Below are positions 1 through 42,319 of a stretch of DNA of 42,319 nucleotides, one piece after another. This DNA is from a virus. Positions within the stretch are counted from its first letter, which is position 1, and each line of letters starts with the position of its first letter. The stretch covers positions 1-42,319 of the IMG/VR virus record IMGVR_UViG_3300031673_000146; one strand, 5' to 3'. Below the pieces are notes generated by a model. That model did no database searches. It was not told the DNA's origin and worked only from the letters and a program-made list of their open reading frames with translations. The position numbers were made by a program, and so were the translations under genes.

Positions 1-478
1 CCCTTGAAAAGAAATTAGAGTATGCTTCTTTGAAATTATCACAATACCCACCATCGACAATTGAATCTATAATATCTTCATCCCTAGCAAGGTATATATA
101 AGACATATCATCCTTTCCTATTTTTTCCACTATCTGTTTAGGAGATATGTGAATAGAGAATTTATCAGATAATCTATACAAAATATTTATCATTCTATAG
201 GCTTTTTCTTCTTTTACTTTTTCTAGTACTGATAGAGATGATTTACCTGGATTAAAAGAAATTATATCTATATCTTCTTTTGTTCTGAACAATATAGAAG
301 GTATGATAGTCACACCAAATCTTTTACCATAATCTTCTATAGAGGACGATTCGTACAAATCATAGTCCTCGCAAACAAATGATATTTTTATCTCTTCATT
401 AATGAATTTTTTACCTAGATATTCTATATATAACCTTGCAGATTTTACATTTTTTGGAATGCAAAAATAATCTTCCAT
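1..478 (-). CDS. Hypothetical protein, thioredoxin-fold-like, C-terminus cut off by window
   Basis: Leftward reading frame of 159 complete codons that stays open to the window edge, so its C-terminus is not seen. It starts MEDYFCIPKN behind an AGGAG SD site. Residues about 30-65 alternate a beta strand (KISFVCEDYD), a helix and GVTIIPSILF, a layout like the strand-helix-cisPro-strand core of thioredoxin/glutaredoxin folds. No CxxC is visible in the part present, so a redox role is not supported. A motif A promoter lies about 105 bases upstream, and the gene diverges from the tail-sheath gene. The fold suggestion is tentative; that it is a gene is well supported by the long open frame and SD. 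Confidence 0.7.
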   Translation of the reverse strand, partial: MEDYFCIPKNVKSARLYIEYLGKKFINEEIKISFVCEDYDLYESSSIEDYGKRFGVTIIPSILFRTKEDIDIISFNPGKSSLSVLEKVKEEKAYRMINILYRLSDKFSIHISPKQIVEKIGKDDMSYIYLARDEDIIDSIVDGGYCDNFKEAYSNFFSR

Positions 479-543
479 TTTATAATTCTCCTATATAATT
501 GTTTTTAAACACTTTTTTGTAAAAAATCTAATTCTTAAAAGTC

Positions 544-558
544 AGGACAAACTTTAAA
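544..558 (+). promoter_or_regulatory. Motif B upstream of tail sheath
   Basis: AGGACAAACTTTAAA, 84 bases before the sheath SD. The same word recurs upstream of other virion and packaging-side genes (3298, 4682, 16261, 17048, 17727, 18052; degenerate at 2471 and 41882), always in the sense orientation of the downstream gene. Best guess is a phage late-promoter element or a conserved mRNA 5' element; the sequence does not decide which. Confidence 0.6.
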
Positions 559-581
559 GAAGTACTAAACTATTATTTAGA

Positions 582-598
582 TTTAATATATATAATAG
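582..598 (-). promoter_or_regulatory. Motif A promoter-like element for the leftward gene at 1-478
   Basis: Sense strand reads CTATTATATATATTAAA. It is one of twelve near-identical copies placed upstream of accessory operons, here in the leftward orientation. It resembles an extended -10/late-promoter element (T4 late promoters are TATAAATA-like) with no obvious -35 partner. Confidence 0.6.
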
Positions 599-641
599 TA
601 ATGATGAAATTTTATGAAACTTTTAGATGGAGGTAATAAAC

Positions 642-2336
642 ATGGCCAATGTAGCTCCTGGTGTATATACCACAATCATTGATTTGTCAGAATATGTTGC
701 AGGAACCCCATCCACTATCGGATATTTACCGATTATATGTGAACAGGGTGAGGACAATAAATTAATATCTACGAATGCTAGAGATTTTTTTATCGATTTT
801 GGTGAACCAAATATTAATTATGCTGGAAAAAATTATGGACAAGGTCCATATATAGCATCATCATTTCTTAGAGAGAGTGACTCTTTATATGTAGTAAGAT
901 GCTTGCCTACAGATGCAAATTATAGCAATTTAGCATTGTATGCAGAATCTGGAAGCCAGCTAGGTGCAGATGGTACTGCAGATGTAACTTCTGCCAGTAT
1001 CAGTAATATAAATACTTCTGGGGAAATAAGTACCATAGTTGGTACAGATTCAACTGCTTGTATAATGTTCTATGGTGTTGGTAGAGGTGATTACTATGAT
1101 AATTATCAAATAGATATAAGCAAACATACAAACCCTCAATTATCAGACCCAGAAACAATGGGAAATTATGACATTGTATATGTCTTAGATTTATATAAAA
1201 GACAAGATGAAGACGATGAAGAAGGACAGCCTCAATATGAGATAATTGAATCGTATGAAGTGTCTTTTAATCCAGATAGATTAGATAGTTCTGGAGAAAG
1301 TATGTTTATTTATTATGTAATGGATAGATATTGCCGATTTGTTAAATGTGCAGTAAATGAATTAAATTGTACTCGCGCAATAGCAAATCAAGCAGATTTT
1401 TCTCAACCTTTTATAAATGGAGCTATCAATTTAGACGAAGGTAGTACAGGAACATTATTTGATTCAAATGGTATAGATTCTGATGTTGCAACACAAATAC
1501 TTGCACAAGCATATCAAGGAACTCTTCCAACTACTACCTCTAGTGTATATGTTGATGAAGTTTTAGATACTGATAATTATTATTTTACAATTGTTCTGGA
1601 TGGTGGATATCCTACAGATGTTAAAACATCTATAAATACACTTGTTAGAACAAGATTAGATTGTATGGCATTTGTTGATAATGGTGATAATGCAACTACA
1701 ACAGCAGCATTAAGTGCTAGAACCAATGACCATACATTCAATACTAAATACATGGCTCTTTATGAACCATATAACAAAATTTATGATTCTTATACTGGAA
1801 AAGATATATGGGTATCTCCTATTTATCACATGGCAAATATAATTCCATTTACAGATAATGTATCAGAAGTTTGGAACCCACCTGCTGGAACTAACCGTGC
1901 AACTATAGCAACAATTAAAGAACTCCGATTTAGTCCAAGACTTGGAGATAGAAATTCTTTTTATTTGGAACAAATAAATCCTATTGTTAAATTTTCTATT
2001 GGTAATGTTGTTTATTCTCAGTTGACTACCCAAAAAAGACCAACAGCTTTGCAAGATATTAATATTACTAGACTGGTTCTATATGTTAAAAGAGCATTAG
2101 AACAATTCTGTAAATTTTATATATTTGAATATAACGATTCTGAAACATGGAGCAAAGTTTCAAACGAAGTTAATTCTTTCCTTAAAGTAGTTCAGACCAA
2201 AAGAGGTTTGTATAGTTTTAGTGTAGATGTAGGTGCTACTGAATATGAACTTAAAGCAAAACAAATACATGTTAATGTTAAACTTAATCCTACTAGAACT
2301 ATAGAACAAATTTATTTGAATTTCTTTATTGTATAA
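642..2336 (+). CDS. Tail sheath protein (T4 gp18-like)
   Basis: 564-aa contractile tail sheath subunit, which polymerises around the tail tube and contracts during DNA injection. Recognised from the N-terminal PGVYTTIIDLSEYV, the standard start of phage sheath proteins, and from the C-terminal domain ending in a basic, strand-rich segment (VNVKLNPTRTIEQIYLNFFIV region) typical of the sheath handshake fold. T4 gp18 is longer (659 aa). An in-frame ATG at 627 exists, but GGAGG at 629-633 is an SD positioned for the ATG at 642, so 642 is chosen. Motif B lies upstream and two terminators follow. It is the first gene of the virion block, followed by the tube gene as in other myophages. Confidence 0.92.
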   Translation: MANVAPGVYTTIIDLSEYVAGTPSTIGYLPIICEQGEDNKLISTNARDFFIDFGEPNINYAGKNYGQGPYIASSFLRESDSLYVVRCLPTDANYSNLALYAESGSQLGADGTADVTSASISNINTSGEISTIVGTDSTACIMFYGVGRGDYYDNYQIDISKHTNPQLSDPETMGNYDIVYVLDLYKRQDEDDEEGQPQYEIIESYEVSFNPDRLDSSGESMFIYYVMDRYCRFVKCAVNELNCTRAIANQADFSQPFINGAINLDEGSTGTLFDSNGIDSDVATQILAQAYQGTLPTTTSSVYVDEVLDTDNYYFTIVLDGGYPTDVKTSINTLVRTRLDCMAFVDNGDNATTTAALSARTNDHTFNTKYMALYEPYNKIYDSYTGKDIWVSPIYHMANIIPFTDNVSEVWNPPAGTNRATIATIKELRFSPRLGDRNSFYLEQINPIVKFSIGNVVYSQLTTQKRPTALQDINITRLVLYVKRALEQFCKFYIFEYNDSETWSKVSNEVNSFLKVVQTKRGLYSFSVDVGATEYELKAKQIHVNVKLNPTRTIEQIYLNFFIV

Positions 2337-2347
2337 TATTAGAATAT

Positions 2348-2386
2348 AGATCATCTAAAACACAGCCCCTCACAGATGATCTTTTT
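2348..2386 (+). terminator. Hairpin terminator after sheath gene (first of two)
   Basis: AGATCATCT (2348-2356) pairs perfectly with AGATGATCT (2374-2382), followed by a T run. It is immediately followed by a second, stronger terminator. Confidence 0.75.
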
Positions 2387-2387
2387 G

Positions 2388-2421
2388 GGCCAAGTAACTA
2401 ATATGTTACTTGGCCTTTTTT
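2388..2421 (+). terminator. Strong intrinsic terminator after sheath gene (second of two)
   Basis: Perfect 11-bp stem GGCCAAGTAAC/GTTACTTGGCC (2388-2398 with 2405-2415), six-base loop, then TTTTTT. The tandem pair separates sheath from tube transcription, so the tube gene needs its own start signal. Confidence 0.88.
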
Positions 2422-2470
2422 AAAAATCCACATAGCATGTGTTAAAATGTGTTTAATATAGATAAAAGTA

Positions 2471-2478
2471 AGGACAAA
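2471..2478 (+). promoter_or_regulatory. Degenerate motif B upstream of tail tube gene
   Basis: AGGACAAA followed by GAAATAAA, 29 bases before the tube ATG. It matches only the first half of the AGGACAAACTTTAAA word, but lies in the expected place after the double terminator. Confidence 0.4.
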
Positions 2479-2499
2479 GAAATAAAAGGGAGGAATATT

Positions 2500-3228
2500 A
2501 TGGGAGCAACAAACGCATTTGCAGCTTTAAAGGAAAACAGGTTTTCAAGAAAATGGGGAGGTACTACAGCCGGAAGTACAGTAGATCCATATATATCAGG
2601 GTATTTTTTCACACAATGGGCATCAATACCATCTGACTTACAAACATATACTCAAATAGCTACTGAATCCGGAGTGAAAGATAATGACACTATAAAACAG
2701 GTTCTACACGCATCTTGTTTAGCAGTTACCATACCAGGTGGAACTGTTAATAAAGCAGAATTCACTGGATTGGGTGGTATAAAATGGTCAGTGCCTACAA
2801 ATGTAGAACAAGACAATACAGTAACACTTAAATTTTTAGAATTTTCAACGTTGCCTATTTTAGCAATTATGCATGGATGGGTAAGATTGATAAGAGATTA
2901 TAGAACAGGTGTAACTCCTCTCGTTGGAGCAGATGCCTATACAAAAAGTAAATATGCAGGAACTTTATATTATTGGACTACAAAACCAGATGGTTATACC
3001 GTTGAATATGGAGCATGTTTAACAGGAGTTTTTCCTCTAAAGGATCCAACCGATCAATATGGTGGAGATCTTGCAACTGTTGATAAGTTAGAGTTAGATA
3101 TAGATTTTAATGTTGATTATGTTTGGCATGAAGATTGGGTCATGGAACAATGTACAAAATATTCTGAGAGAGCATATGCTAATAAAGCAGCTACTGTAGA
3201 ATTATATGGAGCAACTGGCGCTAGATAA
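2500..3228 (+). CDS. Tail tube protein (gp19-like)
   Basis: 242-aa major tail tube subunit, inferred from position directly after the sheath gene and from sequence character: N-terminal FAALKENRFSRKWGG, a beta-rich middle (LAVTIPGGTVNKAEFTG, WSVPTNVEQDNTVTLKFLEF) and a C-terminal VDKLELDIDFNVDYVW strand, as expected for the tube beta-barrel. T4 gp19 is shorter (163 aa). The start is set at 2500 because GGGAGG at 2489-2494 is a good SD for it; an upstream in-frame extension to 2449 has no SD. Flanked by terminators on both sides, so probably transcribed alone, as suits a very abundant protein. Confidence 0.8.
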   Translation: MGATNAFAALKENRFSRKWGGTTAGSTVDPYISGYFFTQWASIPSDLQTYTQIATESGVKDNDTIKQVLHASCLAVTIPGGTVNKAEFTGLGGIKWSVPTNVEQDNTVTLKFLEFSTLPILAIMHGWVRLIRDYRTGVTPLVGADAYTKSKYAGTLYYWTTKPDGYTVEYGACLTGVFPLKDPTDQYGGDLATVDKLELDIDFNVDYVWHEDWVMEQCTKYSERAYANKAATVELYGATGAR

Positions 3229-3246
3229 TTAGAAATTTTTTATAAT

Positions 3247-3280
3247 AGAAGGGATAGGACTTTTCTTATCCCTTCTTTTT
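3247..3280 (+). terminator. Intrinsic terminator after tail tube gene
   Basis: Perfect 10-bp stem AGAAGGGATA/TATCCCTTCT (3247-3256 with 3267-3276) followed by a T run to 3280. Confidence 0.85.
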
Positions 3281-3297
3281 ACTATCTAAAAATTAAC

Positions 3298-3314
3298 AGG
3301 ACAAACTGTAAATA
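3298..3314 (+). promoter_or_regulatory. Motif B upstream of gp26/51-like gene
   Basis: AGGACAAACTGTAAATA, 62 bases before the ATG at 3360 and just after a terminator, the expected place for a new promoter. Confidence 0.6.
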
Positions 3315-3359
3315 ACTTTTAAAGGGGTAAATAATAATAATTTAAAAGAGGGGAAATAG

Positions 3360-4421
3360 ATGATAGGATCTAAAAGGTTAACGTATGAGTATCCTCATTA
3401 TAGCGTTATATGTCCACAAACAGGATGTACATTCGATGTAAGAACATTAAACGTACAAGAGGTAAATCAACTTAAGGGATCTATGATGGTTCAAACAAAA
3501 ACACCATCTTTGATAAATAAAATAATATGGGGAGCTATAGAAAGTAAACCAGATGATATTACTGATTTAGAAACATTCAAAAAAATGATAACTCTAAGAG
3601 ATAGAGAAGCAATTCTATATGGTATATACTGTTCTACATTTGGAGATGAAGAAGAATTTAAAGTTATGTGTAGAAAATGCGAAAATGAAGAAAATGTCAA
3701 AGTATCAATGGAAAAATTATTTTCAATGAATGCTTACCCAGGAAGTGAAAGTATAAAAAATTCTTATAAAGTAGCAAGAATTTCTGGAGATGCTGATTAT
3801 GATCCAGAAATTGAAAAAGCAATAGCTGATACAAAACCTCCACAGGGTATGCCAAAAGAAATTGCAAAATTTGATTATAAAATAGATGCTCCAGATGATG
3901 ACGATGGAATCATTATAGGTGAGAAGAGTGTAGATTATGTAGAAGATGAGCCAATACAACCACCAGTTAAAATAGAAGAACTAATTAAGAAAGCTTCTAC
4001 TCCGAAATATACATCTATATTAGATAAAAGACTAGATATAATCTTGCCTATTTCAAAAGTACACGCAATCTTAAAACAACCTACATTATTAGATGAGGAG
4101 AACTCATTAAAATCCATAGCATTTGCACAGAAAAAACAAACTGATCTGATGAATGAAATAATGGTTGTAGAAAGATTCGAACAATACAATGTAGGAGATA
4201 AAGTACCATCTGTCGTAATTTCAGAAAAGGAAGACATATTATTTGAATATGAAAAATTACCACCTAGAGACAAAACAGAAATATTTAAGAAATTCTATGA
4301 CGAATTCGGCCAATATGGTATAGATCTTAAGACAAAATATGCATGCTCTAAATGCGGAGAGTTAAATGAATTGGAGGTGGACATTGTTGTCCAGTTTTTT
4401 CGACTGGTGGCAAGATCCTAA
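3360..4421 (+). CDS. T4 gp26/gp51-like baseplate hub assembly protein with zinc ribbon
   Basis: 353 aa. Family assignment rests on position (after the tube and before gp25, as T4 gene 26 neighbours 25) and on a cysteine pattern often seen in this family: C18/C23 (CPQTGC), C104xxC107 (CRKC) and C329xxC332 (CSKC) followed by a terminal VQFFRL. The two CxxC pairs could form one zinc ribbon interrupted by an acidic, disordered-looking insertion around residues 170-205. In T4 these proteins act during hub assembly; tail assembly chaperones of other myophages occupy the same locus. The last codons overlap a small ORF in the +1 frame with a TTT-C run, raising possible frameshifting. SD is AGAGGGG. 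Function is inference by family and context. Confidence 0.55.
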   Translation: MIGSKRLTYEYPHYSVICPQTGCTFDVRTLNVQEVNQLKGSMMVQTKTPSLINKIIWGAIESKPDDITDLETFKKMITLRDREAILYGIYCSTFGDEEEFKVMCRKCENEENVKVSMEKLFSMNAYPGSESIKNSYKVARISGDADYDPEIEKAIADTKPPQGMPKEIAKFDYKIDAPDDDDGIIIGEKSVDYVEDEPIQPPVKIEELIKKASTPKYTSILDKRLDIILPISKVHAILKQPTLLDEENSLKSIAFAQKKQTDLMNEIMVVERFEQYNVGDKVPSVVISEKEDILFEYEKLPPRDKTEIFKKFYDEFGQYGIDLKTKYACSKCGELNELEVDIVVQFFRLVARS

Positions 4422-4629
4422 TTCAATTGATAAATTCAAGAAAGTAATAGATGAGAATGTCAGATCTCTCATGGAGTTGATGCATCAAGAGTGGTCTTCT
4501 ATAATGTTCATGCCATATAGATTTTTTATGGATACATTAAAATGGAAAATAGATTTAGAAAATGCAAAGATGGATAACACACCTGGAAAGACTGGAGGAT
4601 CATCATCAAAAGGTTTAGTCAAGGGATAA
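4384..4629 (+). CDS. Small protein overlapping the end of the gp26/51-like gene (+1 frame)
   Basis: About 81 aa, in the +1 frame relative to the upstream gene and overlapping its last 38 bases. An in-frame ATG at 4366 lies before the SD; GGAGG at 4373-4377 instead points to TTG at 4384 (or 4387), giving MLSSFFDWWQDPN. It could also be made as a C-terminal extension of the upstream protein by +1 slippage at TTT-C (4398-4401). The mature sequence is helical and Trp-rich (FFDWWQDP, MHQEWSSIMFMPYRFF) and ends in a Gly/Ser tail (GGSSSKGLVKG). Not recognised as a named family. Its place suggests a role in tail or hub assembly. A terminator follows directly. Confidence 0.6.
   Translation: MLSSFFDWWQDPNSIDKFKKVIDENVRSLMELMHQEWSSIMFMPYRFFMDTLKWKIDLENAKMDNTPGKTGGSSSKGLVKG
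4398..4401 (+). other. Candidate +1 ribosomal frameshift site
   Basis: In the frame of the 353-aa gene the codons read CAG TTT TTT CGA CTG. A tRNA-Phe in the P site on the second TTT can re-pair one base forward on TTC while the uncommon codon CGA waits in the A site, the usual arrangement for +1 slippage. The shift enters the downstream frame at GAC TGG TGG and adds about 77 residues. The alternative is independent initiation at TTG 4384. Confidence 0.35.
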
Positions 4630-4637
4630 TATTTAAG

Positions 4638-4672
4638 TGGATTGCAGCACTGATTGTTGCGATCCATTTTTT
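4638..4672 (+). terminator. Intrinsic terminator before gp25
   Basis: TGGATTGCA (4638-4646) pairs with TGCGATCCA (4658-4666) with one G-U pair, followed by TTTTTT. Confidence 0.8.
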
Positions 4673-4681
4673 CTATATATC

Positions 4682-4698
4682 AGGACAAACTTTAAATA
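4682..4698 (+). promoter_or_regulatory. Motif B upstream of the gp25 operon
   Basis: AGGACAAACTTTAAATA immediately after a terminator and 61 bases before the gp25 ATG. It heads the baseplate operon running to 10111. Confidence 0.6.
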
Positions 4699-4742
4699 TG
4701 TAGATATTCACATTAATATATTTTGAAGAGGTAGATAATTAT

Positions 4743-5171
4743 ATGGCCACTGGCGGAATAGAAATTTTTTTCAATAAGGTTCCTTCTAAAAAGAAAGTAC
4801 CTAACGGTGTAAGGCCTAAGATAACACAATCTGGAGATTTTCAACGTACAGAAGGAATAGATGAAATAATTAAAAGTCTTTCAAATATATTAATGATATC
4901 AAAAGGAACTTATTTTTTCGATTCAAAACTAGGATCTAATCTTTATAAATATATATTTGAACCAGTTGATATGGCTACGAGAACTGAAATAGAACAAGAA
5001 ATTTCACAATCTTTTTTTGAATATGAAAATAGAGCAGAGATAAATTATGAAGTATTATTTTTTAAAAATAAAAAAGGTTTCAGAATAAATATTTATGTTA
5101 AATATAGAGGAGAAAAAGGTAAACTCTCTATAGATATAGATGAATCACTATTGAGAACAATTGGTAATTAA
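4743..5171 (+). CDS. Baseplate wedge protein, gp25/lysozyme-like family
   Basis: 142 aa, close to the usual length of T4 gp25 (132 aa). The diagnostic stretch is FFDSKLGSNLYKYIFEPVD, matching the family pattern of an initial aromatic, G-S-x-L-x-x-x-L/I-F-E, then a T-x-x-x-I-x-x-x-I helix and a strand pair at the C-terminus. gp25 joins the wedge to the inner baseplate and primes sheath assembly. SD is AGAGG. It heads an operon whose members are almost contiguous (stop at 5171, next start at 5174). Confidence 0.88.
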   Translation: MATGGIEIFFNKVPSKKKVPNGVRPKITQSGDFQRTEGIDEIIKSLSNILMISKGTYFFDSKLGSNLYKYIFEPVDMATRTEIEQEISQSFFEYENRAEINYEVLFFKNKKGFRINIYVKYRGEKGKLSIDIDESLLRTIGN

Positions 5172-5173
5172 TT

Positions 5174-5692
5174 ATGAGTATAAGTAAACAATATATAGAT
5201 AAAAAAGCAAACGATGCTGCTACATCTCCAAAGAATAATATTCCAATACCAACAGAAGAACAAAAACAAAATGGTAATTATAAAAAAGGCCGTGTTAAAC
5301 TACATGGTTTTAATATCAGCATTGAGAATCCAAAAGGAAGTATTAGAAGTGGTACTGATAGCAATGGGAAAAAATGGTCTGTAAAGATTAAAAATCATTA
5401 TGGATATATAAATGGTAATAACATTGGAAAAGATGGAGATCCTATAGATGTATTTTTGGGACCAGATCCGAATAGTGAAAATATTTTTATTGTAAATCAA
5501 AAAAATAACGAAGATAAATTCGATGAACATAAAATATTAATAGGGTTTGATACGTTCAAAGATGCTATCAATGGATATCTAGATAATTATGAAAAAGGTT
5601 GGGATATGATAATGTCTGTTCATCAGACATCTATAGATAAGTTTAAAGACTGGATGAAGTCTGGAAAACTTAAAACTCCATATAAGGATTAA
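5174..5692 (+). CDS. Pyrophosphatase-fold domain protein (polyvalent-protein InPase-like)
   Basis: 172 aa. Residues about 37-165 match the small inorganic-pyrophosphatase-like domain known from phage and mobile-element polyvalent proteins: GRVKLHGFNISIENPKGSIR, then KKWSVKIKNHYGYING, then the acidic metal-binding core KDGDPIDVFLGPDP (D87, D89, D92), and NIFIVNQ. Here it is a stand-alone protein between gp25 and further baseplate genes, with start and stop spaced 2 bases from its neighbours, so it is translated with virion proteins. In polyvalent proteins the domain accompanies incoming DNA; a virion-associated or DNA-synthesis (pyrophosphate removal) role are both possible. The N-terminal 35 residues are low-complexity and basic. 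No clear SD; translation is probably coupled to gp25. Confidence 0.7.
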   Translation: MSISKQYIDKKANDAATSPKNNIPIPTEEQKQNGNYKKGRVKLHGFNISIENPKGSIRSGTDSNGKKWSVKIKNHYGYINGNNIGKDGDPIDVFLGPDPNSENIFIVNQKNNEDKFDEHKILIGFDTFKDAINGYLDNYEKGWDMIMSVHQTSIDKFKDWMKSGKLKTPYKD

Positions 5693-5694
5693 CA

Positions 5695-6351
5695 ATGCAA
5701 CCGTGGATTAGAAGATACAATTATATTTCAGATTATTATAATACTGTTTATAATACTTATACAAATGTATATCCTGGATATCCAGTAACGTATTATTCTG
5801 TAGATTGGACTGAGAGTGTGTATGATACGAATCTTATGGCTGGAAGTTATGAGAAAAATGGGGTCGGTTCTTTAACAGGAATTAAATTTAAAAAGATTCT
5901 ACTATTACCAGTATATGGAGTTGAACAAATAACTCCATCTAACAATGGTGGAGAAAAAGGTCTTACTCTTCACGATACAGAGACTAGCACTGTATCATTT
6001 TCAAGCGATTATGGATTAAAACCATACGAATGGGATGTTATACATTTTAGCCAAGGATTTATGTCTCCAGATAATAATGATAATGGACCAGTGTTTGTAG
6101 TTAGAAATACTAGCCCTGCAACATATGGGCGCATGACACATTGGAAATGTGATATAAAAACAGCTCCATACACTCTTGGAGATGTCAAAAAACAAATAAG
6201 CAGCGAATATATGTTTTTAGAATTTACAAAACAGATACATAGATTAGATATTGCTGCAATATTAATAAAATTACAACAAAGATCAGATAGTCTTTCTGAA
6301 AATCTTAAAGATATTTTCCATGATATAGGATTTTACTTGCAGGATATATGA
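5695..6351 (+). CDS. Putative baseplate protein of unknown family
   Basis: 218 aa. Not recognised. The N-terminus is very Tyr-rich (RRYNYISDYYNTVYNTYTNVYPGYPVTYYSVDW), the middle is beta-rich (EWDVIHFSQG, GPVFVVRNTS) and the last 60 residues are helical (FTKQIHRLDIAAILIKLQQR). It lies between the gp25 operon head and the gp6-like gene, the slot where T4-like phages place wedge genes such as 53, but no gp53 sequence signature is visible. Translation starts 2 bases after the upstream stop, and the gene ends with TGA. A baseplate role is inferred from context only. Confidence 0.65.
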   Translation: MQPWIRRYNYISDYYNTVYNTYTNVYPGYPVTYYSVDWTESVYDTNLMAGSYEKNGVGSLTGIKFKKILLLPVYGVEQITPSNNGGEKGLTLHDTETSTVSFSSDYGLKPYEWDVIHFSQGFMSPDNNDNGPVFVVRNTSPATYGRMTHWKCDIKTAPYTLGDVKKQISSEYMFLEFTKQIHRLDIAAILIKLQQRSDSLSENLKDIFHDIGFYLQDI

Positions 6352-6367
6352 TTGGAGGGGATGAATA

Positions 6368-9019
6368 ATGTTCGAAGATAGATCTATAGAAATATTTTCT
6401 AGTAGGGATAAAATATTAGATGAGATGATTGACCAGATGAAGGATTATCTGGAATTAGAATCTCTAGATTTAAGCAAGACTGATTATTTATCATATCTGG
6501 TTAATATATTGTCTGGATTAACTGCAAATCTTTTATTTTATAACACATCAACATACAGAGAATTATTCTTAACAAAGGCAGTTCAAAAGGATAGTGTTCT
6601 GAATTGGTCTTCAATGTTAGGCTATAGTCCAACATGGGCAACTGCAGCAACTTGTTCAGTTCTTGTAACAATGCCTATAAAATTTGTTGGAGATGTAGCA
6701 TTTACAATACCAGAGGGACATCAGTACAAAGCAGGATCTATTACATTTATACAAAACAATCCTATACGTATAGATATTCCTAGAGATGAGCATGGAGCCA
6801 TTATAGATATAGCAGTTACAGAAACTTTAGATGTTGGTGGTTCTAGATCTCTAAAATACGAGACAGAAACTGATAGTGATGGTAATGTTACATTATATTT
6901 CGCAGTAAACGTAACACAGAAAAAATTAGAAGTGTTTACTGAACCAATACCAACATTATTACCGTATGAATTTTACGAGATAAATATTAATTTTGATGGA
7001 CAGCTTGCAGCTATAGAAGAAGTTATATCTGAAGAATGGGAACGTTCAGATACTACTACACCTTACTATGATTCTTTATTTCTTATTCCATTTGGAACAA
7101 AAGGATATGTATTTGAAGTTACAGAGAAAGGAGCCAGAATATCATTTGGTAATGGAGTTGTTGGGCAGCAACCACCATCTGGAAGCGCATCTATACAATT
7201 GTATACAACAGAAGGATCAAGTGGGAATGTAATAGCTGGATCTATAAATAGAACAGATAAAATATATGTAAAAGATTATAATTCAGATGGTAATAGCGAA
7301 GATTCAGAAGGAACCTTCACAATGAGAACTGTAACAATGGAAGTTGTTAATGTAGAACCAGCAACTGGAGGTAAAGATTTTCCAACTATAGATGAGATTA
7401 GAACTGCAGCTATTGCTAATGTATCTTCTATGAGTAGATTGGTATCCGAAACAGATTTTTCGAATTTAGCTAATATTGTAACAGAGTTGCCAATAAATCA
7501 TGTTATTAGTATATTAAAAAGAAGCGATTTAAAATCAAATGAAATATCTTTATTTACGGATATGATATTTGAAGAAACAATAGTTCCAACTAGAAATGCA
7601 AAATGGGCATTTACAGATTCTACATCAGCAACAACAACATATATACATACAAAAGATACTATTACTATAGATGGTTCTGAATATTATAGTATGTTCAATA
7701 TAGAAGTAGATCCAATAAATGAAGAATGTACTTATTATTATTTGGCTGATGAATTGGAAAAGTCTGTAACACTAAACAAAACAAAAGAAGGTCTTACAAC
7801 AGTTCTACCATCATATGCTAAATTTACAACTATAGCAACCGATAGTACTACTGGAAATCCATTGCCGATATCAGAACAAATATTAGATATAGAATTACAC
7901 TTTAATGTATTGGAAACAGGAGCAGATACAGGTCTACAATGTATATTAGAAACAGGATGGAACGGCACTGTCTATAATATGGTGCAAGAAGTAAACGAAG
8001 ACGGAGATACTGTTTTTAAAATACCAAACAATAGCCCATTATTACTAGAACCAATTCCAGATATGACACAGACATATTTTTTCAAGATGTATTATCTAGA
8101 AGATGGTGAAGTCGATCTACCATATCTTACAGAGTCACAAGTTAGTGTTATTATAAAACAAAGGCTGGATGAATTTATGTATAGCCAAGTACACACAGAT
8201 TCTACAAATTCCTATAGTCCAGGGGATACAATAACTGTGTACGATGTTCCTGTAATCAAAAAAAGCTATTATGATAACATCGATCAAAATTCATTTGCTC
8301 TTCAAATTTATAATGATATATTAACCTTAGATATCACTGAGTATAGAATGACTTCCGATTTTATAAATCTAAAATTTAGTAATACAACTGGTATTCTAGA
8401 CAATATGCAATATAATAAAACAACCAAAGATGATGTCATAAGTATAAACCCAACAGGTACTTTGTCTTCATTAGGAATCGCAAATGAAAATAGATATCTA
8501 GTAACTGATAAGGAATATGTAAATCCATGGGGAGAAGATTCTACTTATGATAGAGAAGCACCGTTTATAGCAGAGTATGTATCTGCTACAAACAGTTGGG
8601 CTTTTGAAAGAGTAATAACAAATGATATTATAAATATTACGAGTTCGAATACTAAGATAATATATAATGGACATGATGCTATAGTTCCAATATTAACGAT
8701 TCCATTTAATATAGAGTTGATTGTATGGAGAGATACATCTACATCAGCAACAACAGAAGCAATAGTTCAGACTATAAAAAATAGTTTGATAAATGGGTTA
8801 TATTCAAGTTTTGGATTTGATTCAAATATATATCTATCTGAAATTGTTGAGATTGCTCAAGGAGTAGAAGGAGTTAGAAATTGTACGGTTGTAACTCCGA
8901 CACATGACATTTTCTTTGACTATAATCTCAAGGAAGATTTGACTCAACAGGAGTTATTGGAATATTCTCCACAGTTAGTTTGGTTTGATAGTACAACTAT
9001 ATCTGTAGAGGTTAGATAA
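6368..9019 (+). CDS. Baseplate wedge protein, gp6 / baseplate J-like
   Basis: 883 aa, larger than T4 gp6 (660 aa). The N-terminal 110 residues (RDKILDEMIDQMKDYLE, SYLVNILSGLTANLLFYNTSTYRELFLTKAVQKDSVLNWSSMLGY) follow the helical start of gp6/J-like wedge proteins, including the Y-S-P after the domain. The middle contains FGNGVVGQQPPSG and GKDFPTIDEIRTAA, the conserved G-F-G-D-G-like and pre-helix motifs of baseplate J, followed by VSETDFSNL. The C-terminal half is a run of beta-rich repeats that may be insertion domains. gp6 forms the ring that ties the six wedges together. SD GGAGGGG at 6354-6360 fixes the start at 6368. Confidence 0.85.
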   Translation: MFEDRSIEIFSSRDKILDEMIDQMKDYLELESLDLSKTDYLSYLVNILSGLTANLLFYNTSTYRELFLTKAVQKDSVLNWSSMLGYSPTWATAATCSVLVTMPIKFVGDVAFTIPEGHQYKAGSITFIQNNPIRIDIPRDEHGAIIDIAVTETLDVGGSRSLKYETETDSDGNVTLYFAVNVTQKKLEVFTEPIPTLLPYEFYEININFDGQLAAIEEVISEEWERSDTTTPYYDSLFLIPFGTKGYVFEVTEKGARISFGNGVVGQQPPSGSASIQLYTTEGSSGNVIAGSINRTDKIYVKDYNSDGNSEDSEGTFTMRTVTMEVVNVEPATGGKDFPTIDEIRTAAIANVSSMSRLVSETDFSNLANIVTELPINHVISILKRSDLKSNEISLFTDMIFEETIVPTRNAKWAFTDSTSATTTYIHTKDTITIDGSEYYSMFNIEVDPINEECTYYYLADELEKSVTLNKTKEGLTTVLPSYAKFTTIATDSTTGNPLPISEQILDIELHFNVLETGADTGLQCILETGWNGTVYNMVQEVNEDGDTVFKIPNNSPLLLEPIPDMTQTYFFKMYYLEDGEVDLPYLTESQVSVIIKQRLDEFMYSQVHTDSTNSYSPGDTITVYDVPVIKKSYYDNIDQNSFALQIYNDILTLDITEYRMTSDFINLKFSNTTGILDNMQYNKTTKDDVISINPTGTLSSLGIANENRYLVTDKEYVNPWGEDSTYDREAPFIAEYVSATNSWAFERVITNDIINITSSNTKIIYNGHDAIVPILTIPFNIELIVWRDTSTSATTEAIVQTIKNSLINGLYSSFGFDSNIYLSEIVEIAQGVEGVRNCTVVTPTHDIFFDYNLKEDLTQQELLEYSPQLVWFDSTTISVEVR

Positions 9020-9034
9020 GAGAAAGAATATTAA

Positions 9035-10111
9035 ATGAATCTTTTAGAATTTACACAAGTAGAGGTAAAGCCAGATGAAGATTCGAAAGTATATCGTTAT
9101 ATATCTAGAATTTTAGGGATAGAACTTTCGGAAGTATCAAAGCCGTGTTATAAACCAAAAATGATTAAATATTTCTCTGACCTTCAACATATTCTTGGTA
9201 TTGATGATGATAAAATAAAAGAATTTGTAGCTGGAATTGTTGTTCCATATCCACATATTTTTAGAATATATAAAGATAAATTTACGGTTTTATTGTTGAT
9301 AGCTACTATATATTATACAAGAAAAGGAAAACCCGATATCGCGAAAGCATTTTTTACATTTTTAAACGTAAAATTTTATTCGAGTAGAATACATAAACAT
9401 TTTCCAAAATTTTGTAGTGGAGATCTTTGGATAACTACCCTAGATAGACTTTCACCCAAACATTTATTTAGAACGAAGAAAGGTATATCCAGTGCTATAT
9501 TGTATATATCTGAATTTGATTATAATAAAAATAAAGAAAAATTAAAATCTCCATCACTCCAGGATAAGATATTGGGAGATATTGTATATGGTCTTAGAAC
9601 AAAAATAACGCAATCTGTTACTTCATTTGCTCAGTTATATTATAGGATATATGAAGATAGTGAAACAAACTCTTCTTCAGATGAAGACGAAATTGGTGGT
9701 GTTAAATTAGTAGCAGATAAGATCAGTATGACAATGTGTACGTTTGGACAGATAGATAAAGGTGCTTTATCAAAAGCAATTATTAGCAGTAGACTAAGAA
9801 AAGATCTTTCTATATCCATAGTATCACAACTATCTGTATCAGAGTATAAAGATAAAATAAGATTTATAATTATTTTAATGAGTAGACTCGGAGAATTAAA
9901 ATCCGTCTGTAAAGAAACAGAAAGATTAAGATTAATTAGGAGAATAAATTCTAATTATAAAATAGGCGGTCGTTATATTATAAAAAACGAAATAAAAGAT
10001 TTATTATATTCATTAGAATCTGGATACCAATTAAAAAATATATATGATATCCAGTTAATTAATTTTTTTAGTCATTACATTACACTTTTTATTGGAAGTA
10101 GAATTTGTTAA
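9035..10111 (+). CDS. Hypothetical protein at the end of the baseplate operon
   Basis: 358 aa, not recognised. It is helical and basic, with long Leu/Ile/Lys-rich segments (FTVLLLIATIYYTRKGK, FIIILMSRLGELKSV, LRLIRRINSNYKIGG) and a single acidic Ser-rich linker near residue 210 (SETNSSSDEDE). No cysteine cluster, signal peptide or clear membrane helix; the ILLL-type stretches are flanked by charges. Being last in the rightward operon it is probably a tail or baseplate component or assembly factor. It ends at the TTAA shared with the convergent tube-cap-like gene. Confidence 0.7.
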   Translation: MNLLEFTQVEVKPDEDSKVYRYISRILGIELSEVSKPCYKPKMIKYFSDLQHILGIDDDKIKEFVAGIVVPYPHIFRIYKDKFTVLLLIATIYYTRKGKPDIAKAFFTFLNVKFYSSRIHKHFPKFCSGDLWITTLDRLSPKHLFRTKKGISSAILYISEFDYNKNKEKLKSPSLQDKILGDIVYGLRTKITQSVTSFAQLYYRIYEDSETNSSSDEDEIGGVKLVADKISMTMCTFGQIDKGALSKAIISSRLRKDLSISIVSQLSVSEYKDKIRFIIILMSRLGELKSVCKETERLRLIRRINSNYKIGGRYIIKNEIKDLLYSLESGYQLKNIYDIQLINFFSHYITLFIGSRIC

Positions 10112-11442
10112 GATACTAAATCAGTCCAAAGAGTTGTGGACCTTAAAGTTGTTCTAGTAGTAGGATCGTTAGTAGTTTCTACAAAATCTTTTTTTCCAAC
10201 AGTAGCAACTTCTTCTTCTGCAGATTCTACAACAGTTCCTGGACCGTAAGGCAGATCTGCAAAAGAAACCATATGATCAATATATTCTTTAAATGTTGGT
10301 CTAAATGGATCTTTAATAAAACCTTCTTCTTTTGACTCATCTTCAGCAATCATAGAACCATAAAGATCGTTGAAAGTCATTTTCACATCTACTATACCTG
10401 GTCTTTGTATAAATGAAATGTTATTAGAATCTCCACCCTTTATTACTTCTATAGAAGATACATATGCAGCCTTTAACATGAACAAACCTGGACATGATAC
10501 TGAACATAAAACTGGATACGTAAAAGTAGAAGGAGAATCTGAAACTGGTATAATAAATGCTAATAGTTTAGCCAATGGTTCAACAATATATTTTCTGTGT
10601 AATTGAAAATCTCTAGGATTATGATTGTAAAGGCGAATAGATACAGAATAAGATGGTGCATACGCAGAACCTTTCCACATTTGTGGAAAATCAATCTTAC
10701 TACCAGATAATATCTTTGATAATCCTGCACCACCACTAACAAATTCAAGAGCAGATTCACTAAGACCAACCAATCCACCGGCAGCACCAGTTAATGATCC
10801 AAGTATAGGTCCCATACTCTCTTTCATTTTTGCAATAGATTTCCCCATAGTAGCTTGGCCTGTCATATATCTTAATTCTTCAGCAGCACCAGCTGTCATA
10901 TTTCCTAATTGTTCAAATCTAGATTCTCCAAATTCAGATGAAAATGATTCTGTAAAACTGGCATCATTTGTAAATGCTACATATATGCAATGATCCTTAG
11001 TTTCATAAATTCCACTATCTTTACCAAATACAGAATCTATAATCATTTTATACTTATCTCTACCAGTATCATATTTAAGGTTAAATGTTTGCAATCCAGC
11101 CCTATCACCGTTTGGAAGACCAGGATATGCAGGATATATTGCCATTATAGGCATAGATGCTAATATTAATTCCTTATCACTACTTGCAAGAGTTTGATCG
11201 AATAAATAATTAGGTGGTAATCCAATAACTTTATCTGGATCTATATCTTTACTAAATGATCTTAATACAGGAATGCTAGATTTTACTTGGCTAACCTCTT
11301 CCTGCATGACAGCGCGTTTTCGTTGAGCTTCTATTTCATTAGATCTTGCCTTATCAGCTTCGTTTTGTTTTTTCTGAGTGTCTTTATAAGCTTTCCATTG
11401 CTCATCCGTCATACGACGATCTCTCCATTGCACTAAAGCCAT
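10108..11442 (-). CDS. Putative baseplate tail-tube cap / tube initiator (gp48/gp54-like)
   Basis: 444 aa, directly downstream of the tape measure on the same strand. The C-terminal half carries the pattern of tube-cap proteins: NHNPRDFQLHRKYIVEPLAKLL, then TFTYPVLCSVSCPGLF, then VSSIEVIKGG followed by IVDVKMTFNDLYGSM, all resembling T4 gp48/gp54 and related proteins that cap the baseplate and start tube polymerisation. The N-terminal 60 residues are a charged helix (DEQWKAYKDTQKKQNEADKA), and residues around 205-240 are Gly/Ala-rich. Starts ten bases after the tape-measure stop with an SD (TTAGGAG). The family call comes from pattern and neighbourhood, not from an alignment. Confidence 0.55.
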   Translation of the reverse strand: MALVQWRDRRMTDEQWKAYKDTQKKQNEADKARSNEIEAQRKRAVMQEEVSQVKSSIPVLRSFSKDIDPDKVIGLPPNYLFDQTLASSDKELILASMPIMAIYPAYPGLPNGDRAGLQTFNLKYDTGRDKYKMIIDSVFGKDSGIYETKDHCIYVAFTNDASFTESFSSEFGESRFEQLGNMTAGAAEELRYMTGQATMGKSIAKMKESMGPILGSLTGAAGGLVGLSESALEFVSGGAGLSKILSGSKIDFPQMWKGSAYAPSYSVSIRLYNHNPRDFQLHRKYIVEPLAKLLAFIIPVSDSPSTFTYPVLCSVSCPGLFMLKAAYVSSIEVIKGGDSNNISFIQRPGIVDVKMTFNDLYGSMIAEDESKEEGFIKDPFRPTFKEYIDHMVSFADLPYGPGTVVESAEEEVATVGKKDFVETTNDPTTRTTLRSTTLWTDLVS

Positions 11443-11452
11443 TATTTATCTC

Positions 11453-14400
11453 CTAACTTAATCTTCCACCTAAAATTCGTTCAGTTTCTTCATCAAGCCT
11501 TTGTTGTATACCATTCGTGTTCACAGAATTATTAATAGAACTCGAATTACTAACTTGATTTGTTACTACATTGTTATTCATTAAATGTCTAGAAGATAAA
11601 GCTTCTTGTAATTTTTTATTACCTTCTATAATTCTATCAGCACTTGCTTTCTGTCTAGCAGCTTCCATCATAGAAGCATGCTCTGCTATAGATCTTGGGT
11701 TAGTCAATGCTGAGTTATTTATCATTCTAGCAAAAGATGCAGTCTTATTTAGAGGAATTATAGCTTCTGGACCAGCTTCTCCAACAAGACCAAGAGTTGG
11801 TCTAGTTACAATACCACCTGATGCAAATCCAGTAGCTCCAAACTTTTCTGATAACCAATCACTACCCTTTCCAAATATCCCACCTTTAGAAGATGGTGTA
11901 CTATCTATTGCTTCATCACCACTACCAAGCCAAGGTATTTTTCCTTTCAACCAATCTCTAAATTTTCTCATGAGTTTTCCAATTATTTTAAATGGCCATG
12001 TAACAAAATCATAAATTGCGACAGCTATTTTTTTAACTGGATCCCAAACAGCTTGTAATGCAACGGCAATATTTTTACCACCAATTGCTCCAAGTATGCC
12101 ACCAGCCAATGCACCAATAGCAGCACCAATAGCAGTTCCAAACCCAGGAACAATGCTCCCAACACCAGCACCAATAGCAGCACCTTTTGCAGTACCCCAA
12201 GCAGTTCTAGCACCTAGATTTTCAAAACTTCCACCTAAAAATCCACCAATTCCAGCAGTTACTTTTTGAGATGCGGAAACTTTTTTACCTTCTTCAACTC
12301 CATGCCATGCTCTAGCTTTTTTAGTTCCCCTGAAAGCATCAAATACTGACATACCTATTCCAGCAACACCAATAGCACCCATTATAACTGGCATTAATGA
12401 TGGTATAATACTTTTCATCATTTGCATTTTATTTTTCATAAGACCACCAATTCCAGATAATCCTACACCATATTCTTTTGCCAGAATTTCATAAATACCT
12501 TTAGTATATTTTACCAACATTGCTGGCCATTTTGCATATACAAATCTACCAGATGGATCTATAGTTATAGGTGCTTTTTTACCTCCCGGTTTTAACCATT
12601 GTATTGCACCTTTTACTTTTTCTTTAACACCTTCTTTTATATCAGAAAGACCTTTTTTTATTCTTTCAAATGGTTTCATCATAAATCTAAAAACAGCTTT
12701 GAATGGTGCTGTTATAGTAGCCCATGCAGTTTTTACAGCCATTTTAATAGTAGAAACTCCAGCATTTATAGTATGTCTAAGAGTTGTAAATCCGGTTTTT
12801 ACTACTTCAAAGCCAGCTCGCATGGCAGATAATATAGTATGACCAACATCTGTTAATACTTCAACTCCTTTAGTAAGACCTTTAGCTATTCCTTGAGCTA
12901 TATTAGAACCTATCTGGAAGGGTAGTTTTGTTATTGTTATACCTATATCTGTTATACCGTTAATAAGTCTCCCAAATATACCAAATCCTCCTCTTACAAT
13001 CTTTGCACTCATTGTACCATATCCAGGAGATCCACCAAGTATAGCTATTATAGCGTCTAATCTATTAACGATCTGACTCCCTATTCCAGACATTTCAAAA
13101 GCCTCTGAGAACATACCAGATATCCTAGCAGTTGCAGTTGGATTATCTAAAGGAAGAACAGCTTCTGGACCAGCTTCTCCTACAACGACTCCTCTAGCAG
13201 CATAAAGTAAACCACCTTTTGCCATTGCTGGAGCACCTTTAGCAAATGTTGAAAAAGTTGATACTTGTCCTTGTATCTGCAAAGACAGCTCCTTCATCTT
13301 ATCCCACAATATCCCAAAATCTTCTATCAATCTACCAAATGAGTAATTTTTAATTTCTCTACCAAATCCTATTATATCATTCCAGGAATTAAGAAGAGCA
13401 GTACCTAAAGGTTCAAAAGCAGCTTTTAATATTCTGAATAAATATTGAAAGATACCAGTTACAACACCAGCTATTCCAGGTCTTTTTACTCTTGCTTCAG
13501 TATAAGATTTAGCAGCTTCATCCATTGCATCAAATGCATTATAAAAGGACTTAAATGAAACTTGTGACCACTCCAACATTCTACTTGTTAATGTATTTAC
13601 CATAGTAGCCCACGATTCAGGTAAAATTTTATCTACTATATTTTTTCTAAGTTCTTGTAAAATGGTTGGTATATCAACAACAGAAAATTGTTGTATACTT
13701 CGAGAAAATCTTTCTATAATAGTAGATGCTTCTAAAATACTACCAACTGTATGTAATAGATCAGATCCTAGAGGTATTAAACCCTTTATAGCTTCCCAAG
13801 TAGATTTAGGAATTGCTCCTATAACTTTTAAAATCTTAGTAAAAGGAGAACCGCCTTTGTCCCATGCGTCTTGAAATGGTTTTACTACTTTGCTTCCATA
13901 TTTGTATAAAACATTGAGAAGTTTAGAAGATTCTCTTGTTAGATCAGAAGTTGCTTTTAAGGAAGTCACAATAACACCTTTGACAGATTCAAATATTTTT
14001 CCTCCAGCCTCTTTAAATATATCTGGAATAAGTGTTTGGTATGCTTTTATTATTATAGAACCAATACCATCTCGATGTCCAAGTTCTTTTCTAAATATTT
14101 CCTTAATATTTGTACCTATCATAGTCAATGATTTTTCAACTATCAATGGTAGTTCTCTGATAGCATTAAATATACCACCAAATATAGTTTTTTTGTCACG
14201 CTTCTCCATCATAACACCACCACCAGCTAACTCTGTAATTTTAGTTCCCTTACCTACTCCAAATGCAGTTTCTATTTCATGCATAGCTTCTACAGCAGGT
14301 GATAGAAATGAAAATGTTGCTTTAAACCAATTTAATAGTTGATCTAATTTTTCTGTTATAGGTGTAAATAATCCAGATATCCAATTCTTTATTTTTTTAA

Positions 14401-16225
14401 ATATACCACCACTAAACAATCCAGCAATACCACCAAACATTCTAGAAAATATTCCACCTTTATTACCACCGCCTACAGTTTCTCCAGCATGTAATTCAGC
14501 ATTACCACTTTTTGTGATAACATGTGGTTGGGCAGCAGCTTTTGCTAATGATATTGGTTTGGCCATAGCAGACCCACCTTTTTTAAGCATTACATCTCTC
14601 ATCTCTCCCAGAGTATTTCTAATCTCAGTCCATAACGACATTCTTTTTGCTAGAGTAGGAGAAGATCTAAGCTCTTCAGATTCTTTTCTTACACCTTTTG
14701 TTTTTAACCAATCTTTATAACCAGGAATCATTCCGATTAAACCAGCACCTTTTTCTTTGCCAACACCAAGAATATTCTCAAAAGCACCCTTAGCTTTTCC
14801 AGTTATCATATCTTTCATGAATGTTAATGGACCAGTATCACCACTCATTGTATCTCCAATAGTTTTTCCTATCCATTCCGACAAGGATCTTGGTCCTGGT
14901 TTCCACAAAGTTCCAGGTATTTCGAAACCAATTTGTAATAATCTTGCTTGTTGTAATGCTAACTTATTACTCTCTTCAGATGCAAATCTAGTATGTACAT
15001 ATAACATTCCCAATGTTTGCAACATTGATCCAAACATACCAAATCTTCTAACTTCTGGAAGTTCTGCTCTATACCCAGCTCCAAATACTGGTAAAGCATA
15101 AGCTATTGTAGAGCCAAGTCTAAACACCCCTGTAAACATTCTTTTAAATAAACCAGCTCTACCACTTTCTTCAAAAGCAGTTGTGAATGATTTGGTCATG
15201 ATTTTTGATTGTACTTCTTCATTAGAAATCAAATTATTTGTTTCACCTATTTTATTGGAAATATTACCAAGTTCGGAGCTAAAATTTTCACTAGGATTAA
15301 CGGAGAAACTATCTCCTTCAGCTGGCATCATTTTGAATATACCTTTTTCACTTGTTTCTCTAGGAAATCCAGAAACAAAATCTGCTAATCTACCTACACC
15401 GAATTGTAATCCTCCCATTCCTCTTCTAGCAGCACTACCAACGCCGGAAGCCATTCTAGATCCAATACCAGGACCACCATTTCCTCCACCACCAAGCATA
15501 TTAGCAGTTGCTGATTCGAAAAACATTCCAGGTCCAAGTCCACCTCCAGCAAGTGCTAGACCAGTACCAAGAGCTTTTTTATATTGACCCCACATATCTG
15601 TTCTAACATTTCCAAGAACATCAGTAGCAGCGCCTTCTTGTAGATTACCATATGCTTTTACAGCTCCTACTCCAGCTCTCACAGGTGCAGTAGCTACCCT
15701 TGCTCCTAGTTTTCCAGTTCCTTTGAGTGCTCTATATCCCATATATCCAGCACCAACTGCTCCGCCAACAGCTGCCCATTTTGCAAATTTTTTCATGTTA
15801 TCGCCTAGATATTTTAAGCGTTCCATGTTCTTGTTGGTTATATCAACAACGTCTCCCATTGATGAACTAAGTTCTTTATTTGAAGCAGATAATTCTTTTG
15901 CAGATGCTTTAAAATTCTCACTAGATGCATCTAATTTATATGTAGCATCTGATAAACCGTTTATAGTTTTTTCTAATTTGTCTGATTTTAATTCTATTTC
16001 TTTGTGTATAGCACCACTTTTGATTTTTCTAGTTGTGTTATGAACTTCTTTTGCATGATCTCTCATAGCCTTAACATTTATAGCACCACTTTTTTTGAGT
16101 AATTTAGTTTGATTAACCATATTACTTTTTAATTCAGAATTAGTATCTGTAAGTGCTTTGTTAAGAACTCCAAGATTTTTTGTGAATTCTGCATGTTGTT
16201 TTGAAAAATCATTTTTAGGTGGCAT
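11453..16225 (-). CDS. Tail tape measure protein
   Basis: 1590 aa. It sets tail length by spanning the tube during assembly. Evidence: great length; long helical N-terminus (KDFSKQHAEFTK-type heptads to about residue 170); repeated glycine-rich hydrophobic segments (WAAVGGAVGAGYMGY; GAAIGAGVGSIVPGFGTAI near residue 1380); and two copies of the tape-measure signature GEAGPEA[VI][LI]PL near residues 1017 and 1483. GTG at 16240 opens a longer frame, but GAGGAG at 16232-16238 is the SD for ATG 16225 (MPPKND), which is chosen. At roughly 0.15 nm per residue, the rule of thumb for tape measures, this implies a long tail of about 240 nm. Motif B lies just upstream. Confidence 0.9.
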   Translation of the reverse strand: MPPKNDFSKQHAEFTKNLGVLNKALTDTNSELKSNMVNQTKLLKKSGAINVKAMRDHAKEVHNTTRKIKSGAIHKEIELKSDKLEKTINGLSDATYKLDASSENFKASAKELSASNKELSSSMGDVVDITNKNMERLKYLGDNMKKFAKWAAVGGAVGAGYMGYRALKGTGKLGARVATAPVRAGVGAVKAYGNLQEGAATDVLGNVRTDMWGQYKKALGTGLALAGGGLGPGMFFESATANMLGGGGNGGPGIGSRMASGVGSAARRGMGGLQFGVGRLADFVSGFPRETSEKGIFKMMPAEGDSFSVNPSENFSSELGNISNKIGETNNLISNEEVQSKIMTKSFTTAFEESGRAGLFKRMFTGVFRLGSTIAYALPVFGAGYRAELPEVRRFGMFGSMLQTLGMLYVHTRFASEESNKLALQQARLLQIGFEIPGTLWKPGPRSLSEWIGKTIGDTMSGDTGPLTFMKDMITGKAKGAFENILGVGKEKGAGLIGMIPGYKDWLKTKGVRKESEELRSSPTLAKRMSLWTEIRNTLGEMRDVMLKKGGSAMAKPISLAKAAAQPHVITKSGNAELHAGETVGGGNKGGIFSRMFGGIAGLFSGGIFKKIKNWISGLFTPITEKLDQLLNWFKATFSFLSPAVEAMHEIETAFGVGKGTKITELAGGGVMMEKRDKKTIFGGIFNAIRELPLIVEKSLTMIGTNIKEIFRKELGHRDGIGSIIIKAYQTLIPDIFKEAGGKIFESVKGVIVTSLKATSDLTRESSKLLNVLYKYGSKVVKPFQDAWDKGGSPFTKILKVIGAIPKSTWEAIKGLIPLGSDLLHTVGSILEASTIIERFSRSIQQFSVVDIPTILQELRKNIVDKILPESWATMVNTLTSRMLEWSQVSFKSFYNAFDAMDEAAKSYTEARVKRPGIAGVVTGIFQYLFRILKAAFEPLGTALLNSWNDIIGFGREIKNYSFGRLIEDFGILWDKMKELSLQIQGQVSTFSTFAKGAPAMAKGGLLYAARGVVVGEAGPEAVLPLDNPTATARISGMFSEAFEMSGIGSQIVNRLDAIIAILGGSPGYGTMSAKIVRGGFGIFGRLINGITDIGITITKLPFQIGSNIAQGIAKGLTKGVEVLTDVGHTILSAMRAGFEVVKTGFTTLRHTINAGVSTIKMAVKTAWATITAPFKAVFRFMMKPFERIKKGLSDIKEGVKEKVKGAIQWLKPGGKKAPITIDPSGRFVYAKWPAMLVKYTKGIYEILAKEYGVGLSGIGGLMKNKMQMMKSIIPSLMPVIMGAIGVAGIGMSVFDAFRGTKKARAWHGVEEGKKVSASQKVTAGIGGFLGGSFENLGARTAWGTAKGAAIGAGVGSIVPGFGTAIGAAIGALAGGILGAIGGKNIAVALQAVWDPVKKIAVAIYDFVTWPFKIIGKLMRKFRDWLKGKIPWLGSGDEAIDSTPSSKGGIFGKGSDWLSEKFGATGFASGGIVTRPTLGLVGEAGPEAIIPLNKTASFARMINNSALTNPRSIAEHASMMEAARQKASADRIIEGNKKLQEALSSRHLMNNNVVTNQVSNSSSINNSVNTNGIQQRLDEETERILGGRLS

Positions 16226-16245
16226 TAAATATCTCCTCACTTTTA

Positions 16246-16261
16246 TTTAAAAGTTTGTCCT
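16246..16261 (-). promoter_or_regulatory. Motif B upstream of tape measure gene
   Basis: Sense strand AGGACAAACTTTTAAA (one extra T), ending 21 bases before the ATG and only 8 bases before the SD. If it were a promoter core the 5' UTR would be very short, so an mRNA-level role remains possible. Confidence 0.55.
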
Positions 16262-16269
16262 CACATAAG

Positions 16270-16303
16270 AAAAAAGGCAGGGTTCAAATAAAACCCTACC
16301 TTT
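16270..16303 (-). terminator. Intrinsic terminator after the H1-like gene
   Basis: Leftward stem GGTAGGGTT/AACCCTGCC (one G-U), then TTTTTT. It separates the H1-like gene from the tape measure gene. Confidence 0.85.
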
Positions 16304-16325
16304 AATAATTCTATAAATTATAGAT

Positions 16326-16988
16326 TTACACTGGAGCTTTCATTGTGACAGGTTGACCTGCTTTTCTAGCTTTTTTAACAGCTTGCCTATATTTAAATTT
16401 CTTCATGGCTAATACAGCTTTATCCTTAAGATCTTTTGCTTTTTGCGCTAATTTGGAAGCCATTTGTCTTGCTTTATCAGCAGCTGCCGTTGCACCTTTT
16501 TTAATAAGATCTCTGGCTTTTACAGCATACTCTCTTGATTTTTGTGAAGCAACAGATGCAGCAGTTTTTAGTTTAGCATACGCAGCACTTCCTGCTTTTG
16601 AAAAAACAACATGAGTAGCTCTCTTAGCAGCAACCTTTGCAGCTGTAAATGGTTTCTTTTTAGCTATTTTTGCAATTCTCTTAATAGTAGTACCAACAGT
16701 TTCATAAAGAAGTTCTTCGTCTTCATCGCTTAAAGATTCGATATCCTCTAATAGATCTAGTTCTATTAAATCACTATCTATCTCATCTAATTCTCCTTCT
16801 AATAACTGAATTTGTGCTTCGTTCAAAGTATCTTCACTCAAGAATGCCCATTCACCTATAGTTATTTCTCCACAATCTTCATTTATGTACTCTTCTACAC
16901 ACTCTAAAATATTTACTGATTCCTCAACAGGAGTTCCAGTGTTACCTTCAATAAATTCATTTAAAAATCCTTTTGACGTAGTTATCAT
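16326..16988 (-). CDS. Histone-H1-like Lys/Ala-rich protein with acidic N-terminal region
   Basis: 220 aa in two opposite halves. Residues 1-96 are strongly acidic (runs such as ELDEIDSDLIELDLLEDIE). Residues 102-220 are basic and Lys/Ala-rich with H1-tail-like repeats (AAKVAAKRATHVV, KKGATAAADKARQMASKLAQKAK, KKARKAGQPV). The junction LYE-TVG (94-96) fits the [LI]-x-E consensus cut by T4 gp21-type prohead proteases, so the acid part could be a removable propeptide that masks DNA binding. The basic part would bind or condense DNA. Neighbours are the tape measure and a SET-domain gene, and motif B with a good SD lies upstream. DNA binding, cleavage and packaging are inferences. Confidence 0.75.
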   Translation of the reverse strand: MITTSKGFLNEFIEGNTGTPVEESVNILECVEEYINEDCGEITIGEWAFLSEDTLNEAQIQLLEGELDEIDSDLIELDLLEDIESLSDEDEELLYETVGTTIKRIAKIAKKKPFTAAKVAAKRATHVVFSKAGSAAYAKLKTAASVASQKSREYAVKARDLIKKGATAAADKARQMASKLAQKAKDLKDKAVLAMKKFKYRQAVKKARKAGQPVTMKAPV

Positions 16989-17033
16989 AATCTCTACTTC
17001 CTTTCTTTAAAAATTAATAAACATCTCTGGTTA

Positions 17034-17048
17034 TTTAAAGTTTGTCCT
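17034..17048 (-). promoter_or_regulatory. Motif B upstream of the H1-like gene
   Basis: Sense AGGACAAACTTTAAA, 46 bases before the ATG. The leader between them contains TTTATTAATTTTTAAAG, close to the leader word found after motif A promoters. Confidence 0.6.
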
Positions 17049-17061
17049 AAACTTATTTAGT

Positions 17062-17694
17062 CTAATTTTTTCCAGATTTTCTTTGTGTTTCTACCCAAGA
17101 AGCAAGTTTTTCTTGCATATTATCTGCCCAACTAGACAACTTCTTATTTTTTGTTTTATTCCATACCTTTAGATTAATCAATGCCTTAGAAATTTCTTCC
17201 CAACCTTTTCTTTTTATTAAATTTTGAAAATGGCTTTCTGGAAGATCTTCGACGTTCTTGCCTTCAGGAACTTCTAACTTTCCAGGTTCTTCTACAGGTA
17301 TTTTAACTTTCTGCTCATCTAAAAAACTTTTTGTTACAAATTCCATTCTCTCTCCTATTGTCTTTTTAATTTGTCCTGAATTAAATTTATATACTTTTTC
17401 TTGAAAATTTTTCCATGGGAGAGTAGAATAATCTATAGTTAATTCTTCTCCTCTTAAAACTGTTCTAGAAGTAAATAGATAATACTTCCATCTGGATACT
17501 TTAATTAATAAATTAGGACTTTTTGAATGGTTTATATATTTACCTAATTTAGTTACTACAAAATCTACTTTTGGATCTCCTGTTTTTCTAATTTTTAGAA
17601 ACCCAGGTCCTATATTTGTAGCACTTGGAATATCCTTTGATGCAAATGCTCCATTTGATTTTATTGTTATATATTGTGTTTGTATTCCTGGCAT
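17062..17694 (-). CDS. SET-domain protein (putative protein lysine methyltransferase)
   Basis: 210 aa. Residues about 8-95 form a compact SET domain: GAFASKDIPSATNIGPG (SET-N, equivalent to the usual G-x-G-x-F/A and D-I-x-x-G-T), YINHSKSPNL at 53-62 (the NHS motif contacting S-adenosylmethionine) and GEELTIDYS at 82-90 (the catalytic Tyr motif E-L-x-x-D-Y). SET enzymes methylate protein lysines. The C-terminal 115 residues are Lys/Glu-rich and helical, with conserved-looking Trp residues (RKGWEEI, LKVWNKTKNKKLSSW). No pre/post-SET cysteines. It sits next to the H1-like Lys-rich protein under its own copy of motif B, which makes that protein a candidate substrate. The gene ends with TAG. Confidence 0.85.
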   Translation of the reverse strand: MPGIQTQYITIKSNGAFASKDIPSATNIGPGFLKIRKTGDPKVDFVVTKLGKYINHSKSPNLLIKVSRWKYYLFTSRTVLRGEELTIDYSTLPWKNFQEKVYKFNSGQIKKTIGERMEFVTKSFLDEQKVKIPVEEPGKLEVPEGKNVEDLPESHFQNLIKRKGWEEISKALINLKVWNKTKNKKLSSWADNMQEKLASWVETQRKSGKN

Positions 17695-17712
17695 TATTAT
17701 TCCTAATATTGA

Positions 17713-17727
17713 TTTAAAGTTTGTCCT
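17713..17727 (-). promoter_or_regulatory. Motif B upstream of the SET gene
   Basis: Sense AGGACAAACTTTAAA, 18 bases before the ATG and 5 before the TTAGGA SD region. Confidence 0.55.
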
Positions 17728-17747
17728 AATTTTTTTGACAAAAAAAT

Positions 17748-17777
17748 AAAAAGGGGGTTGTCAATTCCAAACCCCCT
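17748..17777 (-). terminator. Intrinsic terminator after small membrane protein gene
   Basis: Leftward perfect stem GGGGGTT/AACCCCC (17770-17776 with 17753-17759) followed by TTTTTATTTTTTT. Confidence 0.85.
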
Positions 17778-17784
17778 ATAATAA

Positions 17785-18033
17785 TTACTTCTTGTAAAAC
17801 TTTATTAGCATAAAACAAAGACTTCCCAATAAGAATATAGTTACACCACTTAAAAATATTAAAAAGTGGTTTTCTGATTGTTGCATCAAATTATAGAAAT
17901 TAGAATATTCTAAGTATACTACTAACATAGACACAGGTATTCCAAAATGAGGATATGTTTTATTACGACCTATATCTTTAATCATAATAATTATTAGTAT
18001 AATCATTGCTATTTGTAACAAAATTGCGAGCAT
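17785..18033 (-). CDS. Small membrane protein, three hydrophobic segments (holin-like size)
   Basis: 82 aa. AAGGAG before ATG 18033 fixes this start; a longer in-frame extension upstream has no SD and would overlap the divergent gene at 18080. Hydrophobic segments lie at about residues 1-18 (LAILLQIAMIILIIIMI), 30-40 (GIPVSMLVVYL) and 57-78 (FLIFLSGVTIFLLGSLCFMLI), ending in a Lys-rich tail (KFYKK). Size, number of segments and basic tail resemble phage holins, but there is no adjacent endolysin and no sequence match I can name. Bounded by a terminator. Confidence 0.7.
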   Translation of the reverse strand: MLAILLQIAMIILIIIMIKDIGRNKTYPHFGIPVSMLVVYLEYSNFYNLMQQSENHFLIFLSGVTIFLLGSLCFMLIKFYKK

Positions 18034-18051
18034 TATTTTCTCCTTATAATT

Positions 18052-18060
18052 AGGACAAAC
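18052..18060 (+). promoter_or_regulatory. Motif B (short form) upstream of the 110-aa gene
   Basis: AGGACAAAC followed by TAGAAAAAGG, 28 bases before the ATG at 18080. Only the first nine bases match the full word. Confidence 0.45.
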
Positions 18061-18079
18061 TAGAAAAAGGATTGATATA

Positions 18080-18412
18080 ATGGATGATGTAAATAATATT
18101 TTAAGAAATGCTACTTTAGCAGTAGCCAAAGAGCAGGAATTAACATCAAAGATTTGTGGAAAAGGTATTCTATATAAATTAAAAGCTATGTTTAGTAAAC
18201 AAACGTTTTTGGAATATCAGATATGTATGAATATGGGTGTTTTGAAATCGTTTGAACTAGGTATAAAAATAATAGAAGATGGAAAAAGATTACATAGAAA
18301 TGATCCTGATGCTATTAAAGAGCTAGAAGATGGAGTTCTTCTATTTAAGGATTTAAAAGAACAATGGGAAAAAAATTTACGTAGATTAAAAGTACATCAA
18401 AATATTGTATAA
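18080..18412 (+). CDS. Hypothetical helical protein, lone rightward gene
   Basis: 110 aa, not recognised, apparently all-helical (NNILRNATLAVAKEQELTSK, ELEDGVLLFKDLKEQWEKNLRRLKVH). It is the only rightward gene between 10.1 and 41.9 kb, placed divergently to the small membrane gene and convergently to the 122-aa gene, with which it shares a terminator. It carries motif B like the virion genes, which hints at late expression. SD AAAAAGG is weak to moderate. Confidence 0.7.
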   Translation: MDDVNNILRNATLAVAKEQELTSKICGKGILYKLKAMFSKQTFLEYQICMNMGVLKSFELGIKIIEDGKRLHRNDPDAIKELEDGVLLFKDLKEQWEKNLRRLKVHQNIV

Positions 18413-18424
18413 AAAAATTTGTTT

Positions 18425-18457
18425 AGAGATGGGATTGTATTTAACAATCCCATCTCT
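18425..18457. terminator. Bidirectional terminator between convergent genes
   Basis: Perfect 14-bp stem AGAGATGGGATTGT/ACAATCCCATCTCT with a five-base loop. Leftward it is followed by a T-rich tract (AAATTTTTTT); rightward by TTAAG. It lies between the stop at 18412 and the opposing stop at 18468. Confidence 0.85.
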
Positions 18458-18467
18458 TAAGTAAATA

Positions 18468-18836
18468 TTAAATATCACCCATTTCATCAATCACCAATTT
18501 AGCAAGATTTTTATCAACGGTGCTTGTATCTTGCGGAACTGCATCTATCGTCAAATTGAAAAATTTGATCTCTCCTGGTTCCAATGCAAGTGTAAAGGTA
18601 TCAGATACGAAATCTTTATACTCAAAATGATATACTACCAACGTCTTTTTGTTACGAAGATTTTTAGCAACTATTGCCAAAGTAGTTTTTACTTTGTCAA
18701 TGCCGATACTATTAATTTTCAACGATACCTTTTTGTACAATTTGTTATAGGCAACATATCCAGCAACTGTTAATCCTACAATAATTGCACCTAATCCAAA
18801 AAAGCTTGGTAATTCTGGTAAATCAAATGTATTCAT
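18468..18836 (-). CDS. Hypothetical membrane-anchored beta-rich protein
   Basis: 122 aa. One membrane helix near the N-terminus (residues about 12-30, FFGLGAIIVGLTVAGYVAY) followed by a basic YKK and a beta-rich domain (VSLKINSIGI, TTLAIVAKNL, TLVVYHFEYKDF, FTLALEPGEIKFFNLTIDAV). The strand pattern and the GEIKFFNLTI end resemble LEA14/WHy-like immunoglobulin-type folds, a loose impression only. Motif A and the TTATTATTAATCTTTT leader precede the SD. Single-gene transcript ending at the bidirectional hairpin. Confidence 0.7.
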   Translation of the reverse strand: MNTFDLPELPSFFGLGAIIVGLTVAGYVAYNKLYKKVSLKINSIGIDKVKTTLAIVAKNLRNKKTLVVYHFEYKDFVSDTFTLALEPGEIKFFNLTIDAVPQDTSTVDKNLAKLVIDEMGDI

Positions 18837-18884
18837 TTTGATACTCCTTTACTTAAAAGATTAATAATAAACTACTATTTAATA

Positions 18885-18899
18885 TTAATATATATAGTG
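18885..18899 (-). promoter_or_regulatory. Motif A promoter-like element for the 122-aa gene
   Basis: Sense CACTATATATATTAA followed by TATTAAAT, touching the stop of the upstream thioredoxin gene. The leader then contains TTATTATTAATCTTTT and an AAAGGAG SD. Confidence 0.6.
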
Positions 18900-18901
18900 A
18901 A

Positions 18902-19216
18902 CTACGTTGTTTTGGGTTGTTTTATGCTATCTATAAAGCTTTTTACTACCGAATATGGTTGTACACCAGTATAACGTTTTACAAGTTCCCCATTTTTGAA
19001 TATAAGCATTGTTGGCACTCCCTTTATAGAAAACTGTGTAGATAAGTCCATATTCAGATCTATATCCACTTTTCCTATTTGTATACAACTCTCTAATCTT
19101 ATTAGAGTCGGTTCCAACATCTTACATGGTACACACCAATCAGCCCAGAAATCTACCAAGATTATATCATTCTTTGCAATCTCTTCTTTGAAATTTTTAT
19201 CATTAAGTTCTATCAT
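18902..19216 (-). CDS. Thioredoxin
   Basis: 104 aa, full thioredoxin length. Active site WCVPC at residues 27-31 in the context VDFWADWCVPCKMLEP, and cis-proline P68 in GVPTMLIF followed by a NGELVKRYTGVQP turn. A dithiol-disulfide reductant in the cytoplasm. In phages it may serve ribonucleotide reductase or a polymerase; neither partner is in this window. Active site is VP rather than the common GP, which affects redox potential in known variants. Last gene of a leftward operon that also codes for several Cys-rich proteins, including the DnaJ-like protein. Confidence 0.92.
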   Translation of the reverse strand: MIELNDKNFKEEIAKNDIILVDFWADWCVPCKMLEPTLIRLESCIQIGKVDIDLNMDLSTQFSIKGVPTMLIFKNGELVKRYTGVQPYSVVKSFIDSIKQPKTT

Positions 19217-19245
19217 TATAAACCTTTCCTACAATAGTTATTGTA

Positions 19246-19398
19246 TTAAAACTTTTTCAAAGCACCTTTCAAATGCTTTAAGTACATAGAATCATCATTT
19301 AGTTTTTCTAATTCAGCTATCTTAGCCTTAAGTTCTTGGATAGACTTCCTATTGACTTTTTTACTTTTTTCACTCTGACCAGGTTTTAATTTTTTCAT
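19246..19398 (-). CDS. Small basic coiled-coil protein
   Basis: 50 aa, starting MKKLKPGQSEKSKK after an AAAGGAA SD. Basic N-terminus followed by a helix with heptad-like hydrophobics (IQELKAKIAELEKL) and a Lys-rich end (LKGALKKF). Not recognised. Fits snugly between the thioredoxin and the 86-aa gene in the same operon. Confidence 0.65.
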   Translation of the reverse strand: MKKLKPGQSEKSKKVNRKSIQELKAKIAELEKLNDDSMYLKHLKGALKKF

Positions 19399-19415
19399 TT
19401 TATATTCCTTTGATT

Positions 19416-19676
19416 TTAATAAACATCACCATTTTCATTTTTCTTTTTATCTTCGTAAGGAGCAGCAATTCTCCTATAGTTCTCTAATAGTACAAAAAGA
19501 ATAGTACCAGCAATTTTTGCCAGATTTTCAAATTTTAACCCACCACATTTTTTGAGATAACTATTACATAATACGGTTATACAATAATCAAGATCTCCAG
19601 CAGATTCGATATCATCTCCTATTGAATTTAATCTTTCAAAAAACTTGCACCTTTTACCATTATCTATATACGGCAT
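19416..19676 (-). CDS. Conserved small phage protein (MPYI...PYEDxKxxENGDVY family)
   Basis: 86 aa. The start MPYIDNGKR, the middle GDLDYCITVLCNSYLKKCGGLKFENL and the end ENYRRIAAPYEDKKKNENGDVY match a small protein widespread in phages and some bacteria (I believe it is a DUF, possibly DUF6899). Its function is unknown. Full length with no truncation. SD GGGGAGGG. Stop adjoins the start of the next operon member. Confidence 0.8.
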   Translation of the reverse strand: MPYIDNGKRCKFFERLNSIGDDIESAGDLDYCITVLCNSYLKKCGGLKFENLAKIAGTILFVLLENYRRIAAPYEDKKKNENGDVY

Positions 19677-19910
19677 TTAATAATTCCCTCCCCTTATAAA
19701 TGTTAATACATCATCTTTGAGAGCATCAGGTATTTTGTGAGATAATTTATGATTCCAACAAAACACCAATTCATAACCATTTGATTTGTTATGTGTTTCA
19801 TAGGCAAAGTAACCACACTTACCAAGTTCAGTTATCTTGTTAATTATCATACCATCATCCATTCTCTCGTACCCCAAGGGGCCTTTACATACTGGGCATA
19901 TATATTTCAT
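19677..19910 (-). CDS. Small zinc-ribbon-like protein
   Basis: 77 aa. CPVC at 5-8 (YICPVCKGPLGYE) pairs with later Cys at CGYF and FCWNH, plausible zinc ligands. The Cys and His pattern suggests a structural zinc site. Function unknown. Good SD (AAAGGAG). Its stop directly precedes the 86-aa gene's start region, and it is part of the leftward thioredoxin operon. Confidence 0.75.
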   Translation of the reverse strand: MKYICPVCKGPLGYERMDDGMIINKITELGKCGYFAYETHNKSNGYELVFCWNHKLSHKIPDALKDDVLTFIRGGNY

Positions 19911-19925
19911 TATTATATCTCCTTT

Positions 19926-20246
19926 CTATGAAAGTCCTTTTAACAGTATAGATCTTATAGTATTTTTATATTCGTCGTCTAAATCCATATTATCTATAAA
20001 GTTACAAAGTTTATTTAACGCATCTACCCGTCTAGTTTTAAGTTTTTTATACTCCTCGCTGTTTGGGCAACGGGATGTTTGTATAATTTCATAACTATCA
20101 CATTTACATGTTAGCCCAAGACCACACTCGAATTCTTTATTTTCAGTAGCATCATTGCTATCTAATCCATTCCTAATTATTTCCTCAATTCTTGCATCTG
20201 ATCCGCAATGAGGACATTTATCTATTTTTATTTTTTTGAGTTCCAT
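19926..20246 (-). CDS. Small zinc-finger protein
   Basis: 106 aa. CPHCGSDARIEE at 11-22 is the typical start of phage zinc-ribbon proteins. Further Cys follow at FECGLGLTCKC and TSRCPN, so at least one Cys4 site is likely. The remainder is helical (YKKLKTRRVDALNKLCNFIDNMD). Phage proteins beginning CPxCG with this length are often annotated as restriction-alleviation-like; that is family lore and not shown here. Start and stop are tightly spaced with the DnaJ-like gene. Confidence 0.75.
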   Translation of the reverse strand: MELKKIKIDKCPHCGSDARIEEIIRNGLDSNDATENKEFECGLGLTCKCDSYEIIQTSRCPNSEEYKKLKTRRVDALNKLCNFIDNMDLDDEYKNTIRSILLKGLS

Positions 20247-20249
20247 TTT

Positions 20250-20921
20250 TTATCCTTTCAGAATAGATCCTCTCTTTATTACTGGATTATATAATTCAAG
20301 TTTTACCTTCCCTCTTCCATGACAGTTTGAACATACTCTATTTACCATTCTATCTTCATATGCATATCCAATATCAAAAAGAGATCCAAACATTGTCCAC
20401 ATTCTTGATCTTTTTCTATATCCAAAGGATCTTGGATTACATGATCTACACGGAACTTCTTTCCATACTCCAGTACCACCGCAAGCTTTACAAGGAATTT
20501 TATAATTTCTTTTTGTGGTATATATTCCATCTGTACAATATTTACACTTTAGTTTTACGGCTCCATGTCCGTCACAATCTGGGCAACCAACTCTTACTGA
20601 TATAATATGCTTTTCATATTTTGTTCCATTACAAGTAGGACATGGATCATAGATATTTGTGATATCCTGATCTTCCAAATGCCACTGTTCTAATAAATGT
20701 TCTGGAATTTCTAAATCTATTTTAGAAGTCATATAAGATTTTAGTTTTTCATAATTTGACAATATCGATCTTGTCATAATCTCTGAATTGTCTTCATGTT
20801 CTACATCAGGATGATGTTTCATAATTAATACTCTAAATTTCTTTTTTAAATCTATTTCAGTAAATGGAAAATCTAAATCAAACATAGTTAAAGCTTTTTT
20901 AACTTCTTTTGATATATACAT
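20250..20921 (-). CDS. DnaJ-like protein: J domain plus expanded Cys-rich zinc domain
   Basis: 223 aa. Residues about 8-65 form a J domain with HPD at 37-39 (MKHHPDVEHED), the motif that activates Hsp70 ATPase. From residue 94 come six CxxC units (C94, C113, C126, C144, C158, C197), several as CxxCxGxG (CPTCNGT, CPDCDGHG, CKACGGTG, CSNCHGRG), as in the DnaJ zinc region, where four are usual. The DnaJ Gly/Phe linker and C-terminal substrate domains are missing, so it is about 150 residues shorter than bacterial DnaJ. It could redirect host DnaK. It lies in an operon with thioredoxin and two other zinc proteins. Confidence 0.88.
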   Translation of the reverse strand: MYISKEVKKALTMFDLDFPFTEIDLKKKFRVLIMKHHPDVEHEDNSEIMTRSILSNYEKLKSYMTSKIDLEIPEHLLEQWHLEDQDITNIYDPCPTCNGTKYEKHIISVRVGCPDCDGHGAVKLKCKYCTDGIYTTKRNYKIPCKACGGTGVWKEVPCRSCNPRSFGYRKRSRMWTMFGSLFDIGYAYEDRMVNRVCSNCHGRGKVKLELYNPVIKRGSILKG

Positions 20922-20936
20922 TTTTTATCCTTTCTA

Positions 20937-21383
20937 TCATCTAAAATTGTTTTCTATATACTTATAGATATCAATATTTTCTACCATGTCTAAACATCTA
21001 TGTACGAAATTATAATATTTTTTTATATTTTCTTCATTTATAGATACAAGATCCATAGGATAATAAGTAGTATTAATTTTTACAAATGTTTCATCTAAAT
21101 TACAAACATGTCTTTTTAAAACGTGATATCTTATGTTTCCATTTTTAAATATATTAATAAAATCAAATATAACTCTATCAGAGGGTGTTCTATTATTATC
21201 TATACTATCTTTAAATTTCAATATCAGTGCTTCTAGAAAATAAAAATGATATCCTTCATCCAGACAACTAACAATATCTACTATTTCATGTTTTAATATT
21301 TTAGTATAATTATAAGCCTTATCCATTTGGTGTTCTGATGGACATCTTATAATATATACAATATCTCCTATTCTATAACTCAT
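20937..21383 (-). CDS. Hypothetical protein, possible SH3-like start
   Basis: 148 aa, not recognised. The beginning SYRIGDIVYIIRCPS resembles the first strand of small SH3/KOW-like barrels common in phage proteins; the rest mixes strands and helices rich in Tyr, Asp and Ile. A conserved-looking RYHVLKRHVCNL lies in the middle. Preceded by GGGAG. Second of two ATGs used (ATGAATGAG). Confidence 0.65.
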   Translation of the reverse strand: MSYRIGDIVYIIRCPSEHQMDKAYNYTKILKHEIVDIVSCLDEGYHFYFLEALILKFKDSIDNNRTPSDRVIFDFINIFKNGNIRYHVLKRHVCNLDETFVKINTTYYPMDLVSINEENIKKYYNFVHRCLDMVENIDIYKYIENNFR

Positions 21384-21423
21384 TCATTTCTCCCAACATA
21401 ATTTAATTCTTTTTATATTTATT

Positions 21424-21627
21424 TTAACATGTGAACATTTGAGCAGTTTCATCGAAATCTTTAACAGTATTACGAACGCAATGTGAGCCGGCTTCACCGA
21501 CAAAAATTACAGACCCATCAAAATTCTTTAAAAATTTTCTTAGTAATTCTTTTCGATGTTCGGAATAGATTAATATTGCTAGTAGAAAAGTTTTTACAAA
21601 TATAAACCCGTATATAAATATTAACAT
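21424..21627 (-). CDS. Small membrane-anchored protein
   Basis: 67 aa. N-terminal membrane helix (LIFIYGFIFVKTFLLAILIY, residues 2-21) then a basic, presumably cytoplasmic segment (SEHRKELLRKFLKNF) and a short tail ending FTC. SD AAGGAG. Function unknown. One of three successive small membrane proteins at 21.4-21.9 kb. Confidence 0.65.
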   Translation of the reverse strand: MLIFIYGFIFVKTFLLAILIYSEHRKELLRKFLKNFDGSVIFVGEAGSHCVRNTVKDFDETAQMFTC

Positions 21628-21641
21628 GATAAATCTCCTTA

Positions 21642-21818
21642 TTAAAATAAAAAGGTTAACTCATACATAACTAAAGCAGTATACATACCTAACATAATAG
21701 TTACTGAAAACCAATGCAGTTTATATCTATATTTCCACAATAGAAATATAAGCATTGGTACTGATAATAATTTTATCAATAGAAACACAATAGGATTATA
21801 ATTTATCAAACATGCCAT
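21642..21818 (-). CDS. Small membrane protein with NPIV motif (copy 1)
   Basis: 58 aa, starting MACLINYNPIVFLLIKLLSV, with two hydrophobic segments (residues 9-27 and 37-57) separated by WKYRYKLHW. Its N-terminus resembles that of the neighbouring 34-aa protein (NNPIVYILIILL), suggesting a tandem duplication. SD is weak; translation may be coupled. Confidence 0.55.
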   Translation of the reverse strand: MACLINYNPIVFLLIKLLSVPMLIFLLWKYRYKLHWFSVTIMLGMYTALVMYELTFLF

Positions 21819-21830
21819 AATAGGATTTAA

Positions 21831-21935
21831 TTATTTTGCCTTTCCAGCTGTAACCATTATGTAAGTAAAAATACCATCGAAAGAATTTAATAAGATAATC
21901 AAAATATACACAATAGGGTTATTTGTCAATTTCAT
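21831..21935 (-). CDS. Very small membrane protein with NPIV motif (copy 2)
   Basis: 34 aa, starting MKLTNNPIVYILIILLNSF. It overlaps the end of the HTH gene by 17 bases in another frame, with AGAGG close to the start. Single membrane helix then a basic end (TAGKAK). Paired with the 58-aa gene by the shared N-P-I-V-x-x-L-I-x-L-L stretch. Confidence 0.5.
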   Translation of the reverse strand: MKLTNNPIVYILIILLNSFDGIFTYIMVTAGKAK

Positions 21936-22161
21936 CACCTCTACTTTCTTTTAGTTTCTTAATCAGCAATTGTATCAATGTTTCATATAAAATAGATTTT
22001 ATAGAATCACTTGGTTCTGTTTCTCTTTTCTTCCATCTAATAACGGTAGACCTACTAGCATCAAATAAACATGCGAAATCTTCTTCAGACATATGTAACT
22101 CATTCATAATAATAGTAATAATTTCAGAAAAATTCTTTCTCTCAATTATAATTTTATCCAT
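21919..22161 (-). CDS. HTH DNA-binding protein (XRE/Cro-like)
   Basis: 80 aa. Residues 23-48 (HMSEEDFACLFDASRSTVIRWKKRE) fit a helix-turn-helix of the XRE/antitoxin type: helix 2 EEDFACLF, turn DAS, recognition helix RSTVIRWKKR, then EPSDSIKSIL. Rest helical. Probably a transcription regulator. It is the first gene after a motif A promoter and a terminator, so it heads the operon reading through DnaJ-like and thioredoxin. Whether it acts on motif A or B cannot be told. SD AAAGGAG. Confidence 0.8.
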   Translation of the reverse strand: MDKIIIERKNFSEIITIIMNELHMSEEDFACLFDASRSTVIRWKKRETEPSDSIKSILYETLIQLLIKKLKESRGDEIDK

Positions 22162-22206
22162 GTTAATTCTCCTTTAAAAAGTTAAAATAATAAGTACAAT
22201 ATATAA

Positions 22207-22223
22207 TTTAATATATATAATAG
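22207..22223 (-). promoter_or_regulatory. Motif A promoter-like element for the HTH operon
   Basis: Sense CTATTATATATATTAAA, 46 bases upstream of the HTH ATG, with CTTATTATTTTAACTTTTTAAAGGAG between. Confidence 0.65.
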
Positions 22224-22232
22224 AAGAGCATA

Positions 22233-22268
22233 CAAAAAAATTATTGGGGGATGTTTAAAACATCCCCC
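22233..22268 (-). terminator. Intrinsic terminator of the short transcript
   Basis: Leftward stem CGGGGGATGTTT/AAACATCCCCC core (GGGGGATG perfectly paired), then AATAATTTTTTT. It lies immediately upstream of the motif A element for the HTH operon. Confidence 0.85.
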
Positions 22269-22293
22269 GAATACATCTTTTGAATAGAAGGAA

Positions 22294-22311
22294 TTATAAA
22301 CACCTTCGCAT
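22294..22311 (-). CDS. Five-codon minigene ORF (MRRCL)
   Basis: ATG CGA AGG TGT TTA TAA behind a perfect AAGGAGG at 5-base spacing, one of the strongest SDs in the window. CGA and AGG are rare arginine codons in many bacteria. It may be a translated minigene or a chance frame downstream of an RNA element. Confidence 0.3.
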   Translation of the reverse strand: MRRCL

Positions 22312-22408
22312 AATAACCTCCTTGGGATTTACCCATATAAAAAGTTAATTATACGCTTCATTTTTGATGAAGCTAATCAATTAATAAAACTTATATTATA
22401 TTATATAG

Positions 22409-22425
22409 TTTAATATATATAGTAG
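22409..22425 (-). promoter_or_regulatory. Motif A promoter-like element for the short RNA
   Basis: Sense CTACTATATATATTAAA, lying just beyond the stop of the 60-aa gene at 22432. Confidence 0.6.
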
Positions 22426-22431
22426 AACTTA

Positions 22432-22614
22432 CTATTTTTCCAATAGTTCCTTTAACATATCTTCTATTCTGTTCAATCTCTCTTCAATTTCTGGATGTTT
22501 ATGATCATGCTTGTCATCATCATTATTAGATTTTTTAATTACTATTGGCTCAGGCTTTTCTTCTGGCCATATACCATATAACATTCTTACTGGTGGTATA
22601 AAGTCTTTTGACAT
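22432..22614 (-). CDS. Small acidic/His-rich protein with C-terminal coiled coil
   Basis: 60 aa, starting MSKDFIPPVRMLYG; AAGGAG sets ATG 22614. Pro-rich start (PPVRMLYGIWPEEKPEPIV), a DDDKHDHKH linker, then a helix IEERLNRIEDMLKELLEK with clear heptads, likely an oligomerisation coil. The last gene of the operon that begins with the gene at 25760-26089. Unknown function. Confidence 0.65.
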   Translation of the reverse strand: MSKDFIPPVRMLYGIWPEEKPEPIVIKKSNNDDDKHDHKHPEIEERLNRIEDMLKELLEK

Positions 22615-22637
22615 TATCACTCCTTATTTATAATTAT

Positions 22638-22862
22638 TTACATTTGTCTAAATTTATCTTTGCTTATGTAAACTGTAATAGCTTCACAGTGTTGTAAAAC
22701 CATAACATTTAAACCAGCATTTAAAATAGTATTGACTACACTCTGTAAACTTTCATCCTTTATTTCTGTACAATGAGCATAACCAGTTTTATCGTATATG
22801 GTTTTATCATATCCATAAAAATGACCTACATATATTTTCTTTGTTTCAATGTTATTTTCCAT
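22638..22862 (-). CDS. Hypothetical small protein
   Basis: 74 aa, not recognised. Alpha/beta pattern (KKIYVGHFYGYDKT, SVVNTILNAGLNVMVLQHCEAITVYI). No convincing SD, so the start is less certain. Occupies the only frame open across this interval and is spaced 23 bases from the next gene. Confidence 0.55.
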   Translation of the reverse strand: MENNIETKKIYVGHFYGYDKTIYDKTGYAHCTEIKDESLQSVVNTILNAGLNVMVLQHCEAITVYISKDKFRQM

Positions 22863-22891
22863 ATTATTTTCTATTAAATGTTGTTCGGTCG

Positions 22892-23428
22892 TTAGTTTTG
22901 TAAAATGTTTAATATCTTTCTTTTCTGTTTCTCAAACTTATTAATCGCTGCATTCTTCTCATTTACCAAAGAAGAATTTTGTTTTCTCAGCGTATTAGTA
23001 AGGTTCTTTAATCTTTCAATTTCCTGCTCATAGATTTTACAATCGTTTGAATATGTGATATTATCTCTTTTTATCATGGCATCGTCCATAAACGATGATT
23101 GTATATCTATCATACAATATGGGGTAGATAAGAAATCTTGGCAAACATCAAAATTTTTCCAACTATCAAACTTTATATATTTCAAGATATTTTCTTCCCT
23201 ACCAACTTCTCGCTTTTCATGATTACAGTCTATTAACCATAAGCATGACTCTTTTATCACATGTTGCCTAATAAACCAACTTCCAAAGTTGAAACAGGTT
23301 ATATTTCCTTCGTCGTATTCACTAATAGCTGGTAAACTAGAATCTATAGATGTAATTTCTCCAAATGGTATATCAAAAAGCAATACTTTTTTAACTGTGT
23401 ATACTCTTGTTATTTTAAATTGTGTCAT
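22892..23428 (-). CDS. Hypothetical protein with C-terminal coiled coil
   Basis: 178 aa, not recognised. The first 130 residues are mixed alpha/beta with several Cys and Trp (CFNFGSWFIRQHVIKESCLWLIDC); residues about 130-175 form a long charged helix (IYEQEIERLKNLTNTLRKQNS, NKFEKQKRKILNIL). SD AGGAG upstream of ATG 23428. In the subtilase operon. Confidence 0.65.
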   Translation of the reverse strand: MTQFKITRVYTVKKVLLFDIPFGEITSIDSSLPAISEYDEGNITCFNFGSWFIRQHVIKESCLWLIDCNHEKREVGREENILKYIKFDSWKNFDVCQDFLSTPYCMIDIQSSFMDDAMIKRDNITYSNDCKIYEQEIERLKNLTNTLRKQNSSLVNEKNAAINKFEKQKRKILNILQN

Positions 23429-23456
23429 TTTAATTCTCCTAATAATAGTTATATGT

Positions 23457-23540
23457 CAAAAACCCCTTTTAAGTGTATCAGCTATGGAAAAAGCTTCTGT
23501 TAATGTTATATTAAACTCTTTTCTTAATTCTCTCTTAATG
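23457..23540 (-). pseudogene. Protein-like frame without a start codon, possible -1 extension of the 248-aa gene
   Basis: After the stop of the 248-aa gene the -1 frame stays open and reads IKRELRKEFNITLTEAFSIA then DTLKRGF-stop. This looks like an amphipathic helix-turn-helix, faintly like the L7/L12 C-terminal KEA segment. There is no ATG, GTG or TTG in that frame after the preceding stop. It may be the original end of the upstream protein displaced by a one-base indel, or chance. Confidence 0.3.
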
Positions 23541-24270
23541 GTAATATGTTTGGATCTGGGTTTCCTACAGAGTCCAAGTTTTTAATACTAGTTAGTTTTA
23601 TAACAGATAAACACTTTCGAATAATACCCATTTCAAAACTATCTTCCTCAGACCCACCAACCCACCAACGATTTTTAGGGTGGAGAGACCATATAAGGTC
23701 TGTAATCTTTCTAAAAACATTATCTTTATCAGAATCATTTTTAATAGGAATGTTAATAATTTGTTCAACAACAATTTGCAAAAGACAAGTTGCAATACTA
23801 TTTATATCAATATGTTCTGGGTCTAGTAAAAACACTTTTCCAATTATGATTTTTAGATCGTTTATCACATCAGTAATTTTATACCAATTTTTTGCATATA
23901 AAATTATGTGAGTATATTTGTTGATATTTTTTGATTTAGGTTTGAGTTCTGGGTCATTTTCACTTATTTTACCAATCATGCCGCGAGTACCATATATAAC
24001 TAAGGCATATATAAACTTGTATGTTTTTAAATCAAAGGTTTTGCTATATATGATAGCGTCTAATCCTTTGTATATCACTCTATCCTCAACATTGAATTTC
24101 CCACCAGTAGTTCTGTAAGCATCTACAATATAAATTTTTTGAGATAACAGTTTTTCTCTTCGTTGCTTATTTACTTCAGATATATTTTGGGAAACTCTAA
24201 TATCATCTTCAACTAGTTGAATAGAATTATCTATAGAATTAATTTTTTCAATAAATTTTTGATGGTTCAT
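23524..24270 (-). CDS. Hypothetical helical protein downstream of the subtilase
   Basis: 248 aa starting MNHQKFIEKINSID. ATG 24270 is chosen because CGGAGGG lies 8 bases before it; an upstream in-frame ATG at 24306 would overlap the subtilase end and lacks an SD. Begins with a coiled coil (NSIDNSIQLVEDDIRVSQNISEVNKQRREKLL), followed by an SH3-like strand pair (GKFNVEDRVIYKGLDAIIYS) and a helical region with a Trp cluster (HPKNRWWVGGSEED). Not recognised. The C-terminal residues after NLDSVGNP may be frame-disturbed (see 23457-23540). Confidence 0.65.
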   Translation of the reverse strand: MNHQKFIEKINSIDNSIQLVEDDIRVSQNISEVNKQRREKLLSQKIYIVDAYRTTGGKFNVEDRVIYKGLDAIIYSKTFDLKTYKFIYALVIYGTRGMIGKISENDPELKPKSKNINKYTHIILYAKNWYKITDVINDLKIIIGKVFLLDPEHIDINSIATCLLQIVVEQIINIPIKNDSDKDNVFRKITDLIWSLHPKNRWWVGGSEEDSFEMGIIRKCLSVIKLTSIKNLDSVGNPDPNILPLREN

Positions 24271-24284
24271 TTTATTACCCTCCG

Positions 24285-25763
24285 TTAAAATATTGATATA
24301 AAGCATCCTTCTTCTTTATCTTCATCATTATTTTCAGGTTCTGGATCAGGATTTATTTCTGGATCTTCATTTGGACAATCTATTACTCTATCACAGTTAT
24401 TATCTATACCATCATTACATATTTCAGTAGCATCTGGATTAATATTAGCATCATTATCATTACAGTCATTAGAATAAATAAAGCCATCTCCATCCTTATC
24501 ATAATTCAATGCACTAAATGCATCTATTCTACCATAACCATAAAATTCATCCCAGCCTATCAATCCAAGATCTACAGATGTATTATGAATAATGTTTCTG
24601 ATATCTGTTAAAGTTCGAGATGGTCCTTGTGATAAAAGTAATGCAGTTAATCCAGTCACATGTGGTGCGGCCATAGAAGTTCCAGTATAAAACCAAAATC
24701 CAAATTCTAGGTCGTTAGGATCGTTTATAGTTTGTTGTAGAATAGCATCTCCATATCCATCTCCATCTCTGTCTTCGTTATCACCACCAGGAGCAGTAAT
24801 CTCCAAATTAATACCATATTGAGAATAATCAGTTAAAACATCTTCAGAGTTAGTAGCACCAACAGATATAACTTCTGGATAAGCAGCGGGACAATCAACA
24901 ATATTAACTCCAGTATTGCCAGTAGATGCGACCATAATAACATTATTATCATGAGCATATTTTATAGCTTCAGTTACTATTGGAAGAAACTCTGGAGTAA
25001 TATCTGGTGAAAATCCTAAACTCATATTAATTATATTTGCACCATGATTAACTGCCCATTCAATTCCATCTGCAAGCTGAACAGAAGTTCCTTTACCTTC
25101 TCGATCCAATACTTTCACAGGCATAATTGATACACCATAAGCTATACCAGCTACCCCATAGTCATTATTTGTTGATTGACATATTGTTCCAGTTACATGT
25201 GTTCCATGCCCTCTATCATCATTTGCATGATAATCATCATTAACAAGATCGCGAGGATTACAAAAAGTAGTACCGACTAAATCAGGAGCCAATGAATATA
25301 TATCATAATCCTCATAGGCTATACCAGTATCTAATACTGCTACTATAATATCAGAAGAACCATATGGGTTAATATCCCAAGCTGTTTCCATACCTATCTT
25401 TGAGAAGTTCCACTGATATCCATAAAGAGGATCGTTTGGTGCAGAATGTGATTGACATATATAATTCAAATGAGCATATTCTACAGACGGATTATCATTG
25501 AGATAATTCACTGTCTCAATTTCATTCATTTCTGATGTACGAACCCTTCTAATTCTGGTAGATTTGTTGATAATAGATCTTCCTATTGGAGAAATAACAT
25601 TTCTGATCTCTTCCTGATTACATGTATCTTTAAATTTAACAATAACTTCTCCCTTAACATAATCTATCCCATTACTAATATTAATATCTTTGACTTGAAC
25701 TTCTGCAAATGCTAATCTTGTAAAAATAACTATTAATGTTACGATAAAGATTACTTTTTTCAT
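24285..25763 (-). CDS. Secreted subtilisin-like serine protease (S8) with MopE-type metal-binding tail
   Basis: 492 aa. Signal peptide at 1-20 (MKKVIFIVTLIVIFTRLAFA). Propeptide 36-105 (GEVIVKFKDTCNQEEI, inhibitor I9/fervidolysin type). Peptidase S8 domain about 120-415 with Asp145 (VAVLDTGIAY), His186 (RGHGTHVTG), oxyanion Asn283 (TGNTG) and Ser363 (GTSMAAPHVTG): a complete triad. Residues 422-463 form a Cys/Asp-rich MopE-like motif (DKDGDGF, DCNDNDANINP, ICNDGIDNNCD), followed by an acidic Pro/Glu/Asn linker and the end GCFISIF. Export by the host Sec route is implied. An unusual cargo for a phage; its codon and base composition look like its neighbours'. Overlaps the upstream gene by 4 bases (ATGA). 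Confidence 0.92.
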   Translation of the reverse strand: MKKVIFIVTLIVIFTRLAFAEVQVKDINISNGIDYVKGEVIVKFKDTCNQEEIRNVISPIGRSIINKSTRIRRVRTSEMNEIETVNYLNDNPSVEYAHLNYICQSHSAPNDPLYGYQWNFSKIGMETAWDINPYGSSDIIVAVLDTGIAYEDYDIYSLAPDLVGTTFCNPRDLVNDDYHANDDRGHGTHVTGTICQSTNNDYGVAGIAYGVSIMPVKVLDREGKGTSVQLADGIEWAVNHGANIINMSLGFSPDITPEFLPIVTEAIKYAHDNNVIMVASTGNTGVNIVDCPAAYPEVISVGATNSEDVLTDYSQYGINLEITAPGGDNEDRDGDGYGDAILQQTINDPNDLEFGFWFYTGTSMAAPHVTGLTALLLSQGPSRTLTDIRNIIHNTSVDLGLIGWDEFYGYGRIDAFSALNYDKDGDGFIYSNDCNDNDANINPDATEICNDGIDNNCDRVIDCPNEDPEINPDPEPENNDEDKEEGCFISIF

Positions 25764-26089
25764 TTCAAATCTCCCTTATATTTTTTGTTTTTATATGTTA
25801 TATAAGTAGAACTATGTATATTTTTAAAATGATCATAAGGTAGGACGGTATTTACTTTTTTCTCCCACGATGTATATACAACAATGATAAACATATCTTT
25901 AAACCTAGTTCTGAGTATGTATTGATATCCTCTATTAGGAACAAACTCTGATTTCAGCTTTGTGCCTTCCATGCAATGCTTACATAAATATCTATACTCT
26001 TCTATAGTTAAACATTTGTAATTATACCTTTCTCCCATCCTTTCTTTTGTGTGCTCATAACTATATCTAAAATCTTCTCTATCTTTCAT
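25760..26089 (-). CDS. Hypothetical small basic protein, toxin-fold-like
   Basis: 109 aa. The start EDFRYSYEHTKERMGERYNYKCLTIEEY resembles the H-x-x-E-R-x-x-E-R opening of DUF4258/RelE-like small proteins, followed by strands YQYILRTRF and MFIIVVYTSW; this is a weak similarity. It ends KKYKGDLK, close to but not matching the KYxLK tails of the family downstream. Its stop overlaps the subtilase start, so the two are translationally coupled. Preceded by motif A and AAGGAG. Confidence 0.65.
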   Translation of the reverse strand: MKDREDFRYSYEHTKERMGERYNYKCLTIEEYRYLCKHCMEGTKLKSEFVPNRGYQYILRTRFKDMFIIVVYTSWEKKVNTVLPYDHFKNIHSSTYITYKNKKYKGDLK

Positions 26090-26170
26090 TTTTTGTTCTT
26101 CTCCTTATAAATAAACAAAACATCATATTACAATCCTCATTTTAAAGATTAATAAATTCTAGCGTCACTG

Positions 26171-26187
26171 TTTAATATATATAATGG
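26171..26187 (-). promoter_or_regulatory. Motif A promoter-like element for the subtilase operon
   Basis: Sense CCATTATATATATTAAA, followed by TTTATTAATCTTTAAAA in the leader, 82 bases before the ATG of the 109-aa gene. It follows the metallophosphoesterase stop. Confidence 0.6.
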
Positions 26188-26211
26188 ATAGTAACAAATT
26201 TCTTTTTTAGT

Positions 26212-26955
26212 TTAAATTATAGGAATAACCCTTTGAAATAGAAAATGGTATTTATAATAATCAATATCTTCATGCCAATGACCGCAATAGAATTTGTCAT
26301 ATCTAACTAGTGTTCTTATATGATCTAAAAATTTTGATGTTGAGTCATATTTCTCATCTGCGTTATGATATATCTGGTTTAATATAGATGTTGGAGCAGT
26401 ATGTGTTAAAACATAATCCATAGCATTATTATGGTTTTTGAGATTATCGAGACCATAATATATTTCTTTATTATTAGGCTCTTCTTCTTTCCACCAACTA
26501 ATATTCTCTATTCTATTATTTTTATCTATGCTATATGCTCCACCCATAACAAAGAACTTCTTTCCGTCTATAATATAAACTTCACCGCGTCTGAGATGAT
26601 AAATAGAATCAGAAATTCTTCCAACATAACCTCCAAACTTTTCTTCAATTGTATATTCTTTATATCTTGGTAGATTTAAATTTGCTTCTATAATTTCAGG
26701 AGCTATCATACCAGATAACAATCTAAAATGATTTTCATGGTTACCATCTACAAATAGAGTGGTAAAATTTTTATTGTTTAACCAATTTGTCCAATACATC
26801 TCAGTCTTATCAGACTCACACTTCCACCAAAGACCAAAATCTCCCATGATAATAACATAATCGTTTTTAGTCATTGTTTTCTCTTCTGGAAAGTTTTTTG
26901 AATTTAATTTATGTATGTCTATGGGCATGTGTGTGTCTCCTGTTCCATAAATCAT
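26212..26955 (-). CDS. Calcineurin-like metallophosphoesterase
   Basis: 247 aa. All five metal-binding motifs are present: GDTH at 6-9, GDFG at 38-41, GNHEN at 71-75, THTAP at 184-188 and GHWH at 225-228. These coordinate a dinuclear metal centre for phosphomonoester or phosphodiester hydrolysis. The spacing fits small phage/bacterial phosphoesterases acting on nucleotides, RNA ends or phosphoproteins; the substrate cannot be read from sequence. Starts with AGGAG spaced 6 from ATG. In the same operon as two KYxLK-tailed genes directly upstream. Confidence 0.92.
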   Translation of the reverse strand: MIYGTGDTHMPIDIHKLNSKNFPEEKTMTKNDYVIIMGDFGLWWKCESDKTEMYWTNWLNNKNFTTLFVDGNHENHFRLLSGMIAPEIIEANLNLPRYKEYTIEEKFGGYVGRISDSIYHLRRGEVYIIDGKKFFVMGGAYSIDKNNRIENISWWKEEEPNNKEIYYGLDNLKNHNNAMDYVLTHTAPTSILNQIYHNADEKYDSTSKFLDHIRTLVRYDKFYCGHWHEDIDYYKYHFLFQRVIPII

Positions 26956-26964
26956 AGTTATCTC

Positions 26965-27444
26965 CTATTTTAAATTATATTTTTTACAAATGAGTCTTGG
27001 ATCATTTATAATAATTTCATTCATTAATCTATCTATAATTGTATACTCAATGTCAGATTCAAATTCATGATCTTCAATTTCTTCTTCATCTATAAAATTA
27101 CCACATAAGCTCTTAAAAGAAGATGTGGGTTTGTTAAAATCAAAATTATAATCAAGATTGGTAAGATAAGAATAGGCATCCTTAAAACTAAATTGTATAT
27201 AAAATTTAGCATTTTTAATATTAAAAATATTGTTATTTATTCCATCGACATATTCATCAATAAGCATAGATAGAGGTATATATGTATCTAGGCGTCCGTT
27301 TATCGAAACCATTAAATAAACATACAAATTATTAAAAATTCTCTCATCTATAATTATATCATTATCCGCTGTTTTAAATTTTTCTAAACCATATTTTTTA
27401 ATATAGTTTTGAAATATTGTTACAAAATCTATCCTAGTTATCAT
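26965..27444 (-). CDS. KYxLK-tailed family protein (A)
   Basis: 159 aa ending LICKKYNLK. Alpha/beta body (IFNNLYVYLMVSINGRLDTYIPLSMLIDEY, FYIQFSFKDAYSYL) and an acidic segment (DEEEIEDHEFESD). Function unknown. The C-terminal nonapeptide matches the tails of ten other small proteins in 27.4-35.7 kb. The stop codon TAG lies inside the next gene's ATAGGAG SD, so translation is coupled to the metallophosphoesterase. Confidence 0.75.
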   Translation of the reverse strand: MITRIDFVTIFQNYIKKYGLEKFKTADNDIIIDERIFNNLYVYLMVSINGRLDTYIPLSMLIDEYVDGINNNIFNIKNAKFYIQFSFKDAYSYLTNLDYNFDFNKPTSSFKSLCGNFIDEEEIEDHEFESDIEYTIIDRLMNEIIINDPRLICKKYNLK

Positions 27445-27454
27445 ATTAATTCTC

Positions 27455-27826
27455 CTATTTTAAACCATATATAGCACCAAAAGAGTTACCATTTTTGTTT
27501 AAAAATATTTTTAAACAAAATATAATCTTATCGCAGTTAGCATCATCTGACTTATTTATTATATCATTAAATAATTCCAAACTTCCTATCCAATTTCTTA
27601 TTAAATAAACATAAGAATTAGGTCTGACTTTTAATCCTTCCATTGAAACTCTTATCACATATCCTTTAACATCATGATACCACAATGAAAAATTTACTGC
27701 ATAATTTCCATTATACACAACTTCGGCGTTTTGAAGATTGAAGCTTTCAGAATATAAATAAGAACCATACATTCTTTCGATAATATTATTATCAACAAAA
27801 CAATCCAAAAATTCATCATATAACAT
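27455..27826 (-). CDS. KYxLK-tailed family protein (B)
   Basis: 123 aa starting MLYDEFLDCFVDNN; GAAAGGA places the start at ATG 27826, and a longer upstream frame lacks an SD. Ends SFGAIYGLK, the only tail with Ile for Lys before Tyr. Body beta-rich (YAVNFSLWYHDVKGYVIRVSMEG, SYVYLIRNW). Its TAG stop is again embedded in an AGGAG for gene A. Confidence 0.72.
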   Translation of the reverse strand: MLYDEFLDCFVDNNIIERMYGSYLYSESFNLQNAEVVYNGNYAVNFSLWYHDVKGYVIRVSMEGLKVRPNSYVYLIRNWIGSLELFNDIINKSDDANCDKIIFCLKIFLNKNGNSFGAIYGLK

Positions 27827-27861
27827 AATATTCCTTTCGATATAATAGTTTACATAAAAGA

Positions 27862-27901
27862 CAAACAAAAAAGAAAGCTAATTTAAATATTAACTCTCTT
27901 T
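27862..27901 (-). terminator. Probable terminator after the lipoprotein gene
   Basis: Leftward hairpin of 13 positions with two mismatches (27889-27901 pairs with 27870-27882) followed by a TTTTTT tract. Weaker than others, so some readthrough into gene B is likely; no clear motif A lies between it and B. Confidence 0.5.
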
Positions 27902-27918
27902 TCAAAAAATCTTTTATA

Positions 27919-28188
27919 CTACAATTCTTCTATAATATAAGTTCCAGACAACTTTACCTCTTTACCATTATCTATAAACGCAGCAGCATCGCCGTTCATC
28001 TCAACAAGAAATCTACCTTCCCATTCTTTGATAATTCCACCATTACAGTTATATAATGTCACTCTCCGTTTCAATCCAATTGTACCAGATTTGAAGTGTT
28101 TGATTTGTTTATTACAACCCTCACACCCGATGAAAGACATAGAGAATACAAGTAATAATACTACTAATAAAGATTTAAAACATTTCAT
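27919..28188 (-). CDS. Small lipoprotein
   Basis: 89 aa with a lipoprotein signal: basic MKCFK, hydrophobic LLVVLLLVFSMSF and lipobox F-I-G-C with Cys22. After the lipid anchor, a second Cys pair (EGCNK) and a beta-rich domain (GTIGLKRRVTLYNCNGGIIKEWEGRFLVEMNG) with small SH3-like strands. Phage lipoproteins of this size (T5 Llp is the model) commonly block superinfecting phages; that role is inference. Carries its own motif A and a downstream terminator, so it can be expressed alone. Confidence 0.8.
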   Translation of the reverse strand: MKCFKSLLVVLLLVFSMSFIGCEGCNKQIKHFKSGTIGLKRRVTLYNCNGGIIKEWEGRFLVEMNGDAAAFIDNGKEVKLSGTYIIEEL

Positions 28189-28235
28189 GGTACTACTCCT
28201 TTAAAAAAAGATTAATAATAAGTATTATATTAATA

Positions 28236-28252
28236 TTTAATATATATAATAG
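28236..28252 (-). promoter_or_regulatory. Motif A promoter-like element for the lipoprotein gene
   Basis: Sense CTATTATATATATTAAA, abutting the macro-domain stop at 28253. The leader contains TTATTATTAATCTTTTTTTAAAGGAG. Confidence 0.65.
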
Positions 28253-28708
28253 CTATCTGGTTAATTCCACCAAAGTATGATTTTCACCACTTAATTCCTC
28301 ATCTATAATATTCTTAATGATATTCCAATCACCACCAGCCAAGCCAGCTCCAATTTTTGGGTATCCTATTCTTTTCCCACCGAACTTTGTTTTGACAATT
28401 TTAAAAACATGTCTAACAGCATTATAATCTACAAGAGGTTTTTTGCCTTTGTAATTGTACTGTGTATATCCATTAACAATTGTCAATTTGTGATTAAATA
28501 GTTTAATATTTACATATGTACCATTTCCTAATTTAGATCTTGCTCCATATTCTGATTTCCGATCTATTAAATATGCTTCTGGAAAATTTTCTTTTATAGA
28601 TTTAGCTATTCCAGCTCCCATAGTACAAAAGCAATTACACCCATGTACTATAACATCAAATTCACCATCTTTGGCAAGATTTATCAAATTACCTTTAACT
28701 GTTTTCAT
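28253..28708 (-). CDS. Macro-domain protein (ADP-ribose-phosphatase / de-ADP-ribosylase type)
   Basis: 151 aa, a single macro domain. Key motifs: GNLINLAKDGEFDVIVHGCN at 6-25, CTMGAGIAKSI at 28-38 (the glycine loop at the distal ribose) and IGYPKIGAGLAGGDW at 114-128. These match the Poa1/TARG1-like branch that removes ADP-ribose or dephosphorylates ADP-ribose-1''-phosphate. In a phage it could counter host ADP-ribosylation defences or recycle ADP-ribose products of NAD-consuming systems. No partner ADP-ribosyltransferase is visible here. Lies downstream of KYxLK genes E, D and C in the same operon. Confidence 0.9.
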   Translation of the reverse strand: MKTVKGNLINLAKDGEFDVIVHGCNCFCTMGAGIAKSIKENFPEAYLIDRKSEYGARSKLGNGTYVNIKLFNHKLTIVNGYTQYNYKGKKPLVDYNAVRHVFKIVKTKFGGKRIGYPKIGAGLAGGDWNIIKNIIDEELSGENHTLVELTR

Positions 28709-28730
28709 TATTATCCTCCTAATCTATTTC

Positions 28731-29078
28731 TTACTTTAAAGAATATTTTATTTGCATTATTCCCTCTTTAGTAAATATAATCTCTAATAATTTATTTGTA
28801 ATAGTCTCAATATCACAATCATGATTATCAATAGCATTCTCAATTTCATCTGTTAGGTTGTGATCGTCTACAAATATATAATACACACTTCCACGGGATT
28901 GGAATCCAAAAACCAATATAAAATCTTCAGTTTTCTCAATAAAAGAAATAGTAACACATTCTGATCCTTCTTGACAAAATGTACCTTGTTTGACAATATA
29001 ATAATTATCATAAGACCAAATACTTTTCTTTATACATAAACCTTTATCCATGTATGGTTTAAGCAACTTTTCTAACAT
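28731..29078 (-). CDS. KYxLK-tailed family protein (C)
   Basis: 115 aa ending GIMQIKYSLK. Body beta-rich with Cys (NYYIVKQGTFCQEGSECVTISFIEK, FILVFGFQSRGSVYYIFVDD) and a C-terminal helix before the tail. Unknown function. Good SD. Directly upstream of the macro-domain gene. Confidence 0.75.
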   Translation of the reverse strand: MLEKLLKPYMDKGLCIKKSIWSYDNYYIVKQGTFCQEGSECVTISFIEKTEDFILVFGFQSRGSVYYIFVDDHNLTDEIENAIDNHDCDIETITNKLLEIIFTKEGIMQIKYSLK

Positions 29079-29109
29079 AATAACTCCTTTTAAATATTTT
29101 TAATTATAA

Positions 29110-29502
29110 CTATCTTAATCCATATTTGTGACTCATAAAATTACGCGTATCACCAACAACTAGTTTGAATAATGTTTCAATGAGTCTATTTTCTTTTACA
29201 ATACTTATATCATCAGGATATACAAAGTTAGTTATTTCTGAATTAAAATAAATACCAGACGGTTTAAATCCAAATTCTCTCAACACTTCTTCAAATATTT
29301 CTTTTTGTAAGAACCAATCAAATTGAAATTTTGTTCTAAAAATATCTATCTCTAAAAATAAGTCATTTCCAAATTTACCCAAGTTTATATAAGTTCTAAA
29401 TCCAGATGATGTATATATGTACTCTAATTTGTGTGCAATCTCTATACCAAAACTTTTATAGAATGATATTATATCATCATTTTTATTTATATGTATATTC
29501 AT
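29110..29502 (-). CDS. KYxLK-tailed family protein (D)
   Basis: 130 aa ending NFMSHKYGLR. Body similar in layout to E, G and H: YINLGKFGNDLFLEIDIF, then FQFDWFLQKEIFEEVL, matching their Y-x-[DN]-L ... F-x-W-x-x-x-K-[DE]-[IFY] pattern. SD GAGAGGG spaced 9 from ATG. Unknown function. Confidence 0.75.
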   Translation of the reverse strand: MNIHINKNDDIISFYKSFGIEIAHKLEYIYTSSGFRTYINLGKFGNDLFLEIDIFRTKFQFDWFLQKEIFEEVLREFGFKPSGIYFNSEITNFVYPDDISIVKENRLIETLFKLVVGDTRNFMSHKYGLR

Positions 29503-29516
29503 TTAATAAACCCTCT

Positions 29517-29924
29517 CTATTTAAGATTGTATTTCTTAGCCATGATATCCTTTCTCTTATTAATCATAAAAAATATAAACGATTCTAAAATATCTGCTTC
29601 CAGTTTTGGTATATCAGTATCTTTATTAATAGTATTATTAGTAAAAAATATCTCCTCACCTTCCTCTGTAATTTCTATGTCCCAAAAATAATTATGTACT
29701 GATAATATATCAACAAAATCTTTTTTAGAATATATCCATTCAAATAAAAATGTTTCATCTTCAGCATAATCTTTTATAAATAGGAATAATCCTTCCTTGT
29801 TACCAACTCTAACAAGATCTATATATATATTGGCTGAAAGATAGCTATATATACAATTCATAGCCATAGGAAACGAATAATAATTCTTTAATTTAAATTT
29901 TTCCATGTATTCTTTTGTATTCAT
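29517..29924 (-). CDS. KYxLK-tailed family protein (E)
   Basis: 135 aa ending DIMAKKYNLK. Internal YIDLVRVGNKEGLFLFIKDY and FLFEWIYSKKDFVDIL align by eye with G and H (Y-[FI]-D-L-[IV]-R and F-E-W-x-x-x-K-K-D-[FY]-V-[DN]-I-L), so E belongs to the same family. First gene after a motif A element. Unknown function. Confidence 0.75.
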   Translation of the reverse strand: MNTKEYMEKFKLKNYYSFPMAMNCIYSYLSANIYIDLVRVGNKEGLFLFIKDYAEDETFLFEWIYSKKDFVDILSVHNYFWDIEITEEGEEIFFTNNTINKDTDIPKLEADILESFIFFMINKRKDIMAKKYNLK

Positions 29925-29955
29925 AATTTAAAAACTCCTTTTTCTTATTATATAA

Positions 29956-29972
29956 TTTAATATATATAATGA
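29956..29972 (-). promoter_or_regulatory. Motif A promoter-like element for E-D-C-macro operon
   Basis: Sense TCATTATATATATTAAA, immediately after a strong terminator and 32 bases before the ATG of gene E. Confidence 0.65.
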
Positions 29973-29982
29973 AAAAATTTTT

Positions 29983-30019
29983 ACAAAAAATAGGAGGAGT
30001 TTTTATACTCCTCCTATTT
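29983..30019 (-). terminator. Strong terminator closing the 35.7-30.0 kb operon
   Basis: Perfect 13-bp stem AAATAGGAGGAGT/ACTCCTCCTATTT (29988-30000 with 30007-30019) with a six-base loop, then T-rich sequence leftward. The stem contains AGGAGG, so it would also hide an SD-like word. Confidence 0.85.
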
Positions 30020-30030
30020 TATAATAACTA

Positions 30031-30219
30031 CTAAAGAATACCAGCCAAAGTCAGAATAGTAATAACTCCTATGACAATCTGAAGGAAATTCATAGCTCTA
30101 TTACAGTTGACTAAAGGCAATGTGTCATCCGAAACAATATTTAAAGAACAAGCTAATATAACAACATCATACCAAACATATAATACAAACATTATAATAC
30201 CATGCATACTAATAGACAT
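30031..30219 (-). CDS. Small two-helix membrane protein
   Basis: 62 aa starting MSISMHGIIMFV; GGAAGGA sets ATG 30219 rather than the upstream in-frame start. Two hydrophobic helices (GIIMFVLYVWYDVVILACSL; FLQIVIGVITILTLAGIL) around a short loop with DDTLPLVNCNR. Unknown function. Start follows the 46-aa gene's stop by 1 base. Confidence 0.65.
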   Translation of the reverse strand: MSISMHGIIMFVLYVWYDVVILACSLNIVSDDTLPLVNCNRAMNFLQIVIGVITILTLAGIL

Positions 30220-30220
30220 T

Positions 30221-30361
30221 TTAATCCTTCCGTACAAATAAACCAGTTAATATTCCAAACAACATCCCCACTACCCAAAACAAACATGGATCTTTAAATC
30301 CAAGGTAGTTTTCCATAATCGTTCCTATAATTGTACTTATCGCTATTATGATATATTGCAT
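30221..30361 (-). CDS. Small two-helix membrane protein
   Basis: 46 aa: MQYIIIAISTIIGTIMENYL then GFKDPCLFWVVGMLFGILTG and LFVRKD. Two short hydrophobic helices with a basic end. AAGGAG SD. Sits between two other membrane genes; together they may form one membrane module. Confidence 0.6.
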   Translation of the reverse strand: MQYIIIAISTIIGTIMENYLGFKDPCLFWVVGMLFGILTGLFVRKD

Positions 30362-30371
30362 ATTATACTCC

Positions 30372-30794
30372 TTATATATCAGTATTGTATAAAGGTCCTT
30401 CCCTAAAGGTAAAGAATGAATCCAATACAGATTTCAATTTAGTTAGAGATGTAAGAGAAAAATAACCATCTATATAATTCCTCTCCATAAACAACCTAAA
30501 ATCATCAGTATTTGTAAGGCTGTTAAACTCGTATACAAATGCAAGATTTGTCTGGAAGTTTTCATCTTCGTTAGCAGAGATTAATAATTTAAAGATATCT
30601 TTCATTATAGGATTATCTTTGATCCTTTCGGGGAATTCTTTGAAAGAACAAATACAATCATAAATAACTGAGCTAGTATAATCTTCTTTTGTAGATAATC
30701 CTGATATAATATGATCAATTAATGATACTACAAAAAGTAATGCAATATATACAAGTGATGCTATTAGAATTATTAACATAAAATCTTGTAACAT
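30372..30794 (-). CDS. Membrane-anchored hypothetical protein
   Basis: 140 aa. One N-terminal membrane helix (FMLIILIASLVYIALLFVVSL, residues 5-25) then a soluble helical region (DEDFQTNL-like acidic patches, FMERNYIDGYFSLTSLTKLK). No family recognised. Its leader AAGGAGGTATCTAAAATG is identical to that of the HNH-like gene at 31849-32187, a local duplication of the translation start. Confidence 0.65.
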   Translation of the reverse strand: MLQDFMLIILIASLVYIALLFVVSLIDHIISGLSTKEDYTSSVIYDCICSFKEFPERIKDNPIMKDIFKLLISANEDENFQTNLAFVYEFNSLTNTDDFRLFMERNYIDGYFSLTSLTKLKSVLDSFFTFREGPLYNTDI

Positions 30795-30839
30795 TTTAGA
30801 TACCTCCTTAATATAAAAATATATTAAATTTTTTAAAAG

Positions 30840-31103
30840 TTAGAATGCAGCTATTCCAAGTGTTAATCCAAAGGTTGGGCCTGATGCAGTTGTTTTGAAT
30901 TCAGAAACTTCTTCTATAGCTGAATTAGAAATTTTCTTAACATAATTTTGTTTGTAGTAAACATATCCACCATTTAAACCAAGTTCAACATTTTTACCAA
31001 GTATGAAAACCAAACCACCTTTAATACCAACTTGCCAACAAAGGCCCCAATCGCTTTTTTCAGAGGAAATATCTTCATCATAATCAATTGTGTATTGACC
31101 CAT
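30840..31103 (-). CDS. Outer-membrane beta-barrel-like fragment
   Basis: 87 aa. Alternating strands GLCWQVGIKGGLVFILG, VELGLNGGYVYYKQNYV and PTFGLTLGIAAF look like the last strands of a small outer-membrane barrel, with the C-terminal Phe that such proteins use as the Bam assembly signal. There is no signal peptide and the N-terminus is short and acidic, so it looks like the tail of a longer protein or a remnant. SD is poor (TTGGA). May be a decayed gene of host origin. Confidence 0.5.
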   Translation of the reverse strand: MGQYTIDYDEDISSEKSDWGLCWQVGIKGGLVFILGKNVELGLNGGYVYYKQNYVKKISNSAIEEVSEFKTTASGPTFGLTLGIAAF

Positions 31104-31129
31104 TCCAATTTAATTAAAAGTGGTTAATA

Positions 31130-31798
31130 TTATTTTTGTTCATAAACATTATAAAATTTTCCAGAATGTTCTACTACTGTTTCGACATTGCTTGTAATTG
31201 GTTCTATAAGGATAAGTTTATCATCTAGGTAATACCCACCATCTTCAATAGCCTTTTTTATAAAGAATGAATCTACCTTAAATAATATTGCATTGTCTAC
31301 TTTTTGTGTTATAAGACCAGTAGTTCCATAGAGAGAAGTAGAATCCAGTGATGATACTGAAAAATTTATATTATCTCCAGTATATGTATGAATTCTAACC
31401 CTGAATTTATTTGGATTATGAGAATTTAGAAGATGCTCAGGAACAGATTTTATGGCTCCTTTGGTGTAATTACGACCGTTCTCTTGAAATTCAACAATAT
31501 ATGTTAAGAAGTAATCATACCTATCTGGGCCAAGATAACTGTATTCTTTAACACTACGTTGAAGATTCTTATCTACAACTTTTACAATTACGCCATTATA
31601 TTCTAACATATCTCCAATAGCAAATTTTCCAACCATTTTTAATTCTGGACTATCATCTTCAACTCTTTGTAAAAAACTTGAATTAGAATAAAGCTCTCTC
31701 ATACAATAGTATATTTTCAAGTTACCACTATCAATTTGTTTATATACTATTTTTACAATAGATCCATTTATATCAATAAGCTCATTTATACAAAACAT
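31130..31798 (-). CDS. Hypothetical protein with SH3-like repeats and a shared C-terminal domain
   Basis: 222 aa. Two similar strands at INELIDINGSIVKIVYKQI and IGDMLEYNGVIVKVVDKNL suggest duplicated SH3/KOW-like units. Residues about 130-222 (FRVRIHTYTGDN, VDSFFIKKAIEDGGYYLDDK, TVVEHSGKFYNVYEQK) match the C-terminal domain of the proteins at 36199, 36898 and 37248. GGAGG lies only 1-2 bases before this ATG, so the true start could differ, yet no better start exists in frame. Confidence 0.65.
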   Translation of the reverse strand: MFCINELIDINGSIVKIVYKQIDSGNLKIYYCMRELYSNSSFLQRVEDDSPELKMVGKFAIGDMLEYNGVIVKVVDKNLQRSVKEYSYLGPDRYDYFLTYIVEFQENGRNYTKGAIKSVPEHLLNSHNPNKFRVRIHTYTGDNINFSVSSLDSTSLYGTTGLITQKVDNAILFKVDSFFIKKAIEDGGYYLDDKLILIEPITSNVETVVEHSGKFYNVYEQK

Positions 31799-31848
31799 TC
31801 CTCCGATTTCTTTATATTCTTTCCATACATCGTTTAGGTCATTTCCAA

Positions 31849-32187
31849 TTACAGTATATGCATCTTACTATGATCAGAGTGATTCATAACTTCTATATTA
31901 TCTAATATATTACAAGTATGATCTCCATTTATATGATGAACTACTTCCTTTTTATGAGCGTGTATTGATTGCAACTCGTTGGTTTTCATTTGTTCATAAC
32001 ATTTACGAAGAGTAGAAAGTTCCTCTTCGATAGAGTTTTTCAAAGATGCTTTTTCACGTATTCTTTTCAATATAGAAGACAAATTTCCTGAAACCTTGGC
32101 TTCACGATCACCTAACTCTGAATAAGATTTTCTAAGATTCTTTATTTTATTTTTAAACTCTTCTTCATTAATATTTTGTTCTGACAT
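31849..32187 (-). CDS. Coiled-coil protein with HNH-like C-terminus
   Basis: 112 aa. Residues 8-75 are a long charged coiled coil (KNKIKNLRKSYSELGDREA, EEELSTLRKCYEQMK). Residues 80-112 read EVVHHINGDHTCNILDNIEV then MNHSDHSKMH, matching the HNH pattern H-H-x-N-G-[DN]...D-N-x-x-x-[NL]...H-x-x-H with H84/H85, D96/N97 and H106/H110. HNH domains are metal-dependent nucleases; this short version may be a homing-type nuclease end or a degenerate DNA-binding remnant. The N-terminal DNA-binding part of homing enzymes is absent. SD AAGGAGG. Confidence 0.7.
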   Translation of the reverse strand: MSEQNINEEEFKNKIKNLRKSYSELGDREAKVSGNLSSILKRIREKASLKNSIEEELSTLRKCYEQMKTNELQSIHAHKKEVVHHINGDHTCNILDNIEVMNHSDHSKMHIL

Positions 32188-32188
32188 T

Positions 32189-32554
32189 TTAGATACCTCC
32201 TTTGTAGTTTGTGATACATTGATTTCGTCTATCGTTTAGATAAATAAAATCAGCAAAATATAAAAACTTACAATCATCGAATTCAAAAGTTATCCATCCA
32301 TTACCAACATCAGTGATATTTGTAGATTCATATGGAATATAGTTTTGTTTATTCTGCAATTGTTTTGTCGTATGTTCTTCCTTTGAAATTTTATTTGTTA
32401 TTATATTACGCGCAACGATATTACCACTCATAACAACTAGGGATATTATCAATATGAAACATAAAACCTTTAAAGGTATTACAATTTTTGAAGGAATCAT
32501 GATATATCTTTGCTTTTTAGAAGATCTTTCAACTATTGATCTATTGTCTTTCAT
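32189..32554 (-). CDS. Single-pass membrane protein
   Basis: 121 aa. Basic cytoplasmic N-terminus (RSIVERSSKKQRY), one membrane helix (VIPLKVLCFILIISLVVMSGNIV, residues about 25-48), then an outer beta-rich domain (GWITFEFDDCKFLYFADFIYL) with two Cys. Type II topology expected. Unknown function. Its stop lies 1 base from the HNH-like gene's start. Confidence 0.65.
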   Translation of the reverse strand: MKDNRSIVERSSKKQRYIMIPSKIVIPLKVLCFILIISLVVMSGNIVARNIITNKISKEEHTTKQLQNKQNYIPYESTNITDVGNGWITFEFDDCKFLYFADFIYLNDRRNQCITNYKGGI

Positions 32555-32569
32555 TTATGTCTCCCTTTA

Positions 32570-32758
32570 TTAATTAGAACTTATTGCTGATAAGTCTTCT
32601 TCAAAAAGATCATGAATATCTTCTCCAGTATCCAAATCTATAATATCATAAAGAATCATAGACTTATCATGACTTAAATTATAACCGGTAACTTTAAACG
32701 ATTCATCCTTACCTTCTATTATGTTTCCTATCTCATATTTAATTTTTAAATTTGTCAT
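32570..32758 (-). CDS. Hypothetical small acidic protein
   Basis: 62 aa starting MTNLKIKYEIGNIIEGKDE. The start at 32758 follows the 79-aa gene's stop directly with GAGG before it; a longer frame into that gene has no SD. SH3-like opening (YEIGNIIEGKDESFKVTGY) and acidic end (DTGEDIHDLFEEDL). Not recognised. Confidence 0.6.
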   Translation of the reverse strand: MTNLKIKYEIGNIIEGKDESFKVTGYNLSHDKSMILYDIIDLDTGEDIHDLFEEDLSAISSN

Positions 32759-32759
32759 T

Positions 32760-32999
32760 TTACCAATCCTCATCTTCTTCTTCATCTTCTTCATCTTGAC
32801 TAGGATATACAGGCCATTCACCTTGTATCTGCCCACAGTTAAGACACCAAGTTAATTCTATATAATCACCTTCGCCTATTCCTATATCACCAGGAACATA
32901 TCCATCAAAATCTTTTCCTTCTATGAAACCGTTATTACAATCAGATGTTTTTCCACTAATATTAGCAATTCTGTTGCTACCACACTGTTGACAACCCAT
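32760..32999 (-). CDS. Small zinc-ribbon protein of a common phage type
   Basis: 79 aa. CQQC at 3-6 (MGCQQCGSNRIANISGK) and CLNC at 52-55 (WCLNCGQIQGEWP) are the two halves of a zinc ribbon, with GYVPGDIGIGEGDYIEL between. This arrangement recurs in many phages as an uncharacterised protein. The very acidic tail (SQDEEDEEEDEDW) is unusual and may mimic nucleic acid. Good position between two coupled genes. Confidence 0.75.
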   Translation of the reverse strand: MGCQQCGSNRIANISGKTSDCNNGFIEGKDFDGYVPGDIGIGEGDYIELTWCLNCGQIQGEWPVYPSQDEEDEEEDEDW

Positions 33000-33001
33000 A
33001 A

Positions 33002-33352
33002 TTATTTACCTCCTTGGTTTAAACAATTAAGTGCATTTGTCAATGACGAAATTTTATTCTTTAAAGCTTTTTCTTTAGAATTAATTCTATCTTGTTTTTG
33101 TTTTTCTATTACTTCAGAGACTCTATCGGATTGATCTAGAACTTCCTTTATAGTGGCTTCAAGAACAACTAATTTTGGACATTCATGATCAGGAAAATTT
33201 TTCTTCCAATAAGTTACTTGTGCTTTTGCTGGTCCAACGGACGTATAAATTCTTGCTGTCTTTATTCCATCGACCCAACTTTTTCCACTACCAGAAAATC
33301 CTTTTGCTCTCATAAATTGACCATCACTATTCATTAATGCAAACAATTCCAT
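33002..33352 (-). CDS. Hypothetical protein with helical C-terminus
   Basis: 116 aa. The first 75 residues are alpha/beta (FALMNSDGQFMRAKGFSGSG, TARIYTSVGPAKAQVTYWKK, PKLVVLEATIKEV), the rest a charged helix (IEKQKQDRINSKEKALKNK). Similar small proteins with the same opening occur in other phages, but I cannot name a family. SD AGGGAG. Confidence 0.65.
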   Translation of the reverse strand: MELFALMNSDGQFMRAKGFSGSGKSWVDGIKTARIYTSVGPAKAQVTYWKKNFPDHECPKLVVLEATIKEVLDQSDRVSEVIEKQKQDRINSKEKALKNKISSLTNALNCLNQGGK

Positions 33353-33369
33353 TTTATTTATCTCCCTGT

Positions 33370-33477
33370 TTATATAGTTAATATCAAAACATGTTTTGCA
33401 ATATTCAATGTAATAACTATTGTATATGGACTAAGAACAATAATTATAAACACAATACCAGCTATAAAATTTTTCAT
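33370..33477 (-). CDS. Very small membrane protein
   Basis: 35 aa: MKNFIAGIVFIIIVLSPYTI then VITLNIAKHVLILTI. Almost entirely hydrophobic, with one or two membrane helices. Preceded by AAGGGA. Placed between KYxLK gene F and the 116-aa gene. Confidence 0.5.
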   Translation of the reverse strand: MKNFIAGIVFIIIVLSPYTIVITLNIAKHVLILTI

Positions 33478-33501
33478 TCTATTATCCCTTTTTATAAATA
33501 T

Positions 33502-33789
33502 TTATTTTAAGTCGTACTTCTTTTTTAACACATTCCTATAATTGACATTCATTTTTTTGCGAAACTGTTCCACGTTAAATAAATCCTCATCATAAATATT
33601 AGTAAAATACTTGCAACCACAATATGTTATTACCTCTTTATTAACTACAATACATGTACTTTGTCTATAATCTTCCCAAAAGTCTGTGTGAATAGATATA
33701 AGTCCACCTCTCCAACACATACCTTGATCTAATAAACATTCAATTACTCCTATGTACTCATCGATAGTTTTAGTGTTTATTGCAAACAA
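33502..33789 (-). CDS. KYxLK-tailed family protein (F), TTG start
   Basis: 95 aa ending NVLKKKYDLK. Clear paralogue of I, J and K: KTIDEYIGVIECLLDQGMCW, FWEDYRQSTCIVVNKEVITYC, VEQFRKKM. No ATG fits; TTG 33789 lies 9 bases after AAGGAG. Function unknown. The conserved [ST]-CI-x-[IV] and ITYC core suggests a small alpha/beta fold. Confidence 0.75.
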   Translation of the reverse strand: MFAINTKTIDEYIGVIECLLDQGMCWRGGLISIHTDFWEDYRQSTCIVVNKEVITYCGCKYFTNIYDEDLFNVEQFRKKMNVNYRNVLKKKYDLK

Positions 33790-33812
33790 AATTTATTCTC
33801 CTTATAAATTAA

Positions 33813-33915
33813 TTATTCTAAATGACATCTATATTGACCATAATGGCACACTGTATTATACTTACAACTTCTACAATTAGTACTTTCAAGAAGAATGTCT
33901 TTTATTATAATACAT
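33813..33915 (-). pseudogene. Frameshifted small Cys-rich (zinc-finger-like) gene
   Basis: AGGA and ATG 33915 start MYYNKRHSS-stop, but the +1 frame continues DILLESTNCRSCKYNTVCHY then GQYRCHLE-stop at 33813. Removing one A from the AAAA run in the fifth/sixth codon would join them into a 33-aa protein with C-x2-C-x5-C-x6-C. Either a real one-base disruption, an assembly/sequencing slip in a homopolymer, or slippage during expression. Confidence 0.45.
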
Positions 33916-33928
33916 AATCGTTCCTATT

Positions 33929-34312
33929 TTATCTTAGATCATATTTTTTACCGAATGCATATTTTACAGGTATATTAACAAACTGCATAATCTCTTCCAA
34001 TACTTCTTCATGGTTATCATTAACTTCGAAAATATCTCCTTCCATCGGTTTTCTATATAGGATATTTACATAGTCTTTTTTAAAACCAAGCCATTCGAAA
34101 GTATATCTTATCGAATTACAGTCAGGATATAAAACTATGGATAAGTATAATTCTGTTTCTTTTACTTTTGATAGTCTAATTAAATCAAAATAAGCAATAT
34201 TAACATAACCTCTCTTGAAATTACATTTAGCAACATACCAAGGTGATTGATTTGGATTATAATAATTGAATAGGTTGTAATTTATAATATAATGGTTTAT
34301 TATATCAAACAT
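33929..34312 (-). CDS. KYxLK-tailed family protein (G)
   Basis: 127 aa starting MFDIINHYIINYN (AAGGAG sets ATG 34312), ending AFGKKYDLR. Obvious tandem duplicate of H: shared MFDIIN, CNF, AY-x-DLI, IVLYP, RYTF-x-W, EEVLEEIM-x-FV and KKYDLR. Mixed alpha/beta, Tyr-rich. Function unknown. Confidence 0.8.
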   Translation of the reverse strand: MFDIINHYIINYNLFNYYNPNQSPWYVAKCNFKRGYVNIAYFDLIRLSKVKETELYLSIVLYPDCNSIRYTFEWLGFKKDYVNILYRKPMEGDIFEVNDNHEEVLEEIMQFVNIPVKYAFGKKYDLR

Positions 34313-34324
34313 CAACTCTTCTCC

Positions 34325-34711
34325 TTATCTTAGATCATATTTTTTCTTAAATATATCTTTTCCATCATATATAACAAATTCCATAATCTCTTCCAATACT
34401 TCATCCTGTTTATATTTAACAATATAAATATTTCCTAATAGTCTATATTTATTTTGCAAAATATTACGAAAATCTTTTTCGTCGCCATACCATTTAAAAG
34501 TATATCTATATGGATTCCTATATGGATATAATACTATATATAAATACAATTTAGAAGATTTTGTATTAGTAATATTAATTAAATCAATATAAGCATGATG
34601 CCCACCAAAGTTATTAAAATTACATTGAACGATATACCTTGCGTTTTGATACATACTATAATGATTTACTAATGTGTAAATTTCTACATAATTATTTATT
34701 ATATCAAACAT
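34325..34711 (-). CDS. KYxLK-tailed family protein (H)
   Basis: 128 aa starting MFDIINNYVEIYT (AAAGGAG sets ATG 34711), ending DIFKKKYDLR. Duplicate of G with about half of positions changed but with the tail unchanged in protein. The tail DNA is almost the same as in G, as expected of a recent pair, but differs from F and I, which also end in KYDL. Confidence 0.8.
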   Translation of the reverse strand: MFDIINNYVEIYTLVNHYSMYQNARYIVQCNFNNFGGHHAYIDLINITNTKSSKLYLYIVLYPYRNPYRYTFKWYGDEKDFRNILQNKYRLLGNIYIVKYKQDEVLEEIMEFVIYDGKDIFKKKYDLR

Positions 34712-34745
34712 CAACTCTCCTTTACCCAATAGTTATCAAACAAAA

Positions 34746-35057
34746 TTATTTCAAATCATACTTTACCTTGAATTTATCTCTAATAATATCTATGATTTGA
34801 GAACTAAACTCTTCTGTACTGATTATAATTTTACCATAATGACTTTTGGCATACTCTTCGCTACAATATGTTATATAGTTATACTCTCTATCTTTTACAT
34901 TAATAATAATATACATTTTAGACCTATAATCTTCCCAATAATCTTCATTGATACTATTACTACTATTACTCCAGAATATGTTTTGGTCTATAGCCCATTT
35001 TACTACAAACAAATAATTTTCAAGTGTAGGTGTATGTATACACTTAGTTTTAAACAT
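34746..35057 (-). CDS. KYxLK-tailed family protein (I)
   Basis: 103 aa ending DKFKVKYDLK. Paralogue of F, J and K: IHTPTLENYLFVVKWAIDQN, INEDYWEDYRSKMYIIIN, ITYCSEEYAK. The HTPT-x-x-[DN]Y-x-x-V-x-x-W opening is shared with J and K. SD AAGGAG. Function unknown. Confidence 0.8.
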   Translation of the reverse strand: MFKTKCIHTPTLENYLFVVKWAIDQNIFWSNSSNSINEDYWEDYRSKMYIIINVKDREYNYITYCSEEYAKSHYGKIIISTEEFSSQIIDIIRDKFKVKYDLK

Positions 35058-35078
35058 ATTGATTTCTCCTTTTTTGTA

Positions 35079-35390
35079 TTATCTCAAACCATACTTCACA
35101 CCAAACATATTGGCAAAATTACTTTTAGAAAAATTATAAAATTGTTCTATGGTTAATATATCCATTGTAAGATTATTTTTAGCATATATTTTACTACAGT
35201 AAGATATTACGTCTTTCATAATTATAATACATGTTTCATTAGAAAAACACTTCCAACGAATTTTATCAATACGTTTACATCCAGAAGCCCAAAATATATC
35301 TTGATTAAATGCCCATTTAATTACTTCTATGTAATCTTTTTGTGTAGGTGTGTGTACAATTATAGGTAGTTCATCTATTTTTATTGACAT
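35079..35390 (-). CDS. KYxLK-tailed family protein (J)
   Basis: 103 aa ending NMFGVKYGLR. Paralogue of F, I and K: VHTPTQKDYIEVIKWAFNQD, IFWASGCKRI, TCIIIMKDVISYCSKIYAK. SD AGGAG. Function unknown. Confidence 0.8.
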   Translation of the reverse strand: MSIKIDELPIIVHTPTQKDYIEVIKWAFNQDIFWASGCKRIDKIRWKCFSNETCIIIMKDVISYCSKIYAKNNLTMDILTIEQFYNFSKSNFANMFGVKYGLR

Positions 35391-35409
35391 GGTTAATTTC
35401 TCCTATTAA

Positions 35410-35718
35410 TTACTTCAAACCATACTTTAAACCAAAGCTGGTTTTAGTACATTTATAGAACTGTGTCATATTAATTGGACTCCTATTATAAGTAACTATG
35501 ACATAGCCTACGCTACAGTATGTTACTACATCGCTAATTGTAATACATGTATTTTCCTTATGATTATCCCAATAATCTTCATTGATATTAGTATCTCCAG
35601 TTGCCCAAGTTATTTTTTGGGCAAGATACCAATTAATTACAGTTATATAGTCTTCAATAGTAGGTGTATGTATAACTGTATGAATACTGTCTCTATAGTA
35701 TATTTTAGCTCTTAACAT
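35410..35718 (-). CDS. KYxLK-tailed family protein (K)
   Basis: 102 aa starting MLRAKIYYRD (GGAG 10 bases before ATG 35718; this length matches I and J), ending SFGLKYGLK. Paralogue of F, I and J: VIHTPTIEDYITVINWYLAQ, WATGDTNINEDYWDNHKENT, VVTYCSVGY. First gene of the long leftward operon headed by motif A at 35770. Confidence 0.8.
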   Translation of the reverse strand: MLRAKIYYRDSIHTVIHTPTIEDYITVINWYLAQKITWATGDTNINEDYWDNHKENTCITISDVVTYCSVGYVIVTYNRSPINMTQFYKCTKTSFGLKYGLK

Positions 35719-35769
35719 ATTAATTATCTCCATATTTTTAATTATAAAATAATGATTATCTTATTAATA

Positions 35770-35786
35770 TTTAATATATATAGTAA
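35770..35786 (-). promoter_or_regulatory. Motif A promoter-like element for the K-to-30031 operon
   Basis: Sense TTACTATATATATTAAA, followed by TATTAATAAGATAAT, 52 bases before the ATG of gene K. No strong terminator is seen until 30.0 kb. Confidence 0.65.
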
Positions 35787-35796
35787 TAAAGATAGA

Positions 35797-35844
35797 AACA
35801 AAATAAAAAAAGAAAGCGGGTAAATTAATAACCACTTTCTTTTT
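35797..35844 (-). terminator. Probable terminator after the 98-aa gene
   Basis: Leftward imperfect hairpin (AAAAGAAAG with CTTTCTTTTT and GGT/ACC, interrupted by an internal mismatch) followed by a T-rich tract. Located between the stop at 35879 and the next motif A. Confidence 0.5.
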
Positions 35845-35878
35845 ATTATTAGAGAGATAGATAAAATATTATATTATA

Positions 35879-36175
35879 CTAACAATTTATTTTATCAAAT
35901 GTTTTCCCTTCGTTACTGCATAAATAACAGGTACAGTTTTGTAAATACAAGACTGTAGGTCTTCTATTAGAATCCATATATTGTAAAACAATTCTTACAT
36001 AGAGTTCTTTAGTCGTACACGTTGGATTAGTTATTACTTTAAAATCAGATCCAGGAAGTTCTCTAGATATGGAGTCTCGTTTCGCATCATTCCTATATTT
36101 AATGTAAGATATTTCATCAAATACCCAACAATCATAATTTGTTTCATAAGCTTTTCTTTTTACTTTTAATATCAT
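35879..36175 (-). CDS. Hypothetical small Cys-containing protein
   Basis: 98 aa, basic start (ILKVKRKAYETNYDCWVF) and a Cys-rich end (YLQNCTCYLCSNEGKTFDKINC) with four clustered Cys that could bind zinc. Not recognised. SD AAAGG. Last gene of the 37.5-35.9 kb operon. Confidence 0.65.
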   Translation of the reverse strand: MILKVKRKAYETNYDCWVFDEISYIKYRNDAKRDSISRELPGSDFKVITNPTCTTKELYVRIVLQYMDSNRRPTVLYLQNCTCYLCSNEGKTFDKINC

Positions 36176-36198
36176 TTTAAGTCTACCTTTTTATATAA

Positions 36199-36795
36199 CT
36201 AATCCATATTCACTAACTCAAAATATTCATCGCCTATCTTTACAGTTTGCATAAAATTAGTAGTAGGTTTAACTCTAATGAGACGACCATTAAAATAAAA
36301 TGCTCTCTGTTTAATGATTATACTGGAATAATAAGAACTAAGCTTTTCTACCATACTTGGATTTGCATCTTCACCAGGAGTATAAAAGGTTGTGCTAAAT
36401 TCCATAAGTTTATCTATTACTAATACAACTACTCTACCATCAGTTGAACCATGTGTATAAATACAAATATGTACATCATCCATTTCCAGATTGTTAGTGA
36501 CTGGTGTAGGATTAGTTGGATGGTTTTCTTTTTCACTAGCCAATATTATATTCAAAGTATTTCGTAAATCTGTAAGTTTAAGTTGAGTACTTTGTATAGA
36601 ATGTTTGGTTGTTTTAATTTTGTGTGCCAATGTATATATACCTTGGTTCACCATATCAATATCTTCCTGAAGTCTTTTTCTATAATTCACAATAGTCAGA
36701 TATTTTTCAGAATCTATTTTAAACTGTGACTCCAAATTTTTCAGTGACTCTTCTTTTGATTTAATGGTTTTCTCTATGTTGTTTTGGTTTATCAT
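36199..36795 (-). CDS. Coiled-coil protein with a repeated C-terminal domain
   Basis: 198 aa starting MINQNNIEKTIKSKEESLKN. Residues 1-85 are a coiled coil (LNLESQ-type heptads to RNTLNIILASEKE). Residues about 105-198 (HICIYTHGSTDGRVVVLV, SIIIKQRAFYFNGRLIRVKP, TVKIGDEYFELV) match the domain in the proteins at 31130, 36898 and 37248. Coiled coil plus small domain suggests an oligomer that displays the domain. Function unknown. Confidence 0.68.
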   Translation of the reverse strand: MINQNNIEKTIKSKEESLKNLESQFKIDSEKYLTIVNYRKRLQEDIDMVNQGIYTLAHKIKTTKHSIQSTQLKLTDLRNTLNIILASEKENHPTNPTPVTNNLEMDDVHICIYTHGSTDGRVVVLVIDKLMEFSTTFYTPGEDANPSMVEKLSSYYSSIIIKQRAFYFNGRLIRVKPTTNFMQTVKIGDEYFELVNMD

Positions 36796-36897
36796 TATCA
36801 ATACCTTTCTTGTTCATGGTTTGAAGTTAATATCCATTTTAAATACTACTTTTTATATATGTTTAGAGAACAATCTGTTCCAATATAAAGGTTTAAT

Positions 36898-37182
36898 TTA
36901 CATCGATAATTTGTAACTCTGGGTATTCCAATCACAAAAATAGTTTTCACCAATACCTTCTTTTTGCAATCTTACATACTGGTCATTGAAATAAAAACCA
37001 CCTTGTTTAATAGCTACATCTATATAACTCCTATGCATATTAAAAAGTACTGTAGGAGTCACAACTTCGCCATATGTATTGATGCGTTTATGGGCTGCAC
37101 AATGTATACTATTATTAGCTACTAATACCCAAGCATATCCTGAATCTATTACATGTACATATATTTTTATATAAGCATTCAT
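36898..37182 (-). CDS. Stand-alone copy of the shared small domain
   Basis: 94 aa starting MNAYIKIYVHVIDSG; TTGGAG sets ATG 37182. Nearly the whole protein is the domain shared with the ends of the 222-aa and 198-aa proteins: IKIYVHV, PTVLFNMHRSYIDVAIKQGG, FYFNDQYVRL and a final YKLSM. Function unknown. Confidence 0.68.
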   Translation of the reverse strand: MNAYIKIYVHVIDSGYAWVLVANNSIHCAAHKRINTYGEVVTPTVLFNMHRSYIDVAIKQGGFYFNDQYVRLQKEGIGENYFCDWNTQSYKLSM

Positions 37183-37247
37183 TTTATAAATCTCCAATCT
37201 TGATTGTTATAGGGTTTTAATTCTTTTCATAATTATACTATGTACTT

Positions 37248-37520
37248 CTAACCTTTTAACATTATTATCTTTGTTAAAGTTGCATCACGACTGTACACAT
37301 ATCCATTTAAAACGAATTTCTTATCTTGGATTATTCTATCCAAAAGATCTGTATTAATACTCCGTATACAATCAGGTCCTATATTTGGATAACCTGATTT
37401 AACATCGACTTGAACTTGATAACTAATTAAGGTTCCATTTGCAATATAAGAAGTTAATATAATACTATGACTCCCTTTGTTAATAACATCTATGTTTACC
37501 AATGAGTTTATAGCTGACAT
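37248..37520 (-). CDS. Stand-alone copy of the shared small domain, diverged
   Basis: 90 aa starting MSAINSLVNIDVINKG behind a strong AAAGGAG. Strand-rich (HSIILTSYIANGTLISYQVQ) then SINTDLLDRIIQDKKFVLNG and YVYSRDATLTK, aligning loosely with the [IV]-x-x-x-I-x-x-x-x-F-x-[LF]-[ND] core of the other three copies. First gene of its operon; motif A and the TTATTAATCTTTT leader precede it. Confidence 0.68.
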   Translation of the reverse strand: MSAINSLVNIDVINKGSHSIILTSYIANGTLISYQVQVDVKSGYPNIGPDCIRSINTDLLDRIIQDKKFVLNGYVYSRDATLTKIIMLKG

Positions 37521-37565
37521 AATAAATCTCCTTTCAAAAGATTAATAATATCTATCTTATCAAGG

Positions 37566-37582
37566 TTTAATATATATAGTGG
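37566..37582 (-). promoter_or_regulatory. Motif A promoter-like element for the 37.5-35.9 kb operon
   Basis: Sense CCCACTATATATATTAAAC, then TATTATTAATCTTTTGAAAGGAG, 46 bases before the ATG at 37520. It lies at the edge of the long gene-free zone. Confidence 0.65.
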
Positions 37583-38080
37583 GAGGGTAATGACGGACAT
37601 TATAGGAGGAAATAATATCTGGGAAAAAATAGGGAGTGGGGAGGAATAAGATCGGAAACCAATATAAGGTAAAAAATTTTCTAAAAAAATATCGAAGGGC
37701 AACTAGCTGTGGGCAAAAACCATATAGGAAAAAAATCTTCCACCAACGAGAGTGTGAACCAGTCTGCCCCTTGTAGCGATTATATTCAAAATTGTTCAAG
37801 TGTTTTGCCTTCCATTGGTAATCGCACTTAAATGTGATCAAGCCGTTACCATTGGTATTTTTCGATTTTTTCACTAAATTTGGCCAAAATATCGATTTTG
37901 TGAAAAATCCGTTATTTTCTTATTTTTATCAAATTTTCATTTTTTGACATTTTTGACGAAATTTCTATTTTTATAGAAATGAAGGTTTCCTCAGAATCTC
38001 GCAAAACCCTCGCAAAAATCATAAAAAACCTTAAAAATCATTTTTTCATAATTTTGACAAAAAAATAAAATAGGTTTTGT
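37583..38080. other. Gene-free zone with inverted repeats and A/T tracts; candidate origin or regulatory region
   Basis: About 500 bases with no credible gene: the only long frame (leftward, from GTG 37874) has no SD and runs into a promoter. Contents: a near-perfect inverted repeat CCATTGGTAA/TTACCATTGG (37812-37821 and 37846-37855); GATTTTTTCAC/GTGAAAAATC (37864-37874 and 37900-37909) around the palindrome ATTTGGCCAAAAT; a perfect 7-bp hairpin ATTTCTA/TAGAAAT (37961-37980); the direct repeat TTTTTGACATTTTTGAC; CGCAAAA twice (38001-38017); and many T/A tracts. This composition suits a replication origin or protein-binding region; no direct proof. Confidence 0.4.
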
Positions 38081-38109
38081 AAAAAGGGAGGAAATTAATT
38101 CCCCCCTTT
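38081..38109 (-). terminator. Intrinsic terminator closing the structured 38.1-38.3 kb segment
   Basis: Leftward stem of 11 positions with one mismatch (AAAGGGGGGAA with TTTCCTCCCTTT) and then TTTTTAC. Confidence 0.75.
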
Positions 38110-38330
38110 GTATTGCATCTTTTATAATTATCATCTAAACATTATATTAAGGCCAATGCATACATTTCCCCTTTTAAGGCTTATTATGACTGGGTTAATA
38201 ATAGAGAAAATCTATTGGTCTTAGACTTTCTCTCCTGTTAATTAAAGCTGACTGCTAAATCACTTTAATAGAAGCATTAAACTTTTTGAAATGTCCTAAT
38301 AGATTCACAGGGTATCCACCCTTCCCCTAA
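38110..38330 (-). ncRNA. Candidate structured RNA or long 3' UTR
   Basis: About 220 untranslated bases between the 40-aa gene and a terminator. Leftward RNA would fold an 11-bp hairpin AGAGAAAGUCU/AGAUUUUCUCU (38223-38233 with 38203-38213) whose single non-Watson-Crick pair is G-U only on this strand; a TTAAAG-TGA/TCA-CTTTAA stem; and GGGU/ACCC near the 5' end. No frame longer than a few codons. Whether it is processed as a separate RNA is unknown. Confidence 0.4.
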
Positions 38331-38332
38331 GC

Positions 38333-38455
38333 TTAAAAAGGATCTTTTACAAATTCTTTCTTGGTTCCATCTGTGTAACGAATTCTCACAACTTTCTTAC
38401 CATTGACATATGCTGTTTCTGAGCTTTCAATTTCTTTTTTGTCTTTTGTATCCAT
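38333..38455 (-). CDS. Small charged protein
   Basis: 40 aa: MDTKDKKEIESSETAYVNGK then KVVRIRYTDGTKKEFVKDPF. AAAGGAG SD at good spacing. Two short strands with a turn (YVNGKKVVRIRYTDGTKKEF), a simple beta-hairpin protein. Second gene of the two-gene operon starting at 38614. Confidence 0.65.
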   Translation of the reverse strand: MDTKDKKEIESSETAYVNGKKVVRIRYTDGTKKEFVKDPF

Positions 38456-38503
38456 GATATTTCTCCTTTGGCTATATTGTTAATGATTTGTTGATAATTA
38501 AAA

Positions 38504-38614
38504 CTAGCTCAAAAGCTTATATACACCTGCTATTATACAAGGTACACCTATTACCAAAGCTACTGCAAAATAACAAATTGCGTTTATTGTTTGTGCGTTT
38601 AATATTGTAGGCAT
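38504..38614 (-). CDS. Very small membrane protein
   Basis: 36 aa: MPTILNAQTINAICYFAVAL then VIGVPCIIAGVYKLLS. One long hydrophobic helix. AAAGGAG SD and motif A upstream make expression likely despite the size. Confidence 0.6.
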   Translation of the reverse strand: MPTILNAQTINAICYFAVALVIGVPCIIAGVYKLLS

Positions 38615-38667
38615 TTTATATCTCCTTTATATATTAAAGTTTATAATAATTCTCTATTCTATTTATG

Positions 38668-38684
38668 TTTAATATATATAATAG
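38668..38684 (-). promoter_or_regulatory. Motif A promoter-like element
   Basis: Sense CTATTATATATATTAAA, 54 bases before the ATG at 38614, just past the stop of the 77-aa gene at 38701. Confidence 0.65.
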
Positions 38685-38700
38685 GAGTCTATATTTCAAA

Positions 38701-38934
38701 TTACCAGAACTTTGGTTTTCTTATAAAGAGATCTTTTAAAGATGGTCTAAAACATACGAAACGGCTCAATAATGAAAAAGGCCACACAATACCAAGAAAC
38801 ATTGTAATCTTCATATCTTGCCAATAATCTTCTTTTGCAGTTGGTGGATAATAATTTTGATAATATGAGAAACATAAACCATATACATATACAGCAATTA
38901 TGATATAAATAATAGTTATTATAATATTATTCAT
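38701..38934 (-). CDS. Small membrane protein
   Basis: 77 aa. N-terminal helix (IIITIIYIIIAVYVYGLCF), a polar loop (YYQNYYPPTAKEDYWQDMK), a second hydrophobic segment (ITMFLGIVWPFSLLSRFV) and a basic end (RPSLKDLFIRKPKFW). SD AAGGAAGG. Unknown function. The 185 bases upstream (38940-39124) hold no gene I can support. Confidence 0.65.
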   Translation of the reverse strand: MNNIIITIIYIIIAVYVYGLCFSYYQNYYPPTAKEDYWQDMKITMFLGIVWPFSLLSRFVCFRPSLKDLFIRKPKFW

Positions 38935-39124
38935 TTTATTATACCTTCCTTTTTTATTTTGATCCAGCTATAGGAAAAGTTGATAAAGAGTAAAATCTGA
39001 TAATTTTTCGATATAGCTATAACTATGAGGACAACCGTAGTAAAAATGTATCAAATTTTTACGTGGTTTTTAAAACACCGAAAAATGTTAGTAAAATCAA
39101 TAGACGGATTTGATCAATTTTCCC

Positions 39125-39316
39125 CTATGGGTGATTGAAAAGTTTTTCTTCTTCTTTAAAAAAATCAATTCCTTTTTTATCTTTTATAAATTTGAATAAA
39201 AGATATTCTATTGAACCTTGTCCTACATATTTGGCTATGTCTTTATCTTCTTTATTGAAGTATTCTGATAATTCTAATAAATCTTTATATGTTAGAGTAA
39301 CTATAGTTTCAGGCAT
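39125..39316 (-). CDS. Hypothetical small protein
   Basis: 63 aa, helical and charged (YKDLLELSEYFNKEDKDIAK, IEYLLFKFIKDKKGIDFFKEEEK). Not recognised. AAAGGAG SD. In the leftward run of small genes after the terminase. Confidence 0.65.
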   Translation of the reverse strand: MPETIVTLTYKDLLELSEYFNKEDKDIAKYVGQGSIEYLLFKFIKDKKGIDFFKEEEKLFNHP

Positions 39317-39327
39317 TTTTTCTCCTT

Positions 39328-39441
39328 TTATAATTTTGATAGAAGTTCAAAGAATGCATCTACATAATAAAATACAAACTTGACACATGCATCTATTGTA
39401 ACAAACATCTTATCAATAACTCTATATATTGTATTAAACAT
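39328..39441 (-). CDS. Very small hydrophobic protein
   Basis: 37 aa: MFNTIYRVIDKMFVTIDACV then KFVFYYVDAFFELLSKL. Amphipathic to hydrophobic helix. SD GAGGGG. Stop is 12 bases from the next ATG. Confidence 0.55.
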   Translation of the reverse strand: MFNTIYRVIDKMFVTIDACVKFVFYYVDAFFELLSKL

Positions 39442-39557
39442 TTTTCCCCTCTAATTAAAAGATTATAGTAGTTTATTATTTTTAATGTAACATATTATTA
39501 AAATAAAAGTTGTGTCTTAAATCGACGATTTGGCCTTATTTTTTTGATTTTCTTTTA

Positions 39558-39698
39558 TTAATGCATTTCATCAGTTGAGATACTTTCTTCATTGCGGATA
39601 TTTATTTTTGTTTCCTCTACTCCATTAGTATAACCGAAATAATAACCTATGTAATATACTAAAAAAGACCATAATACAGAAAATATAATTGATAGCAT
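39558..39698 (-). CDS. Small membrane protein
   Basis: 46 aa: MLSIIFSVLWSFLVYYIGYY then FGYTNGVEETKINIRNEESI and a short acidic end. One membrane helix with a polar tail. SD AGGAG. First gene after the motif A element at 39792, with a long hairpin in its leader. Confidence 0.6.
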   Translation of the reverse strand: MLSIIFSVLWSFLVYYIGYYFGYTNGVEETKINIRNEESISTDEMH

Positions 39699-39732
39699 TT
39701 TTATTTCTCCTATAAATAAATTGGTGAATGTT

Positions 39733-39777
39733 GGTTGGTAGATGCTTCGGTTATGAAACTATCTACCAACCTTTTTC
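39733..39777 (+). terminator. Long perfect hairpin; terminator-like only on the rightward strand
   Basis: Perfect 11-bp stem GGTTGGTAGAT/ATCTACCAACC (39733-39743 with 39761-39771), 17-base loop, then TTTTTC rightward. All nearby genes read leftward, where the hairpin sits in the leader of the 46-aa gene and has no T run. It may stop antisense transcription or act as a leader structure. Confidence 0.5.
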
Positions 39778-39791
39778 TAATTATATTACTA

Positions 39792-39808
39792 TTTAATATA
39801 TATAGTTA
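39792..39808 (-). promoter_or_regulatory. Motif A promoter-like element overlapping the terminase stop
   Basis: Sense TAACTATATATATTAAA; its first bases are the TAA stop of the terminase gene. It heads the small-gene run to 38701. Confidence 0.6.
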
Positions 39809-41485
39809 CTTTCTCCATAAGCTCAATACATCTACATTACCATCGAATTTGCCTAAATTCTCTTTTATGTATTTATGCAAAGTCTTTTTAAACATATGAA
39901 ACTCTTGATTCTCGTATTGGTCTCTTAAAGGATTAGCTGGATTATTCATAGCAGTTATTAATGCTAATGATTCTTCTACTAAATCTGTAGTGGTTTGATC
40001 TAATGGATCATCTACATTGTCTAATACTTCAGGACAATAATGACGAACATAACAAATAAAACCTAAAGCCAGAGCTAAATCATCATTGCCTCCAACATCA
40101 GCTTCTATACGACGAACTTTATCAGTAAGCCCTAATAGCTCCAATGCTAATCTAGATGATTTTACCATATCTGGTCTTTCACATACATAGTGATATAATG
40201 CATCTGTTATCAATGGTCTAGTATGTGTATTTGTGTTTAATCCATATGTAAATTCATGATCACTTCCCTTTTTAGGAAACGCTATAATATTATACTCATA
40301 CTCTTCGTCATACATCAACGATTCTCTAACAACATCTCCCATAGAATTGTTTTCTATAATGACAATGTTGTGAGGACACATTTTAGCTATTAGTTTTACA
40401 TATTCGGCGAATTTTAAAACAGCAAGTTTACCTTTAAATTCCATTACTTGGTCCATGGTAACATATTCAAACACTTCGATAGCAGAAAAATCAGTTCCAC
40501 CAGCTTCTGAAGCCGTATCCACGCCAATCATGTAAAAAGTATTTTTACTGATTTTTTTGAACTGATGTATCGACAATTTGTCACGTAAGGGAATGACTGT
40601 CGCTGGGCTAATATTGACTTCTTGTAATTTTTCCTGCACATCCTCCGGGAATAGGGTGTGTTCAGACCCTATGAACTTCAACTCCAACTCCTGAGCGATT
40701 TTCCGCCTGTCGTTGTGTAAAATATCGCACTGTTTCTTGTACCAATCTGGATCATTCACAAATGCAGGAATTTCCTTCCAGTAGATACGATGTGCTTTGA
40801 ATAAGCTATCTTCTTCTTGGGCATTACACCATGCTTGATAGAAGAATTTTCCGCGCCCTTCGGTTTTATTTGGTGTACTTAATACTATAGTACCAAATGG
40901 AATACCTTTAGTTTTAGCAACATCTTGAGCCTTACTTAATGATGGCGCTACTGATGTCCATGCTTCAGATAAATGATTTATAAATGCAGCTTCGTCTACT
41001 ATAAGCAAAACTATAGATTTACCTCTAAATACTGCTCCTGGATTATGCGGCGATACTGCTGAAGCTGTAAGTTCACAACCATTAGTAAAAATAGACGATC
41101 TAACACTTTTATGTTTATATTCAGGCATCATCCATTTTGGCAGTTTGTCAATCATATTTTGAGTTTTACGTACAAAATCTGATGCTTCTGCTCCATCCCT
41201 AGATATAATTCCCATTACACAGTTCTCATAGAATACAGATATAAAAACAGACATTATCTGAGACATAGTGGAAAATCCAGTTTGTCTTGATTTTAACAAA
41301 CATAGATGGTGATCTTCTAAGAATGATTTTAATACCTTTTTTTGGGGCTCATATAGCTCTATATGCTCATCGCCGCCAGGAGTTGGTATCATTATACAAT
41401 CTTCTGCAAACTTGACTATATCGCTCTTATATGTTAAGTATTGCTCGGCATATTTTAATGTCTTTTTATTCAATTTAATAGCCAT
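39806..41485 (-). CDS. Terminase large subunit (gp17-like)
   Basis: 559 aa DNA-packaging motor ATPase and nuclease. ATPase: Walker A KSRQTGFS at 65-72 (the T4-type variant with S-R-Q), Walker B LLIVDEAAF at 160-168, coupling motif STPN at 203-206. Nuclease (RNase H fold): D323 in MIGVDTASEAGG, E378 in VIIENN, and D468/D469 in GGNDDLALAL. An adenine-binding Q lies in EPQKKVLK at 46-53. Length is a little under T4 gp17 (610 aa). It packages DNA into the prohead through the portal; the small subunit is not recognised nearby. SD AAGGA. Cotranscribed with the 92-aa gene behind a degenerate motif B. Confidence 0.95.
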   Translation of the reverse strand: MAIKLNKKTLKYAEQYLTYKSDIVKFAEDCIMIPTPGGDEHIELYEPQKKVLKSFLEDHHLCLLKSRQTGFSTMSQIMSVFISVFYENCVMGIISRDGAEASDFVRKTQNMIDKLPKWMMPEYKHKSVRSSIFTNGCELTASAVSPHNPGAVFRGKSIVLLIVDEAAFINHLSEAWTSVAPSLSKAQDVAKTKGIPFGTIVLSTPNKTEGRGKFFYQAWCNAQEEDSLFKAHRIYWKEIPAFVNDPDWYKKQCDILHNDRRKIAQELELKFIGSEHTLFPEDVQEKLQEVNISPATVIPLRDKLSIHQFKKISKNTFYMIGVDTASEAGGTDFSAIEVFEYVTMDQVMEFKGKLAVLKFAEYVKLIAKMCPHNIVIIENNSMGDVVRESLMYDEEYEYNIIAFPKKGSDHEFTYGLNTNTHTRPLITDALYHYVCERPDMVKSSRLALELLGLTDKVRRIEADVGGNDDLALALGFICYVRHYCPEVLDNVDDPLDQTTTDLVEESLALITAMNNPANPLRDQYENQEFHMFKKTLHKYIKENLGKFDGNVDVLSLWRK

Positions 41486-41552
41486 TGTCAGTCCTTAATC
41501 CTATAAATATTTATATCCTTCTTTTTTGTGCTCTAGTCTATACTTGATACTC

Positions 41553-41831
41553 TTAAAAGATATATTTCAACATTTCTACTATTAGTTCTTGTTTAGTTTC
41601 TACTAGTATATTCTTTATTGTACATTTATTTACATTATCATATACTATTAAGCCTATATTACCATCTTTAACATATTCAACATGGATATCAACATCTCCA
41701 TAATCAAATGTTAGTTTTATTGTATCATTCTTTTCTTTATAACCCCAATTGTATAGAGTTGGTTCTTTTATACCATTTTCTCTTGCTACAGATACAAACG
41801 ATTTAACATTATCTATGAGTTTTTGGTCCAC
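41553..41831 (-). CDS. Hypothetical protein upstream of terminase (GTG start)
   Basis: 92 aa starting with GTG 41831 behind AGGGG. Helix, then strands (DTIKLTFDYGDVDIHVEYVK, NIGLIVYDNV) and a C-terminal helix. Sits where a small terminase could be, but lacks a helix-turn-helix and is shorter than gp16, so that role is not supported. Unknown function. Confidence 0.65.
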   Translation of the reverse strand: MDQKLIDNVKSFVSVARENGIKEPTLYNWGYKEKNDTIKLTFDYGDVDIHVEYVKDGNIGLIVYDNVNKCTIKNILVETKQELIVEMLKYIF

Positions 41832-41866
41832 TATATTTCCCCTTTTTAATTAATGTACTATCTATC

Positions 41867-41882
41867 TTTTAAGATTTGTCCT
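41867..41882 (-). promoter_or_regulatory. Degenerate motif B upstream of the terminase pair
   Basis: Sense AGGACAAATCTTAAAA, 36 bases before the GTG start of the 92-aa gene. Differs from the full word at the C-to-T position. Confidence 0.45.
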
Positions 41883-41911
41883 CTAATATACTGACGCAGT
41901 TTTTTGAATGG

Positions 41912-41926
41912 ATTATATATATTAAA
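41912..41926 (+). promoter_or_regulatory. Motif A promoter-like element for the rightward gene at 41973
   Basis: ATTATATATATTAAA in the rightward sense, followed by ATATTATTAATTTTTTATAAAGGGAG, the same leader layout as the leftward copies. It is the only rightward motif A and confirms the orientation of the element. Confidence 0.65.
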
Positions 41927-41972
41927 TATTGATAGTAATATTATTAATTTTTTATAAAGGGAGATATAAAAG

Positions 41973-42319
41973 ATGTCAAAAAAGCCTATACCTATATTGA
42001 ATGTTTTATTAATATTTTATTTGAAAGAGAAATCTAGGATAGTAGAAGAATTAACAGGCATAGCTTTAGTAAATGAAAAAGATATTAAAGAAGTCTATAC
42101 GTGGTCTGAAGAAATGATACATAAATTCTTTAGAGGTCTAGATGTAACTATTAATGGTCCAGATAAGGATATATGTCCATGGTGTACACATTTCTATGGT
42201 GATGGCAAAAGATTATGTATAACATGTTGTTATGGACGTAGACATGGTAACTGTATAGAACATCTATATGGTAATCCTTTTACTGATATAGGTCTTAATT
42301 ATGAATCTGATTATGGAAA
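41973..42319 (+). CDS. Hypothetical Cys-cluster protein, C-terminus beyond window
   Basis: 115 codons seen, still open at the window edge. N-terminal helices (ILNVLLIFYLKEKSRIVEEL, LVNEKDIKEVYTWSEEMIHK), then a cysteine cluster CPWCTHFYGDGKRLCITCC followed by YGRRHGNC that could bind zinc. The CPWC...C-x-x-C-C-YG-x-x-HG-x-C pattern is one I have seen only loosely in phage proteins and cannot name. Good SD (AAGGGAG). Confidence 0.75.
   Translation, partial: MSKKPIPILNVLLIFYLKEKSRIVEELTGIALVNEKDIKEVYTWSEEMIHKFFRGLDVTINGPDKDICPWCTHFYGDGKRLCITCCYGRRHGNCIEHLYGNPFTDIGLNYESDYG

Follow-up and report, generated by a model that had tools for sequence, protein, structure and literature searches.

In the stretch of viral DNA analysed here (IMG/VR record IMGVR_UViG_3300031673_000146, 42,319 nucleotides, hereafter the window), eleven minus-strand genes located between positions 26965 and 35733 encode proteins that terminate with the same short peptide, [ND]-h-[FMLI]-x-x-K-Y-[DGNS]-L-[KR]-stop, joined to bodies of different families. 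This tail is a modular C-terminal element at the protein level, and analogous sets of shared endings, differently spelled, occur in related phages. The last ~10 residues may well represent a modular, phage-specific C-terminal docking peptide, through which a varied set of early proteins would come together on one partner.

The endings on which the original prediction was built are all found at the stops of the respective genes, which are listed here with the family of the body that precedes the tail:

35410–35718, minus strand: family A tail gene; last ten residues TSFGLKYGLK, at 35413–35442
35079–35390, minus strand: family A tail gene; tail NMFGVKYGLR, at 35082–35111
34746–35057, minus strand: family A tail gene; tail DKFKVKYDLK, at 34749–34778; AlphaFold pLDDT below 50 for residues 98–103
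34325–34711, minus strand: family B tail gene; tail DIFKKKYDLR, at 34328–34357; AlphaFold pLDDT of 57 for the last block
33929–34312, minus strand: family B tail gene; tail YAFGKKYDLR, at 33932–33961
33502–33789, minus strand: family A tail gene; tail NVLKKKYDLK, at 33505–33534
29517–29924, minus strand: family B tail gene; tail DIMAKKYNLK, at 29520–29549
29110–29502, minus strand: marginal family B tail gene; tail NFMSHKYGLR, at 29113–29142
28731–29078, minus strand: tail gene with a singleton body; tail GIMQIKYSLK, at 28734–28763
27455–27826, minus strand: tail gene with a singleton body; tail NSFGAIYGLK, at 27458–27487
26965–27444, minus strand: tail gene with a singleton body; tail RLICKKYNLK, at 26968–26997
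25760–26089, minus strand: possible degenerate tail gene, uncounted; ends YKNKKYKGDLK

Shine-Dalgarno sequences point to likely starts at 27826 (not 27868), 34312, 34711 and 35718. The twelfth gene, at 25760–26089, is absent from the matches of the tail profile described below, and its ending KKYKGDLK is possibly a degenerate copy of the tail. Within the eleven counted tails, position -10 is N or D in seven cases, position -9 is mostly hydrophobic, and the residue directly before the tyrosine is K in all proteins except one, which carries I. A hydrophobic residue had been described three to four positions before the tyrosine: it is present in 11/11 proteins (F in six, M in three, L and I once each), but always exactly four positions before, that is, at -8. 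The count of four genes with the run FG[AVLK][KI]Y was correct. The distance of the tail from the C-terminus is constant despite indels upstream, and in one member of family A the four residues immediately before the tail are missing while the tail itself is intact. The proteins that bear it are all small and devoid of obvious membrane spans. Their tails are basic, with charges of +1 to +4, and their bodies mostly acidic, with a median pI of 6.1.

The ending is also confined to these genes. In a six-frame scan of the window, Y-x-[LIVM]-[KR]-stop terminates these eleven open frames and no others of at least 60 codons, and the remaining matches all fall in frames of 22 codons or fewer. Likewise, a 13-residue tail profile ranks the eleven C-termini at the top (E 1.6e-4 to 2.4e-3), with the next match at E 0.34. 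Given a background probability of YxL[KR]-stop of 4.6e-4 per gene, its occurrence in 11/48 genes has P 5e-27 if all are taken as independent. When one event is counted per body family (5/43), P is ~2e-11, and when only two families are considered independent it is 1.7e-4, or 3.5e-7 for the fuller motif. Since P remains at ~2e-11 with only five bodies counted as independent, chance is excluded as the source of the shared ending. In agreement with this, 23 of 2278 gene pairs in the window reach a score of at least 22 over their last eight residues, versus 1 of ~9,500 in fragmentary relatives. No description of such a tail was found in literature searches of limited coverage, and a tblastn search of INPHARED with two tail proteins returned no match. 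No tail protein matches Pfam at the curated cut-off, PHROGs and NCBIfam gave no credible match, and PADLOC nothing convincing. A scan with the tail as a DNA pattern matched 11 contigs, in most cases outside the reading frame; those in frame, in L042 (FKDKYNLK), L033 (FEKKYNLK) and L035, were set aside as single, chance-like cases.

The codons used to write the tail indicate at which level it is maintained. The leucine at -2 is spelled TTA, TTG, CTA and CTT, and the peptide KYDLK is indeed written in two ways, as originally reported. Between families, codon identity at the shared residues compared with the expectation from codon usage is 0.23 versus 0.29 for L, 0.72 versus 0.78 for Y and 0.27 versus 0.70 for K. 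In other words, synonymous codons differ at or above the level predicted by codon usage, so that selection acts on the protein, as first proposed. An effect at the DNA level, in which the ending would encode the ribosome-binding site of the next gene or a recombination seam, is highly improbable. In the window, the Shine-Dalgarno sequence of the following gene is found at the stop or beyond it, with variable spacing, codons vary, and the genes without tail in the same runs have different endings. Ribosome-binding-site overlap was thus rejected as the cause in the window, although it is kept as a partial factor for a related phage discussed below.

With the tails removed, Smith-Waterman z-scores delineate a family A of four genes (33502, 34746, 35079 and 35410; z >20) and a family B of three to four genes, formed by 33929 and 34325 (z 37), 29517 (z 7.5–10 to these two) and, marginally, 29110 (3.4). 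Three to four bodies are singletons: 26965 reaches z 4.2 to 34325, and the bodies of 27455 and 28731 resemble those of no other tail gene in this comparison. The bodies of families A and B are unrelated, in keeping with the expectation of at least two families: z is ~0, they do not align, and hhalign of the two family alignments finds its sole match in the last 23 amino acids (E 5e-5). The body of family A is a small domain that is present in other phages without this tail. In fact, it resembles the 81-amino-acid protein D4N4K7 of Leuconostoc phage 1-A4 (Foldseek E 6e-4, TMt 0.78) and, weakly, DUF3310/'kinase' proteins of Listeria phages (E 0.02–0.05), the likeness being one of fold and of weak sequence similarity. 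Family A proteins measure 95–103 amino acids, and the gap to the Leuconostoc protein is about one tail length. A weak look-alike of family A in the close relative G004 (E 0.026) has a different ending, phrog_9112 weakly matches two family A genes, and phrog_33901 matches no tail gene. For family B no relative was found in the known families or folds searched, IMG/VR scans with the alignments of the two families returned no relatives, and a PDB fold search gave no match for either AlphaFold model.

These two models, built from thin alignments of 7 and 4 sequences, have an overall pLDDT of 81.7 and 77.9. The blocks of the bodies range from 73 to 90 and from 75 to 89, while the final residues drop to 57 and 40. 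The last 7–8 residues are thus modelled with low confidence, unlike the bodies that they terminate, which fits the exposed peptide for which a structure comparison had been suggested, with the proviso that low pLDDT may instead reflect thin data. It could be argued that the proteins all share one rapidly diverging fold of which the tail is the conserved final element, or that the tail serves in dimerisation, so that it would be retained family architecture and not an address. The bodies have in common the layout of a last helix followed by the tail, family B is so divergent that the singletons could be remote members, and in the model of 34325 part of the tail is folded as a short helix. Such an explanation is nevertheless improbable, as A and B differ in the order of their secondary-structure elements and align at the tail alone, and relatives of family A elsewhere extend little or not at all beyond the domain. 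Homology of the bodies across all eleven proteins, as one common fold would predict, was not detected. In summary, neither a single fold nor a chance-level ending, the two outcomes that would have spoken against the original prediction, was observed.

Further indications on the role of the tail come from its genomic setting. The window derives from a large contractile phage, with tail sheath and baseplate genes and a T4-type terminase, and two promoter-like motifs recur in it and in its relatives. The class L motif AGGACAAACTTTAAA precedes structural genes at 545, 3299 and 4683 on the plus strand and at 17726, 17047, 16260 and 41881 on the minus strand. The class E motif, [CT]TATATATATTAAA[CT], of which the 201 kb relative G012 has 22 copies, is found at 35782, 29968, 28248 and several other places, and all eleven tail genes follow motifs of this class:

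35770–35782, minus strand: class E motif TATATATATTAAA, heading the 35733–33502 run; conserved in relatives
29956–29968, minus strand: class E motif, heading the 29924–28253 run
28236–28248, minus strand: class E motif, heading the 28188–26212 run

Judging from the genes preceded by each, class L would be late and class E earlier. Genes without the tail also lie in these runs, namely a lipoprotein (27919), a subtilase (24285), a macro domain (28253) and a phosphoesterase-like protein (26212), and their products look secreted, membrane-bound or enzymatic.

A short, C-terminal and apparently unstructured tail on genes outside the late class could also be a degradation signal that makes early proteins short-lived. 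Known bacterial C-degrons include the ssrA-like type, with a hydrophobic LAA, and the MuA-like type, with RRKKAI; the tail is unlike them, and the conserved spacing of its aromatic and hydrophobic residues would be left unexplained, so that a degron is very unlikely. Another possibility, raised at the outset, is a capsid-targeting tag, by which the proteins would enter the head and later be injected, as are the internal proteins of T4, the tag being C-terminal instead of N-terminal. The basic tails would suit this role, but T4 internal proteins are basic, in contrast to the mostly acidic bodies found here. Moreover, the position of all eleven genes behind class E, and not behind the late class, argues against a virion-packaging signal, and no class L motif within 2 mismatches occurs in the tail region. 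The likeness to capsid targeting is therefore weakened, and this function is considered unlikely. Its logic, however, is the same as here: T4 internal proteins are a diverse, host-adapted set of small anti-defence proteins, whose one common part is the targeting peptide (PMC3012670). The T4 sequence is N-terminal, is removed by the prohead protease and is bound for the virion, whereas the shared peptide of the window stands at the extreme C-terminus and not in an N-terminal propeptide of 10–20 residues of the T4 type.

To place the tail in a wider context, relatives were sought by several routes. The sheath gene retrieved eleven relatives; the close ones end at ~21.6 kb of the window, and none was found that covers the tail genes. 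IMG/VR scans with the terminase and with the phosphoesterase-like gene 26212 found no relatives, and the only contig returned by the macro gene, of 207 kb, was discarded as unrelated. Larger relatives were instead found by scanning for the class E motif followed by a ribosome-binding site: G012 (201 kb), G013 (275 kb) and G017 (321 kb), with sheath identities of 63%, 55% and 48%, respectively.

In G013, positions 27–10289 contain a small-gene array, in which 24 genes end with xhxhGhxh (for example LDIIRKGISI, LDILSQGVVI and NWVYNKGGVVI). Here the GGA of the next ribosome-binding site and an ATGA overlap sit within the ending, so that the DNA-level explanation holds in part. For this reason, the array was compared with genes outside it that likewise overlap the next start, and these lack the ending. 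Specifically, G at -4 occurs in 22/22 genes of the array versus 5/34 outside (P 4e-11), [DN]hh at -9 to -7 in 14/22 versus 1/34 (P 7e-7), and a final I, V or L in 22/22 versus 14/34. In addition, the similarity between two proteins of 63 and 152 amino acids is limited to their last 19 residues (E 0.004). The evidence for a differently spelled set of shared endings in G013 is consequently strong. In G012, about a dozen small proteins have xxGhhI-type endings (FDIINSRGFML, YSIINSKGLIL, YKNINSRGIII), several of them without an overlapping ribosome-binding site. The enrichment is modest, 11/260 versus 4/535 for G017 together with a Flavobacterium phage that is unrelated (P 0.0014), and, as this set was picked by its ending, it is suggestive at most and weaker than that of G013. 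G017 shows no such cluster. The tail of the window has no profile similarity to the endings of G013 and G012 (hhalign probability 0.04%), and the phages are therefore linked by pattern and not by proven homology. By eye, D-I-F-K-K-K-Y-D-L-R and D-I-I-R-K-G-I-S-I are alike in spacing; this is to be taken as a lead, not as a result. Since the endings of the relatives differ, a search with one consensus would miss the wider phenomenon.

Among known systems, encapsulin cargo-loading peptides are short C-terminal addresses on unrelated cargo; their consensus differs from the tail, and the likeness is in concept alone. By analogy, the T4 internal proteins and the clamp-binding C-termini of T4 appear closest in working principle, and membership in neither is claimed. 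T4 gp43, gp33 and gp55 carry a C-terminal sliding-clamp-binding motif that is interchangeable between proteins and allows tethered docking (PMC2988020). As here, a short C-terminal peptide is common to unrelated proteins, in a phage whose terminase is related to that of the window. The clamp motif, however, is hydrophobic and acidic and belongs to a few replication and transcription proteins, including the polymerase, unlike the basic tail of eleven small proteins of unknown function. No polymerase, gp33 or gp55 is found in the window, and a DNA polymerase piece of G012 ends with QFAFQF, unlike the G-h-h-[IL] ending of the small proteins of that phage.

The docking reading would operate as follows. 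After the last helix, each protein would present a short amphipathic turn, in which F or M (-8) and Y (-4) share one face, followed by L (-2) and a basic terminus, and this turn would insert into a pocket of one common partner, to which all the tails would bind. In this way, a fast-changing repertoire of early proteins that interact with the host could be collected at one place, much as with the interchangeable clamp-binding motifs of T4. Because the shared endings of related phages are different ones, the phage itself probably encodes this partner, in coevolution with the peptide. More tentatively, and with some doubt, this clade of large myophages might run an address-label system, in which each phage would tag a quickly evolving collection of small early proteins with a C-terminal peptide of its own, and a hub encoded by the phage and coevolving with the peptide would read it. 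If true, new bodies would gain function by acquiring the local label.

In large phages, small early genes without known function number in the hundreds, and a shared terminal peptide offers a handle on them. In particular, a common partner of the peptide could assign dozens of orphan proteins to a single pathway. If labels do differ between sister phages, pairs of label and reader would show how phages extend their takeover machine.

The genome is split by two very clear promoter-like motifs, both of which are retained in relatives: class L, presumably late, has the motif AGGACAAACTTTAAA and lies upstream of structural genes of the window, and class E, presumably earlier, has the motif TATATATATTAAA and lies upstream of small non-structural genes.

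545, 3299, 4683, plus strand: class L promoter-like motif
17726, 17047, 16260, 41881, minus strand: class L promoter-like motif
39804, 38680, 37578, 35782, 29968, 28248, 26183, 22421, 22219, 594, minus strand: class E promoter-like motif
41914, plus strand: class E promoter-like motif

Two other genes lie among the tail genes, the small minus-strand genes with a common KYxL[KR]-type C-terminus.

28253-28708, minus strand: macro-domain protein, with tail genes on both sides of it in the cluster
27919-28188, minus strand: small putative lipoprotein

The former has weak homologs in the relatives G013 and G007, the latter one in G013 (98855-99133, E 6e-5). Another C-terminal segment is seemingly common to three adjacent genes (36199-37520).

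36199-36801, minus strand: FYFNGRLIRV
36898-37197, minus strand: FYFNDQYVRL
37248-37520, minus strand: FVLNGYVYSR

The phage-encoded subtilase (Peptidase_S8; 24285-25763, minus strand), with a signal-like N-terminus, a fervidolysin-type prodomain and a MopE-type metal-binding motif, is probably secreted. In the larger relative G017, the tube-like gene at 2449-3228 of the window has four paralogs, arranged in tandem (139398-142840) beside a sheath protein enlarged to some 1200 aa.

Small genes of other relatives carry endings of their own. About a dozen in G012 end in G-h-h-[IL] (h, hydrophobic); they are mixed among genes that, by eye, resemble those for topoisomerase and single-strand-binding protein.

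G012 160270-160739, 174646-176278, 181843-182966, 189447-192845, 200299-201056: small genes ending G-h-h-[IL]

The G013 array (sequence L108, 27-10289; genome of 275 kb) comprises some 30 small, mostly ATGA-overlapping genes, 24 of which bear a different common C-terminal peptide, of LDIIRKGISI type; within the array, at 4703, lies a putative thyX-like gene.
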